Assembly: GCA_010015655.1 (NCBI GenBank)
Contig: ML976691.1
Location: 227,849-291,848, forward strand
Direction of reading: 5' to 3'
Origin: Bimuria novae-zelandiae CBS 107.79
Taxonomy: Eukaryota > Ascomycota > Dothideomycetes > Pleosporales > Didymosphaeriaceae
Length of the DNA: 64,000 nucleotides
Within the stretch, counting starts at the first letter, position 1, and the number at the start of each line of letters is the position of its first letter. Below, one piece after another: positions 1-64,000 of the stretch. The notes beneath the pieces are model-generated. The model did not search any database and was not told the DNA's origin. It saw only the letters and a program-made list of their open reading frames with translations. The translations under genes and the position numbers were made by a program.

Positions 1-2135
1 GTACAACAACGCACAAACCCTCTCACTAGCTTCCCCCTCCAGCATCTGTATGTCCTCAGGACGATACTGCGTCTCCACCAGACTAATTGCCGCACTGAGG
101 TACCAAAAGTGATGGTTACCCCGTCCAGGCCTCATCGACCTCTCCTCGAGTAATCTCAACGCACTCATCTTTGTCGCTTCAAAAGCAGGCTTCGCGATAC
201 GCGTGGTGAATGTGTCAGAGGAGGGACTAGCGTAGTACGCAACGTGGCAGATGAGAAACGCGGCGCGGAGGTAGTCGAAGCGGAGACAGCAGAGGGCAAA
301 ATTGTTCGCTTCGATCATTCGCGTATGGCGTTCGATCAAGGCTTCACATGCTTCTAGCAAGGTCACGATGGCGTAGTGGTATTCGCTCTTCTTTCTCGTT
401 CTTGCCTCAGCACTTAACGCTCGATGCGTGTGGATTATGACAAGGAATTGGCGGAGCTGGAGATCGAGAAGTGTGGAAGTCATCGAGGCCCTTGCATCGT
501 CCCACTTTGGAATGCTATCGAGATCATTTTGGATGTCTTGCTCAGCTTGCATTGTTTCGGTGAACGGAGGCAGGGAATGTAGTGAGTCGGCGGTAGTGAG
601 CAATTCAGCACGATGAGGTAGCGATCGCACTGAGTGGTGGAGGTACGACGTATCTGTGAAAATTTGGTCATTGTGAGACTCAGGGAGATACTTGATGTCT
701 GAATGGATGTCCAAGTCATTGATGTTGCGAGGAGCGGCGCAGTCGTGTTGCAGGCTTGAGAGGATGGAAGACGTTCCTTTCGAAGCACATTAGCAAGGTC
801 CCGAAAGATCACTGAGTGTAGAATCATGTGAGAAAACGCACCTTTATCTATGGAAGCTTGCATTTCTAACTCCATTGATGTGGCCCAGAGACGGCGGCGC
901 ATCTCCGCTTCAAATATCGAGCACCGGTTGCCCAGCATTCCAGGATCGCGGTGCATACCTGAGGAGATCATGAAGCCCATGTGCGCCTGAACCTCCTGGT
1001 AGTACTCTTTCGTCTTCAAGCATGTAGTGGATAATGCAAGAAGACGTAACAGGCGTACTTGGAGAGATGCAAGCGTCCTCCGCTTATTGCTCTGCCCCTT
1101 CAACCATGCCTCACAAGCCTTGAGCCAGATTACAGCTTTGCTCCTAAACGAAGAACCGTTGGAGTTATATCTTGTAGTCTCATGCGTGCTCGTACACAAT
1201 GTGCAGGCCAGAATCGCAAGGATGATGGCGTCCATTGCTGAGTCGGCCTCACTCGTTCCATACCAGTAGTTGGCGTAGGCTTTCCAGAAGATGGGGCCAT
1301 GTAAGATTCGGTACGTTGTTTCGAAAGTATCGAAATACGTCTTTACCACCTTGTCAACGGTCTCTCGGTCCGGTAGTAGACTCCTTAAACTCGGCATCGT
1401 CAAGACCCTGTTAGCAATCTGTTTCGCTCTCCATCTATCCTCCTGCGCCTTAGTATCTTGCCTCAGCTTCTGCAGGGTAGATCCCACGAAGACCCTCTTC
1501 ATGAACGGGCGAAGATCAGAAAACTGTGTTTTTTAGCCCACCTCCATCCACAAACACGTCTTCAAGGGCGGAAAAGGGGGCATGCATACATGAGCAACAA
1601 TCGTAATTGGACTCGTAGGCCCATAATAAAACGTCCTCACACCCTTCCCCTTAAACAGTCCCACCGAAGCAACCAAGTTCTCCTGCCCATTTCCACCTCC
1701 AGCTGTCGTGTCTGCTCCACCATGATCTTCGTCACGCGTCCTTCCGACGTTCGTGTCTTCGGGCCTATCCGCCAACCTCCGCACAACCTCTTGAAGCTCA
1801 GCTAAATGGCGTTCGAGTCGTGCCACGCGCTCACCCTCCCTCGCACCGACCGCCTCACCATGCCTCAACAGTGCACCTAGGACTTGCGACGAACCAAAAT
1901 TATTCCTCGCTCCTACCGTCTCAGTGTCCCTTTGCTCCATATCCTCTACCGTCCTAGCCCGCTTCGCCACACTCTCTCCCCCTTCTTCACCTTCCACAAA
2001 ATTATACCCACACCTCTCCGCATACCCGCCTCCCACGCACCTATTACACGGCAGTCCCCGGTCGCACTTGAGCTTCCTCCTCCTACAGTCGTTACAGCTC
2101 AGCACGGCGCGCGGCTTGCGCTTTCGGACTTCCAT
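1..2135 (-). CDS. Zn2Cys6 fungal transcription factor, C-terminus cut by window edge
   Basis: Nuclear binuclear zinc cluster regulator. Exons read as complement(<1..776, 842..1523, 1590..2135), with introns of 65 and 66 bp that restore a single frame. The N-terminus has six cysteines at residues 14, 17, 24, 30, 33 and 42, spaced C-x2-C-x6-C-x5-C-x2-C-x8-C, in a basic stretch typical of Gal4-type DNA binding. A weak leucine-rich linker follows. Residues from about 180 onward match the fungal-specific transcription factor middle homology region (the stretch around FDTFETTYRILH and the AEMRRRLWATSMELE helix is typical). The frame is open to base 1, so the C-terminus is missing. The gene is divergent from an MFS exporter with 462 bp between start codons, a common arrangement for a regulator and its target. 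The target itself is inference. Confidence 0.9.
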
Positions 2136-2597
2136 GTCCGCTACACCACGTCCAGTAAAAGTATAAAAAAAAAATAAGTGTAAGGATCCGTCAACGTTCG
2201 GCTCGGAGAAAATCTGGCGTCGATGCGCTTAAACGTAGTCGGGAGGTAGGAGCGTGCTAGCCATTGTGGGAAGGTGTGCGCGCGGCTCGGGGATATTGGG
2301 AATATGTCCGAGTTTCTCCGAGGGCATGTTTTGAGAAGAAGATATATGATCGGTCTACATGATAAGCCGGGAGAGGGCAGCGCTTCCAATGAAAAATATC
2401 TGCTATAAGGCGCTTGTCGGGAAGGAAGCAAGCGTAGGTTGGAGCGACGGTACAGAGTTCGATAGACCCAGGGACGCGGAGAAAAGTTCGAGACTCGGAT
2501 AAAAATGCATGATGATTGCAGTACTGCAAGTGCGGTCTGCGGGAGTATATGTAAAGCACCAAGTAACCGTCCACAATGAAGAATCTCATAACCCACC
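2136..2597. promoter_or_regulatory. Shared divergent promoter of regulator and MFS exporter
   Basis: 462 bp between the two start codons. It contains three copies of the octamer CGGAGAAA, at 2204-2211 (+), 2313-2320 (-) and 2477-2484 (+), plus two CGGCTCGG words at 2199-2206 and 2283-2290. CGG triplets are the usual half-sites of Zn2Cys6 proteins, so these are candidate operators for the adjacent regulator. An A-rich TATA-like stretch lies at 2161-2175 next to the regulator's start. The assignment is inference. Confidence 0.45.
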
Positions 2598-4237
2598 ATG
2601 GTAGACCCAAACACACTCTCAATCGAGACGCCCTCCATCCCCGAACTCGAAAAAGGCACCCTCGTCACAGAGATACAGCCCACCGCCCACACCGAGCAAG
2701 AGTCAGAAACCATACTCGTGTCCTGGGACGGCCCTTCTGACCCGTCAAACCCATACAACTGGTCCAGCCCGCGCAAATGGTTCACCACGCTACTGACTTC
2801 TCTCGGCGGCCTCATAACGCTCATGGCGGGCCCGATGCTCGCGCCCGCCCTCGACGTCATCGGAACAGACCTGCATATATCCCAGGCCGAAGCCTCGATG
2901 GCGTTGTCTATTTACATCCTGGCCTTCGCCTTTGGCCCCATGGTACTCGCGCCGTGTAGCGAGGTCTGGGGCCGCAGGATCATCTGGATCGTTGGGGCGT
3001 CGTGGTACGTGCTGTGGAACACGCTGTGTGGGCTGAGCACGAGTCGAGGGCTGTTGATCACCGGGCGGCTGATGGCTGGGTTGGGAGCGAGTGCGGAGTT
3101 TGCTGTGAGTACCCTCCCGACCCCCTACATGGTTTTTCATAGGAAGGTAGGGGAAGGGAGAGAACAATGACTGATGAGGACGAAAGGTATCTGGCGCTAT
3201 CGTAGCGGACTGCTTCACCTCCGATGAGAGGGGCAAGTCTACAGCCGTCCGCAGCTTCCTGCCTCTTCTCGGGCCAGCCCTGGGCCCCATTGTGGGCGGT
3301 GTGATGGTGCAGCACGTGAGCTGGCGATGGCTGTTCTACGTGCTATCGATCTTCGCGGCGGTTCTGGTGCTCTTATTCGCATTGTTTCTGCCTGAGACGC
3401 ACGCGCAAACACTGCTGTCTAGGAAAGCGGCACGTTTACGAACGACGACAGGGAGCCCTTACTACGCAGAGAAAGACGTATCTGGCATGACGATTGCCGC
3501 GCGCTTGAGGATCACTACGTTGCGGCCTACGATAATGCTGTGCACACAGCCAGTCATTCAGGTGGCAGCGTTCCTGATGGGGTACCAGTTCGGTTTGCTG
3601 TACACCGTTCACTCCACCTTCGCTAACATGTGGCTCGAGCGATACCACCAGTCGCACACTGCGAGCGGTCTGCATTACTTCGCACCCGTGACGGGAAGCC
3701 TGATTGCATTGTTCATTGAGTGGCGGGCGATGGACGCGATTTGGGCGCGGCTGAAAGCCAGGAACGGCGGAGTAGCACGCCCGGAGTACCGGGTCCCGTT
3801 GATGATTCCTGGGTCGTTACTGATTCCAGCCGGGCTCTTGGTATATGGGTGGGCGGCTGAGAAGCGTGTGCATTGGATTGTGCCGGACATTGGTAAGATC
3901 CTTCCTGTGCGAGTGTTAGGCACTGAAGTTTACAAACTTTGTAGGCATAGGGATTTTCGGTTGCGGGTACATATTGAGCACAACGGCTGTACAATCATAC
4001 ATTGTGGAAGCGTACCTCGACTACACGGCATCCGGCGCCGCTGCATCTCAGCTGCCTAGAAACGTCTTTGCCTTCGTGTTCCCTATATTCGCACCGAGTC
4101 TGTTCTCCGCCATGGGATACGGTTACGGAAACACTATTTTGGCAGGTATTGCAATTGTGCTGGGCATTCCAACTCCGTACGTCATGTGGAGGTTTGGCGA
4201 AAGGCTGAGAAAGCAGGGCAAGGCAATAGAGCAGTGA
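2598..4237 (+). CDS. MFS transporter, DHA1 (drug:H+ antiporter) type
   Basis: Plasma-membrane exporter of the major facilitator superfamily. Exons join(2598..3104, 3187..3892, 3945..4237) give 501 residues, usual for the 12-14 helix DHA1 group. The N-terminal cytosolic segment has the WDGPSDPSNPYNW signature that precedes the first helix in fungal polyspecific exporters. The loop between helices 2 and 3 reads APCSEVWGRR, a motif-A variant. About twelve hydrophobic segments follow, with a long central loop around residue 250. Introns are 82 and 52 bp and restore frame. Substrate cannot be read from sequence. The divergent Zn2Cys6 gene is the likely regulator. The end of the gene is tail-to-tail with the F-box gene, with no further gene in the 284 bp gap. 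Confidence 0.9.
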
Positions 4238-4521
4238 GGCGAGCTACACAACATTGTGCTCAGTCGAAGGAGAATTTGCAAAGCTCGGTGGGCGCGTAGT
4301 AGAAGGGACCTGTAGGCCCATGGTCATCGTGATCTACGTGCGACCAAAGCCCGTAGATGCCTCCAGAGCGTATGCCACTTGGCTGCACACCTTCCAGTTG
4401 CCATTGATCCGCACCAGCGTACCTACGCGCGTTAGTGAAGGTGAGTGAACCCATGCGCTCGCGTAAAGCTGAAAGTTGGCCACTGTATTACTCATCCTGA
4501 AGTAACACAACAACCGATTGA

Positions 4522-6183
4522 TTAGGGTCCTTGTGGTTGACTTTCACCTTTACGCGAAGGCTTGTAGAGAAGAGCATACCGAATGATTAGACGCCAGCGC
4601 ACCTCCCGCCCAGAAGGTGCGAGAAAAGCAACTCCCCGGACATTAATCATCGGCCGTTCCATCGCTTGTCGGATCGATGTGCCTTGAAAGAAAAGCTTTG
4701 GAAGGTCCGCGCAATATGGCAAGTCGGACTGCAGGCGCCTATCCTGCTTCAACTCCTCGGAGTGGTCGAGTTCAAGGTCCAAGCGCATCAACTCGCCGCA
4801 AGCTTCTTCGTAATTCCCCAGATCTAAGGGATGGTCCATGTTATGAGTGAAATTGTAGTGAACGAGTGCACGGTAGTCCAGAAAAGCGTACGTTCCGGCC
4901 CAGGTGCCTGTCACTCCCGCCCAGTCTTCTGGAACGGAGGGATTCATTGGCTGGTTGCGAGGTACGTGCATGTCGAAGCCGGTCGGGTTTAACTGGTGTA
5001 GGCTGAGTGCTGTGTTGAAGATGCGATGCATTAACGAGCTGATGGCTTCCACTACTTGCCAGTTCACTGTTCCTGAACCATCCTTGCGAAAAGGTCCGTA
5101 ATCGGCCTCTTCACTTGTGACGCTCCAGTCGTATACGATGGCTCGCGCGGCGGCTTTCGAAGACGTCGATTCTTCTTCCCTGTCGGTAGGACCATGTATT
5201 ATCTGCCCCACCGGTCAGCCAAAGTCAATGAGACTTAACCAATTACATACATGAAAACGACTGGCCCACTCAGGAGCGACTGTTCCTCGCCGGAGCATGG
5301 AACGAGTGACGGGTCGGTCCAGGTCCGGTTTCGGGTCCTGGGGAAGTGCCAGAGAGCTGGGATGCCTGCTGTAATCATGAACTATAGAACCAAACCCCCC
5401 AATCCGAATTTCAAGGTCCTTGAGATAGCGCATGTTCAACGACTCAGTTTCTTCGGGTTCGACGCTGCTTGTTCGGGATGCAGTCTGTTGTACGTCGAGC
5501 AGAGTGCTGATAACTTTTTCGATCTCGGCAGCGATGGTCTGCTCGTCGCCTTCTAGAAGTAGATTGAAGATCTTCAAGCGGCGCACCAGTTCGCGGTGCC
5601 AGTCCCAGAGGGCCTCGCGTGGCTGGTTGTCTGTGCGCGCCGTAGGCACCAGATGCTGCCAGACATGATTCGGGTGGTCGAACTGTTGGAGGAACGTCTG
5701 TTTCCACAACAGCTGGTTGGTGGGACGGAGGAAGTCGTGCGCGCGCCGACAGGTAGCCCCAAAGCGGGTGAGGTCCAGCGGTCCGAGATATGCCAGCACC
5801 AGCTCGAGCAGCTCGGGTGCGAGCTCAACGATGCTTCCCGAGGCTTTCATGCCGGCCATCATGTGGGTTGTAGTGGGCGCGACCCGTGTGGGTAGGTGGG
5901 GGAGCTGATATATGGCAGGTGCGATCTCCGGCCGGGTCCGTGGGGGCGCGCCCTTAAGCCGACCGGGCCGGCCGCGACGCTCCCACATGGGCAGTTGCTG
6001 ATGCCATGGGAATGTTAGACACTGACGTTTCGCCACAGACACACAAAGCGGCGCCTCGTGACTGGGTGAAGCATCACGCGAGCGCAACGTCGAAGAGGAG
6101 ATGGCGGTTGTAACGGCGGTCCTGGCATGCGAAAGCGCGGTACTGAGCAAAGTCCTCTTGAACGGACGTGGCTTTTTGCTCAA
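4522..6183 (-). CDS. F-box domain protein
   Basis: Putative substrate adaptor of an SCF ubiquitin ligase. Exons complement(4522..5202, 5251..6183), with a 48 bp intron, give 537 residues from the first ATG. An F-box lies at roughly residues 117-160 (core ELAPELLELVLAYLGPLDL followed by a CRRAHDFL helix and a W-containing tail). The C-terminal 350 residues have no repeat or domain I recognise. They resemble the uncharacterised C-terminal halves of many fungal F-box proteins (YGPF, DGSG and W-rich segments). The first 100 residues are basic, proline-rich and poorly conserved-looking, so translation may really start at the MM pair at 5862/5859, 20 residues before the F-box. It is divergent from the histidine kinase gene, with 228 bp between starts. 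Confidence 0.8.
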
Positions 6184-6411
6184 AGCAGAATCAAACGCGG
6201 CGGTTATGGTGGCCAGACCCTTTCAGCCTCTCTAGGCACACGTTTGGTAGGCAGGAAAGTGGGCTACTTTTGCAATTACGTCACTCCATGCGGGATCGAT
6301 GATCGCACACCAAGTGGCTAAACCGTAAGTACAAGATAATCAGCAACATTTGAAGACCAGCGCTTGTGCCCCTAGTGAGCCCGTAAATCCACGGCGCCCT
6401 GCTCCGCGCCG

Positions 6412-9400
6412 ATGGATAATCTAGACAAACTGACTGCCGCGGGCCTCCCGATATACGACCTGAATCGCGAGAATCTGGAGCGCAAAGACTGGTGAGACGC
6501 ACTGAGTGGCATACGTCTATGTCTCGCCCGCATCGACTTACCGCGTACAGGACCAAAACAAAATTAGGAAAGCGCGACGGCTGGCCGACTGCACTCAAGA
6601 CCCTGGTGAACTCGTGCATTCTCCCGATACCGCACTGCGCTGCTATTTTCTGGGGCGACGGCCTCTCCATTGTGCAAAATTTGGCATGGGGTGAAGCAAC
6701 CTACACACATCCAACCGAGCTGAATGCTAATAGTTGAAATAGAGAAAGCACGCGCCGACTTGGATGGCCTGGGCACGTGCGCCGATGAATCGTACTCGGA
6801 GGAGGCGCTCGCTGCGCTGCGAGCAGCCGTACGAGGGCGTACGTGCAAGGTAGGTGAGCAGCATCGCGACCCGTTCAAGGCTAATAACTGCTAACCCCGC
6901 TAGCATGCAGGTTCTTCTTGAAGAACGTCCCCGATGAGAGTGCAGAGATCCTTTTAAGCACTATCATCGACGAGAACGAACAGCGTGTGGGCGTATTTGC
7001 GCAGTTGCTTGGGCTCCAGTCGGTAGACAAATACATGGATCTAGCAAAGGTGGAAGACATGATGTCAAATGGTACGCGTCAAAAGAAAGACTCGGGCAAG
7101 CAGCAGGTCGATGGCATCAATTCACATCAGCTACCCGACCGCTCTGTCGATAACTTGAAAACGAAAAAAGCGAGGCAGACAAAGAATTCCGCGAACCAAC
7201 AAGACGCTTCGCTTGGAGACGAAAATCAAGTAGACGCCCAGCAGACGCTGCTGTTCTCAAAGTTTGCGGAGCTGCTCCCGAACGGACTCGCCATTTTGGA
7301 CAAGGATGCGGAAGCTATATTTGTGAATGACGGCTTCTTCAAGCTCACGACGAACAAAGGCCGAAATGAATTCCGCGCTTGGCCGGAAAGCATCCATCCA
7401 GAGGATTATGAGCGCGTCATGGGCGCGTACAGAGAGGCCTTCTCCGATCGCGAAGAACTGCGTATAGAGTTTCGATGCGCCGCCGATCCACAGGGTGAAG
7501 AAGGCGAATGGAGATTGTTTTTGTTCCGCCCCTTGAACGATAATCCCCAGGCCGGTTTCATTTGCGCTGTTGTCGACATCACCGAAATCAAGCAAGCTCA
7601 GATTACCCAGGAAAAAGCTGCCCTCGAAGCCCAGGAGCGGAAAGAACAGCAAGAACGCTTCATCGACATGGTATCGCATGAAATCAGAAACCCCCTAAGC
7701 GCCGTCCTACATTTGGCTGAAGAGGTCAAAGAGGTAGCACGCGATATTGGTGACGACCACAGCGACGTCAAGACTCAGGTTGATGATATACTAGATGCTG
7801 CCGACACTATCCTTCTATGTGTGTCGCATCAGAATACCCTCGTCGATGACATTTTGTCTTTCTCAAAACTGGACTCCATGATGCTCTCTTTGGTCCCTAG
7901 GGGTAAGTACCACATCCTCTTACGCCCTTGAAAAAGTCACAGATAGCGCAAGGACTATCTCCCGCCAGACCTAACCTAAATACGGTCAAATCACTCCAGG
8001 CTAATCTGTCGCTTTTTTGAGGGCGTGAGAGCACGTCTTTATGTTACAATTATTGTCTAAGCTTTCGCAGAAGTCAAACCAAAATGGGAATTTTCACGGG
8101 CGTTGAAGGTGTTCCATTCGGAATTCAAAGCCAAGAACATCAAGTTTCACTATGCCATGGACACCTCATACGACGACTTGGGAGTCGACACTGTTATTGC
8201 CGATTGCAATAGGATGAAGCAAGTATTGGTAAACTTAATCACTAATGCGATAAAGTTTACTTCACGAAAGGATGGCGACAGACAAATCACAGTGACCATG
8301 GACGCTTCAACCGAACGGCCAACTTCCTATCCGCCTAATGTAATCTTCTTTAGCAAAGACGAAGAATCTTTCCACATTGATTCGACCATGACGGCTGAAT
8401 GGGGCAACGGACCCATTATGTACCTAATGGTAGCCGTCAAAGACACCGGTATAGGTATCAGCCATGAAGGTCAGACCAAGCTCTTCGAAAGATTCAGGTA
8501 TGGAACTCGTCGTCCGCATCCTCGGGTTTAAGGCCCTAACACCTCTTTCAGGCAAGCTACCCCAAAGACACAGGAGAAGTATGGAGGCTCCGGTTTAGGA
8601 CTCTTCATTTCGCGCAAATGTACGGGTAGCGATCCATGTGCAGATGAATCGTCAGACTAACTCGACTAGTGTGCCAACTCCATGGTGGTGATATTGGGGT
8701 AGCGAGTATAAATGGTCAAGGCTCCACATTTGGATTCTATTTCAAAGTCCGCCGCCCTGTTGATGGACCGGGAGAAAGTCGACCACCCTTGAGCGCGCGC
8801 TCTTCGGACTCATCTACTGCACCGCAACGATCACAAACGCCGAGGCCGTCATATAGTCGCGCCAACTCGAATCTCAACCGCATCAAAGAATTGGAAAACG
8901 AGCAGGGCACCACAGGCAGACACAACAAAGACGACGGGTACGAACGGCAAGAAAACCAAAGCGAGGAAAAACTGCCGCCGTGGACCCTCACTAGCAGCCC
9001 TGGAGTCAATTCGGAGGATCAGGGCATGCATGAAACACTGAGAAATCCTCCCACAGAATACCATCCGGAAAAGCATCTGGAGTCCTCGCACGATGAACGA
9101 TATCACGAAACCGCGAACATTGCCGACAATGTCGAAGAACGACGCTCGTCTCTTACGGAAGGTATTGAAGAATCTCTTCCCGATCTAGAGCGTGGGGAGA
9201 CGAAAAGGCAAGAGAAACATTCAGAAAATCTGTCGAAGTCAGCAAGCCGAGAGCCGTCTGACTCCCGTAGCACTCTCCTCCTAGTGGAAGATAACCTCAT
9301 CAACCAGAAAGTGCTTAGAAGACAATTGCAAGGCAAGGGCTTTGAGGTGAGTCCCCAGCTCTACACAAGGAGCCGGAATGTGCGGAACCTGGGACTGACT

Positions 9401-9821
9401 CACTCAGGTCTTCGTAGCAAATAACGGCCAGGAAGCCATCGACGCCGTCGCTGAACGTGGCCAACTTCCACCCGATCAAGGTGTTGACCGCAATTACTTC
9501 GATTGCATTCTCATGGACCAGGTACGTATATCCCTAGAGATACCCCTCTATCACCTCTACCGCCGTCGCCACACTTTCTGAAACGTCTTCTAGGAAATGC
9601 CCATCAAAGACGGCAACACCGCCACCGTCGAAATCCGCGATCTCCAAGATGCCGGCAAAGCAGGCCGCTCTCCCATCCTCGGCGTATCAGCCAACGTCCG
9701 CCAAGCCCAAACTAAGAGCATGATCGATGCGGGCATGGATGCCGTCATCTCGAAACCGTTCAAGGTCGAAGAACTCGTATCCAAAATAAGAAGTCTTCTG
9801 CCGAAGAGCGCGGACGGTTAG
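6412..9821 (+). CDS. Hybrid sensor histidine kinase / response regulator
   Basis: Two-component phosphorelay sensor. My nine-exon model is join(6412..6491, 6551..6690, 6734..6853, 6904..7902, 8071..8497, 8552..8619, 8670..9346, 9408..9521, 9594..9821), 950 residues, all phases consistent. Order: short degenerate N-terminal sensor stretch (GWPTALKTLVNSC resembles the start of fungal PAS/GAF sensors); PAS domain near residues 232-345; HisKA with phospho-acceptor His in FIDMVSHEIRNPL near 373; HATPase with N box (NLITNAIKF, about 498), G1 (DTGIGIS, about 571) and G2 (GSGLGLF, about 600). A charged 180-residue linker follows, then a receiver domain with acidic pair VEDN (about 818), phospho-accepting Asp in ILMDQEMP (about 874) and Lys in SKPF (about 929). 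All catalytic residues look intact. Exons 1-4, especially the 43 bp intron 2 and the exon 3 donor, are least certain. Confidence 0.88.
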
Positions 9822-10534
9822 AGCAAGCTTGGTTGGGGCAGAAGATGCGAGGAGGGTTAGAGTCACGTTGAGCGGTTGGCATTGCACGGCTTTTGATTCA
9901 TCGGGCATATGGGTGCTCTGCGGCCATTTGTACTTGTATTACGATCAGCGTTAGGATTGATGAGCATCTTCGTTGGATTGGGGATGAGGGAAAGCGGGCA
10001 ATCTGCTGGGTTGGTTCAATTTATTTGCAGAGATATCCTGTAGCTCGAGTAGTTTGCTGTTACCTCTTTGAAAGACGCTCCCTTCGTGCCTGCCAAGTTG
10101 CGGTACTGTGCATGGTAACACCTGTCATTCGCAACACAAAGGAAGCGGGACCCGCCGCGGAGAGAAGGAGCCTCCCCGCGCAGCAGCCACGTCTTTGGCT
10201 TATCCGTCATGCTCCTCCACCACTCTGACAAGCAGATCTGTGCTACTCATGTTTCTGGCACGTACCGTGAGCTTAGAGCTTCACTGCAATTATCCTTTCC
10301 GCAACAATCTTTCCCAGTTCCATATCATCACGCCGTCTTCCAATGCAGCCGCTCGCGCCTGAGACGAGTCTCCCTCACACTGGTGTGTGCATTCCTTCAA
10401 CGGCGGAACACCTTCACCCTTGAGCATCATTGCGTAAACACACAACTAAGTTCCCTCACTGCGTCAACACTCCTGGAAGGAATCCAGGCGTGGTTCTCAT
10501 TACTGAAAAGTTCCAGAGCTTACTCTGCAACAAA
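9822..10534. other. Intergenic, tail-to-tail
   Basis: Lies between the 3' ends of the histidine kinase and the 2EXR-like gene. I see only short, compositionally unconvincing reading frames and no RNA gene. Presumed 3' UTRs and terminators. Confidence 0.5.
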
Positions 10535-11650
10535 TCACCCCTTTCTCAAATCCAGCTTGAAACGACGTCGAGAGCGATCCAAGTCTTGCCACCTAGCCGC
10601 CCACTCCTCTTCCTCCACCTCGCGCCCCTCACTCCCGGTAATTTTCCTAGCGTCCTTCTTCGCCTTGCGCAAGGACGCAAGCTTCTGTGCCTCTGCCCAC
10701 TCCCTGATGCTGCTGAATGAGCGCACATCACTCACGGTAATTTCTCTATCGTCCTCGCTCCCAGTCCTTCTTTCTTCTGCAACCATCGCTCTTCTCTTCA
10801 AGGACGCAAGCGGCCGTTCAACCTTCCACTGCTCAAGGCTCATCCATGAGGGCCTCTCATTCCCGGGAATTTTTGCCTCGTTCTTCCTCTCCTTGCCCAA
10901 GGACGCGAGCGGCCGTTCAACTCTCCACTGACTGAGGCCTATGATCGAACGTACATACGGCCTGATGACGACTTCGAGATGTATCTTGAGTTCCCGGCCT
11001 TTGCTCCTCGCCCAATTATTGAAGCGCGGGACGTCGTGCGCCAGGCCCGTCCAGTAGTCCATCGCGGGGTTCGGCCACGGCCCCGGCCCCGGATCCTCGA
11101 CCACGAGCTCGACTACCTTCTTCCCGCCCTCGACACAGCCCACGTTGTCGAGCAGACCGTGGAGCTCGGCGTGACTTATGATGCTCTGCGGTAGAGCACC
11201 TGTGAAGCTTTCTGTCAGTGCGCGCGGACAATCGCAATCGCCCATGTTCTTAGCCGCACAGTGCAGCAGCGCTTTAAATACCAAGGCGTCGAGACAGCTT
11301 GCGTTGCCGATGACCCGGATGGAATTTCGCTCAAGGGAAGCATCTCGGAGGAAGAGCAAGGCGGTAAGTTCCCAGTGGATCTGCTTACAGGTTGCTAGGA
11401 GGGCGCCGTTGGACGGGTACGTGTGTACGATGGTTAAGGCTTTTCGGCCCCATCTGTGGGACGGGTCGTAGTTTAGATAACGGTGTTTTGTGCGTACGGG
11501 CAGACAAGTGCGTTTGTAGATTTCGAGCCGAAGTTCTCTGGGGAGGCGGAGGAAGCCGGGCAGTGGTAGTGGTAGTTTTGCGGGCTCTGGTTGTTCTTCT
11601 GGCTCTTCTTCTGAGTCGCTGTCCCAGTTTTCTTTGACTTGTTGCTTCAT
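10535..11650 (-). CDS. 2EXR/F-box-like hypothetical protein with C-terminal repeats
   Basis: Intronless 371-residue protein of unknown role. After an acidic N-terminus (DSDSEEEPEEQPEP) comes an LPRELRLEIYKRT helix, the hallmark of the fungal 2EXR / F-box-like domain family, followed by the usual 'ALLATCKQIHWELTALLF' type strand-helix. The C-terminal 150 residues are built from at least three diverged copies of a unit with the core W-(R/K)-V-E-R-P-L-A-S-L followed by a K/R/E-rich stretch. These sit around residues 240, 277 and 323, the last reduced to W-A-E-A-Q-K-L-A-S-L. The repeats are visible at DNA level (see the separate repeat entry). The 2EXR family is widespread and expanded in filamentous ascomycetes without an established function. 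Confidence 0.72.
   Translation of the reverse strand: MKQQVKENWDSDSEEEPEEQPEPAKLPLPLPGFLRLPRELRLEIYKRTCLPVRTKHRYLNYDPSHRWGRKALTIVHTYPSNGALLATCKQIHWELTALLFLRDASLERNSIRVIGNASCLDALVFKALLHCAAKNMGDCDCPRALTESFTGALPQSIISHAELHGLLDNVGCVEGGKKVVELVVEDPGPGPWPNPAMDYWTGLAHDVPRFNNWARSKGRELKIHLEVVIRPYVRSIIGLSQWRVERPLASLGKERKNEAKIPGNERPSWMSLEQWKVERPLASLKRRAMVAEERRTGSEDDREITVSDVRSFSSIREWAEAQKLASLRKAKKDARKITGSEGREVEEEEWAARWQDLDRSRRRFKLDLRKG
10600..10940 (-). repeat. Diverged tandem repeat inside the 2EXR-like gene
   Basis: The words GCGGCCGTTCAA and AAGGACGC recur about 110 bp apart near 10801-10821 and 10900-10920. A more diverged third copy lies near 10668-10700. Each encodes the LASL-(K/R)-rich unit of the C-terminus. 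Confidence 0.6.
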
Positions 11651-12801
11651 TGATTTCGAGTGTCTATTGGCTTTGATCTCAGAGTCGGGTAATGCCGGTG
11701 AGGGCGTTGGGTTATGGCTGTGGCTGAGTTTCTATCGTCTTTCTAATGTGAGAGCAGAGAGAGGAGAAAGGAGGATGTAGGGGTATGGTGACTCAGATAT
11801 CTGGGCATCTCCGCGACTACCTCGCTTCATTTCCGTGCATTGATCCTTTACGATTTATGCACGCAGGCTCGGATTGGTCCTATAGCCTTTCACATCTTAA
11901 TGGTTTCCAGCTCATAGTTGCACTGGCAACAATAGCAACAGTGAATTACCTGAAGATGCAAATTAAGCGGAGAAAGCCTTTCAAGGAAGCCAAGCGACAA
12001 GTCTCATGCTTACCTACAGTATCCTGAAGCTAGGCTACACGCGGAGCGACAGCCACTGATGCATCTACTTTGCACAATGTGTTCACACTGGATCGTCTGT
12101 GAGTCTATACTGCAGTGTTACACAACTAATTTCTGCAGTGACCAAGGCCATGCACGTTCATGAACGCCTTCCTCATTCAGCCTCGCTGTAGGGCTACAGT
12201 TATGCAGCCCTACGTCAGAGTTTCTCGTAGCGCGGCCGGCTGTAAGCGACACACTCGGTGATGCTGAACGCCTGTGCAGAGGTTGTCAGTCAACAGAGAT
12301 AGCGGGTCAGCCCCGGCTAATATTAGAGTCATCCATGGACCCGTGGACGTAGGCCCATCACGAGGCTCGAGGGTAACGTCATGCGCGCGCCTGTCTCAGA
12401 ATACGCATCACCGGAAGAGCAAAGGGTTACTTGTGTTTGTATGGTTTGCATGGCTTTGTCAGGCCGGCGCTTTGATGATGTAGGTCGCGCGTCGGGGCTT
12501 CGTCCGTCGCCGCCCCTCCGCCGCCGCCGCAAAATCAAATCCCAGCTCGGCACTTGGTTTCCAGATCTCACACTCAATTCCTCACACCAGCCACACATAC
12601 AAAGAAATCCCTCCCTTTTCTGAGTAAAAGACCAGGACCGCATTCTGACCGGCAGTCGCAGCTGCAAGGGACGACAAAGCGGCGCAGCGCTGAAACTCGG
12701 AACCCGTGCGGCTTTATCCCAGCGCCGCGCGGGCGAGGCGGGGCTCTTCACGACACGCTTCGAGGGCGGCTTTTCGAAGTGGGCAGAACTGACAAGCGAG
12801 C
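11651..12801. other. Intergenic, head-to-head between 2EXR-like gene and ATG101
   Basis: 1.15 kb holding both promoters. A small frame at 11785-12027 (80 codons, one hydrophobic stretch) could be read as a micro-protein, but nothing supports it. A GCC/CCG-rich stretch lies at about 12500-12535. Confidence 0.45.
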
Positions 12802-13558
12802 ATGGAGTCCCGACGGCGGCCAGAGTACCACCTGGATATCTTCGCCGACCTGGCCTGCGTCAAGGACGTCGTGAAAGGTATGTTTACCGTCCCTTTCGTC
12901 CCGCGCCTGTCCGGACCCACCTGCCGCTGCCCAACCAAGTGAGCAACAACACCGTAGGTTCCGCGCTGACTCGGTTCGCACGCCAGCAATACTGCACACC
13001 ATCTTCTTCCACCGCTACTTCACGTCGATATCGCCGCTCACGCGAGACCTGCTCGACCTCACGCTACCCGCCATCGATGACGTCGACCTCGAGACGCTGA
13101 TCGACCAGCGCACCATTGCGCTTGTGCGCGCCATTGAGAGCACCCACCAGCAGCGCGGGCGGGGGCAGCTCGTCGTACAGTTCTTCGAGAAGAGGAGGAG
13201 AAAGACGTACTTTTTCGGCAAGGCGGACGAGGACGTATGCTGGGAGCAGTGGACGCTGGATGTGACGCTTGCGACACCGCGCACCGAGGCTGGTACGCTC
13301 CCTTTTACACTCGCCCATTCACACGAAGCATACACTGACACTGCCCTCTTGCGTGCAGATGTCCTCAAAGTCCGGCGTGCCATGACCAAGTCGCTCGAAA
13401 AGGCCGCGCACAAGATCATCGGCATCGTCAACCGCGACAAAGACCACATCCCCCCAATCACCACCACCGACGCGAACCCGTTCCCCTACCATGTCATCGT
13501 GAACCCCAAAGCCGCGTCCGACCAGAATACGTGGGGCCCGCGGATGGGCATTTTTTGA
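12802..13558 (+). CDS. ATG101: Autophagy-related protein 101 (HORMA domain)
   Basis: Subunit of the Atg1/ULK initiation complex, binding Atg13 through HORMA-HORMA contacts. Exons join(12802..12877, 12987..13292, 13359..13558) give 193 residues, near the usual 200-220. The protein is one HORMA domain: the YHLDIFADLACVKDVVK start, the AILHTIFFHRYF helix at the first junction, the ETLIDQR and VQFFEKRRRK strands, the conserved CWEQWTLDV segment bearing the WF-finger neighbourhood, and the C-terminal DHIPPITTTDANPFPYHVIV safety-belt region ending in WGPRMGIF. Introns of 109 and 66 bp fall in phase 1. Filamentous fungi and animals carry Atg101 where budding yeast uses Atg29/Atg31. The identification rests on recognition of this signature. 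Confidence 0.92.
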
Positions 13559-14460
13559 AACGTATCCCAGACCGATGGCGGGGGCGGGGTAGGTAGTAAG
13601 CCCTCGGCATGACTCCATTGTACCCACACCCACACCGCGAGTCATACGCCGCATAGCCGTTACGACGCTGCGCGCTGCACCGTTTCGCATCGCTGCATTT
13701 TTAGGGGAACAGATTCTTTGTTGTCGCTACGAAACAAAACAAGAGGTGGAAAAGCAATATAGAATAAAAGTGCAACGGGCACATACAGCCGTATGATAGG
13801 GAAGCGACACGAGAGCCACGGCGTTCAACACTTCTTCGTTGGAGACTTTTCAATCTTTCCTTGCACCCCGCCCCCCTTCCGCCTCCGCCGCCGAAAAGAC
13901 CCGAAGAGGGAAGAAGAGCCGAGTTGAGCCGAGCTGGGCCGTACAGTGTCCGCGCGCGTGTGCGGGCAGCAAAAGATGCTGATGATGATGATGATGATGA
14001 TGATGATGGCATGATGGGAATGCGGTGATGAGATGGAGATGTAATTACACAAGATACCCCTTCCCCAATGATATTCTGTTTGCAGATGTATCGCGTTTGT
14101 GCGGGAGCTGTGATGTGTGTTATACCCCGGTGGTTTACCTAGAACTGGTGATTGTAGCATAGTTATGTTATGCCCTACATGCGACGGCTAATAGGTAGAG
14201 GGTGAGTTGAAATCCCTGATCCGTTGTTTGCAGCGCAGTCACGGAAAACAGTAGGGTGTAGATGTTGGTTGAAGATGGCGTCTTGGGTCTATCTCTACCA
14301 AGGAGCCGTGGGTTTGCAATGCGCAACGATAACGCGAGGAGTGCGTGCCCAACCTCCAGCATCTCTGCACCCGCCCTGCCTGCCAGCCGGTCGGTCGGCC
14401 TCATACGCCCGAGCATTTCTCAAGGAAGACGAATCCCCTCTTCCCCAACCTCACTCGCTC
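13559..14460. other. Intergenic, tail-to-tail, with GAT microsatellite
   Basis: Lies between the ATG101 and sugar transporter 3' ends. It contains the trinucleotide run described separately. Several overlapping frames here are low-complexity and I do not call them. Confidence 0.5.
13981..14008. repeat. (GAT)n microsatellite
   Basis: Nine uninterrupted GAT units plus one base, in non-coding sequence. Confidence 0.95.
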
Positions 14461-14516
14461 CGCCTACCCTACCGCCTACCCTACCGCCTACCCTACCGCC
14501 TACCCTACCGCCTACG
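14461..14516. repeat. 12 bp tandem repeat overlapping a stop codon
   Basis: The unit CGCCTACCCTAC occurs four times without mismatch, then partially. The stop codon of the sugar transporter (14512-14514, minus strand) lies in its first partial unit. In the transporter's frame every further unit also contains TAG. Confidence 0.9.
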
Positions 14517-16310
14517 CCACCACCCCATCCTTCTCCCTCTCCCCCACCCCATCATGAAACCCATACCTCCTCGCCATCTCCGCGACCCCCCTATCATCCA
14601 GCAGCGGCAACTCCCTCGCGGCTCTCACATAACTAATCCCCTCAAGGTACCCCTTTGCGAAGATCAAATCGATCTCTTCCAAACTACGCTGCTTCGTCTC
14701 TGGGTAAAAGATGTAAATAAGCGGGAAAAACCCCGCATTTATACACGCAAAAACCAAATACGTCCCCCACCCAATATTGTCAATCATAATCGGTGTAATC
14801 ATGACAACCGTAAAGTTGAACAGCCAATTTGAACACGTGCTCATAGCGTTCGCTTTCGCGCGGGTCTTCACGGGGTTTACCTCTGCGGGGTAGAGCCAGG
14901 GGAGGGGCAGCCAGGTTGCGCCGAAGAAGGCGATGTAGGTGAAGAGGCCGACTGCAGCGCCTTTTGCCGCGGAGGCAGTGCCCGGGATGAGGCAGGCCAT
15001 TACAAGGAGCATGGAAAGACACTGCCCGACGGTGCCGATGAGGAAGAGAGAGCGCCTCCCGGCGCGCTCGATTATGAACCACGAGACGGTGGCGAAGATG
15101 CTGTAGACGATCATGTTGACACCGCCGAGGAGGAGGGAGAGTTGTTTTGTGGCGCCGATGGAGTTTTCGAAGAGGAGGGGGAAGAAGTAGATTACTGTTG
15201 GGTGGTGAGTAGATGGGATGGGATGGGGGGAAAAGGGAAGGGAGAGAGGGGGGGATGGCTTACCTGCGTTGCAGCCGCCGACTTGTTGGAAGAACTGCGA
15301 GGAAACGCCGAGCATCATGCGTCTAAAGTGCTGCGTTTTCCCCCCGGTGAAGAGCGCAGAGTACGGCGTGACGCCGCCCTTGTGCCCCGAGGCGTGGATA
15401 CTATCCACAATAATTGTGATCTGCAGCGTCGTCTCTTCGTGGTCGGTAGGCAAGCCCTGCAGCGCAGCAATGACCTTTGTAGCATCATCTGCGCGGTCCT
15501 TAGTCAAGAGCCAGCGCGGACTTTCCGGCAGCCAGAACGGCACGATGAGTACGACGAGTCCAAATATGATCTGGAACGCAATGGGGAAGCGCCAGGTGAG
15601 ATTCGGCGGCCCGTACTGGCACCCGTAGTCGACCCAGTACGCAATCAACGTTCCGAAAGCGATGATGCCGCCCTCGATGCAGATGAGCAGACCGCGGTTT
15701 TTCGTGCTCGAGCACTCGGCCTGGTACGTGGGGATTGTCGACGTGTTCATCCCGTTTCCTACGCCTGTTACGACGCGGCCGATGATGAATTGGGCGGTTG
15801 CTTTGTAGCCCTTGATGGAAGTGACTTGGATGATGACTCCGAGGATCATGATGAGAGCGCCGCAGATCATGGCTCTCCGTCGTCCGAGAAGGTCGCCGAA
15901 AACGAGAACGCCGATAGCCCCGAGGAGGCATCCGATCTCGTATATTGCGGTCACGAAGCCTTGCCATGTGGCATTGTCGTGGGTTTCTGGGAAATATTCC
16001 ATGAATGGGTCCGCTGAAATGATACCGGACATGACACCCTCTGAACATCCCGTTAGCAAGCTTTCCTGGAGACTGTAGGTACAGCTTCTCGAGCAAAGTC
16101 TGAGTGGAAATGCCTTTGTCTTTTGCCCTCGTACCGTAGTCTTGACTTACGATCATAGCCGAACAGCAAAAACCCTGTCGTCGCCACAACAGATACAAGC
16201 AGCCTTAGAGGCCGGTCAGAAAGGCCCACGAACGTAGGTATCTCCCCGCGAGGCGAAATATCACTTTCCCTCAACTCCACCTCAGACGGCTTGTTAGACT
16301 CGTCAGCCAT
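14512..16310 (-). CDS. MFS sugar transporter (hexose transporter family)
   Basis: Proton-coupled or facilitative sugar carrier of the plasma membrane. Exons complement(14512..15194, 15264..16040, 16151..16310) give 539 residues, a normal length for the family. Family marks in order: FLLFGYDQGVMSG across the first junction (helix 1), the FGDLLGRRRAM loop (motif A, helices 2-3), FIIGRVVTGVGNGM (helix 4), the PESPRWLLTKDR signature ending helix 6, SQFFQQVGGCNAVIYF in helix 7, ERAGRRSLF (second motif A) and PETKQRSLEEID after helix 12, a PETKG variant. The 69 bp second intron is pyrimidine-rich and happens to stay in frame, so a naive reading would include it as a proline/serine insert. The substrate is unknown. 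Confidence 0.93.
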
Positions 16311-17699
16311 ATTGCAGCCGTATCCAGCCAGTAAAAAGGAAGCGAACTAGCAGAGGGACCGCAGAACAGTGGGTAAAGCACCACAAAACTATGGGTACGC
16401 GATCGTGGAGTATGGAGTCAGATCTGTGGGGTGTCCTCAGGGTCTTTATCTGCTCGTCCCACTCAGTCCAGTCCAGTCTACCCCCAGCGCCCCCATGTTA
16501 CCAGCAAGGTTGGAACAGTGGCACAAGGTGTGTCTCCTCCCATGCAGCTCTTGCAGGTTGCATCTGACACCGCGGTCCCACTTGCAACGCAGATTCGCAG
16601 CCGTCATTGGGTCAAATCATGGCCGGAGTACACCCCACAGCGAATAGTAAAACCTGGGGAATAATTCCTGAAAGTCAGCAGGTGGTAATTGTTGGCGGTT
16701 TGTACCGTGTTCGGGAAAGCAAGCTTTTCGGCATTCCCGTTCGGCATGATGCCTTTTGAGCCGCACCCCGGTCGAAACTGGGGTGGGGGGCGGGAGGGGC
16801 TGCAGATCTTAGCGCGGACTGAACGCCTATGACGTTGCGGCGGGCACACGCCGTTGCCTGATCGCATCTTTTTCGGAGCCAACACCTGGGATCAAGGTGG
16901 GCGATGTACCGGGCCCTAGAGCCAGTTAAAAGAGCTTCAAAATTGCATTCTCCGGCACTAGGTGAATTAGCAGCCTGTCGATCCATCACTTGAACCAGTT
17001 GAGCAAAGACTTCCGCGACCATCTTGTAGACTCTTTTACTGCTGCCGTGAAACAAAGGGCCTGAACATTTGTAAGGCTGCCAAGATAGACGATTCTTGAT
17101 GGTGCGCGGAGTAGCGTCTTGGGTATCTTGTATGTATCGTGCTTGCTTGAATGTGGAAGGTCGCTAGACCGCGCTGCGCATGTGCCTGTCATCCTCTCTT
17201 CCACGCTATCAGCCTCGGTATCTTTCGGCGGTGTATGGATGAAAGGAAGACTAAATTTTGAGCCGAAGCCGATTCACATGGCACGTTTGACCCGTGAGTG
17301 GGATGGTGAAGCATGATGAGAGAAAGCCCTCTGAGGACTTGTAGAAGCGCGAATCCGAGCGGCTTGTATGACTTCGACGAATTTCACTGTTGGCTCGCTG
17401 AGTATGCTGACAGTGTGTCGGAGAAGGTACCCTCGGCGGAGCAAAAACAGCATTCGGCATATAAACACATCAATTCCAGTTCAGGGTATCTCATCCATCC
17501 AATAAGTAAGCCTATACTGGTCGTCACCGCGCCGGCTCACCCTGAAACACAAACACCTAGACCCCAATGTACGTATGCGGAACGCCGTCGCTCCCAATGC
17601 AACATAAGTCGTTTGCAAAGAATGCTCGCATCATGTTAGATGCAATGCCGAAGATGAATGAAAGAACAAAAGTATCGCAACAACCCCCCGCACAGGCTC
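16311..17699. other. Intergenic, 1.4 kb, no convincing gene
   Basis: Upstream of the sugar transporter and downstream of the ubiquitin protease. Only short frames on both strands, none with a recognisable domain or plausible splicing. Confidence 0.5.
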
Positions 17700-20455
17700 T
17701 CACATAGCAACACACTCCCGGTCGGGTCGATCCTTTGACTTGTGCTTCCCTTTAGCAAGCGCACCCTCTGATCCCGCTGTCGGTGGCTCCCGACTCTTGC
17801 TCCGGAAATGCTTCTTGCTCTTGCTACGAGATACGCCACCATCCTTGTTCAGCTTGCCAGGGCTGACAGGCACCTGTGGCTTTATTGTTTGGATGCTTTC
17901 CGTATTCGTAGGGGTTTCGTGGACGACAATAACGGGGTCTTCAGCGAGGCCGGGGTCCGAAGCCACGAGCTTGTCTTTACTACCTCTGCCTGTTAGCCGG
18001 GATAGCGTCATGGACAGTCGATTTTCGCCGCTTTCGCTACTGGGACGGCTCTTACTACCAGGTAGCCAGGCCTTCGAATTGCGTCGAGATGTAGACAAGA
18101 AGCTCGGTCTTCGCTCGTCTGAAGTCAGCGGCGGGCGACCCCGCGCAAGATTTTGTACACTGGTGTCGAGATCTTCCACGGCGATGCTGCTCCGGCGGTT
18201 GCTCGACATGCTGGTGCGGCCCACAGCTTCGAATCCGGTCACAGAGCCCACTACGGACGAAGGTGCTTCGGCGGAATTCACCTTCTCCCACTCTGTCATA
18301 TCGGTATCGGTCTCGGAGCTTAGCGTCTCCCTTGAAGGCGCGGTGGATATGGTTGCGGATTGAGCTTCGTAATAGCTCGGAGGATCACCTCTAGATGCTA
18401 GCTCCTCATCTATCGGTTGCACTTGGTAGAATAATAGGTAGGGAGATTCTTCCCGTAACGCCTTCTCGATGTCCACATCAACTACACGTGGATTGGAAAG
18501 ATCATCAAACCGTAACCAAGAATCTTCTTCGTCCCCTTGTTCAGTGTTTGACGTGCTGGGACGTTGTCGGGAAGGCGGCTTGTTCGCACGGATAAGAGAC
18601 ACGTAGTGGCCAGAGTCGACAGAAACACCTCGGTGGCAAACTACCGACTGAAGGACCAGCTTAAAATTGCCGAAGAGCGGTCCCTCATCTTGCATACGTT
18701 CGTCGGAGATGAAGTGAGGTAACCCGATCTCCAAGGGTATGTCGACAAACGTATCTAATCGTTTGGGTGTACCATCGAGTGACATCGTATAGCGTTTGAT
18801 GCAAATGCCGAGGACAGGTCGCTTGGAGGAAAAGTGTGCAGCTACTTGAGCATCCGTCTGGGGGACATTATCCGTGTACCAAGGTATGAGGCTGAAGAAT
18901 TGCCAGGCGGGCATCATAACTTCTTTTCTAAGGAGGGATGCTGACCGCGGACGTCCAGAGGAGCTGCTATCCAGCATTTCTTCCAAGTGTTTCTTCTCGT
19001 CAAAACGAGTGCTATCCTTGGAGTGACTGTGAACGGTATACCTCTCGGTGAATATGCTGTCTCCTCGTCGGCGTCCCGCAACTGGTCGGGCTGGTGAGAT
19101 TGGTGATGGAGGAAAGAACGTGGTCGGTGTAGTGACCACTGGCGTCTCTGGTCCAGACAATTCTACTGTTTCAATGTGCATGACTTCCTTCTTTTCACCT
19201 TCTGGTATAGTAGTGTGAACTGAAGGTAAGGTGTTCTGGCGTTGTAGATAACGTTTGACCTCGATTCGGTTGTTGAAATAGTTTTCAAGGCAGTCTTCGA
19301 GAGTGACACCCTTGTCCGCGTCGGTTTCTTCTGGAAGAGCGACTTCGAGTAAGCGTTCGTTGACGAATTTGTGATCGTCTTCCTTGTCCTCGCGCCCCGT
19401 GTGATAGATATCCATCTTCAACGTCAGCAAAGGCAGGTCCAGCACGTCGGTGACGAAAGTAAATGCTTCCGAAGCGTCTTGCTGGCTCACTTCGGCAGCT
19501 TCTTTCCACCCACACTGGGCCAACGCATCCTGAAGACGCTTCGTGAAGTCGACTCGGATGAGCCTACCCGTCCTCAACAGGTTCACCCACAGGCGCAGAA
19601 TGGCGGCGAGTCTCTTCCTTGGTTCGTCGTTAAACTCGTCATACAGCATTGACTCGAAACTGTCTAACCGGGCGAACATGGCGAAGAGGAGGGCGTCAAG
19701 ATAGCACGTCACCATGTTTCGGTTTATGGCACCCACCATGGTAACGTTTGGGTCGAACTCCTTCAGCTCGCCTTCGAGGGATTCGTTCGCGAGGACAAGC
19801 AGGTTGTAAGCCTCGTCGAGGTTGTCTGGAGACCATGTGAGGGCATATTGGACTTGTGGCTCTCCGAGTGTGGTGATACCCGCGGCCTGTAGGCGTTGGA
19901 GGAGCGTCTGCGTGGGTAGCATTAGCATGTGTCGCCTCGCGCGGGTCGAAAAGCTTGGACGCCGAAACGTGTATCTCAGGACAACACACCCCGCAAGTCG
20001 TTGTCCATACTCTGCATACGGTTTTGTATACGCACCTTGGTCTTTTCCGCATCCTTGTCCGAAGGCTTCAGTTCCTCATTGGTGAAGACTTTGTATAGTT
20101 CAGGCGAGGTGGGAGGTTGGCTTTGGCGTGACTGGGGGGTTAAATAGTCAGGAGAGATGGTCGTCGACACTTGGGAATAACATGGTGAAACGTAGGCCGG
20201 AGAAAACCTTGATGATATGAATTGGACACGGCCGCCGATGAACGAGCTCCAGACAGAAGACACCTGTTCCAGACAAGTGGATTTTTGTCGGCGGTGAATC
20301 CTACAGTCGTGGAGGCTCCTGTTCTCGTGGCATAGTAGATTTTGCGAAGAATACGAAGGAGAGGAACGACGTACTTTGCCAAGCGGGTGCTTCAGCGAGC
20401 GCTTCTCGTGGTGATGCTTGTCGCGCCGGCTCAGGAATCGGGAGACGCCGTTCAT
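17700..20455 (-). CDS. Ubiquitin-specific protease (UCH/USP fold) with C-terminal CaaX-like motif
   Basis: Cysteine protease removing ubiquitin from substrates. My model is complement(17700..19907, 19988..20263, 20375..20455), 854 residues. Exon 1 (27 codons, MNGVSRFLSRRDKHHHEKR) is basic. The exon 2 boundary at 20263 is the least certain; exon 2 ends in MDNDLRG and joins TLLQRLQ. The nucleophile Cys (about residue 187) sits in NRNMVTCYLDALLFAMF, which lacks the usual GNTC but keeps CYLDAL. The QQDASEAF helix follows near 262. The His box SVDSGHYVSLI (His about 553) and WLRFDD complete the fold. A 300-residue Ser/Arg-rich, probably disordered tail ends in C-V-A-M, a perfect CaaX pattern suggesting prenylation and membrane attachment. 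It is divergent from uL5m. Confidence 0.85.
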
Positions 20456-20918
20456 GGTTGGTCGCTGAGAGGGATAATACACTGTGGCCGCAGGGGTGAG
20501 GCAGCGGTGACGCCGAGGAGCAGCGTGGCACAGCTGAGCAGGCGGCCAAAGTGAATGTGCGAACACGCGACCGAACCGAATTATGATGTAGGGGGCTGGA
20601 TGGATTCGGCACACGTGGGAAATTTAAAAGAGGCGAGAGCGCCTGGCGAAGCGGCCTGGTGGTTGCTGTGTGCGTCCATGGAGCGAAGGATCAGGATTGT
20701 CACTGCCCTCGAAAGGTGTTGAGAGGGCAGCTGCGAGCCGCATTGAGGTGGGGTGGTTAATTAGTGGTTCCTGCCTCGCCACCATTGGGTGGAGCCCCCA
20801 GGTTGTTGGCTCAACTGGCGCATCCCTGCAACCCAAAGCCCAGGCCAGCCGGCGCGAAAGTTTCGTGCAGGAGCACCTCGTCCCATAGCTACTGCTGCAT
20901 ACAGCAGCCATCGATACT
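20456..20918. promoter_or_regulatory. Divergent promoter of ubiquitin protease and uL5m
   Basis: 463 bp between the two start codons. I see no TATA box. Several in-frame ATGs precede each chosen start on the respective strand, so longer N-termini cannot be excluded. Confidence 0.4.
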
Positions 20919-22071
20919 ATGGCATTGCGCGAGCTGCCGTTTCGTACGGCATCCGGCCTCTCCCGACAGGTACGGCCCGCCATCAGCACTGGGCCCTTCT
21001 CCCCCGGCCGCAATGCCTCGACGGCAGCCATCCAGGACATCGAGGACTCGTCCTCCCTCGCGGTGCCTCCGCCATCAGAAGAGCTTGCGAAGTCATTTGA
21101 TCCGGTAGCGCGGAGCAGACTGAGGCGGCAGGGAAAAAAGCAGCTGCCGGCCAGCAGGTCCATCCCCCCCAATGGCAGGCGGGAGAGCTTGAGCTGACCC
21201 CAGCCAGATACCAATATCGCCCTCCCAAATACTACCGTGGTCCGCTCCATCCTCACCAACCTCCGCCCGCCTCGAATCCTGCATCGCGCGAATTCCAGCC
21301 CGGTCCATTCAGTCTGCCACGCTTGGAACAGACGTACCAGAGCACCATTGCCGCCGACATCCTCACGCTCACATACCAACACCACCCGCCGGGCTACCGA
21401 CCGCCGAAGCTGGAAAACCGACTGCGACAATGGACTGGCGACTCTCCGTACTTCAAGAACCGACCCCTGAGAGGACCACGCGGACGCGGTGAGGAACTCC
21501 GCTTGCTGACGCCTCCACGCACCTTCCGCAACATCCCGAAGATTACAAAAGTCACTGTCCATTCCTACGTGCCTGCCGCTCAGGAGAACAGCGCCCACCT
21601 CCACGTTGCGGGTATGGTAGTGCAAGCCGTCAGCAATGTCCGTGCAACGGCACACAAGTCTAGGCACAATGTGGTCGGCTGGAATCTTCGCGCGGGCAAA
21701 TATGTGGCGGTAACATCACAGATGGAGCGCGAAGATGCGCACCACTTCCTGGCGAAGCTCGTGGACGTGGTATTGCCGCGCATCAAGGAGTGGAAAGGAG
21801 TGCCAGGATCTTCGGGAGACGGAGCTGGAAACATGAGCTTCGGCCTTACACCCCAGCAGGTCGCATTGTTCCCTGAGATCGAGGTCAACTACGACGCGTA
21901 AGTTACCGTCCCTCGTGTATTTCCGCACCATGCTGACATGCATTCAGATACCCACCCAAGATGATCCCGGGTATGCACATCACTGTCCACACCGATGCAA
22001 CGAACAACAAGGACGCACGCCTGCTCCTTCAAGCCATCGGTGTACCCTTCTACGGCAAACTCAATGATTAA
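20919..22071 (+). CDS. MRPL7: Mitochondrial large-subunit ribosomal protein uL5m
   Basis: Structural protein of the mitochondrial 54S subunit, near the central protuberance. Exons join(20919..21157, 21208..21897, 21948..22071) give 350 residues. The N-terminus is Arg/Ser/Ala-rich and acid-poor (MALRELPFRTASGLSRQVR), fitting a mitochondrial presequence. The uL5 body runs from about residue 115: YQSTIAADILTLTYQHH, then KITKVTVHSYVPAA, and the C-terminal GMHITVHTDATNNKDARLLLQAIGVPF typical of L5 C-terminal domains. Both introns are 50 bp. The yeast protein is 292 residues; the extra length is in the N-terminal third. A 347-codon frame on the opposite strand is a shadow. Confidence 0.88.
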
Positions 22072-22523
22072 ACTTCCATCATCTGCCTGTACAAACATGT
22101 AAATTTTGTAAGACAACCGTGTATTATGGACATAGAGTAGCACGTGCTGGTCGCAACAAAGAAGACAGACCATCGACATACAATCTTCCTTGTCGTCTTT
22201 CTCCTCATTGATTCTTCATCGACTCTTTGTTGATATTCTGAGATCTTGGTTCAGATTTAGCTGTGGAGAGCGTGACGCCGCCTATGTCCTCCCAGTTGCA
22301 AAAGCTGGCCTTCTTTCGTTGTATAAGTTTCGGTGATTGTGCTGTCCACCCTGGTGCCTTCAATAAGAAGTCAGTTGATTCAGCTAGCAATCAGTGCAGT
22401 CCATACCCAAGTTTGCAACACTCTGGTCCCAATTGTATTTGTTCATATTTTATTCCCATCTCAGCCCCTCTCAATCTTTACTACATCCAGCCTGTCTTAC
22501 ATTTTTGGCTGCACTACTACATC
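22072..22523. other. Intergenic / 5' region of the SET gene
   Basis: Contains an in-frame upstream ATG at 22263 that would add 87 codons to the SET protein. That extension is cysteine- and aromatic-rich and unlike the body, so I treat it as leader. Confidence 0.4.
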
Positions 22524-23450
22524 ATGGGAGTCTCAGCCACCACGCACAACAAGCCCGTCAAGCCCACAGGCGTCACCAAGCGTCGCTCTACTCTTCGTCG
22601 CGGCTCCCTCAGGCTCAGACGCACGCGCAGTCAAAACCGACAGTTCCACTACACCACCCCCGACGGCGTTACCCAGGTCGTCAAATCCAACGGCACCGGC
22701 CCCGAACTTCTCAACGACTACACTCTCACCCCCTCCGAGTTCCTCCACGAACCCTACCCATCCACCTTCCCACCCGGCGGCGTCTGGCCCCCCCGCAAAG
22801 CCTCCGACATCCTCTGCGCCCTCGGCACCGACTACATGGACTGCGTAGGCTCCACGTGCTACACCTCGCGCATCTGCACCGACTACGCCTGCACGCACAC
22901 GCTCTCTGCGTGGAAAGCCGCGACGTCGGACTGGGAGCAGCACTTCGAGCTCCGACACACAGGCTCCGACCGGGGCATCGGCGTCTTCACCAAACGCTCC
23001 TTCCGCCGCGGCGACATCCTAGGCTGGTACGCCGGCGAGATCAAACCCCTCGACAGCATAATCGGCACACACGGCGGTTATCTCATGGAGATTGAACTGG
23101 GGGACTTGACACCCCGCGCAGATGCCCCTTCTGTGTACATCGATGCAAAGAAGAAGGGGAATTGGACGCGGTTTATTAATCATAGCTGTGAGGCGGATTG
23201 CGTGTTTCGAATTATGCGGGTCGGCGGGGTGAGGGTTATGGTGGTGGAGGCGGTGAGGGATGTGAGGGGGGGAGAGGAGTTGAGTGTGGATTATGGGAGG
23301 GAGTATTATGGGGTGGAGACGAGGTTGAGGTGTGCGTGTGGGGCGAGGGGGTGTGTGGAGAGAAAGAGGGTGAGGGGAAAAGGAAAGGGGGGAAGTGAGG
23401 TGGTGGGGAGGTGGTGGGGAGGTAAGTGCGCTGTGAATGTTTTTTCATAG
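22524..23450 (+). CDS. SET-domain protein, putative lysine methyltransferase
   Basis: Intronless, 308 residues from the ATG at 22524. A basic N-terminus (TKRRSTLRRGSLRLRRTRS) is followed by a small Cys-rich stretch (CVGSTCYTSRICTDYAC, about residues 111-127). A SET domain then spans about residues 150-265, with the motifs DRGIGVFTKRSFRRGD, GWYAGEI, NWTRFINHSCEADC (the NHxC cofactor pocket) and EELSVDYGREYY. A post-SET-like CACGARGC closes the domain. Target unknown; histone or non-histone are both possible. The gene runs tail-to-tail with the repeat precursor, 328 bp apart. Third-position bias switches from C to G within the gene near 23095 (see findings). The C-terminal 30 residues are Gly/Lys/Arg-rich. 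Confidence 0.82.
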   Translation: MGVSATTHNKPVKPTGVTKRRSTLRRGSLRLRRTRSQNRQFHYTTPDGVTQVVKSNGTGPELLNDYTLTPSEFLHEPYPSTFPPGGVWPPRKASDILCALGTDYMDCVGSTCYTSRICTDYACTHTLSAWKAATSDWEQHFELRHTGSDRGIGVFTKRSFRRGDILGWYAGEIKPLDSIIGTHGGYLMEIELGDLTPRADAPSVYIDAKKKGNWTRFINHSCEADCVFRIMRVGGVRVMVVEAVRDVRGGEELSVDYGREYYGVETRLRCACGARGCVERKRVRGKGKGGSEVVGRWWGGKCAVNVFS

Positions 23451-23778
23451 GGATGGTTTGTGGGTTTGGGATAGAGTGATAGATACTATGGTTGGTTTTA
23501 CATGGCTTTTCAGGGTTGTTTTGGCATCACATGAAAATGCGTGAGTCGTCCAGCCCAAGCTGTAACTTACATTCGTTACTGCAACTACTGATCCCTATTC
23601 TTTCCAGTTCCCAAACGAGCGAACACGTAATAGACTCAGGAGACCGCTAGAATAAAGAGTGTGTGGTCGCCACGTTCAGAAACCCAAGTGCAGCAGATCC
23701 CTGCCCCATGCATCTGCCCCCTATTTGCTACTTCCCAGGCTGCTGAGAAGGAGGTATATTGCCTGGGCAAGCAAGCTT
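23451..23778. other. Intergenic, tail-to-tail
   Basis: 328 bp between the SET gene and the repeat precursor gene stops. Nothing recognised. Confidence 0.5.
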
Positions 23779-24622
23779 TTACTCCGCAAAGCCGTTCCAT
23801 GCGTCGTCTGCTTCGGCACGCTTCTCTGCGAAACCGTTCCAGGCGTCGTCAGCCTCAGCGCGTTTCTTCTCCGCGAACCCGTTCCAGGCATCATCAGCTT
23901 CGGCAGTGCCACGCTTCTCTGCGAAACCGTTCCAGGCGTCGTCAGCCTCAGCGCGTTTCTTCTCGGCGAAACCGTTCCAGGCGTCGTCAGCCTCAGCGCG
24001 TTTCTTCTCGGCGAAACCGTTCCACGCATCGTCGGCCTCAGCGCGTTTCTTCTCAGCGAAGCCGTTCCAGGCATCGTCAGCCTCAGCGCGTTTCTTCTCG
24101 GCGAAACCGTTCCACGCATCGTCGGCCTCAGCGCGTTTCTTCTCAGCGAAGCCGTTCCAGGCATCATCAGCTTCGGCAGTGCCACGCTTCTCTGCGAAAC
24201 CGTTCCAGGCGTCGTCAGCCTCAGCGCGTTTCTTCTCAGCGAAGCCGTTCCAGGCATCATCAGCTTCGGCAGTGCCACGCTTCTCTGCGAAACCGTTCCA
24301 CGCATCGTCGGCCTCAGCGCGTTTCTTCTCGGCGAAGCCGTTCCACGCATCGTCGGCCTCAGCGCGTTTCTTCTCGGCGAAACCGTTCCACGCATCGTCG
24401 GCCTCAGCGCGTTTCTTCTCGGCGAAACCGTTCCACGCATCATCTACCTCCCCTCTCTTCTTTTCCGCAAACCCGTTCCACGCGGCGTCGACGGCGTTGT
24501 GGGCTTTTGGCGCCGCGTCAGCGCGCTTTTCAGCGAAGCCGTTCCAGGCGTCATCAGCGGCGGGAGAGATGTCGCGCTTCTTCTCGGCGAAGCCGTTCCA
24601 AGCTGCATCGGCCTCTGTGGCT
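23779..24622 (-). repeat. Tandem array of 18 core-peptide repeats (42-69 bp units)
   Basis: Unit lengths in residues, from N to C: 16, 17, 23, 15, 15, 15, 14, 17, 14, 17, 15, 15, 15, 15, 14, 17, 14, 12. All lengths are whole codons. The three N-terminal units have the most diverged flanks; the inner ones are nearly identical. Synonymous sub-types alternate (GGCGTCGTC, CGCATCGTC and GGCATCATC variants, plus strand), suggesting local duplication and gene conversion. Confidence 0.95.
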
Positions 24623-24770
24623 TTGCGGAGCTCGCGGACTGAGGGGTGTATGTTAGGTTGCGATGATGTGCGGGAAGCGGGAGGGGTTACTAACCATTCG
24701 GGGATGTTGGCAACGCTGTGGCGCCGATGGCGAGGAGGGCCATGAGGTAGAGAGTGGTTTTGGAGTACAT
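23779..24770 (-). CDS. Secreted Kex2-processed repeat precursor, candidate dikaritin-type RiPP precursor
   Basis: Two exons, complement(23779..24638, 24695..24770), with a 56 bp intron, give 311 residues. Exon 1 is almost entirely a signal peptide: MYSKTT, a hydrophobic core LYLMALLAIGATA, then LPTSPN. Exon 2 encodes a short leader (VRELRK) and 18 repeats. Each repeat is an acidic/Ala flank (mostly AEADDA or GTAEADDA), the invariant core WNGFAE, and KKR or KR. Only the last copy lacks the dibasic pair, because the stop follows FAE. Dibasic KR is the cut site of the Golgi protease Kex2, so one chain would give up to 18 peptides of about 12 residues after trimming. Repeated cores with KR sites behind a signal peptide define UstA/PhomA-type RiPP precursors and Kex2-processed repeat proteins generally. 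The UstYa-like gene on the other side of the promoter favours the former. The repeated DNA keeps other frames open too; those are shadows. Confidence 0.85.
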
Positions 24771-27068
24771 TGTGAATGGAGGAAGCGAGGTGCGGCAAAG
24801 ATGTAGTGCTAAGGCGGGCTGTGAGCGGGATGAGGAGGAAGAGAGGTATGGAGGGGGCTATTTGTACTTTAGGGAGAGGGGGGAGGGGTTGCTTGCTGGA
24901 CTTCAAAGACTGGGGGGTATTTCCTATCCGGGTGGAGTTGCGAGTCTTACCAAGATGCGTGCATACATGCATGTATGGTGAAGAGGAAGGGATCGATGGT
25001 GAGTGTGGGATCCTCCACTGCATGCGCGCATCTGTCGGATGCGAACATGGGTTTGAAGGTGTTCTCATCGTTTATTTGCCTTTTTGATTACTCTGCATGG
25101 CTCTTGGTGGTGTGACATGCACGCCGAGGTAGTTGTACTCCTCTCGTTGTATGTGTTCACTCACGCCTGCTTTTGCTGCAGAAGTCGGATCCATGTGTGT
25201 GCACCTTCTGAGGACTGTTAACCTCAATTACACAGTGTACAGTGTTGAACAGCTGCAAATTAGGACCTTATCCCGTCAATCTATTCCGAGTGCATACCAT
25301 ATGGGAGAGCTCAATGCGCCCTCATGGGACCCGTCAGTAGAGCGCTTTGCGTTTTGCCGGCATATGACTTGATTGAGGAGTCAATGGACAGGTTGAGCTT
25401 CTTGCATGCTTCTGATTGTGTAAATGTTGATTAGTTGCGTTTTCTGTAGTACTGATGGGTCCACAGTTACACACACTGCTTTGAACTGCTTGAGAGGAGG
25501 AGATCCATGTACAGCTAGCTACACCATTTTCTCTTAGCGGACTCGATCTACACATGAGAGGAAGTTACTATAGCACGTAAGTCTGGCAGCGAAACAGCTG
25601 GGCATGCAGATAGTCCATGTCAATATGTATGCCAATGTACTCGGTGCACCGAAGCTAGACAGCTGAGGGACTGATCTTCATCGATATAGCTCCAGGGCAT
25701 TGCTGTGTGGCTTTTTCCAATTAACTACAGGTAGGGCAAGAACAATTTATTGTTCAAAAACGCAAGGGGGCTCTCAAGTGTGCCTTCTCATCTAACCTAC
25801 TCAATGTATCATCTTGATATCGTGAGTTCTAGCTGAAATATGATGTAATATGTCGTATGCCTCCACCAGATAGGCTGTCGAAGCACGAGCTAGGTTGTTC
25901 ATCCTTTGCGTACTCTCCCGGTTGACTCATTTACCCAGCTGGTCTCCACAAGCCACAAGTTTCCTTCCCGACGCCTTCCCCGAAACATGTGGAACATCAG
26001 CTAGTCTTTGACGATCACACCGCTTAAACTTTCCACTTCACTTCGTTCCATAGGTAGCTGTATATTACGGAACAATCCGCGTAAAGCGGAGATGGCGTGC
26101 ACATTACACCGCGTCGCCAAAATTACATGGGTCACATTGCTGGCGTCAGCACCTCGACCAATAACAATTGCTTGCGTTCTTGCGAATATTTCAAGTAATT
26201 GAGATATGCGGGGTGTTATTACGCGATTTCAGAATACTGTTCGTGCTCGTTCGTGTCGAGAAGCGTTTCGCCGTTTCAGTAACTTTCCGGACTGAGCTGG
26301 ACCTGAAGATTGGCCATATACTCCGGATCTGTTGCACTTCAGATCCAGTTGAACGATTGTGTATCTATCAAAAAGCTTGGGCGACATCTTGCTCACATGC
26401 GGAGAGCTTCGGTGATGATCCTCCATTGCGACCCTTGCATGCCAATGGTGCCTACTTTAGGTACCATAGGTATGGTTTATTTGCATCAAAGTCCAGGTAA
26501 CGCGGCCTGGTGTACAATGGTAACTACATCCGCACCTGTATGATCATGCAGAACCTGCCAATACCTACCAGGGGTATGTACAGCGGTCACTAATGGAAGG
26601 CGCCGGTCCCGTCCGGGCCGTTTGCCCCTCTAACTGCGTTGAAGCTTGGTTCCCACCAGGGACCTTCCCGATCAGTATGGAGGCATCCTCTGCCTAGCCG
26701 CTAAAGCTTACTGAGCCTGCACAGGATGGATCGAGATAGTTTATCATCATACCGCACCAAGGCGTCAATGCTCCACACATCCTCGACCCCGGTATCTCGT
26801 GAAGTACCTAGGTAGAGATGTACGAAGGCAACGCCGTCTAAGCGCCGACTATGTATCGGCTCACGGGCATTCTAATCAGGCTCGCATGCTGTGCAACGTT
26901 CCCAGTACAGCATTCAGTATGGTAGATCCTCTGGATCAGTCATCGCTGCATCAAGCAGGCCATCTTGCTCAGATATTTGGGGTAGTGGACGATCCCCTTC
27001 TTGCTCGCGGAATTCTTCCCACCAGAACTATCATCGTAGATTTCCCTAAACATATCCTTAGTTTCAAT
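24771..27068. promoter_or_regulatory. 2.3 kb divergent intergenic region between precursor and UstYa-like gene
   Basis: Holds the 5' ends of both genes. Immediately upstream of the precursor start (24771-24900), the coding strand is strongly pyrimidine-rich, as in many highly expressed fungal genes, with an AT-rich ACAAATAG element about 95 bases away. The remainder is moderately AT-rich with only short frames. I found no third gene. Shared control of the two flanking genes is inference. Confidence 0.45.
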
Positions 27069-28325
27069 ATGAATCGAGCAGCGTCTCCCTTCATTGAGGA
27101 CCGGAAATCTTACCAACCCTGCCACGACGACGTGGTAGAAGCAGAGATGATTCACAGCAGCGCCAGCTCTGAGACGGCTTCTTTCCTGGAGAAAGCCTCA
27201 TTTCTTCCCTCCAAAACACCAAAGCCGCGGACCAAGTACTACACAGTATTCCTACACGGACTCATATTCGGAGCCAACTTGGTCTTCTTCCTTGCCGTCT
27301 GGCGTTGGAGCACATTTATCAAGTGTCCTTACGGTCCGTACGGACCGGATCTCGTTCACAGTGAGTTCTCTGAGCACACGAACACTTGCACTAGACCCTC
27401 AACTGACAAGTTGGAAATTTCTTAGCTCCAGCAAAAGATGCTATCGCCTACGAATCCCAGCTGTGGGACAAGGTGGCCATCTTCTTCAGGAACGGCACGA
27501 CGAACCCCAACCGGTACCGCAAGCAATTCGGGGTGCCATCGCCAGAGCTAGATGAGGCATGGGAGAAGACCATACAATGCACGTATACCCTTCGAGACGT
27601 CAAAGCGATGCGCTTACATGTAGTCTAGACCAGAATATCCGTCTCTCCAAAGAAGAGATCGGAGAGTGGAAAGACCATCCCGCTCTCGTGAAACTCGCAG
27701 ATGGCTCGGGGTACTACGCTACGCTGTCCGTGTACCACTCTCTGCACTGTAGGTCCCGTGCTCCGATCTCAATCGTTGCAGCGAAGTAGCCAGGCTGATG
27801 CTGGCAGGCGTCAAACGGATCCACCACTACTTATACTTCGACCACTACTATCCCGGCAAAACTGAGCAGGAGCGCATGCTGATTGAACATCACGTCGGTA
27901 AAGTCCACGTTACCCTCAAAATTCATCGCAGACCGCGGCACTAACGTACCCAGAACACTGCCTCAATGTGCTGTTCCAGACGCTGCAATGCAACCCCGAT
28001 CTCACGGTCTTTCCGATGCAATGGGGCGCTACGTAAGTGTTAACCTACGTGGACCATTCCCTAAAGTAGCTCGTGAGACTGATTGTTGGCATGCAGGACC
28101 CGAATCCCAATTGGCCTCGATCAAGGCCATCATCAGTGCATGGACTGGGAGCGCATCGACAACTGGATGAAGACGCGCTCCTTCGATGTGTTTACCCCGG
28201 GACTCATAGTCCACCCTACGCTTGGGGAAGCATATCCAAACGGTAAAGGTGATGATCTTGGGATAGCGCTCGATATGTTGCTGAAGGATAAGTTGGATCC
28301 AGACCATGCGGGAACGAATGTCTGA
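27069..28325 (+). CDS. UstYa-like DUF3328 oxidase (RiPP macrocyclisation type)
   Basis: Six exons, join(27069..27360, 27426..27582, 27624..27748, 27808..27897, 27954..28032, 28097..28325), 323 residues, all phases consistent; introns are 41-65 bp. A cytosolic N-terminus precedes one membrane helix (about residues 58-78, VFLHGLIFGANLVFFLAVW). The lumenal DUF3328 domain follows: VHTPAKDAIAYE, ELDEAW, the NIRLS strand, LADGSGYYATLSVYHSLHC (HxxHC motif 1, His188-Cys192, split by intron 3) and HHVEHCL (HxxHC motif 2, His220-Cys224). The C-terminus ends with MDWERIDNW and a VHPTLG segment. UstYa/UstYb proteins oxidatively cross-link core peptides in ustiloxin, phomopsin and asperipin pathways, probably as metal enzymes through the HxxHC motifs. 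The frame is open upstream of 27069, so a longer start is possible but would push the helix deep into the protein. Confidence 0.9.
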
Positions 28326-28581
28326 GGTGGGCTAGATGATGCAGTTGGCATTGGTTGGGAGGCTATGATGCGCACCCCTGAGGTCCACGTGTCTTATAGA
28401 GACGAGAGCGACTCCACATGACACAGGGTGGTACATATGCTATTCCGTGGTTCCTCGTTCTAGTCGGTCCAGATCCATACATGTCGCGTTTGTTCTCCAG
28501 AAAATTGTTCGCGTGAGATCCAACCATCATTGTCATTAACACTCAACCTTCTTTCATGGGCGAAAACTCGATCTAGCGCAC

Positions 28582-29135
28582 CTACGGTGCATAAGGGTCG
28601 TCCTCCATCTGGCCATGCTGCGCCGAGTTCGTCGGCGGCCTAGCGATGTGACCTCCCCTAGACAACATAGTCAGCGAACCAACTTCCAAACAACAAAAAT
28701 GCATCGTACAAACCTCAACGTTAATTGCTTCCAATATTCCACCTCCTTCCTCAGCTCATCGTGTTTGTGGATAACCGTCACGCGCTCCCTTTCAAACTCG
28801 TCGCGCTCCCACTTGAACTGCTCCCGCTGCTGCGTAACCACGAGTAACTGCGTATGCAACTGCTGTCGCTGATCCAGAGACAGGCGCTCTTGTGCGCGAA
28901 CCTCGTCGCACTCTCGCGTGACAGCGAGCAATCGGTCATGAAGCTGTTGGCGCTGGACCAACGACTGACGCGCCTGGGACCACGCCTCGTCACGCTCTCT
29001 CGCGGTCGCGGCTGCCGCAGCCTGAATAGTTGCGAGGGTGGTCTGCGTTTCAGCCAGGGTCGTTTGGAGGCGGGAGATTTGGTAATTCTTTCGAATGAGG
29101 TCGTGGTTCTCGTAGATACTTGATTCACTGGCCAT
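28582..29135 (-). CDS. Small coiled-coil protein of unknown function
   Basis: Exons complement(28582..28657, 28714..29135) with a 56 bp intron give 165 residues. From about residue 18 to 140 it is one long heptad-rich coiled coil (repeated Q/E/R/L-rich segments such as QARQSLVQRQQLHDRLL and its near copy RLSLDQRQQLHTQLL, about 28 residues apart, indicating an internal duplication). The C-terminus is short and polar (ARPPTNSAQ, ending DPYAP). I chose the start at 29135 because the longer frame upstream runs straight through a CT microsatellite coding only Ser/Leu. The gene is tail-to-tail with the UstYa-like gene, 256 bp away. No domain recognised and no evidence for a role in the peptide locus. 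Confidence 0.6.
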
Positions 29136-29208
29136 GTCGTGTGGAAGGATAACTTCTGTGTTGCGTTGTGGTTGACTGGGAGGTGGGCGAGGGCAAGGCA
29201 AGGTTGCT

Positions 29209-29268
<60 letters not shown>

Positions 29269-29742
29269 GTGAGTGTGAAGTGAATATGGGCTCTGCGCAG
29301 ACTGCGCCAAGCAAACTTGCTGCGTGCTGTCTCATACCAACACTGTTCGCGGGTTTTGTAGAAGGCGTCAAAAAAGTAATTCACTTTCGTTTCCAAATCA
29401 CTTTTTCCTCTGCATCACCGCCATGGCCCATCCACTTGGCCTTAGCTTCCCCCGGCGTCTCGTTTCGGCGCAATCTATCTCGCTCGCCGCCGCATTCCCA
29501 TTCCTGCGAGTTATGCCCATGCGGCTTCTGAGACATGGCCCGTCGTCGTGAAGCATGCGAAGAGGTACTTATCTCACAGCGCTGGGATCGCTCCTCATCA
29601 ACCTGAAGAACAGCCTTCAACTCATAGCCATGTCGTGATCAACTGGCAGTGGAACTGCGACAGAGTGAGCTGTGCGATGGAAGTCTCAGCGAGATGGAAA
29701 TACCCACCAGAGCGTGAAACCCAGCGCAGAGCGTAACATCCT
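29136..29742. other. Intergenic with GA microsatellite
   Basis: Promoter side of the coiled-coil gene and 3' side of the glycosyltransferase gene. Apart from the microsatellite I see only short frames. Confidence 0.5.
29211..29264. repeat. (GA)27 microsatellite
   Basis: 54 bp of uninterrupted GA, 76 bp upstream of the coiled-coil start codon. It is therefore a CT tract on that gene's sense strand, a position typical of length-variable promoter elements. Confidence 0.95.
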
Positions 29743-31227
29743 TCAAGTCACAATAGCCTCAAACCACGCAGGTACCTCCCGCATCCGTTGTGTTCTCCGC
29801 TCCATACCCGTCGCCCTCCGTCTAAGATCGTACTCCCTCCCACAAATCTCCTTTCTCTTCGCCGCATACCCCGAATAAAGCTCCACCCAGATATCCCTAT
29901 CCGTACAATCCATCTCATTTCCCACCTTATGACACTTCGGCTTCGACTCCTCCCTCCCTTCCTCATCCATCAGCCACGGCTTTCTCACCGGCCAATCACT
30001 GAAATGCACGAACTTCACTTCCTCCAGCACCTTCGTGCCGTTCCACTTCTCTTGCGTGCTGAGGTATGGCTCGTGTTGGTTGGGCTCTTTGCGGAACTCT
30101 GAGGTAAGGAGGTCGTACCGGCGGTGCGGGAGGACGAGCGCCGTATTCTTGTAGAGCGTGTTAAGGATGTCCATGTCGAAGCCGCCTTTGGGATTTGTAG
30201 ACATGTAGTCAGATACGCGCGTCCATTCCGTGGTGGAGGGTTCGATGACGAGGAGCTGGGAGGAGAGGAAAGGCTGGTCGAGCCAGTAGGCGCGAGGCAT
30301 GGCGACAGGCGTGGAGGGAAGAAAGAAGAGCTCGTCCATAGTCTGCGGATGATGTTAGTGGCTGACACACAAGGCTAACTCAAAGCCAGGGGTATAAGGA
30401 GATGAAGCGAGACGTACCTGCCGCACAATGGCGTCCGAATCCAGAGATATGACTCTCTTGTACTGTGTTTGATTGAACGCAAGCAACTTCGTGTAACTAT
30501 CCTTCCACGTAGCGTCTCCTCTATCCTCAAAGGTGACTACCTCTATTGGGACTAGTTCCGCCTTGTAATTGTCTCTCGCTTGTAGCAGAAACCGTGCCTC
30601 TTCTGTGTCCGCCTGACCTTTAGGTATGGACCAGTGCTGTGGGTACATCATGATGCGCTCGGCCTTCGTACCTAAGCGGTGCAGCTCTTCGAGAACCATG
30701 AGGGAATTACATAAGTAATTACTATTGGTTACGTATTGGACATAGGCAAAGGATGACCAGACTACTGCGTCGGGTTTTTGTTGCGGTTGGCCGTTACCGG
30801 TGTCTGGGGGCTGCTTCGTGTGCGGTATTGGCTTTGGCGATTTCCCATGGGGCAGGTCAGATTCATTGCTTGTCTCCTTCGGCTGACCACTGCCGCCATC
30901 TATTTTCTCTATGGGTTTGGGCGGGCTACTTGTAGCGCTTTTGGTTGGGAGTGAAGAAGTAAGCTGTGTCTCCAGTCGATTCGGGTTTGACGGTGGGACA
31001 TTTTCTTTGGAGCTGCCATATAAGTCTTGCGGCGAGAAATGCTGTATACGCGAAGGAGCCTCAGTGAATGAGGATAATGCAATGAGGACTACCGCTATAA
31101 TGACAAGTGAGATCACGGTGCGCATCCGGCGCGAAGACATCCATGTCGCCCGAGCCTGGTGCGAGGATTCCGAATCATGAGACTGGAGAGGAGAGTAGCG
31201 GTGGGAACGGAACCACGCAATTGGCAT
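29743..31227 (-). CDS. GT8-type glycosyltransferase, Gnt1-like
   Basis: Type II Golgi membrane glycosyltransferase. Exons complement(29743..30342, 30418..31227) with a 75 bp intron give 469 residues. A short cytosolic tail, a membrane anchor at about residues 36-54 (TVISLVIIAVVLIALSSF) and a long Pro/Ser/Lys stem are followed by a catalytic domain. Its marks are VVWSSFAYVQYVTNSNYLCNSL, RIMMYPQHW and the metal-binding DxD in VISLDSDAIV (Asp263, Asp265, just before the intron). TMDELFFLP, MPRAYW, SSQLLVIEPS, GFDMDILN and VHFSDWPVRKPW follow. This pattern fits the GT8 / glucose N-acetyltransferase 1 (Gnt1) group. The donor sugar cannot be told from sequence. Confidence 0.82.
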
Positions 31228-32378
31228 GCTGAAATTTGGAAAACTAAAAGAGTAATTGGAGGAAAGGAAAGAAGCATGAAAAGAGGACCAGTGGAGGATG
31301 ACAGATTGAAGACAAAGGCTTCGGAGCGAGGTGAGTTGAGCTCACAGGACTGACAAAGACACGAGTCGTTAAAGAATCCATGTATGCGGCAGCGCGGGGG
31401 CGCAAGCGGCGAACCCGGTCAGTGGAGGCGTCGTTCTCACACCACCCTGGGTAGGCACAAGGCTAGGTATCTATCAGCAGCTAGGTTTGCATGGAGGCTT
31501 CACAGGTCTGTATCACTAGCAACAGTCGTGGCTGGCGTCATCTAACAGTCGACATCGAACAATCCGACTTTGACCTTTCTTCAAAGAACGGCTGTTGAAC
31601 AACACTGAAGTAACCAGACAAAGAAGGAGTATTGGAAGTGAAAATTGGATGCCAGGATTGATGCATCTCGTATCTGCGCGCGCGGCCATCGCGAGCTACG
31701 AACGTGCTATTTGTGTTTAAGCGGTCCAGGGTAAACAGGGTCATAGGCGCCACGAACCAGGTTCGGATGCGAGGTGACGAATAAGAGTGAGCGCGGTATC
31801 TTACGCAAACTTGGGATCTTATGGTGCCGACTAAAACTGTGACGGTTTAATGGCTCTTACTCGATGAGATGGTTACTCCTACCCTTGCTTAGTTGCCACT
31901 CACCTTTCTGAGAGGGCTACACCTATCTGGGACTAGCGATGTTTACGCTCGTACACATACATACTCGGTAGCTTCTAGATAGTACACCCTCCAGCAGAAG
32001 AATTCCACAATCTTTTCTACTGCGCACCAGCCGTTCGGCCCACCGCGACAAAAACCCTTCATCTGTTCTCCCTGCCTCATTGCAAAAGCACCGAAGTAGG
32101 GGGTAGGTTTCCAGCACAATGAGCGATGCGCACCCGCAATGCCAAAACGAGACTTCCGTCGCTCAACACACCTCTGGCGAATAATCAGACGAGTGAGACA
32201 ATGTTCGTATTCGGTCAAGGCGCGCTGGCGCGCTGGAGTCTTGTCGTAAGATGCTGAACGCACATGTACGGCGAAGCATTTTGGCGCCACACTAACAGCG
32301 GGGCCGTTTTCTTGGCTGCGCCTTCCTCCCGCCTTACATGCTAAGAATGGATGACAATTTTTGAAACAACAACCGATA
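31228..32378. other. Intergenic flank of the transposon island
   Basis: 1.15 kb upstream of the glycosyltransferase gene. Base composition is near that of the genes until about 32340. No convincing coding frame or RNA gene. Confidence 0.5.
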
Positions 32379-32444
32379 CTCGGCCCCTAGCGGCTGCTGC
32401 GCAGTTTCTCTCCGAGAAAGGCCGCGCTTTGCACGGCCCTACTA
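32379..32444 (+). repeat. Left inverted terminal repeat of the DIRS-like element, outer 66 bp
   Basis: Starts CTCGGCCCCTAGCGGC. It matches the reverse complement of 52431-52496 with five mismatches. The repeat resumes at 34581-34604 after the pogo-like insertion, giving 90 bp in all. Confidence 0.9.
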
Positions 32445-34578
32445 GTGTTTCGCACCACCCAATGCACGCTACGGGCCAATGCACGCGCTAGTACTTTACC
32501 CCTCAATCAACACCATATTTTCGCTGCCTTATAACTCAACCGATATGGATCCGATTAACGAAGTAATTAAAGAAATTAAATCCCTAGAGTCATGCGAAAC
32601 TTTCTCTTACGCGATAATTACGAAAAAGTATAGTGTTATTTGTACAACGCTGATGCGCCGGCACAAAGGGATTACAGCCTCAAGAACAACACGTATCTCT
32701 AACACCTAAAAGCTTAACCCACAACAAGAGGCAGAGCTTGTAAAGTACATAGAAGGCCTTACAGCTCGTCGGCTATAACCTATAAGGGAGATGGTACGAA
32801 ATTTCGCCTCTGCGATAGTAAAACAAGACGTAGGCTAGAACTAGGTTACCCGATTTATCGCCCGGTATAAGAACAATATTAAATCACACTGGACTGCTAG
32901 AATGGACCGTGACTGACACAGAGCTAATTTAGGGGATAAATATTAGTAATTCTTTTAACTTCTGCATAACAAGATAGAGGAATACAAGATACAGCCTTAG
33001 CACTCGTACAATATAGATAAGAAAGGCTTCCTTACTGGGATCATTAGAAGAAGCAAAAGGATCTTTAGTAAAGTAATATAGGATAGAAAGGAAGTAAGAG
33101 AAGCTCTTTAAGATAGGAATTAAAAGTGGATAACCTTATTAGCATGTATATGTGGTGATAGATCCTCTCTCCCGCCCGGGCTTCTTTTTGCCTCAGCCAA
33201 CTTATCTATCCAATCCTCTTGGGTAGAAGGCGTACGAGCAGGAAAACATGAGGCCTTTATTAGCTTATCTCTAAATAGATAGAGTAACAATGATATAGGC
33301 CTTGCATGGCTAGAACAGGTGTTTGATTAATACACTAAAGAGAAGGCTCAAAAGGATAGACGCGCATAGAGGTTACTTATCTTAGATAGCTATAGATCTC
33401 ACATTATAATAGATTTTATTAACTACTGCAACTAGAATCGAATTCTGCTTATAGTATTTCCTCCTTATTTAACTTATAGGCTTTAACTACTAGATGTAGT
33501 AATATTTAAGCCTCTTTTAACAGACTACTCTAACGCGCTTATAAAACACCTCTATAACGCCTAAGGACTAGTCCTAATAGTTAAAGGAGACTTTTTTTCT
33601 CTATTCTGGCAGGCCTGGACCTCTTCCTTTAGAGAAGAGCTTATTCTTAAAGCTTTTAAGGCCACTAATATATAGCTAACTAACGGAGAGGTTATCCTTA
33701 AGAAATTCATTAAATTAACTCTAGAACCTTAAGATTTACGAGAGAGCTCTACCTTAGTACTTAGTAAAAAGGACTAGTATAAAATCGAAACTATCGTACG
33801 GTCTTAAGTTAAAGATTAGAGTAGTAAAGACGTTTAGAAGCTTTAACGTTTACTCTACTATATCACAGTTTAAAATAACCTCTTTTACACTAAAGTAGAA
33901 GGCCTGCGGCAGGCTGTTTTATTAATAAGGAAATACAAGAAGAAGAGCAAGACTCTTAACCTTTAATAGAGAAAGGAATACTATAGTAGTGCAGTGTTCT
34001 AGTCACCTTTAAAGATAAGGGAGGCCCGGTTTCGTAAGAGGATTAAGAAACAAGAAGAAAAAGAGTAATAATTTAAGAGAGCTCGTATAAAGGCAGAGAA
34101 GGCCTAATAGAAGGTCCTTAAGCTTTAAGAGAAAGAAGAAAGAGAAAGGTTAAAAGTTAAGAAAAAAGAGGAGAGGGAGAGGATTAAGGCTAAGAAATAG
34201 GCTACCTAGGAACGTTAAAGAATTAAGAAAGATAACTCTAAAAAGGCTATATAACCTTCCTAAAAGGGAAAGAGGAAGGCCCTAAAGCCTCTCTTAAAAT
34301 AATAAAAGAAAAAGGCCTAGGTTTAGGTTATTGCAGAGGTTAAGGATGCGGAGACCTAGAATCCTTTACACGTAATCATGACCTGGGGTGGCCGCAATAT
34401 TAAGCTTCCGTTAAAATTTAAATAGTATATCTTTTTCGCAGCAGTTTGTTTAGTTATATAATAAATTATTAGAACAATTCAGCTATCGTGCATGGTTCAG
34501 AAACTCATTGTTGTTGTGAGAGTGATTTGGTGTTCCGCGTGCATTGGCCCGTAGCGTGCATTGGGTGGTGCGAAACAC
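32445..34578 (+). mobile_element. pogo/Fot1-type Tc1-mariner DNA transposon, RIP-degraded
   Basis: 2134 bp element with perfect 43 bp terminal inverted repeats (32445-32487 and 34536-34578, outer end GTGTTTCGCACCACCC), flanked by TA on both sides (32443-32444, 34579-34580), the target duplication of Tc1/mariner elements. It contains a broken transposase. It lies inside the left terminal repeat of the DIRS-like element: removing it plus one TA restores the match to the right repeat. Confidence 0.92.
32545..34385 (+). pseudogene. pogo/Fot1-type transposase, broken
   Basis: An N-terminal psq/CENP-B type helix-turn-helix is readable at 32545-32705 (FSYAIITKKYSVICTTLMRR). Pieces of the DDE_1 domain follow (GIGLAWLEQ-like and LLILDSYRSH near 33285-33415, FPPY near 33465, then the FWQAWTSSFREE helix near 33605). 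A Lys/Glu-rich tail runs to about 34330. There are many in-frame TAG/TAA codons, mostly where CAG/CAA/TGG is expected: RIP damage. Confidence 0.85.
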
Positions 34579-34580
34579 TA

Positions 34581-34604
34581 GCTCAATGAACAAACAGGTT
34601 CAAT
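34581..34604 (+). repeat. Left inverted terminal repeat of the DIRS-like element, inner 24 bp
   Basis: GCTCAATGAACAAACAGG and the following TTCAAT match 52407-52430 in reverse complement exactly. Confidence 0.9.
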
Positions 34605-34989
34605 GAACACGACAACCACCTTTCTGCCCAGCGCCATCGAAACACGCCCTTTTTACATTGAAAAAATTGCCAAAAGTTGAGAAGGAGGTCTCCTAGTACA
34701 CGCGCGAGTGCCGGATTATCGAAAAGGCGGTGGTGGAGTTACCCCAATTAGCAGCGTTAATTATTTTAAAAAATCTATTATTAGCCTACAAAAACCTAGA
34801 CGCAATTACTTAGTAACTAAATATAAACTTATAGCTAAAAAAGATTTTTTAGTATAATAAAGACTTCCTATTTTATAACTTCCTACTTAGTCTAGGACCC
34901 AAAGTAGATAATAGATAAAGATAAATATATTATCTCTCTTATTTTATAGGTAACTTAGTTAATAACTAAATATATCTTAACGAGACTAT

Positions 34990-35310
34990 ACTATACTATA
35001 CTATAGTAAAAGATATTTTTAAGCTAGTATGCCACGCAGGTAAAAGAGCCTCCTTATTAAAAAAAAAGACTTTAAAGACGCCTTTAAAATAATACTAGTA
35101 GTAAGACTAGTTTTACTATAAGAACTACCTCTCCTTTAGCCTACGTATAGCACTCTTTCTATTTAACTTATTTATAAAAGGCTTCTATTAGGTGCTCTAG
35201 TTATACCTTAAACAGAAATATATTATATACTATTTAGATGACTTTATATACATCTTTAAGTCTTTAGCAATACTAGTAAAGGAAATACTTTAATTAATTA
35301 ATTAATTAAT
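34990..35310 (+). pseudogene. Reverse transcriptase fragment of the DIRS-like element
   Basis: Readable segments include LIKKKDFKDAFK (palm strand with the first Asp, near 35060), LFLFNLFIKGF (near 35155) and the catalytic YYLDDF box at about 35236-35253. The LFNLFxKG...YLDDF spacing is that of YR-retrotransposon (DIRS/Ngaro) reverse transcriptases and differs from the gypsy form seen elsewhere here. Several TAG/TAA codons interrupt it. Confidence 0.7.
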
Positions 35311-35334
35311 AAAAATTATAATATTGTTGAATGG

Positions 35335-35579
35335 GCTATACTAAGCCAAGCATATCGCGATATGATAGGGCTAGATAGTTGTACGATGGTACGGGTGAGA
35401 AAAGGGTCTGGTATTCAAGTCTTGTCTGTCTATTCTACGTACGGAGGAAAGGGGATTATAAGGATTGATGCTCGCGCACGGTGACTATGGTTTGTGCCTT
35501 TGCCTGTGCGGTATTACATAACCATTGTCACCTGTCTTAAGACATCGCATTAGGTAGCTGCCCGTACTGCGTACGGACA
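35335..35579. mobile_element. Solo LTR 1
   Basis: 245 bp beginning TGTTGAATGG and ending GTACGGACA, flanked by a perfect 5 bp duplication AATAT (35330-35334 and 35580-35584). It is noticeably more GC-rich than its surroundings and shows little RIP. No internal retrotransposon sequence remains. Confidence 0.85.
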
Positions 35580-35644
35580 AATATAATTATAAACGTACTA
35601 GGCTTATGCTATAATAGTACTAAAGATATAATAGGCACTACTAT

Positions 35645-36121
35645 TGTTACGAGCTCAGGAAACCCGGATAGTGGCACAACCACAGACGAGGATGAATGGG
35701 GGGAGGCAGATAAGGTTGTACTATAGCTAGCCCGTGAGGACTCGCGGGGTCGCTTATGTTAGCCAGGGTCACGTGACTCTGATCCGACAGTAGCTCTGGA
35801 TTAAGGTGATCCGCCAAGAGCTTCGAACTACGGTGATCCGCTAAGGGGGCCAGATCACCTAGAGATAGAGGAAGAAATAGACTAGTATATAGTGTAGTAG
35901 ATTCTCCTATGTTATTTCCTTTTTTATAGTTAACTTACATATCTTCTATGCGAGTACGTTCTCCTATATAGACTAATAGTTATCTTACTTTATTATAAAA
36001 TTAAATTATCTAGCCTCGCGCTAAGTGTCGCATTAATTTATACTACTAAATAATTTATAAAGTACTATAATACTTTATTACTTTAATTTAAATTAGAATA
36101 AAGTGTAAGCGCTTTATAACA
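35645..36121 (+). repeat. 5' LTR of gypsy copy A
   Basis: 477 bp, aligned by eye along its whole length with 42533-42999. The differences are mostly transitions, as expected from RIP. Confidence 0.9.
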
Positions 36122-36207
36122 CTTTAACTACCTTATAGTATAATAGTAAGACCTAGTTTGAGCACCGTAGTCTTAGCACCTAAGGAAAAGACCCTAAAAA
36201 AGATAAT

Positions 36208-36430
36208 TGTAATGAGGTAAGCGCCCCGCTTACTAAGCCAATACTATGTGACTTCCTCACTTGCACCAAAAGGTACGCACGAGTATACTTAAGCCAAGTA
36301 TTACTCGTATAGTATAATATATATAGGATATGCTAGGGTCAGCCACTAGCGCTAGTGTTTGATCCTAGCCTAGCCGGAACCTCTATAAGCGAGAGAAGGC
36401 CACGTGTTCGACCGTGCCTACCTCGTTACA
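36208..36430. mobile_element. Solo LTR 2, inserted in gypsy copy A
   Basis: 223 bp starting TGTAATGAGGTA and ending TACCTCGTTACA (long inverted ends), flanked by a perfect 5 bp duplication ATAAT (36203-36207, 36431-36435). It lies 86 bp downstream of the 5' LTR of copy A, so it inserted after copy A. Confidence 0.85.
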
Positions 36431-36439
36431 ATAATTATT

Positions 36440-39400
36440 AAATAAGTAGCTTAAATAGCTTAGCTATAAGAAATTATTAACTAAATAAGTAAGAAGATAA
36501 GTAAATAGGAAAATATAAAATATTAATTAAAGGTCTTAAAGCCTAAACCCTACTCTAGAAAGGGCTACCGAGGAACGTTCTTAATCTAAATAAAACTATT
36601 TATCTACTATAACTTAGGAAAGTTTAACACGGAATAAGACAAGATCCTAGTTACCTATATAAATATATAGGATAAAGTAGCTATATAAGCTAGGCTAATA
36701 ATTAATAACTTCCTTAAGTATAGTAAACTAAAAGATTATAATTTAAACGCTACTAAAAACACCTTTAAAGACTAAGAATCCTTTTATAAGGCTATAAAAG
36801 GAATATTTAGCATAATTAATAAAAAATATTAGGCTAAAATGCGCTTTTAATGTCTACGCTAAAAGAAATTAGTAGTACTCTATACTTTAAAATTTAAATA
36901 GATAGTAGCGGAACTTAATAGATAGAGGGAAGCCCTACTTATAATTACCTACTATAATAGGCTAAAGGAGTTAGTTAAAAATAAATTAGTCTACTAAGGA
37001 AAAGTAGATAACTTAGAAGAACTTATTAATAATGCTATTAAAATAGATAATTGCTTATACGAGCGAAAGCTAGAGAAGCAGCATAGTACCTAACTACTTT
37101 CTAGGAAGGAAAACAGCACCAGGCCTACAGGAAAGGACTAAGACGGAGACGTTATTATAACTAATAAAGCCCGATGGTACAGAAAAAAGAACGGCAAGGG
37201 GAAACAGCCGTATAAGTTAAAGAAGGCTTACTAAGGCAGAAGTGGCATCTCGCAAGAAAAGCGAGAACGGAGGTTTAAGGACAAAGCCTGCCTCTAATGT
37301 GGCAAGCAAGGCCACTTCGCCAAAGACTACAAAGGTTAGGAGACTAAGGTTAATACGACTAACCTCCTACAAGTAGCTATGGCCACTCTCACACTGGCAA
37401 AAGCCGACGAAGTGGATCTCACGCAGGAGATCCCGGAACTAATAAAGGAAGAGGAGGAACGGAAAACCCTCCCTGAATATTAGATCTTCCAGCAATTAGC
37501 AGACGATACCTGCTAGATGTGCAGCAGTACGCTACACTAGTCGTCCCAGTGTGAGGCAAAGGTAATCGTCCAAGGAGCACACGCATGGGACGCCTATTGG
37601 CTAGCGGAGAAGCTACAAGGGCGCCCGAAGCAGTACCCACGCCAGGTCACGATACAAGAACGACACGAGTATGCCAAGTGGTGGCAATGCACACGTAAAG
37701 GATGCCAATAGCACTCTAAGGCTAGGCTTAGGGCCTCCTATTTTCTAGGAGGTTTAGAATACTATAAGCTAAAAAAGAGCTAGTGCAGCGTACCTAATAA
37801 CTACTATAAGTACTTTTTAGCCTATTAAACTAAGTACTATAAATAGAATAGCTAGCACTAATATTTTAATATTACCTATAAGCTATATAGATAATAGAAG
37901 TTTAAGACAGGCTAGTTCTTTTAAGGTTTAGACCCCTAGGACACTAGCATAATAATAGGAAGCACGCAGCTAGGAAAAGACGTAGACTACTTAATAATTA
38001 AATAAAATTAATATAACTTATAGTGCTTTATATACTTAAGTCTATAAAAGGAGGTAGCTTCCTTTAATAGTTACTTAGGACATAGTATATTAGCCTAGAA
38101 TAAATGCCTTACTCTAAATTGCCCGCAACATAGGAATTAGGGAGTATATAAGCTTAATAGGATTAAAAAGACTTACGCCCTATATTAATAGCGATATAAG
38201 TAGTATAGAATTAAGAAAGTTTTAAAGCTAGCCTAACTTAAGGGTTAGATTTAGGAGGTAGAAGCCTTATAAGGGGTCTAAAACAAGTTAGAAGACTTAA
38301 AAAACTAGATTATTACTAAGTAATAAGCCACACTAGTAATAGTGCAATTATTATAGCTTATTAAGTAGATACTTACTAAGTTAAGAAACGCTTAATTAAG
38401 AATATTATAGTGCACGGGTATTATATTATAGTACTTATTAACTTAAGAGTAGACGCGTGTCTAATTACCCTATAAGTAGTTAAAAAATATAATATACTAT
38501 ATTATAATAAGAGGACACCGCTATAGATAGGACTTATAGACAGGATCTAGTTATAAGGATATAGTAATAGTTGGCTATAGCTCGAGACAGCGCTAGTACA
38601 AGTTAATATAAAAGGCCTAAAGAGCTAACATATTTTTACTATTATATAGATAGGAGATATTAAAGCTATCGTAAGATATAAATAGCTAAAATAATATAAT
38701 TGATAAATAGACTAGATTAAACGAACGATCCTTCCCTAAAATCTACTAGTAATAGCTTAGGCGAGCCCTAGCGGAAGGGAAACTCTCTAGAAACCTTAGG
38801 CAAGAAAGGGGAACTAACTATCTAAAATATAAGAAATATTAGTATATAAGATAGACAGGATTTTATAGTAACACCTAGGACAGGTGCACTATATATAGGT
38901 CTAGGAGGCTAAAATAGTCCCTAACGACCTAGGTCTGCTAGAAAAATATAAGGAATTTATAGACCTATTTAAGGAGCACAACAAGGCTATCCTGCCTAAA
39001 TATAAGGAGTAGGATTATAAGATACTACTAGTAGAAAAAGCTAAGCTATAGCTAGAGCGCCTAAGGCCCCTTATTTATAAATAAGAAAAAGAGTTAAAAG
39101 AGCTAATATAGAAGAATCTACGCTCTAAGAAGTAGAGACCTAGTTAAAGTCCTATAGCCTTTTCTATACTCTTTATTCGCAAAAAGGATAGCAGGCTATA
39201 ACTCTATATAAATTATAGATAACTAAATCCCGTTATAATTAAAAATCGCTACCTATTACCCCTAATAATAGAGCTTATAGATCGACTCCAAGGAGCTAAG
39301 TAGTTTATAAAATTTAACGTCTAAAATAGATTCTATAAGATTTAAATTATAAAAGGCTATAAATTGAAAATAGCTTTCCGCACGCGATATAGGCTTTTTA

Positions 39401-41880
39401 AATATATAATTATACTAATAGGGCTAACTAACGCACTAGTAACCTTCTAGGAACTTATAAATTAAGTATTATATAAATACTTAGACGTATTTTGCACGGC
39501 ATACCCTAATAACTTATTAATATACTTAAGTAGAATACTAGAAGAACATAAGAAACATATTTATAAAGTATTATAAAAGTTATAAGAATATAGATTACTC
39601 CTACACCTTAAGAAATATAAATTCTACGTTACGGAAATAGAATATCTAGGATTTGTAATATCTTAGGAAGGTGTTAAAATAGACCCGAAGAAGATTATAA
39701 TAATAGAAAAATAGCTACTACTAGAATTAGTAAAAGATATTTAATTTTTTTTAGGCTTTACTAACTTCTATTATAAATTTAATAGGAACTATTCTAAGGT
39801 TACCGCTTTACTAATAGAACTTACGAAGTTAGGAAAATAGCGACCTCTATAGGAGGTAAAGAAAAAAGCCTTTAAATAGCTAAAGCGCCTATTCTTAACG
39901 GCACCCCTACTATAAATATACGACCTAGAACGATAACATTACATCTACATAGACGCATCAGATTATACGCTAGGGGCCGTACTACTATAAAAATATAATA
40001 ATAAGAAGTAGAAACCAGTCTTTTATTACGCAAGAAAGCTTTTAGGAGTAAAGCTTAACTATAGGATCTATAATAAAAAACTACTAGTAATTATTAACTA
40101 TTTTAAGTAATAGAAAGTATAACTAAAAGGAGCTAAATACTAAATAAAGGCGTTTTTTAATTATTTTAAGCTTACGCGCTTTATAACGACTAAAAAGCTT
40201 AATTAATAATAGGCTAGATAGTTAGAATAAATAGTAGAATTTAACTTTTATATTACGTATCTACTAAGAAACGTAAACGCTATAGCAAACATATTTAGTA
40301 AATAATTAAATCTTGTAGAAGAGGATAATAGTAGTAACTATATCGCAATCTTAACCTACGCGAAGGACGGAACCCTTCGCTATAATAAGATATAGCTTAC
40401 GCCAGCACTAGAGGTGCGACGCGCAGACTTTACCTATTACAGGCTAGCTATAGATAGGATATAGGACTATAATAGGCTTATAAATAAGGACTACTAAGCG
40501 TACGACCTTTACTAAACCACAAGATTAATAGCACGAGACTATTAAAACTATATCTAAATTAGTAAGTAAATAGCTCTGTTGCTAATTAAGAAGCTACACG
40601 AAGATAAGGACTAAGAATACCTAAAAATTACTAAAATAACGCGTTAAATCGCGAATAAATATACTATCTTTAGGCTACGCTGGGCGGTATAAAAGGTTTT
40701 AGGCAACTATTTAGCCTGTTATAAAAATAAGCCTAAGAGATATAAGCCTTATAGCCTCTTATAGTTACTATAGCCACCCCTAAGACTATAGTCTAGTGTA
40801 ACTATAGACTTTATCGTAAAGCTACTAGCATTACTAACACTAAAAAATAAGGACCCCTATAACTTAATCTTAGTTATAATCTATTAACTTACTAAAGAGT
40901 TAAGGTTTATGCTAATTAGGGAAGCTATATTAGCAAAGGAATTAGTTTATATAGTAGAATAAGAACTAATATTATAGGTTAGATAACTAGATAAGTTTAT
41001 TACAAATAGGGCTAGAATATTTACATTATTATATTAGACTACGTTTATAGCTAAATTAGGAATTAAGCATAAGCTTATAACGAGCTTCTATCTTAAAATA
41101 GATAGCTAAATAGAGCAAACAAACTAGATATTAGAATAATACCTCTAGATATATATAAATAAGCTTTAAAATAATTAGGTAGAGCTATTACTAATAGCTT
41201 AACTAGCATACAATAGCGCAAGATTAGTAACTATAGGGTACTTACTATACTATACTAACTACAGGTGTGAGCCCACGACTTACTAGGACCTATTAAATAT
41301 CTAAAGCGTTATAAAGAACGTAGCTAATAAAGCCAAATTTATGTAGGATTTACATAAGACACTACGCTAGAATATTATATAACGTAATAAGTAAATAGTA
41401 AAATAAGTAAATAAAAAAGGATTAAGAGACTAACTTTTAAAAAGGGGGATAAAGTCCTCCTCTTGTAAAATTTTTTTAAGATAATAAGCCTAAGTAAAAA
41501 ACTAGATAACCTTTATAAAGGACTATTTAAGGTCTAAAAGGTTAGAGGTCTAGTAAATTTTAAACTATAGTTACTTATAGACACACGTATACACCTAGTT
41601 TTCTATAAATTCTTATTAGAACTAGCACTACTAGACGCCGAACTAAAATATAACTTAAACTTAAGGATAAGGAATATAAGGTTAAAGTAATTAGAGGCCT
41701 ATAAAAGATTAGACGTTAGTATAAATACCTGGTAAAGTGGGAAGGATAGCTAAAGAACCATAACACGTAGGAACTAATGCAGAACCTCACGAACTACAAG
41801 ATAGCGCTAGAAAAGTTCCACGCGGAGCATCCAAGAGTCCCGCGACTAGATTAGCTAAGAACTTAGAAAAGTCAAAAGAC
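36440..41880 (+). pseudogene. gag-pol of gypsy copy A, broken
   Basis: Gag with a CCHC zinc knuckle at 37286-37330 (the last Cys is now Tyr and one internal codon is TAA). RT/RNase H lie around 39290-40110: the metal-binding box reads YPNN in place of the usual YxDD, and the RNase H start has DASD near 39955. Integrase remnants run from about 40600 to 41350. A chromodomain-like segment (YLVKWEG) lies near 41730-41830. Dozens of stops, nearly all RIP-type. A patch at 37380-37700 is much less mutated than the rest. Confidence 0.85.
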
Positions 41881-41918
41881 GCAGAAGGGTTAAAAGGAGT
41901 AAATAAGTTAGCCTATAA

Positions 41919-42383
41919 CTAGCCTAAGTTAGATATAGGTAGTAATAGTAAAGATAGAATAAGAGCGCCAGCGTCTATACTTTTAAAAGAAAAAAGCTCT
42001 AGGATCCTAGCTTTACGCTCTAAACGCTTTAACTTTTTTATTAACGTAATTTCTTCTAGCTTATAATAACGTTCCTTTTTTTAAATATTAAATAACTTTT
42101 ATTCTCTTTAAGCTAGTTCCTCCTTTAAGCAAAAAATATTACCTTAAAAATAGTATTATTTTACCTTTATCTTTTAACGCTTAGTCTGCGTTAGAACTAA
42201 GCTATACTAAACTTTCGCCTAAATATAGTAAGCGTAAAAGCTAGTAAATAACTTTATTACGCACTTTAGCCCCTTCTCTTTATAACGCCTATATAAAGTT
42301 AGTATCTTAACGTTTACGTCTAGAATAGCCTTTATCTAGTCCTAGCGGCGTTAGTTAAAAGACGTTATTAGGACTTTAGGCAT
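41919..42383 (-). pseudogene. Antisense frame of gypsy copy A with Zn2Cys6-like spacing
   Basis: 155-codon frame on the minus strand between the chromodomain and the 3' LTR. It starts at ATG 42383 and ends at a TAG at 41919, interrupted only by RIP-type TAG/TAA. Between 42293 and 42204, one TGC and five TAY codons fall exactly at the spacing C-x2-C-x6-C-x8-C-x2-C-x6-C. TGY to TAY is the RIP change on this strand. It is homologous to 50086-50535 in copy B (same position, start context and last codons). Confidence 0.6.
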
Positions 42384-42532
42384 AGTTAGGCAGGCAATAA
42401 AAAGGACATAAGGCAGACTTATAATAGGGGCCTTAATTGCTACTTATACGCGCGCACGCTAGCGCCGCTATATAATTATAAAATAATAAGTATTAAGATA
42501 ATTACCTTAAGAGGGAGGATAATGTTATAAGC

Positions 42533-42999
42533 TTAGGAAACCTAAATAGTAGCATAACTATAGATAAGGATAAATAGGAGGAGGCAGATAAGGTTATACT
42601 ATAGCTAGCCCGTAAGGACTTATAGGGTTGCTTATATTAGCTAAAATTACATAACTCTAATCTAATAGTAGCTCTAGATTAAGATAATCCGCCAAGAGCT
42701 TTAAACCACGGTAATCCGCCAAGAGGGCTAGATTACCCAGAGACAGAGGAAGAAATAGACTAGTATATAGTATAGTAAATTCTCCTATGTTATTTCCTTC
42801 CTTATAGTTAACTTATATATCTTCTGTGCGAGTACGTTCTCCTATATAAACTAATAGTTATCTTACTTTATTATAAAATTAAATTATCTAGCCTCGAGCT
42901 AAGTGTCGTATTAACTTATACTACTAAATAATTTATAAAGCACTATAATACCTTACCGCCCTAACCTAGATCGGAACAAGGTGTGAGCGCCTCATAACA
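42533..42999 (+). repeat. 3' LTR of gypsy copy A
   Basis: 467 bp partner of the 5' LTR, preceded by the polypurine tract. Confidence 0.9.
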
Positions 43000-43004
43000 A
43001 CTAT

Positions 43005-43990
43005 AAAGGGCTTAAAAGTTAAAATTAATATAATTTCTATAATAGCTTACCTTTCTAAAAGATAACTTAATAAGGTAATTTAGCTAGTCTTAATAGCACT
43101 TAGTAATAGCAGATTTATATTACTATAAGCCTATAAGATAGCTAAATTCCTTAGCTTTTATAGCTAGGTTATTACGCTAAGGCGTACGTTTTTAAAATAA
43201 TTATAAGATTATATAGTTATATTCGCGAAGGTTAGAAGCTTCCGCCTACTTACTAAAGGTATAACTAAAGATTTAACTTAGCAGAGAGACCTGCTACTAT
43301 AGTTTAATAAAATATAATTATTTAATAACGCTAGCTATCTTGTCTATTATCTTTTTACTAACGTATTAAATAAAGCAATAGGCGCCTTTTAGTATATAAG
43401 TAATCCTATATAAGGGGACTAGTAGGTTTTATTTAAAAAATGTACTATAATAGCACGCCTTTTTATATAAACGTAAGTAAGATAAACAAAGTCTTTAAAT
43501 AAACGTACTAAAGTTTCGCGTAATTAAGCTAGCCTTTAAGCTTTAGGGCGTAAACTAGGCACATAGCACGGTAATTATCTATATAGATAACACAACGGCA
43601 GAGGCCAGCCTAAAGGATGGAACCACCTAAAGACAGGCCTCTATAAACTACCTCCGCGAAATCCTTATACAGGCTACAGCAATAGACGTTACCCTATACT
43701 TACGATAAATTATAACGAGGGATAATACTTTTGCTAATACTTTATGATAATTTCACTAGCCTCTTATAGCTAATATTACTAAAAACTAGTAGATACCCTT
43801 CTTATTAAACTACTTTTAAAGTTTATTAAGTTTATATAACTAATAACTAAGTTGTACTTGTACGCTAAGCTACTATAGGCAGGCCTTAAGCTTGATATAA
43901 AATAAAACTATAACTTAGTAATTAAGTCTTATAAGTAGTTCTACGCGCTATATAATTTTTTAAAATAGCTAATAACGCGCACTAGCCTTA
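43005..43990 (+). pseudogene. RNase H and recombinase N-terminus of the DIRS-like element
   Basis: Resumes the outer element after copy A. An RNase H-like stretch with an Asp-containing strand (DNTTAEA, or its RIP form, near 43590-43610) is followed by LRxITTRDNTFADTL near 43705-43745, the usual C-terminal Asp helix of YR-element RNase H. Then come the first helices of a SAM-like core-binding domain (KSYKQFYALYNF near 43925-43960) of a tyrosine recombinase, cut at 43990 by copy B. Confidence 0.65.
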
Positions 43991-44488
43991 TGTTACGATT
44001 ACAAACCATATAGGAATAAGAAGACTAGATAATTACGCTAAAGAAGTAATTATTAGTAAAATAACTAGGTTACGGAAATACACGAAGACGCGGGGTAGCT
44101 TAGGTTAGTAGTCACGTAATGTAGTCCCGCCTAAGCGAGAAGTCCAAGGGACTACGAAAGTCTAAGAGACTACAAAGGCTTAGTAGGACTATAATAGTAA
44201 TTTAGAGAATAGTAAGGACTATAATAGATAGTATATAGTCTAATAATTTCTCTATACTTCTCCTACTCCTAGTAGTTAACTTAATGTACTATAAGTATAT
44301 CTTTTGTAACAAGATTAGTAAATCTCCTAGTTAGTTATTTTATAGTTTATTATAAAATTAGATTATTTTTAAAACCTACCTTATAATTATTTTTAGCTTT
44401 TAATTACTAAATATCTGTAAGACACTTCTCCCTTGGCCTATTCTCTCTTAACCTAGACTAGGCTTAGGTACGTAGAATCCTTATAACA
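43991..44488 (+). repeat. 5' LTR of gypsy copy B
   Basis: 498 bp, starts TGTTACGATTAC, ends TATAACA. It contains two copies of an 18 bp unit (around AAGTCCAAGGGACTAC) at 44139-44174. Confidence 0.9.
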
Positions 44489-44489
44489 C

Positions 44490-47400
44490 TTTAACTACCT
44501 AAAGGTTTAAAATAACAAAAATAGTTATAATAGCTACTATAGTAAGGATCCTGATAGAAAGCGTGGCTTCTAGACTAACTATAAATACTATAATAGTATT
44601 AACTAATTAAGCTAATAAAATATAGTAGCTTAAGGAGTAGCTAGCTAAACTAACAACTTATATTCTAACTATTATAACTACGAGAAGGATATCCTTTAAG
44701 ATTCTTAAAATTTATAAAGGTAAAAGAGAAGGACTTAAGACTTTTCTTATAAATATAGAATTATACTACTAATATAACAAGGATATCTTTAGAACTAAGT
44801 AGGCTAAAATCCTAGCAGTAGGTATACATATAAAGGGCAAGGCAGCTAAATAGCTATAACCCCTTATAAAGAATTACCTAGAGAATAAAGATAACATCTT
44901 AGAATATAGTAATAAAACTAAGAAGGTGTTTAAGGACTAGGTATCTTTTAAGGAATAAATCTAGATTATATTTAGAGAAGTTAACGAGGAATAATAAGCT
45001 AAACGTAAAATATAAAGGCTTAAATAAATAAAATTAGCTAGTATATATATAGCTAAGTTCAGATGCCTCTAAGCTAAGATTAATTAAGATAACGTCCCAC
45101 TTTAGGTAGCCTACTATAATAGACTAAAGGAAAGCGTTAAAGATAAGCTTACCTACTATAATAAGATAAATAACCTAGAGGAACTCGTAAAACTAGCTAT
45201 ATAGATTAATAACTAACTATATAAATAATAATTAGAAAAACAAGAAGGTAATTATATATAACCTAATATTAAGAAGAGCTAGAAACTACAAAAGGACCTT
45301 AATAAAGATATTATAATAGGTAATAAAGCTTAAGAATAAAAACTAAAAAGGTAGTAAAAGAATCGCAAGAATAGACTATTCAACTAAAAGTAAAAATAAC
45401 GCTTTAAGGAAAAAGCATTCTTAAAATATAAAGAATAAAGTTACTTTTAAAAGAATTGCCTAAAGAATAATAATAGATAAAGTAAGAAAGTGCAAATTAT
45501 CTAAGTAATAATAGCTATACTATAGGCACTAATACCTATGCTACTAAAGATAAGTAAAGATAACGTCTCTAATATAGAACTTAAAGTTCTAGAGACACTA
45601 GAAGAAACAGAATAGAGAATAGTATAAAAGTATAAGATCTTTCTCTAAATAGTAGAAGAAAACTACTAGGTGTGTAATAGTTAGATGCATATACCTAAGG
45701 ACTATACGCAAAAAATTATGCTTAAGGGGCTAAGGACTACCTTAACCTATAAAATTATTACTAAATACTAAGAAAATATACTAATACTAGAAAAGTAGAT
45801 TAGAATTTAGAAATAATATAAGCAGGTAGCCTAGTTCCTATATAATAAAGAGGACTGTCGACTACATAAGATAAAAAGGGAACTAATAGTAATATTACGA
45901 AGAAACCCTAATTATAAGTTTATTAATAATTATAAACTAATAATAACTTACTATAAATATTTTCCTAATAAATAGTTACGATACTATAAAGAATTAAGAT
46001 AGTAAAAGTACTTTAATAATAAGTGCCAAATGCACAAAGCATACAAAAAAGCTATAGGCTAGTACCTTAAAGGCATAAACGCAGGATTAGTAATAATTAT
46101 AAAGAACTAATAGATAAAGGACACAAGCCCTAAGCACTTATAATAGATTAGATAGCTAGACTATAATAGGGATTACCTAGCACACCTATATTAAAAAAAA
46201 TAAATAGCAGTATTAGAAACAACACTATTACACAGAGATCTAAAATCTTAAGAATGTCTAGTTACGAGATACAAAAGACACGGAGAATCCTAAAAGGATA
46301 AGATCTAGCAAATTAAGAATACTAAGAGCACCTATAAATTACTTTACTAAAAGTAATAAAAGAAGACTAAAACTAACCTAGAAATAGAAGAAGCTACACG
46401 AACCTAAGTTAAAAAGGTAAAAGCTTCTTAGGACGTTACTAAGTAAGCTAATAATAAGTTAAAAAACTAGGGCGCCACTAGGTAAAAGACCTTACTAGTA
46501 AAGACGCAACTATAAAGGCAAAAAGGGCAAAAATAGGTATAAGTAAGCTATAACTAACTAAGAAAGTTATAATTAGTGGTTACTAAGTAATAGCGCTAAT
46601 AGACCTTAGAGTGACCGGATGTCTAATTTCCCAAAAAAAATAATAAAGAAATACAACCTGCCATATTAGAATAAGGAAACACTAGTATAAGTAGAAATAG
46701 TAAATAGGACAATATTCCAAGGATATAGCAAAGGCTAGTTACGCCTTAAAATAACGCTATTACTTATTAGCCTAAATAAATTTAGAGCTAATATAGCTTT
46801 ACCATAATAAATCTTAGAAGTATAAAAGTAATTATTAGTTATAATTAGCTTCTAAAGCATAACCTTATTATTAACTAGTAAAAGAAGACGTCACTTAGCT
46901 AATGACTTATACTAAAGGTTACTAAAGTACATAAATTATAAAAAATATAACTATTAACCCTAGATGCCCGAGTAAGGCGGGTTAAAGGATAAGCTATATA
47001 ACTTGTAGCTACTAAAATTATAAAAGTTATAGAAAAAAAATCTAGGCTAAGTAAGGCTAATATAGGTATAATACTTAGGCCTAAGAGAAGAGGTAAAAGC
47101 CACTAAAATTCTACTAGAATATTAAGAATATATAGAACTTTTTAAAGACATTAAAGGAGAAGAACTACTAGAACACTAGAAATAAGATTATAAAATATCC
47201 TTAGTAGTAGGCATAAAGCTATGCCTAGAATAACTATAACTAATATTTATAAACTAAAAAAAGGAAGTATAGGATTACTTAAGAAAGAACTTAGCAAAAT
47301 AGTATATTTAAGAAACTTAAAGCCTAGTAGCTTTTCCTATACTTTAGGTACCTAAGAAGAATAGTAAGCTGCAACTCTATGTAGATTATAGATAGCTAAA

Positions 47401-50085
47401 CAAAGCTATAATTAAGAATTAGTACCTACTATCCTTAATTACGGAGCTAAATAGTTTACGAAATTTAATATACGTAATAGATACCACTATATATAAATAG
47501 CGAAAGGACACGAATAGAAAACCGCGTTTAAGACCTAATATAGCCTGTATAAGTACTAAGTAATGCCCTTTAGACTAATAAACGCGTCTATAACGTTTCA
47601 GACGCTAATTAATAAGGTACTATATAAATACCTAGATATATTCTACATAGCCTACCTTAATAACGTACTTATTTATTCCACTAGAACGCTTAAGGAGTAT
47701 AAGGAACATATAAAGAAAGTACTTATAAAAATAAAAAAGTATTAATTACTCTTTTATCCAGAAATATGTAAATTCCACGTTATAGAAACAGAGTACCTTG
47801 GATTTATTATTTTAAGGAAAGGTGTAGCTATAGACCTTAAAAAGATTACTACTATATAGGAATAGCTAGAACTTAAGTTAGTAAAAGATATTTAGTTCTT
47901 CCTAGGGTTTACTAACTTCTACTAGAAGTTTATTAAGAACTACTCTAAGACTATAGTACTAATAACGGAACTTATAAAAAAAGATAAGTAGATAGGCTTT
48001 ATAAAAGAAGCTAGAAAAGCTTTTAAGAAGTTAAAGACGCTTTTCCTATAAGTACTACTATTATAGATACATAATTTAAAAAGACCTATAAGGATAGAAA
48101 CAAACGCATTAGATTACGCACTAAAAGTAATATTCTTATAATAATATAAAGATAAGAAATAGAGACTAGTATTCTTCTATTTAAGAAAGTTCTTAGGCGT
48201 AGAACTTAATTATAACGTTTATAATAAGGAACTACTCGGGATAGTAGACGTCTTTAAATAATAAGAAGCTTAACATACTAAAGCACGCTTTAAAATAGAG
48301 GTATAAATAGACTACTAAAACTTTATTAGCTTTATAACGACTAAGAAGCTTAACTAAAGATAAGTATAATAGGCTAAATTTTTAATAAATTTTAACTTTA
48401 TAGTATACTATTAATTAGGAACGCTTAATAGTGCAGCGGACGCCTTAAGTAAAAAATTAAACCTTACTACGGATAAACTAGAACTATATAATATAGTGTT
48501 ATAGGCAAGAAACGATAGAACTATTAAATATAATTAATTAATAATTAAGGTTCACGCTGCTAGCCTGTATTATACTAGACTAGAGGTACACGACTTTTAG
48601 GACTACAGTTAACTTACTACAAAATAACGTGAGGAATACAGTCTATTCTAGAACAGAATTGACAAAACGCGATAAAATCACAGAAACAGACTTATTATAG
48701 GACTAGGATATAAAGAAATCCTAATCTAAAGACTATACGAGCTTAAAAAATAGAGACACATAAATATTAAAAAGATAACGCGTTAAATTGCGAATAAATA
48801 TACTATTTTTAAACTTAAGTAGGAGTAATTAAGGTTACAAGTAACTATTTAATATGCTATAAGAACAAGTTAAAGAGATATAAGCCTTATAAACTACTAT
48901 AACTACTACAAGCAATCGAACGACTATAGTAAAATATAATAATAGATTTTATAGTAAAACTCTTAAGATTACTATAGCCAGGAATAAAATAAATATATAA
49001 TACTATTATAGTAATAGTAGACTACTTAACTAGGATAGCCAAGTTCAGGCCTATAAAAGAATCTATAACAGTAAAGAAACTAGCTTATAAAGTAGATAAC
49101 GCAGTATTCGCAGAATATAAACTACTAAAAGAATTTATTACTAATAAAGATAAGCTCTTTACGTTAAAATATTAAGATGTATTTATAGTAGCCCTAGGTG
49201 TTAATAAGAAGCTCTTAACGAGTCTTTATCTTTAAACTAATAGATAAATAGAACGTACGAACTAGACCCTAAAGCAGTACCTATAATTCTATATTAATAA
49301 ATAATAGGATAATTAGGTAGAATTACTACTAATAGTCTAGCTATCGTATAATAGCATAAGGTTAGGAACAACGCGGTATTCCCTACACTACGCTAACTAT
49401 AGATATAAGCTAGTTACTTATTAAGATCCGCGAGATATAGAAAGCATTTTTATAAAAGTCTAAAATAATACTTAAAAGATAAAGGAACTTTATAAAGTCC
49501 TAAAAGAATAAACTACTTAGAAAGCTCTTATAGTATTTAGAAACGTAAATAAGTAAAAGATTAAAAGACTAACTCTTAAAAGGGGGGATAAAATTTTCCT
49601 ATTATAAAAAAATTTAAGGATAAAACGACCTAGTAAAAACTAAATTACCTCTAAGTAGGCCCTTTTAAAGTATAAAAAGCTAAGGAACCTATTATAATTA
49701 AACTACTTTTATTAATAGGTATAAAGATATATTTAATATTTTATAAATTATTATTAAAACTAGCACTACTAAATACTTTAATTAAAATCTAGTTAGATCT
49801 AAAAAATAATAAGTACAAGATTAAAAAAATTAAGGACCTAAAAATAATTTAGAGTTAGTAAAAATACTTAGTAAAATAAAAGGGTTAGTAAAATAAAAGA
49901 GATAGCCTAAATAATATAATACCTAAAAAAAAACCCCCCTTATAAACTATAAAAAGGTATAAAGGGACTTTTATTTTAAAATAAGGGAAGACTAGTTCTG
50001 CTAAGGCTAAATAGTAAATCTAAAAAAGAAGAAAGATTAAAGGATAAAAAAAATTAAAATTAAGTAAAAAAGGTTTAGCTTATAA
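44490..50085 (+). pseudogene. gag-pol of gypsy copy B, broken
   Basis: The clearest part is RT at about 47380-47960, including an uninterrupted 60-codon piece at 47563-47745 (MPFRLINASITFQTLINK, with YLNNVLIYS where the catalytic YxDD is expected). RNase H (NALDYAL form of the DASD box) lies near 48105, with integrase-like remnants from 48780 to 49500. Further upstream, gag is poorly readable. Stops are mainly TAG/TAA of RIP type. Confidence 0.82.
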
Positions 50086-50535
50086 CTAGCTTAAGTTAGT
50101 TTTTAAAAGTGCAAGTCGCGATAGATCGCGATTATTAATAGTAGCTATACCCTTTAGATCCTCTTTCTACTTCTCTAAAGCTTCTATTATATTAGTAATA
50201 CGTAAATTATAATAAGCATAATCATGCTCCTTCTCCTCCACTTTAGCTAGCTCACGCTTGAGGCGAGCAGCTAACTCTTTCGCGCGAAGAAGCTCCAGAC
50301 ACTTCTTACGCTTCTCCCTCTAAACACGCTCCTAGTCTTTCTCAGGAACCCACAGGCTACACGGAGTATAAATAGAAATACAACCAGGACACTCCCTAGA
50401 AGTAGCGTCTATAAAGTAGCGTAACTTTATTTTCTAGCAGCGCTTATAACTAGATATTATTTTTAGACTTTAAGATCCTACCTTCTCCGCGCGGGCACGA
50501 CGAGTAGTAATAGATAAATAAGGAGTTTTTAGCAT
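50086..50535 (-). pseudogene. Antisense frame of gypsy copy B: Zn2Cys6-like cluster plus coiled coil
   Basis: 150-codon frame on the minus strand between pol and the 3' LTR, ATG at 50535, TAG at 50086, with five internal RIP-type stops. Codons at 50446-50448, 50437-50439, 50416-50418, 50389-50391, 50380-50382 and 50359-50361 encode Tyr, Cys, Tyr, Cys, Cys, Cys in C-x2-C-x6-C-x8-C-x2-C-x6-C spacing. A Lys/Glu/Leu-rich coiled-coil segment follows (LLRAKELAARLKRELAKVEE). A fungal zinc-cluster regulator-like gene carried by the element is the simplest reading. Confidence 0.65.
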
Positions 50536-50695
50536 AGTTAGTAAGGCAAGGAAAATTAAGAGGAGGCTATAATCTACCTTAAGACGCAGGAACACGCACT
50601 TTTATATAAATTAATAATTACGCGCTAATAATATAGTAAAGTAAAAAAGTAAAGTATTAAGATAATAACTTTAAGAGGGGGGTAGTATTATAATT

Positions 50696-51219
50696 ATAAA
50701 CTTTATAAGAATAAGGAAACTAGATAATTATACTAAAAAAGTAATTATTAGTAAAATAATTAAGTTATAAAAATATACGAAGACGTAAGATAGCTTAGGT
50801 TAGTAGTTACGTAATATAGTCCCGCCTAAGCGAGAAGTCTAAGGGACTACAAAAGTCTAAAGGACTACGAAAGTCTAAGGGACTATAAAAGTCTAAAGGG
50901 ACGACAAAGGCTTAGTAGGACTATAATAATAATTTAGAGAATAGTAAGAACTAGAATAAATAGTATATAGTCTAATAATTTCTCTATACTTCTCCCACTC
51001 CTTATAGTTAACTTAACATACTATAAGTATATTTTTTATAATAGATTAGTAAATCTCCTAGTTAGTTATTTTATAGTTTATTATAAAATTAGATTATTTT
51101 TAAAATTTACCTTATAGCTATCTCTAGCTTTTAACTACTAAATATCTATAAGGCACTTCTCCCTTGACCTATCCTTCCCTAACCTGGACCAGGCTGAGGT
51201 ACGTAGAACCCTTGTAACA
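50696..51219 (+). repeat. 3' LTR of gypsy copy B
   Basis: 524 bp partner of the 5' LTR. It carries four copies of the 18 bp unit (50836-50905) against two in the 5' LTR. Confidence 0.9.
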
Positions 51220-51224
51220 CCTTA

Positions 51225-52250
51225 GTTATTAAAAAGTAAAATAAATAAACAGTAATAACTTCTTACTATAAGACTAAATTAATAGTACAATAATCTAGAG
51301 CTATATTATAGCTCTATAGTTAGTTTATATAGACCTTAACCTTTTAGTTAATATATTTAACAGCAGTTCTATTTAAAGTCTTATATAAGATATAAAGAAC
51401 CTATTTCTAAAGAAGCTATGGTATAATTAAGTACTAATTATAAAAGATACGCTAATTAATATACTCTTAAAGAGAGTATTTAGTAAAAAGCACCTAATAA
51501 ATATAGTTAATTTAAATATAGCTTTTTTACTAGCCTTTACAGGCTTTTTAAGAATAGGTAAATTTTCTTATAAAAAGTTAGATCTTAAAGATATAAGACG
51601 TTTTTATACTAAGAATCTTACCCGCCGCTGTGTAATAGGCTTAGTAACGGGAAACTACTTTATTTTAAATCTTCTATAGAGCAAGATAGACCTTAATAAT
51701 AAAAGTATTAATATAGTTATTGTAGTATTATACAACGCTCCTTACCTAAGCTAGTATATAATAAACCTCTTATAACAGGACTCTTTTCCGTAATAAGACT
51801 AAAACTACCTCTTATAATAGGACTAAAACTACTTTTTATAATAGGACTAAAACTACTTCTTGCAACGGGGCTAGGACTATTTTCTATTACAGAGCTAGCT
51901 AGAGGATAATTAGCCGCTCTTTCGCCTTAATAACGGAGCCTTTACACGTGCAAGAGTGCTACATCTACTATTAGCTCGCCTTCAGAGATACGGTAGAAGT
52001 GCTCTAGGCTACACAGGCTATAGCTTCCGCAAAGGGGCGGCCTAACACGCCTACGATCAACGCCTCACCGTGGAACAGATATAGGCCTTAGGCAGATAGT
52101 CCCTAGACGCAGTAAAACGCTACTATAAGACTAACCTATATTAGTTATTTACCCTGTAAAAATAGTTCCTTACAGGCTAAACTTTACTACTCTACCTAAA
52201 CCTAAAATAATAATAATAAATGGCGTAGGAGTAGCTAACACGCTAGTAAG
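51225..52250 (+). pseudogene. Tyrosine recombinase catalytic part of the DIRS-like element
   Basis: Continuation of the frame cut at 43990. FTGFLRIGKFSY at about 51532-51567 carries the first catalytic Arg. YSFRKGA at 52019-52039 is the HxxR box with Tyr in place of His (a CAY to TAY transition). VKRYYK at 52110-52127 contains the nucleophile Tyr. A 24 bp tandem repeat (51768-51885) lies between. Stops are RIP-type. Confidence 0.75.
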
Positions 52251-52406
52251 TAAAGGAAATAAGCAAGAGCATATCCCTATATTCCCTCTTACTTTATAGG
52301 TAAGAGCCTACGCCGCTAATTAAAGCGTTACTTAACACCACTATTAATAATAGCAAGTGAGGTTATATAGATTACTATATAAATAGCATTTTACGACATC
52401 TTGTTT

Positions 52407-52496
52407 ATTGAACCTGTTTGTTCATTGAGCTAGTAGGGCCGTGCTCCGCACGGCCTTTCTTGGAGAGAAACTGCGCAGCAGCCGCTAGGGGCCGAG
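52407..52496 (+). repeat. Right inverted terminal repeat of the DIRS-like element
   Basis: 90 bp, 85 of which match the left repeat. It contains an 8 bp stem, 3 base loop hairpin (GGCCGTGC / GCACGGCC, 52437-52455); the left copy has the same stem with changes. Confidence 0.9.
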
Positions 52497-52669
52497 TACG
52501 CGCCCATAATAGTCACTGTCCCAATACCTACCTTGGTACTCCCGATGCACTTCCGAGTCTCCGTAGGGGGAGGTGTTCAGGTGCAGGTGAGGAGCACAGG
52601 AGCAGGTCGTCCCCAGAGACTTCAACACCACCGTCTTAAGCAACTACATCCATTCCCACATGCCTCACT

Positions 52670-53481
52670 TCACAGCCACGCAGCCAGCGCCCCAACCACA
52701 ACACTAACCACAACCCCCACCGCCAGCACCCCCTCAAGCTCACCCACCCTCCCAGAACCGCTCCCACTATCCGGCGCCTGTCCCCGTATATCTCCGCCCG
52801 TCACGTCCGCGCCCCCAGCCGTGCTCTGCGTCTCATCCGCCTCCTCACCGTTAAGATAAAGGGTATCCATCGGCAACACGTTATTAACATCCAATCAAAC
52901 ATGTCCACCCATATCGCTCAGGAGCAACCCGCGTACATCTAAAAGAACGAGGGATGTTAGAAATTCAGGGACGTCGGTCGGACACGTTATGCCCGTGAGT
53001 GTAGGAGGTAGGCCTCCGGCTAGGGCGCAGAGGCCGGAGGTTTGTTTGAGGAGTTCATGCAGCTGGGATGATGTTAGTTGGGACTGTTGGCGGTTCGATG
53101 ATGGAGAAAGGTCGGGCTTGGGAGGGGGAGGTAAAGGATACGTAGGGGTGGACGTACGCGAGGCCGACGTTTGCGTGACTGCATGCATACCTCAGGTTGA
53201 CGTCTTTCCGTTTGTCCATTTCTTTTGCGACTCATGCTCGGCAGGATGCGAATTTACTGAGCAATCACCTCGGCGTGTGTAGGTGTCCGGGCGTCGGAGA
53301 CGTACGAGCTGGTTTTGCCTGTTCCGCAAGTGAGAGATGCAGAGCTGGTCGTTGTGGCAGGGACACTTAATCCGTCTGCTGTGGTGTTGGATTCACCATC
53401 TTGGCTCTCGTCATCCTGAGGGTTGGCAGAGACGTAGCGTGTTGCCACGAGCACCGTGGAAAGAAGAGTGGAGAACCGCAT
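52670..53481 (-). CDS. Probable GPI-anchored secreted protein (exon structure partly unresolved)
   Basis: Starts at 53481 with a signal peptide (MRFSTLLSTVLVATRYVSA) followed by a Thr/Ser/Asp-rich stretch. The 3' exon (52670-52840) ends in a Gly/Ser-rich spacer (APDSGSGSGR) and a terminal hydrophobic tail (LAVGVVVSVVVGALAAWL), the pattern of a GPI-attachment signal. A middle exon ends at 52937 with a good GT donor; it contains a Pro-rich segment and GLCALAGGLPPTLTGITCP. The intron between 52841 and 52936 is plausible. The junction between exon 1 and the middle exon (somewhere in 53179-53400) could not be fixed: the strongest donors and acceptors do not agree in phase. This is the first gene to the right of the transposon island. 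Confidence 0.5.
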
Positions 53482-53704
53482 GCCGCGACTCTGCTACAAA
53501 TGTTTAGCGAGATGATTGGAGATATGACTTTATGACCTATCGCCATTCCGTTGCAGCCTCTTCAGCCATCCTTCACGGCGCGGTAGCTGAGGAATGGTGG
53601 CAGACGCCTTTGACGCGGGTAGGGGGCGTTGGAATGGAGCTCGAACAAGCTAGTACCACAGGAGTTTAAGAAATTCATGACATGTATTTGAGGGGTATAA
53701 GTGA

Positions 53705-55510
53705 TCAGAAAGCGTCGCCGCCAGACAGCTCTTCTGCGAGTGTCTCCAGCTCTTCCTGTCTAAAAGGAACCACAAGCCTTTCTGTGCCCATCGCATCCTT
53801 CCTGCTCTCGATCATCTGATGATCATGGAACTCCTTCAGAAGCGTGCGGAAAGCAACTTCGCTTGTGCAAACAAACTCATCCCTGGCCTTGTGATACAGT
53901 GTACGGTACTCCACTCCCTGCGTGGCTTCTGAAACATTACGGTGTGCGCTTTTCTTGCTCTTGGGGGTAGCAGTGACATCTTCCTCTTCCGTCCCGTCTC
54001 CATCATCCATGTATGACAAAGCAAGCTGTTCCGTGACAAGGATCCGGAATAGTGATCTCGCGTGTTCAGGCAATGAGCGTAAAACGAAGCCGACACCATC
54101 GCGACCACCGACTCTTCTTCCACTGCGCCCAAGAAGTTCGTTGACGGTCTCTACCACGTCTATTTCAACGTCGTAAGGTGCGAAGGTTGTTGCATCGTGG
54201 AAAAGAAATTTGTACTGCGCTCTGAGACCGACGTCCCACAGCAAAGGGAAATTCGGAGTATCCGCCGTGCAAAGAAGATTGATCGACTCGTGCGCGGCTA
54301 GCGAGGCAAGGATGGCCGGTGCTGGTGATTTCCGCAGGCTCGGCGAGTCTACCGAGTGGATCACCACCAAGATGGGATGCGTCGGAGGATCTTTGGAAAC
54401 GTGATCTAAAATATAGCTCAAAAGGGAGGTTGGCTGATTGGGCAGCTTCCCACTGTTATGACACGCGGCAGATGCGATAGTGGTAAGGATATCTTTTAGT
54501 GTTATGCCTGGCGCGTAGCCGTTGATGACCACAATCTTTGGGGTCCGCATGGTTCCTTTATAGGGCGCTTGGTCCAGGAGATGTCGGTACATGCGCGCTG
54601 TGAACTCGCCAGTAATGGCTCTCTTGGACCCGTAACCGTAGAGGCATATGTTGAAGCCTTCTTCCAGCTCGAAGATCCATTGGTCGTATGCTCGGCCGTG
54701 TAACTCTAATAGAAACTCCTTCTCGGGCTCGTGGCGATCTGTATATGCTTGCATGGCTTCGAAGAACTCATCATGATTCAGAAGACTGTGGGCAAGCAAG
54801 GTGTTATTTGAGGTCTTGGTGCCACCAGGCCGGTTCTGCCAGAAGTATTCCTCGTGCGCAGGCAGTCCTGTAGGCGGTGTCGTCTCGCGTTCCTTCCTTG
54901 CTTTTGAGGCCAATTGATTCTTGCCAGAGCCCTTGGGTCTCCCTGGTCTTCGTTTAGACGGTGTTTCTGGAACAGGGACCTCTGTGTCTTCCCCTTCATC
55001 TTCTTCCTCTTCGTTGTCGCTCAGGATCTGTTGCGCTAGCGTCTCTTCTTCATCCACCGCCTCCCCGTCGCTGTCGGCGCCATTGATAGCGCGATTTATC
55101 AGCCTGCGATTACTTTTGCGGCGGGCGCTGCGATCGGCGTTGCGAACGATGGTCGGAGTGCCATTGGGCGTCTCATCGCGGGCTTCTTTCGTAGGTGTCG
55201 CGAACAGAAGACGACGATTCGATTTTGGGGTGTTGTTGAACTCGTTTGCCAGTCCTGACTTCTTCAAGATGGATCGTGGGGTTCCATTCTCTTGCAGTAA
55301 GCCCCTGCCACGCCGGGAGGGCGTTTGCGCTTCAAGCTCACTCAACACATCGTCCTCGATCACCTGTGTTCGTAGTTTGCGTGGGCTAACATGTTCACCT
55401 TCCTCATCATGCCTCTTACGTTTCGCGCTGACCATGTCGCGTGCAACGGTTGCTTTCGGAAGAGTTGTTACGAAAAGTCGCGTCGCGTGAAGGTCGGCGC
55501 TTCGTTGCAC
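53705..55510 (-). CDS. ORC2: Origin recognition complex subunit 2
   Basis: Nuclear subunit of the six-part complex that marks replication origins and loads MCM helicase. Intronless, 601 residues from 55510; a second in-frame Met at about 55435 (MVSAKRKRHDEEG) looks equally good. The N-terminal 230 residues are charged and probably disordered. They include an acidic run (NEEEEDEGEDTE) and an AT-hook-like RRPGRPKGSGK near residue 191. The conserved AAA-like body follows: YDQWIFELEEGFNICLYGYGSKR (about 285-307), KIVVINGYAPGITLKDIL, the TADTPNFPLLWD segment, then a winged-helix C-terminus (FRTLLKEFHDHQMI). This set is diagnostic for ORC2. Confidence 0.93.
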   Translation of the reverse strand: MQRSADLHATRLFVTTLPKATVARDMVSAKRKRHDEEGEHVSPRKLRTQVIEDDVLSELEAQTPSRRGRGLLQENGTPRSILKKSGLANEFNNTPKSNRRLLFATPTKEARDETPNGTPTIVRNADRSARRKSNRRLINRAINGADSDGEAVDEEETLAQQILSDNEEEEDEGEDTEVPVPETPSKRRPGRPKGSGKNQLASKARKERETTPPTGLPAHEEYFWQNRPGGTKTSNNTLLAHSLLNHDEFFEAMQAYTDRHEPEKEFLLELHGRAYDQWIFELEEGFNICLYGYGSKRAITGEFTARMYRHLLDQAPYKGTMRTPKIVVINGYAPGITLKDILTTIASAACHNSGKLPNQPTSLLSYILDHVSKDPPTHPILVVIHSVDSPSLRKSPAPAILASLAAHESINLLCTADTPNFPLLWDVGLRAQYKFLFHDATTFAPYDVEIDVVETVNELLGRSGRRVGGRDGVGFVLRSLPEHARSLFRILVTEQLALSYMDDGDGTEEEDVTATPKSKKSAHRNVSEATQGVEYRTLYHKARDEFVCTSEVAFRTLLKEFHDHQMIESRKDAMGTERLVVPFRQEELETLAEELSGGDAF

Positions 55511-56176
55511 CGAGCGGAAAGCTTGGCGGGTTCTCTGGTAATTTCACGTGCGTTTCCACTAACCTTAGTCCTTGGAACCCGTAATTTTCGATTTTTTTTA
55601 ATGCTGAGTAGTTTTATAAAGTGTAATAGAGTTTAAAGCCTAGTCTGTCCTAGCTAATCACGCCGTGAGATGCAAGCTACCCCGACCTAAATAGCCCTAT
55701 CCGTCGCAACGTATTAACTAAACTACCGAGACCTCATCTCGATGACGAGGCAGACCTTGAAACTGAAGGGGAGGACTGGAGCTACATGGAGAATGCGTAC
55801 CCTAAACCGTAAGCCACACAACCTTACTTTCAGGCCTAGAAGTCGTAGAAGGAAGCCGTTGTATTACAATAGGGGTGGGTATACCTACTCTCTCCTTCGC
55901 GCTCAACACACTGATGCAATCAAAACCAGACTAGACCAAAGAGCACCTATCCAATCCTCACGCTCCTACCCAAAACCACCCCAACGCCAAACTATGCAAG
56001 ACCGCGCAAACCAGGCCAAACCAAGCCACCAACCTCAAAAGCAAGGAGTCAGCACCATGTATCCAATCTCACAGAAAAGCGCCACCCTTTGGACGCGCAA
56101 GATCCAAGCTCTCCAGAAACGAGCCTTTGGTTCGCTTTCTAGCCAGAAGCTTCAGTTGGGCCTCAGGCGAGATAGC
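55511..56176. other. Intergenic, with a possible old repeat remnant
   Basis: Between the ORC2 start and the alpha-actinin stop. A stretch at about 55600-55740 is AT-rich and TpA-rich, like the transposon island, but too short to classify. A 290-codon frame over 55742-56614 is not credible, as it overlaps the alpha-actinin exons. Confidence 0.4.
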
Positions 56177-58332
56177 CTAATTCCCGTTGGTGAGGCCAGT
56201 CCCGTTGTTCTGACCACCCATGTACCGCTGCATGTAGGCGTGATAGTCGTATTTGGCTTGGTCGCGGTCTTCGGCCATGTCGGGGCCCTTATGCTCGGGC
56301 ATGCTCGCGACGAGGTCTTCGATGATTTCGTCGGGGACGAGGGAGTGGCGGAGGTCGAGCTCGGTTACGTATGGCTGCATAATGTAAGTATCTGTGCAAC
56401 AAGTGAAGATGTTCTAGGGACTTACTTTGCCGTCGGCGACCTCCCTGAACGACTCGAAGACCTGCTCGGCTGTGTTCTGGTCTTCTGTCTCGTCCACCAT
56501 GAAGCGGATGAACTGCTCGAAAGTGACGTAGTCGCGCCCTCCACTCGTCTCGCGGAACTTTTCGTGCATTTCTTCTTCGTCGTATACGAGACCCAAGCTG
56601 GCCAATGCTGCTGAGAACTCTAGCTCTTGTAACGAATTCGAGACGTCGCGGTCGAAATGGCGGAACACGGATTCAAATTCCTCAAGCTGTATCGGCGTGA
56701 GGTTGGTCATGTTACGAGCGACCATCTGGTTTTCCAAGAAAGCTAGTTTCTTCGATACGGATGATTTGACTAATCCAAGCTCATATTCAAGCTCGTCGTA
56801 GGTGTAGGTTGTGAAATCGTTCTCTTCTATATTAGCTTCGACACATTGCTCGTCTATTGAAGCAATGACATCCAAGAATTGGTCGCAAGGCGCGAGGTTA
56901 TCGCTAATCTTCTTTGTGTGTTCCAACTGATCTTCAACGTCACCTTCTAAGCCGGATAGTGATATTGACAGAGTGTTTAAGGCAAGCGCGAAGTCGTTGG
57001 CTTTGTCAGCGAAAGATTTGCGGAGTGCGTTCTTGATATCGCGGATCGTTTCGTTGATTACCTGCGAGCGATCGCGTTCGGCTTTCATAAGACTTTTCCA
57101 TGCTGTATCCAAAGCTTCCAGGCTCAGTTCCGCCGGAGGGTCGTACGGGCGTAAACGGTATGTCGATAACTTGGTCTTGATGTTTCCCAACAGTCCAACG
57201 AGATCCGACTTCTCCGCAACCCATGTCCGCTTATTTTTCCGCTTGTATTCGGTGAACTTTCCGGACTGTGCTTTCGCATCTGCGTATGTACCGTCGAATT
57301 TGGCCTCCTCCCACTGCTTGCGCTGCTCGGCAATCTGTCGCAGCAACTCACGCATCCGTTGTTCAAAGTTGTTTTGCATTTCCCAAGCGCCTTGCATATT
57401 TTGTACAAATTTCTCCACACGGCGGCCGGCATTCTCGACACGCTCCATCTGCGAGAAGGCGTGGAACCAGTAGGCAATGTAGGTCATGAGGGAACGTTCG
57501 TCGGGTTTGGCTACGTCGCATACGTCTTCTACGTCGAGCAGGTCGGGAATGCCGATTTCTTTGGAGGCGATGTCGAAGGCGAGCTGCATGTTGCCGCGGT
57601 GGTCGCTCTTGTCTAGGCTGTCGTAGTCGATAAGGTCGGGGCGGTGGATGTCTAAGAGAGCACAACTGTTTGCTGGTCAGTAAATGTCTGGGAACGTCTC
57701 ACATATGACGCACAATGCCAGCCCGTCATTCCAACTTGACGAGAAATCCCGCACTTCGACCTCGTCGTAGCATGCCGTCTTCCGCTGGCACCACAGCAGC
57801 AAGCCCTCCTTCGCACTCAGTCCTTCCTCGTTGATATCACTAATGGTGAATCGGAGAATCAAAGTCCATATCAGGCCTAGTATAATCTTGCTGTTTCCGT
57901 CGACAACATCCTCTGCGCCAATGTTGGTCATCTGTATGCCCCTCCGTTTGATGTAGTCCAGCGACTTGTTGACATTCTCGAACTTCTGTACGCGGAGTTT
58001 CGGCTTGGAGGCATAGCGGCCGAGGGATTCGTTGCTTAGGATTTCGAGGAGATGTATGAGGGCAATCTGGAGTAGTCAGTAAACAAACAGCGGTATGAGA
58101 GTCGAGCGAGCGGTAAGTCGGGGCCAGAGGAGCGCGGAGGGTGACTGACACCGTCGGAGAGGTCTATAATAAGGTCGTTGATCTCAAGCTCTCGTGCCTT
58201 GAGTTTGCTGTTGAGCCTGCAGCGGTCCGCTTAGTATGGGGCGTCTGCAACCAGGGTGCAGGCGGGGGATGCGCACCACTTTGTGAAGGTCTTCTGCTGG
58301 ACCTTAACCCATTGCTGTTCAAGAGGGGCCAT
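56177..58332 (-). CDS. Alpha-actinin, actin cross-linking protein (Ain1-like)
   Basis: Cytoskeletal protein bundling F-actin, in fungi mainly at the cytokinetic ring. Exons complement(56177..56374, 56426..57665, 57714..58066, 58150..58216, 58277..58332) give 637 residues, close to fission yeast Ain1 (621). Order: CH1 (VQQKTFTKWLNSKL, DLIIDLSDGIALIHLLEIL, IGAEDVVDGNSKIILGLIWTLI); CH2 (SAKEGLLLWCQRKT, WNDGLAFCALLDIHRPDLIDYD, MTYIAYWFHAFS); two spectrin-like helical repeats (about residues 255-480); and EF-hands beginning at TPIQLEEFESVF, with a loop DRDVSNSLQELEF. It ends with the PYVTELDLRHSL and YHAYM segments typical of alpha-actinin C-termini. The short first two exons and all intron phases agree. 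Divergent from the antiporter gene. Confidence 0.93.
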
Positions 58333-58710
58333 GGCGGGCAATGGTCATGGAGACTACAGGTTCAGTGTTAGTAAAAAAGAGTGCATGCAGTAGGAATACG
58401 GGCGGAGCGTCCTGTTGGGTGCGGTAGTGGGTTGCGCATCAGCGAAAACAAATGGGGCTGCGGCAGTCGAGGGGTCGGGGGTCCGCATAACCGTTGTCAC
58501 ACCGTCGTTGGCTCGCTCTCCGCTTGCAACTTTACACCCGTCAGCCAATCTTCTTTCGCCGTCTAGCTTCGATTATTATTTCAATTCCAAACAGCGAGAA
58601 CTGTGCCTCGTCTTTCGATCGCTGCTTGCTTCTTGGAGAAGGGCCTACCCGGTGCCTGCCCGAAAGAGCCAATCGCATGAATTCGCGCCTTCCACCTTCC
58701 TTGTGGCATC
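58333..58710. promoter_or_regulatory. Divergent promoter of alpha-actinin and antiporter genes
   Basis: 378 bp between the start codons. No distinct element recognised. Confidence 0.4.
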
Positions 58711-60597
58711 ATGGACGTCAACAATGCTGAAACGGCACCGTCTCTTCCATACCAAGAACCGGCTATAGTCACCATCCTTGTTCAATCGTCGTTTCTGCTT
58801 CTGCTCAATGCTGTCAACGCGGTGCTTGACCGCCTCGTCTATTGCGGGCTTCTAGGTCAAGTGTTGATAGGCATAACGTGGGGTACTCCCGGTGCGAAAT
58901 GGCTCTCATCCGAAGTCGAAGAAGTCATTGTTCAATTGGGCTACCTTGGCCTGATCTTGCTTGTTTATGAAGGTGAATCATGCCCATTCCAACGCGAAGA
59001 AATCGAGAAATTGCGATACCACGTACTACGTTCATATTATCTGTTCCAATGCTTGTAGCCCTACGAATTTTGAACTGATGGAATCCATCAATGAGCACAT
59101 GTGCTGACGCGAGTAGGCGGCCTTTCTACTTCTTTTAGATCCCTCAAGGCCAACCTCGCTCTCTCTTTCGCTGTTGCCTTCACCGGTATTGGAGTGCCAA
59201 TTGCCCTTTCCTATACTCTCCAACCACTTCTGGGAGCAACGGCGATTCAGGCGTTCGCTGCGGGTGCTGCGTTATGTTCAACAAGTCTGGGCACCACTTT
59301 CACAGTCCTTGCTTCGAGCGGATTATCATCCACCAGATTAGGGGTGGTCTTGACCAGTGCAGCCATGATGGATGACGTCGTCGGGTTAGTCATGGTTCAA
59401 GTCATCTCCAATCTTGGTGGAGGCGATATAAATGCCGTGACCATAGTGCGTCCTGTTCTAGTATCGGTGGCCTTCGCATTCATCGTCCCTTTGATTTGTC
59501 GCTTCGTCGTCAAGCCACTGACCGTACTACTGAATCGGTATCGCAAGACTCGCCCGAAAGTCTGGATCAGCAAGCTACTATGTTTGCGACAGTCACCTCT
59601 TGTGATTCATACAGGACTTCTTTTAGGTCTGGTGACTGGCGCCCGCTACGCCAGCACATCCAACTTGTTTGCTGCCTATATTGCCGGAGCCGTGATCAGC
59701 TGGTGGGATAGTGAGGTCCCTCACCCGGTTAAGCCTTTGGAGGAACAAATGGATACGAAGAAGGAAAAGGATTCTCTGCGAGAACACAACGCGGACCAGC
59801 ACGCTGCACCGCGTGAGGCAGGCACGACCCCAGCAGAAGATGTCATTGAACCTACTACCGAGCAAAATAGCGCAGAGGAGTGCGATGCCCACGGTACATC
59901 CAAGAAAGAATCTGTCATCGAGGAAGAGACTTCAGGAGCCGCCATCTATGAGCGATACTATCAACAAACGGCATCTCGAATCTTGCAGCCGTTGTTCTTT
60001 GCGTCCATTGGATTCTCTATCCCGATTACACACATGTTCCAAGGTTCTATCGTATGGCGCGGCATCGTATATACAATCTTGATGACCTTTGGAAAACTTG
60101 TTTGCGGTCTCTGGCTCGTACGGGTCTCTCGCGCGCCCACGAGAGACGCCTTGGCGAAATTGTTAGTAAACTTCAGGCTGCCTTTCATGCCTCACCTGTG
60201 GGGGAAGAAGGAGAGCAGTACTGGTCAGCTACGGGCCCAGCGGGAAATACCTTCGACTGCTGGCAGCAACGAAAGCCCACAGACATCGCCAGCCGCCAAG
60301 CCATTTTCTCTACATCCGCCTCTTATTCTGGCTTGCGCAATGACAGCTCGCGGTGAGATTGGCTTCCTAATCTCCTCCGTGGCAGAGTCGAACGGAGTCT
60401 TCTTATCAGGAACGCCAGCGCCCGGTGTGGAATCCGACATCTTCCTCATTGTAACATGGGCCATTGTTTTATGCACGATCCTTGGTCCGATAGGTGTAGG
60501 TCTGTTGGTGCGCAGGGTGAAGGGGCTCGAGAAGAAGAAGAATGGGGAGCAGGAAGGTTCTGGAAGGGATGTCCTCGGTGTATGGGGCGTGGAGTAG
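58711..60597 (+). CDS. Cation/proton antiporter (Na+/H+ exchanger family, CPA2-like)
   Basis: Membrane exchanger. Exons join(58711..58972, 59117..60597) with a 144 bp intron give 580 residues. About twelve hydrophobic helices are visible. The transport core has AAMMDDVVGLVMVQV (about residues 175-190), the double-Asp motif of helix 5 characteristic of the Na_H_Exchanger fold. It is preceded by GAALCSTSLGTTFTVL and followed by GLLLGLVTGARYAST and a CAMTARGEIGFLIS segment (ARGE in the helix 10-11 region). A hydrophilic loop at about residues 300-365 (many E, K, T) splits the two halves. The ion specificity cannot be read. The protein ends in a Lys/Glu-rich tail. Confidence 0.88.
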
Positions 60598-62249
60598 CTG
60601 AGCCGCGCAACGCGTGTGGCATTTCGGTAGAAGAGTGAGCCAACGGAGGTTGAAGGAGAGACCTCCGGCGTAGCGGTCGTAGTACAAACAAACACTGTCA
60701 CTCATCGAGACGTTGACCCGCATATTACAGCATGACGCCGTGGCGGACACAGCCTCCCGGGAGGTGTGGTTCCGAACATGTTTCAATACCTATTCATGCC
60801 AGTGTACGCGTGTTGTACAAGGTGACTTGTAAACCTCCCAGTGTGGCGATCTCGTGTCGTAGGCGCACATCAGTTGAAATACTATTTTGAGCCGTGCTAC
60901 CGTCGCTGAGTCTTATCGAGCTCGATTTTGTAGCCACCCATGCTTAAACAAACACGTTCAGGAGAACTTCCCGGTCGACATGACTTCGTCTATCGAAACA
61001 ATGCGCTATCCAGCGTTGAAACGCGGAAAGACGGGCGTTTGGGACATGCGGTACATGTCAGCCTGCCTAGACACAAACAAGCAAGCGCTAGTGCAATACA
61101 CGCACATGGACGATATTTGGTCGACAGCAATCAGCAGCCCGTGGTTAAGGGTGGAGCCGCACGCTAAAGGACAGGGTCCTATACCGAGGAGTCGAAGTTG
61201 GAAAAACGGGATACACCGGTGATGGACATTGATGAAAGCCAATATTGCGGTTGCACTCCGTCGACGCCTGGTAGGTTTGAAGCGATGGCAGTGCGTTTCA
61301 GCTGGGCGTCTCTGTGAATCAAGCGGACACCTGAAACGTCAAATTGGATAGAGAGGGCAGAGCCGCCGTCGTTTTTTGCCCTCGAGCTTTTAGCCGCCGC
61401 CGAGCGTGGGAGGTTAGCCGTCCGCCATGTCGTGCTCGTGTTAGTGCGTGAAACATGGCCGCGATCTGTCTTGCTTGGTACGCTGCACAGAAGGCTCGTG
61501 GAATCCGCCATTACGCCTGCAGCCTATGAATGGCTGCTGCCGTTTCTTTGAGGGTTAGAGTGGAGTCAGCGCCGTCACGTGCTGCCGCTGCCCGCATCGC
61601 GGACTCGACCAAGCTAGAGTTAGCCCTTGATTGAAGACAACTCCGCTACGCCCATCAACTCCGGCGCCCACAACTCGCTCCTACCACTGCACTGTTCTTT
61701 CGACGCCTGCGAGCATTTTTGCTTCGCACCGGACTGCCTGCGAGCCTCCTATGACGGCTTCTGGCTAGGATCCACCCTCCTGCCAGCGACGTCCATTGGG
61801 CCGTTGGCCGCCCTCGCCTTCACCGATTGCTCAATCGCAGTCTCCCGCGTCCACGCCTCGTCCACCCCGCAAAACCGGTCCCCGCAACACTCCTTCAACC
61901 TCAGAAGTGTGCGTGTCATAGCCACTCGCAGCACATCGTCTCTTCTCTGCCGCTGGCGACGGTAGCCCCCATCGCTCTTGCGTCCAGCCGTCTCCCCCGC
62001 AGTTCGCAGCTACGTTGGACGCCTCGCGCCCGCCACAGCAGTAGACACTGTTGTCCGCCACATTCTAATAGATAGTACGCCGTGCGCACAATTGTGACTC
62101 CAGGTAGGTACTCAGCGCGATTGGAGCTGCTTAGGCTTTTATGCACCCCTTGCACACCGTTATCTATAGAAAGTCTCCTATTGTTATTTTTGTGTACCTT
62201 GCGCAGTCTGCACCCCATCGCAACTCCAACAGCTGACCGTCAACGCAGC
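60598..62249. other. Intergenic and long leader of the PAK kinase gene
   Basis: 1.65 kb. Only short frames. Near the right end, GTAGGTACT at about 62103 and a pyrimidine-rich TTGCGCAG acceptor at about 62206 could bound a 5' UTR intron of the downstream kinase gene. This is inference. Confidence 0.4.
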
Positions 62250-64000
62250 ATGTACTCGCGCGACCAGTTCATGAACCCGGGGCCCGCCCCGCGGCCCCCT
62301 ACAGACCGACCTCGCCTCGCGCTGACTCCGAACACGAGCAGCAACTTGCCTGGGAACATGGCCGGTCTGAGCCTGCAGTCTCCCATGGGCTACAGCAACG
62401 GCTCAAGCACCTCGTTGATCCGCACACAGTCCGAGAAGAGCTTAGGATCGAATGCTACAGTAAAGGAAGGCACTGTCAAAGTCAAGGATGAGGGTCTTTT
62501 CAAGTCCTTCGTCTGGGCTGATCGTTGGCTCGTCCTTCGTGAGTTCGAGCTCACGTTCTTCAAGAGCCCCAATTCATCCAAGGTGGCGAACACGATTCAG
62601 CTTCGCGACGTGCTTGGCGTCGAACGCTCAGATACCCAGCCTCTTGCATTCGAGATTACTAGATCGTTGAACCCCAACAAGGGTTCCTCTCCCCCTCGCG
62701 ACGGTCCCACTAAGATCATCACTTGCAAGGTGGAGACCGACGACGAGGTTTATTCATGGATAGACAGCATTTATCAACGCTGCCCTAGCATGGGTGGGGT
62801 TAGTAACCCCACCAACTTCACTCACAGAGTGCACGTAGGCTTCGATCCCACAAGCGGTGCCTTCGTTGGACTACCAGTTGAGTGGGAGAAGCTGCTTACT
62901 GCTTCTGCGCTCACCAAGGACGACTATGCAAAGAACCCAAAGGCGGTTTTGGAAGTACTGGAGTTCTACACGGAGAAGCTAGTCAAACGCGCAGATGATC
63001 CGGCCCAATACCCTAGTCTGACACCCACACCGCCTGTGACCGCTGGTGTGGAGAAACAGCTTGGATATGCAGCCGGTGGCAGTTCCATTGCCCCTCCGCG
63101 TCCAGCTCCTCCCAATGGTTATGCTCGCAAAGACAGCTACAGCTTGTCTCGACAGGAGACTCCGCCTAACTCTGGGTACGGATCGCAGCCAGGTGGCATG
63201 CAGCAAGATCCTCGGTATGAACAACAGAGGCGCATGGAGCAAGACCGAGCACGCGAGCAGCAGAGGGCGCGAGAAAGGGAAGAATACGAGCGACAGCGGG
63301 AGCGAGAAGAGTTGGCTGCTTACAGTGCATCTTTGCCGCAGAAGAAGGTACCTTTGGCACAGCAAGAAATTGGTGGTGGCGGTTACAGTTCGCGAGAACA
63401 GAGTCCGTCAGGAGGAGCATCGCGTTACAACCCTAGTCGCCCACCCCCGTCGACCCCAGGAGCTCCTCGAACCCCGCAACAGCAACAGCCACCAGCTTTG
63501 CGCCAGATGGCCGCTCAGCGTCCCGCTCCTTCGGCACCGAGACAACAGAACGGCAATGGTTACGGTTCTTCTGGCGCTCAGGCACAACGTCCTCCCGTGC
63601 AACCAAACTCAAAATACCAGACCTCCAATAACCAGGTGCCACAAGCACGCCCACAGCAAGCGCAACCTCAGCAGAAACAATATCAAAGCTCTGCTGCCCC
63701 TAAACCTCTTAATGTAGCGAAACCTGCTGCGGCACCTGCTAGCGATGCCGTAAAGAAAGCCGAACAAGCACTCACAGCCAAGAAGGAAGAGACGCCACGC
63801 AAAGACGTGCGCATGTCTAGCATGTCGGAGAGCGAAGTTATGGCTAAGCTTCGCGAAGTCGTCTCGAAAGACAAACCCCTGGATTCGTACAACAAGCAGA
63901 AGAAGATTGGCCAGGGTGCCTCAGGCTCTGTCTACGTGGCCCGCATCCGTGAAGGTGCAACATCTCCGATGGCACAGAAATTGCTCCGCGAGAACGGCCC
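62250..64000 (+). CDS. CLA4: Cla4-type p21-activated kinase, N-terminal part (cut by window edge)
   Basis: Ser/Thr kinase acting under Cdc42 in polarity, septation and hyphal growth. The frame is open without introns from the ATG at 62250 to the right edge (583 codons seen). Order: Pro/Ser-rich start (MYSRDQFMNPGPAPRPP); PH domain at about residues 70-180 (VKVKDEGLFKSFVWADRWLV ... VETDDEVYSWIDSIYQRC); CRIB/PBD at about 186-215 (SNPTNFTHRVHVGFDPTSG, then PVEWEKLL), fitting the SxPxxFxHxxHVG consensus; a Gln/Pro/Arg-rich linker of about 330 residues; then the kinase glycine loop IGQGASGSVYVA near residue 552. The PH domain before CRIB separates Cla4 from Ste20, which lacks it. The catalytic core lies beyond the window. 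Confidence 0.93.
   Translation, partial: MYSRDQFMNPGPAPRPPTDRPRLALTPNTSSNLPGNMAGLSLQSPMGYSNGSSTSLIRTQSEKSLGSNATVKEGTVKVKDEGLFKSFVWADRWLVLREFELTFFKSPNSSKVANTIQLRDVLGVERSDTQPLAFEITRSLNPNKGSSPPRDGPTKIITCKVETDDEVYSWIDSIYQRCPSMGGVSNPTNFTHRVHVGFDPTSGAFVGLPVEWEKLLTASALTKDDYAKNPKAVLEVLEFYTEKLVKRADDPAQYPSLTPTPPVTAGVEKQLGYAAGGSSIAPPRPAPPNGYARKDSYSLSRQETPPNSGYGSQPGGMQQDPRYEQQRRMEQDRAREQQRAREREEYERQREREELAAYSASLPQKKVPLAQQEIGGGGYSSREQSPSGGASRYNPSRPPPSTPGAPRTPQQQQPPALRQMAAQRPAPSAPRQQNGNGYGSSGAQAQRPPVQPNSKYQTSNNQVPQARPQQAQPQQKQYQSSAAPKPLNVAKPAAAPASDAVKKAEQALTAKKEETPRKDVRMSSMSESEVMAKLREVVSKDKPLDSYNKQKKIGQGASGSVYVARIREGATSPMAQKLLRENG

Follow-up and report, generated by a model that had tools for sequence, protein, structure and literature searches.

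A divergent gene pair encoding an 18-repeat peptide precursor and a UstYa-family protein in Bimuria novae-zelandiae: a candidate dikaritin-like RiPP locus with a tyrosine-free core

A gene in Bimuria novae-zelandiae CBS 107.79 encodes 18 copies of one short peptide, AWNGFAE, which raises the question of what, if anything, the fungus makes from them. The stretch analysed here, referred to as the window, comprises 64,000 nucleotides of contig ML976691.1, and its features are collected in Table 1. Our best reading is that the locus is a dikaritin-like RiPP pathway, the core of which contains Trp and Phe and lacks Tyr.

Table 1. Positions of the predicted features discussed in the text, numbered from the first nucleotide of the window.
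Feature	Position	Strand	Remarks
SET-domain frame (protein methyltransferase type)	22242..23450	plus	PF00856, E 1.1e-17; direct neighbour on the other side of the precursor
Precursor exon 2	23779..24638	minus	array of 18 AWNGFAE cores at about 24603-23782; stop codon 23781-23779
Precursor intron, predicted	24639..24694	minus	56 bases, GT-AG
Precursor exon 1	24695..24770	minus	start codon 24770-24768; hydrophobic N-terminus, possible signal peptide at about residues 1-19
Intergenic region between divergent start codons	24771..27068		2,298 bases; holds no wholly internal stop-to-stop frame of at least 150 aa
UstYa-family gene (DUF3328, PF11807), predicted	27069..28325	plus	323 aa, six exons; E 4.7e-45, 154.6 bits (cut-off 25)
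UstYa gene exons	27069-27360, 27426-27582, 27624-27748, 27808-27897, 27954-28032, 28097-28325	plus	
Glycosyltransferase family 8-like predicted protein, weak	29743..31341	minus	PF01501, 23.8 bits, just under the cut-off of 24.3

The precursor gene occupies 23779-24770 of the minus strand and encodes 311 residues in a two-exon model that rests on a predicted intron. The first-pass annotation had given exactly these limits, from the ATG at 24770 to the stop codon ending at 23779. The N-terminus of the protein is hydrophobic, with a 12-residue hydropathy maximum of 2.31 at LMALLAIGATAL, and is followed by a short leader; a possible signal-peptide cut between ATA and L was picked by eye and hydropathy only. 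The precursor also matches the Pfam families LPD18 and Sdh5, these are likely artefacts of repeat composition and no stretch passes alone.

The same annotation had described 18 invariant AWNGFAE cores, each preceded by a variable flank and all except the last followed by a basic site. All 18 cores are exact, a repeat-by-repeat reading bears out the variable flanks, and basic sites follow 17 of the 18 cores (12 KKR, 5 KR), the last core being followed by the stop codon. The constant part had been drawn too short, however. Asp is found three residues before Trp in every unit and the next residue is Asp in 16 units and Ala in two, giving a longer constant block, D-[D/A]-AWNGFAE, in 18/18. The flank is AEADDA or GTAEADDA in units 5 to 18, and the first four units carry the same core behind other flanks.

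Tandem arrays grow by slippage and units 5 to 18 are near copies of each other, as might be expected of a decaying or non-coding tandem repeat from which no product is made. Nor did protein searches find a homologue of the precursor: none of the 7992 top word-sharing candidates scored with the 311-residue query reached E <= 10, and a 144-residue shortened query gave none among 332 candidates. These searches covered predicted proteins of a limited length range, and are no proof of absence in nature. Against decay, the frame is open across all 18 units and the first four, in spite of their differing flanks, still keep D-[D/A]-AWNGFAE. The 18 cores are encoded by 11 distinct DNA sequences, which vary at the third positions of five codons; at least 10 base changes among them cause no amino-acid change, whereas just 19% of random single changes in AWNGFAE core DNA would be silent. 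Our own rough probability of such silent-only variation is 6e-8, a figure that ignores homogenisation between repeats; because homogenisation makes the core changes non-independent, no formal probability is offered beyond it. We therefore consider a decaying array very improbable. A DNA pattern for AWNGFA matches the 77.4-Mb genome 19 times, at the 18 cores and at one isolated site on contig C23 that lacks repeats.

Kex2-processed repeat proteins have been surveyed across fungi in PMC7329392, a paper represented here, wherever it is cited, by part of its text. The criterion given there is at least three tandem repeats, with at least 8 residues between KR, KK, RK or RR sites and no stretch of more than 100. 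The precursor, with its 17 KR/KKR sites and stretches of 12 to 20 residues between them, has the repeat layout of a Kex2-processed repeat protein by this measure. The definition also asks for a signal peptide, for which the hydrophobic N-terminus with its possible ATA/L cut is a candidate. The genome contains a single P-domain (Kex2-type) gene (PF01483, E 1e-27).

A secreted-type repeat precursor with KR sites is also the layout of ascomycete alpha-pheromone precursors, and the cores could be released as unmodified linear, pheromone-like signalling peptides. In keeping with this, no convincing alpha-pheromone gene was identified elsewhere in the genome: a search with the MF_alpha profile gave no match, and WC..GQ.CW matched once, in a frame of 16 residues that lacks KR repeats; a control with the pattern reversed matched once as well. 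The core motif of alpha-pheromones is WC..G..C, with Cys. The AWNGFAE core contains neither Cys nor this pattern, and MF_alpha is not among the Pfam families that the precursor matches at E up to 1.

On this pheromone-like reading the gene on the other side of the intergenic region would be a chance neighbour. That gene, which was absent from the first-pass annotation, encodes a UstYa-family protein and is divergent from the precursor gene, the start codons being 2,299 bases (about 2.3 kb) apart. The protein matches PF11807 over profile positions 2-219 of 220, and contains both HxxHC motifs (HSLHC and HVEHC, each interrupted by a predicted intron) and a hydrophobic segment near its N-terminus, as judged by hydropathy. 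Across the genome PF11807 gives 58 exon-level matches, which we grouped into about 39 places including the window, two of them resting on matches under the cut-off. A point picked at random in the genome has a probability of 0.0023 of falling no more than 2.3 kb from such a place. In PMC7329392, DUF3328 neighbours accompany 22% of the 7878 repeat precursors, with counts peaking at the position adjoining the precursor, whereas pheromone-type precursors almost never have such a neighbour: it is lacking for 98.6% of the 216 of pheromone type and for 100% of the 227 of alpha-factor type. Taken with the composition of the core, this makes unmodified pheromone-like peptides unlikely. The earlier proposal of a fungal RiPP precursor cut by Kex2 is strengthened by the UstYa/DUF3328 gene 2.3 kb away and by the P-domain gene, and as a whole is partly supported.

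A search of public proteins with the UstYa protein identified 11 relatives, five of which are named: two proteins of Letharia columbiana and one each of Icmadophila ericetorum, Xylographa trunciseda and Usnea florida. A taxonomy look-up places the Letharia, Icmadophila and Xylographa species in the Lecanoromycetes. Usnea also belongs to this class, and all four genera are lichen-forming. Judged by these relatives, the window would probably be placed in a lichen-forming fungus, and infected tissue would then be an unlikely place to look for the product, although the kinship of one enzyme is weak evidence for a species. The UstYa protein is 60% identical to a Letharia protein in alignment, which retains HSLHC and has HGQHC as its second motif. 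Two further relatives (P0004 and P0005) are 68% and 67% identical over about half of the query, and are closer than the Letharia protein over the first exons. The best-scoring other UstYa protein of the same genome, on contig C1, is just 34% identical. An AlphaFold model of the Letharia relative (P0001) has a mean pLDDT of 47.1, too poor for a copper-site test or a fold search, and no solved structure matches the PF11807 family profile at E <= 0.01.

The DUF3328 family includes CctR, a copper-dependent enzyme with two coppers per monomer that forms a dimer and uses dioxygen, and for which an organelle lumen has been proposed as the site of action; mutation of its HxxHC motifs abolishes activity (PMC12435403). 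The window protein shares with CctR and other DUF3328 copper enzymes the HxxHC(x)nHxxHC motif and the hydrophobic segment near the N-terminus. The substrate of CctR is a non-ribosomal cyclic peptide, whereas the window enzyme would work on a repeat core of ribosomal origin. CctR itself hydroxylates, and halogenation, oxidation and isomerisation are known from other members (PMC12435403). With a family that performs several reactions and a core that lacks Tyr, the same gene pair and the same cutting could yield a modified linear peptide, the UstYa protein hydroxylating, halogenating or dehydrogenating the core without closing a ring. Such a reaction, hydroxylation or some other oxidation, is the chief competitor of a ring centred on Trp. 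Against it, DUF3328 proteins are indispensable for cyclisation in the ustiloxins, asperipin-2a and the phomopsins (PMC7329392), and we regard a linear product as somewhat unlikely.

The explanation that we prefer, with about even confidence, is that the divergent pair consists of a precursor gene, the product of which Kex2 would cut at KR/KKR, and a UstYa gene, the product of which would oxidise the cores; the most probable outcome is a macrocycle centred on Trp. Without Tyr in the core, there can be no Tyr-ether ring like that of the characterised dikaritins. A ring at Trp is favoured because UstYa enzymes of known repeat-precursor pathways close rings, and because copper-containing BURP cyclases can use the Trp indole nitrogen. 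Lyciumin-type BURP enzymes join this nitrogen to carbon, according to the excerpted text of PMC12186524, and the plant BURP cyclases have a plane of four histidines similar to that of the DUF3328 enzymes (PMC12435403). By analogy, copper-dependent Trp chemistry thus has a precedent in plants. The presence of Trp is itself no sign of UstYa action, since Trp is not enriched in DUF3328-linked precursors: in PMC7329392 it is found in 20.5% of them, against 24.5% of precursors without such a neighbour. Tyr is found in 65.6% of DUF3328-linked precursors in the same survey. A precursor of this kind that contains Trp and lacks Tyr is a minority case and not a new class.

In the pathway that we envisage, the precursor would enter the secretory pathway and Kex2 would cut after KR. 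A Kex1-type carboxypeptidase would then strip the basic residues to leave ...FAE, which is exactly where the last repeat ends before the stop codon. By comparison with CctR (PMC12435403), a dimeric two-copper UstYa enzyme would oxidise the core in an organelle lumen, and the acidic flank would be trimmed. The most likely alternative to the Tyr-ether ring would be a link between the indole of Trp and one of the residues near it (N, F, A or E). Calculated [M+H]+ values are 723.3097 for WNGFAE, 794.3468 for AWNGFAE, 1024.4006 for DDAWNGFAE and 1295.5174 for AEADDAWNGFAE; a shift of minus 2.0157 would correspond to a ring or double bond and one of plus 15.9949 to a hydroxyl.

The locus resembles those of the ustiloxin, asperipin-2a and phomopsin dikaritins in the apparently secreted-type N-terminus of the precursor and in its tandem cores with basic Kex2 sites. 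It also has the adjoining UstYa/DUF3328 gene with two HxxHC motifs found in dikaritin pathways. It differs from them in its 18 identical cores and in lacking Tyr, the feature through which the dikaritin ring closes, and hence a Tyr-ether ring. We call the locus dikaritin-like, and not a dikaritin, because its core lacks Tyr, a residue that is usual rather than universal. A further difference is that the window holds only one UstYa gene, although asperipin-2a likewise has one DUF3328 gene (PMC7329392). The 20 window entries scanned against Pfam (8 + 2 + 10, some overlapping; the window list has 52 frames) included no tyrosinase, no O-methyltransferase and no GNAT acetyltransferase. The sole methyltransferase-type match among these entries is the SET domain, and this frame probably lies outside the cluster. 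The glycosyltransferase-like gene adjoining the UstYa gene may or may not be a member.

Between the UstYa and glycosyltransferase-like genes, at 29211-29264, is a (GA)n microsatellite about 54 bases long. From 33000 to 52000 the window is AT-rich (25-43% GC per kb) for about 19 kb, beginning about 5 kb from the UstYa gene. The 4-kb bins that span 32001 to 52000 show a strong RIP signature, with TA/AT of 1.5-1.9 and a substrate index of 0.28-0.75; elsewhere in the window these are 0.66-0.85 and 1.07-1.21, except in a mixed bin at 52001.

The same layout occurs elsewhere in the genome. We examined 27 of the 38 other UstYa places, reading about 4.5 kb to either side of 20 of them and about 1.5 kb to either side of seven, and counted as a repeat precursor any frame in which three or more fragments between basic sites have a 5-mer in common. 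We fixed this criterion with the results of looser scans already in view; those scans had also picked up chance frames, at the other UstYa loci as well as in the window, which served as control. Six of the 27 places have a repeat precursor within about 4.5 kb of the UstYa genes (contigs C42, C13, C6, C51, C10 and C11; loci L009/L027, L011, L016, L046, L057 and L052, respectively). The 5-mer scan of the window found nothing beyond the precursor gene and frames overlapping it. The repeat contains Tyr in five of the six other precursors, the exception being that on C11, which has an HH motif and is rich in Gly and Lys. The AWNGFAE core, with Trp and Phe and no Tyr, is therefore unusual among the repeat precursors seen in its own genome.

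Two further observations on UstYa places deserve mention. Near a UstYa gene on contig C148 (L071) is a secreted-type protein with two KR-preceded WFC...GYGYGCNAK units of two Cys each, below the three-repeat criterion. The UstYa matches on contigs C184 and C149 form mirror images of each other, with scores that are the same or almost so, and may reflect a duplicated region or assembly haplotypes.

A literature search for the core found no real use of WNGFAE, its one textual match being inside a bacterial name. The precursor and core appear to be new, and the kind of system known. A 2025 survey of lichens (PMC12048977, excerpted text) counts 987 RiPP clusters over 111 genomes; for two Parmeliaceae clans, R1 and R2, it describes no repeated region that is conserved. 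These clans resemble our locus in having a UstYa-family signature gene, and Parmeliaceae is the family of Letharia, the source of the best named relative. They differ from it in that the window has a repeat precursor directly beside the UstYa gene, and in that the tyrosinase and O-methyltransferase genes of R1 and the GNAT genes of R2 have no counterpart among the 20 window entries scanned (PMC12048977, same excerpt). A later survey (PMC12711211) counts RiPP clusters and does not contain the words DUF3328, UstY or core peptide; the excerpted text names no precursor.

Besides the clear pair in the window, the genome holds at least six more pairs of a repeat precursor and a UstYa gene. A simple search of the translated DNA is thus enough to bring some precursors to light. 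We put forward, more tentatively than the preferred explanation itself, that a two-copper UstYa-type enzyme may use the Trp indole of a Tyr-free core to close a ring, as a fungal counterpart of the plant burpitide Trp cross-link, and that lichen fungi may hold a whole set of such repeat-encoded peptides missed by cluster-finding software. The Tyr-free core poses a clean and testable question, namely how a UstYa protein acts when it has no phenol to use.
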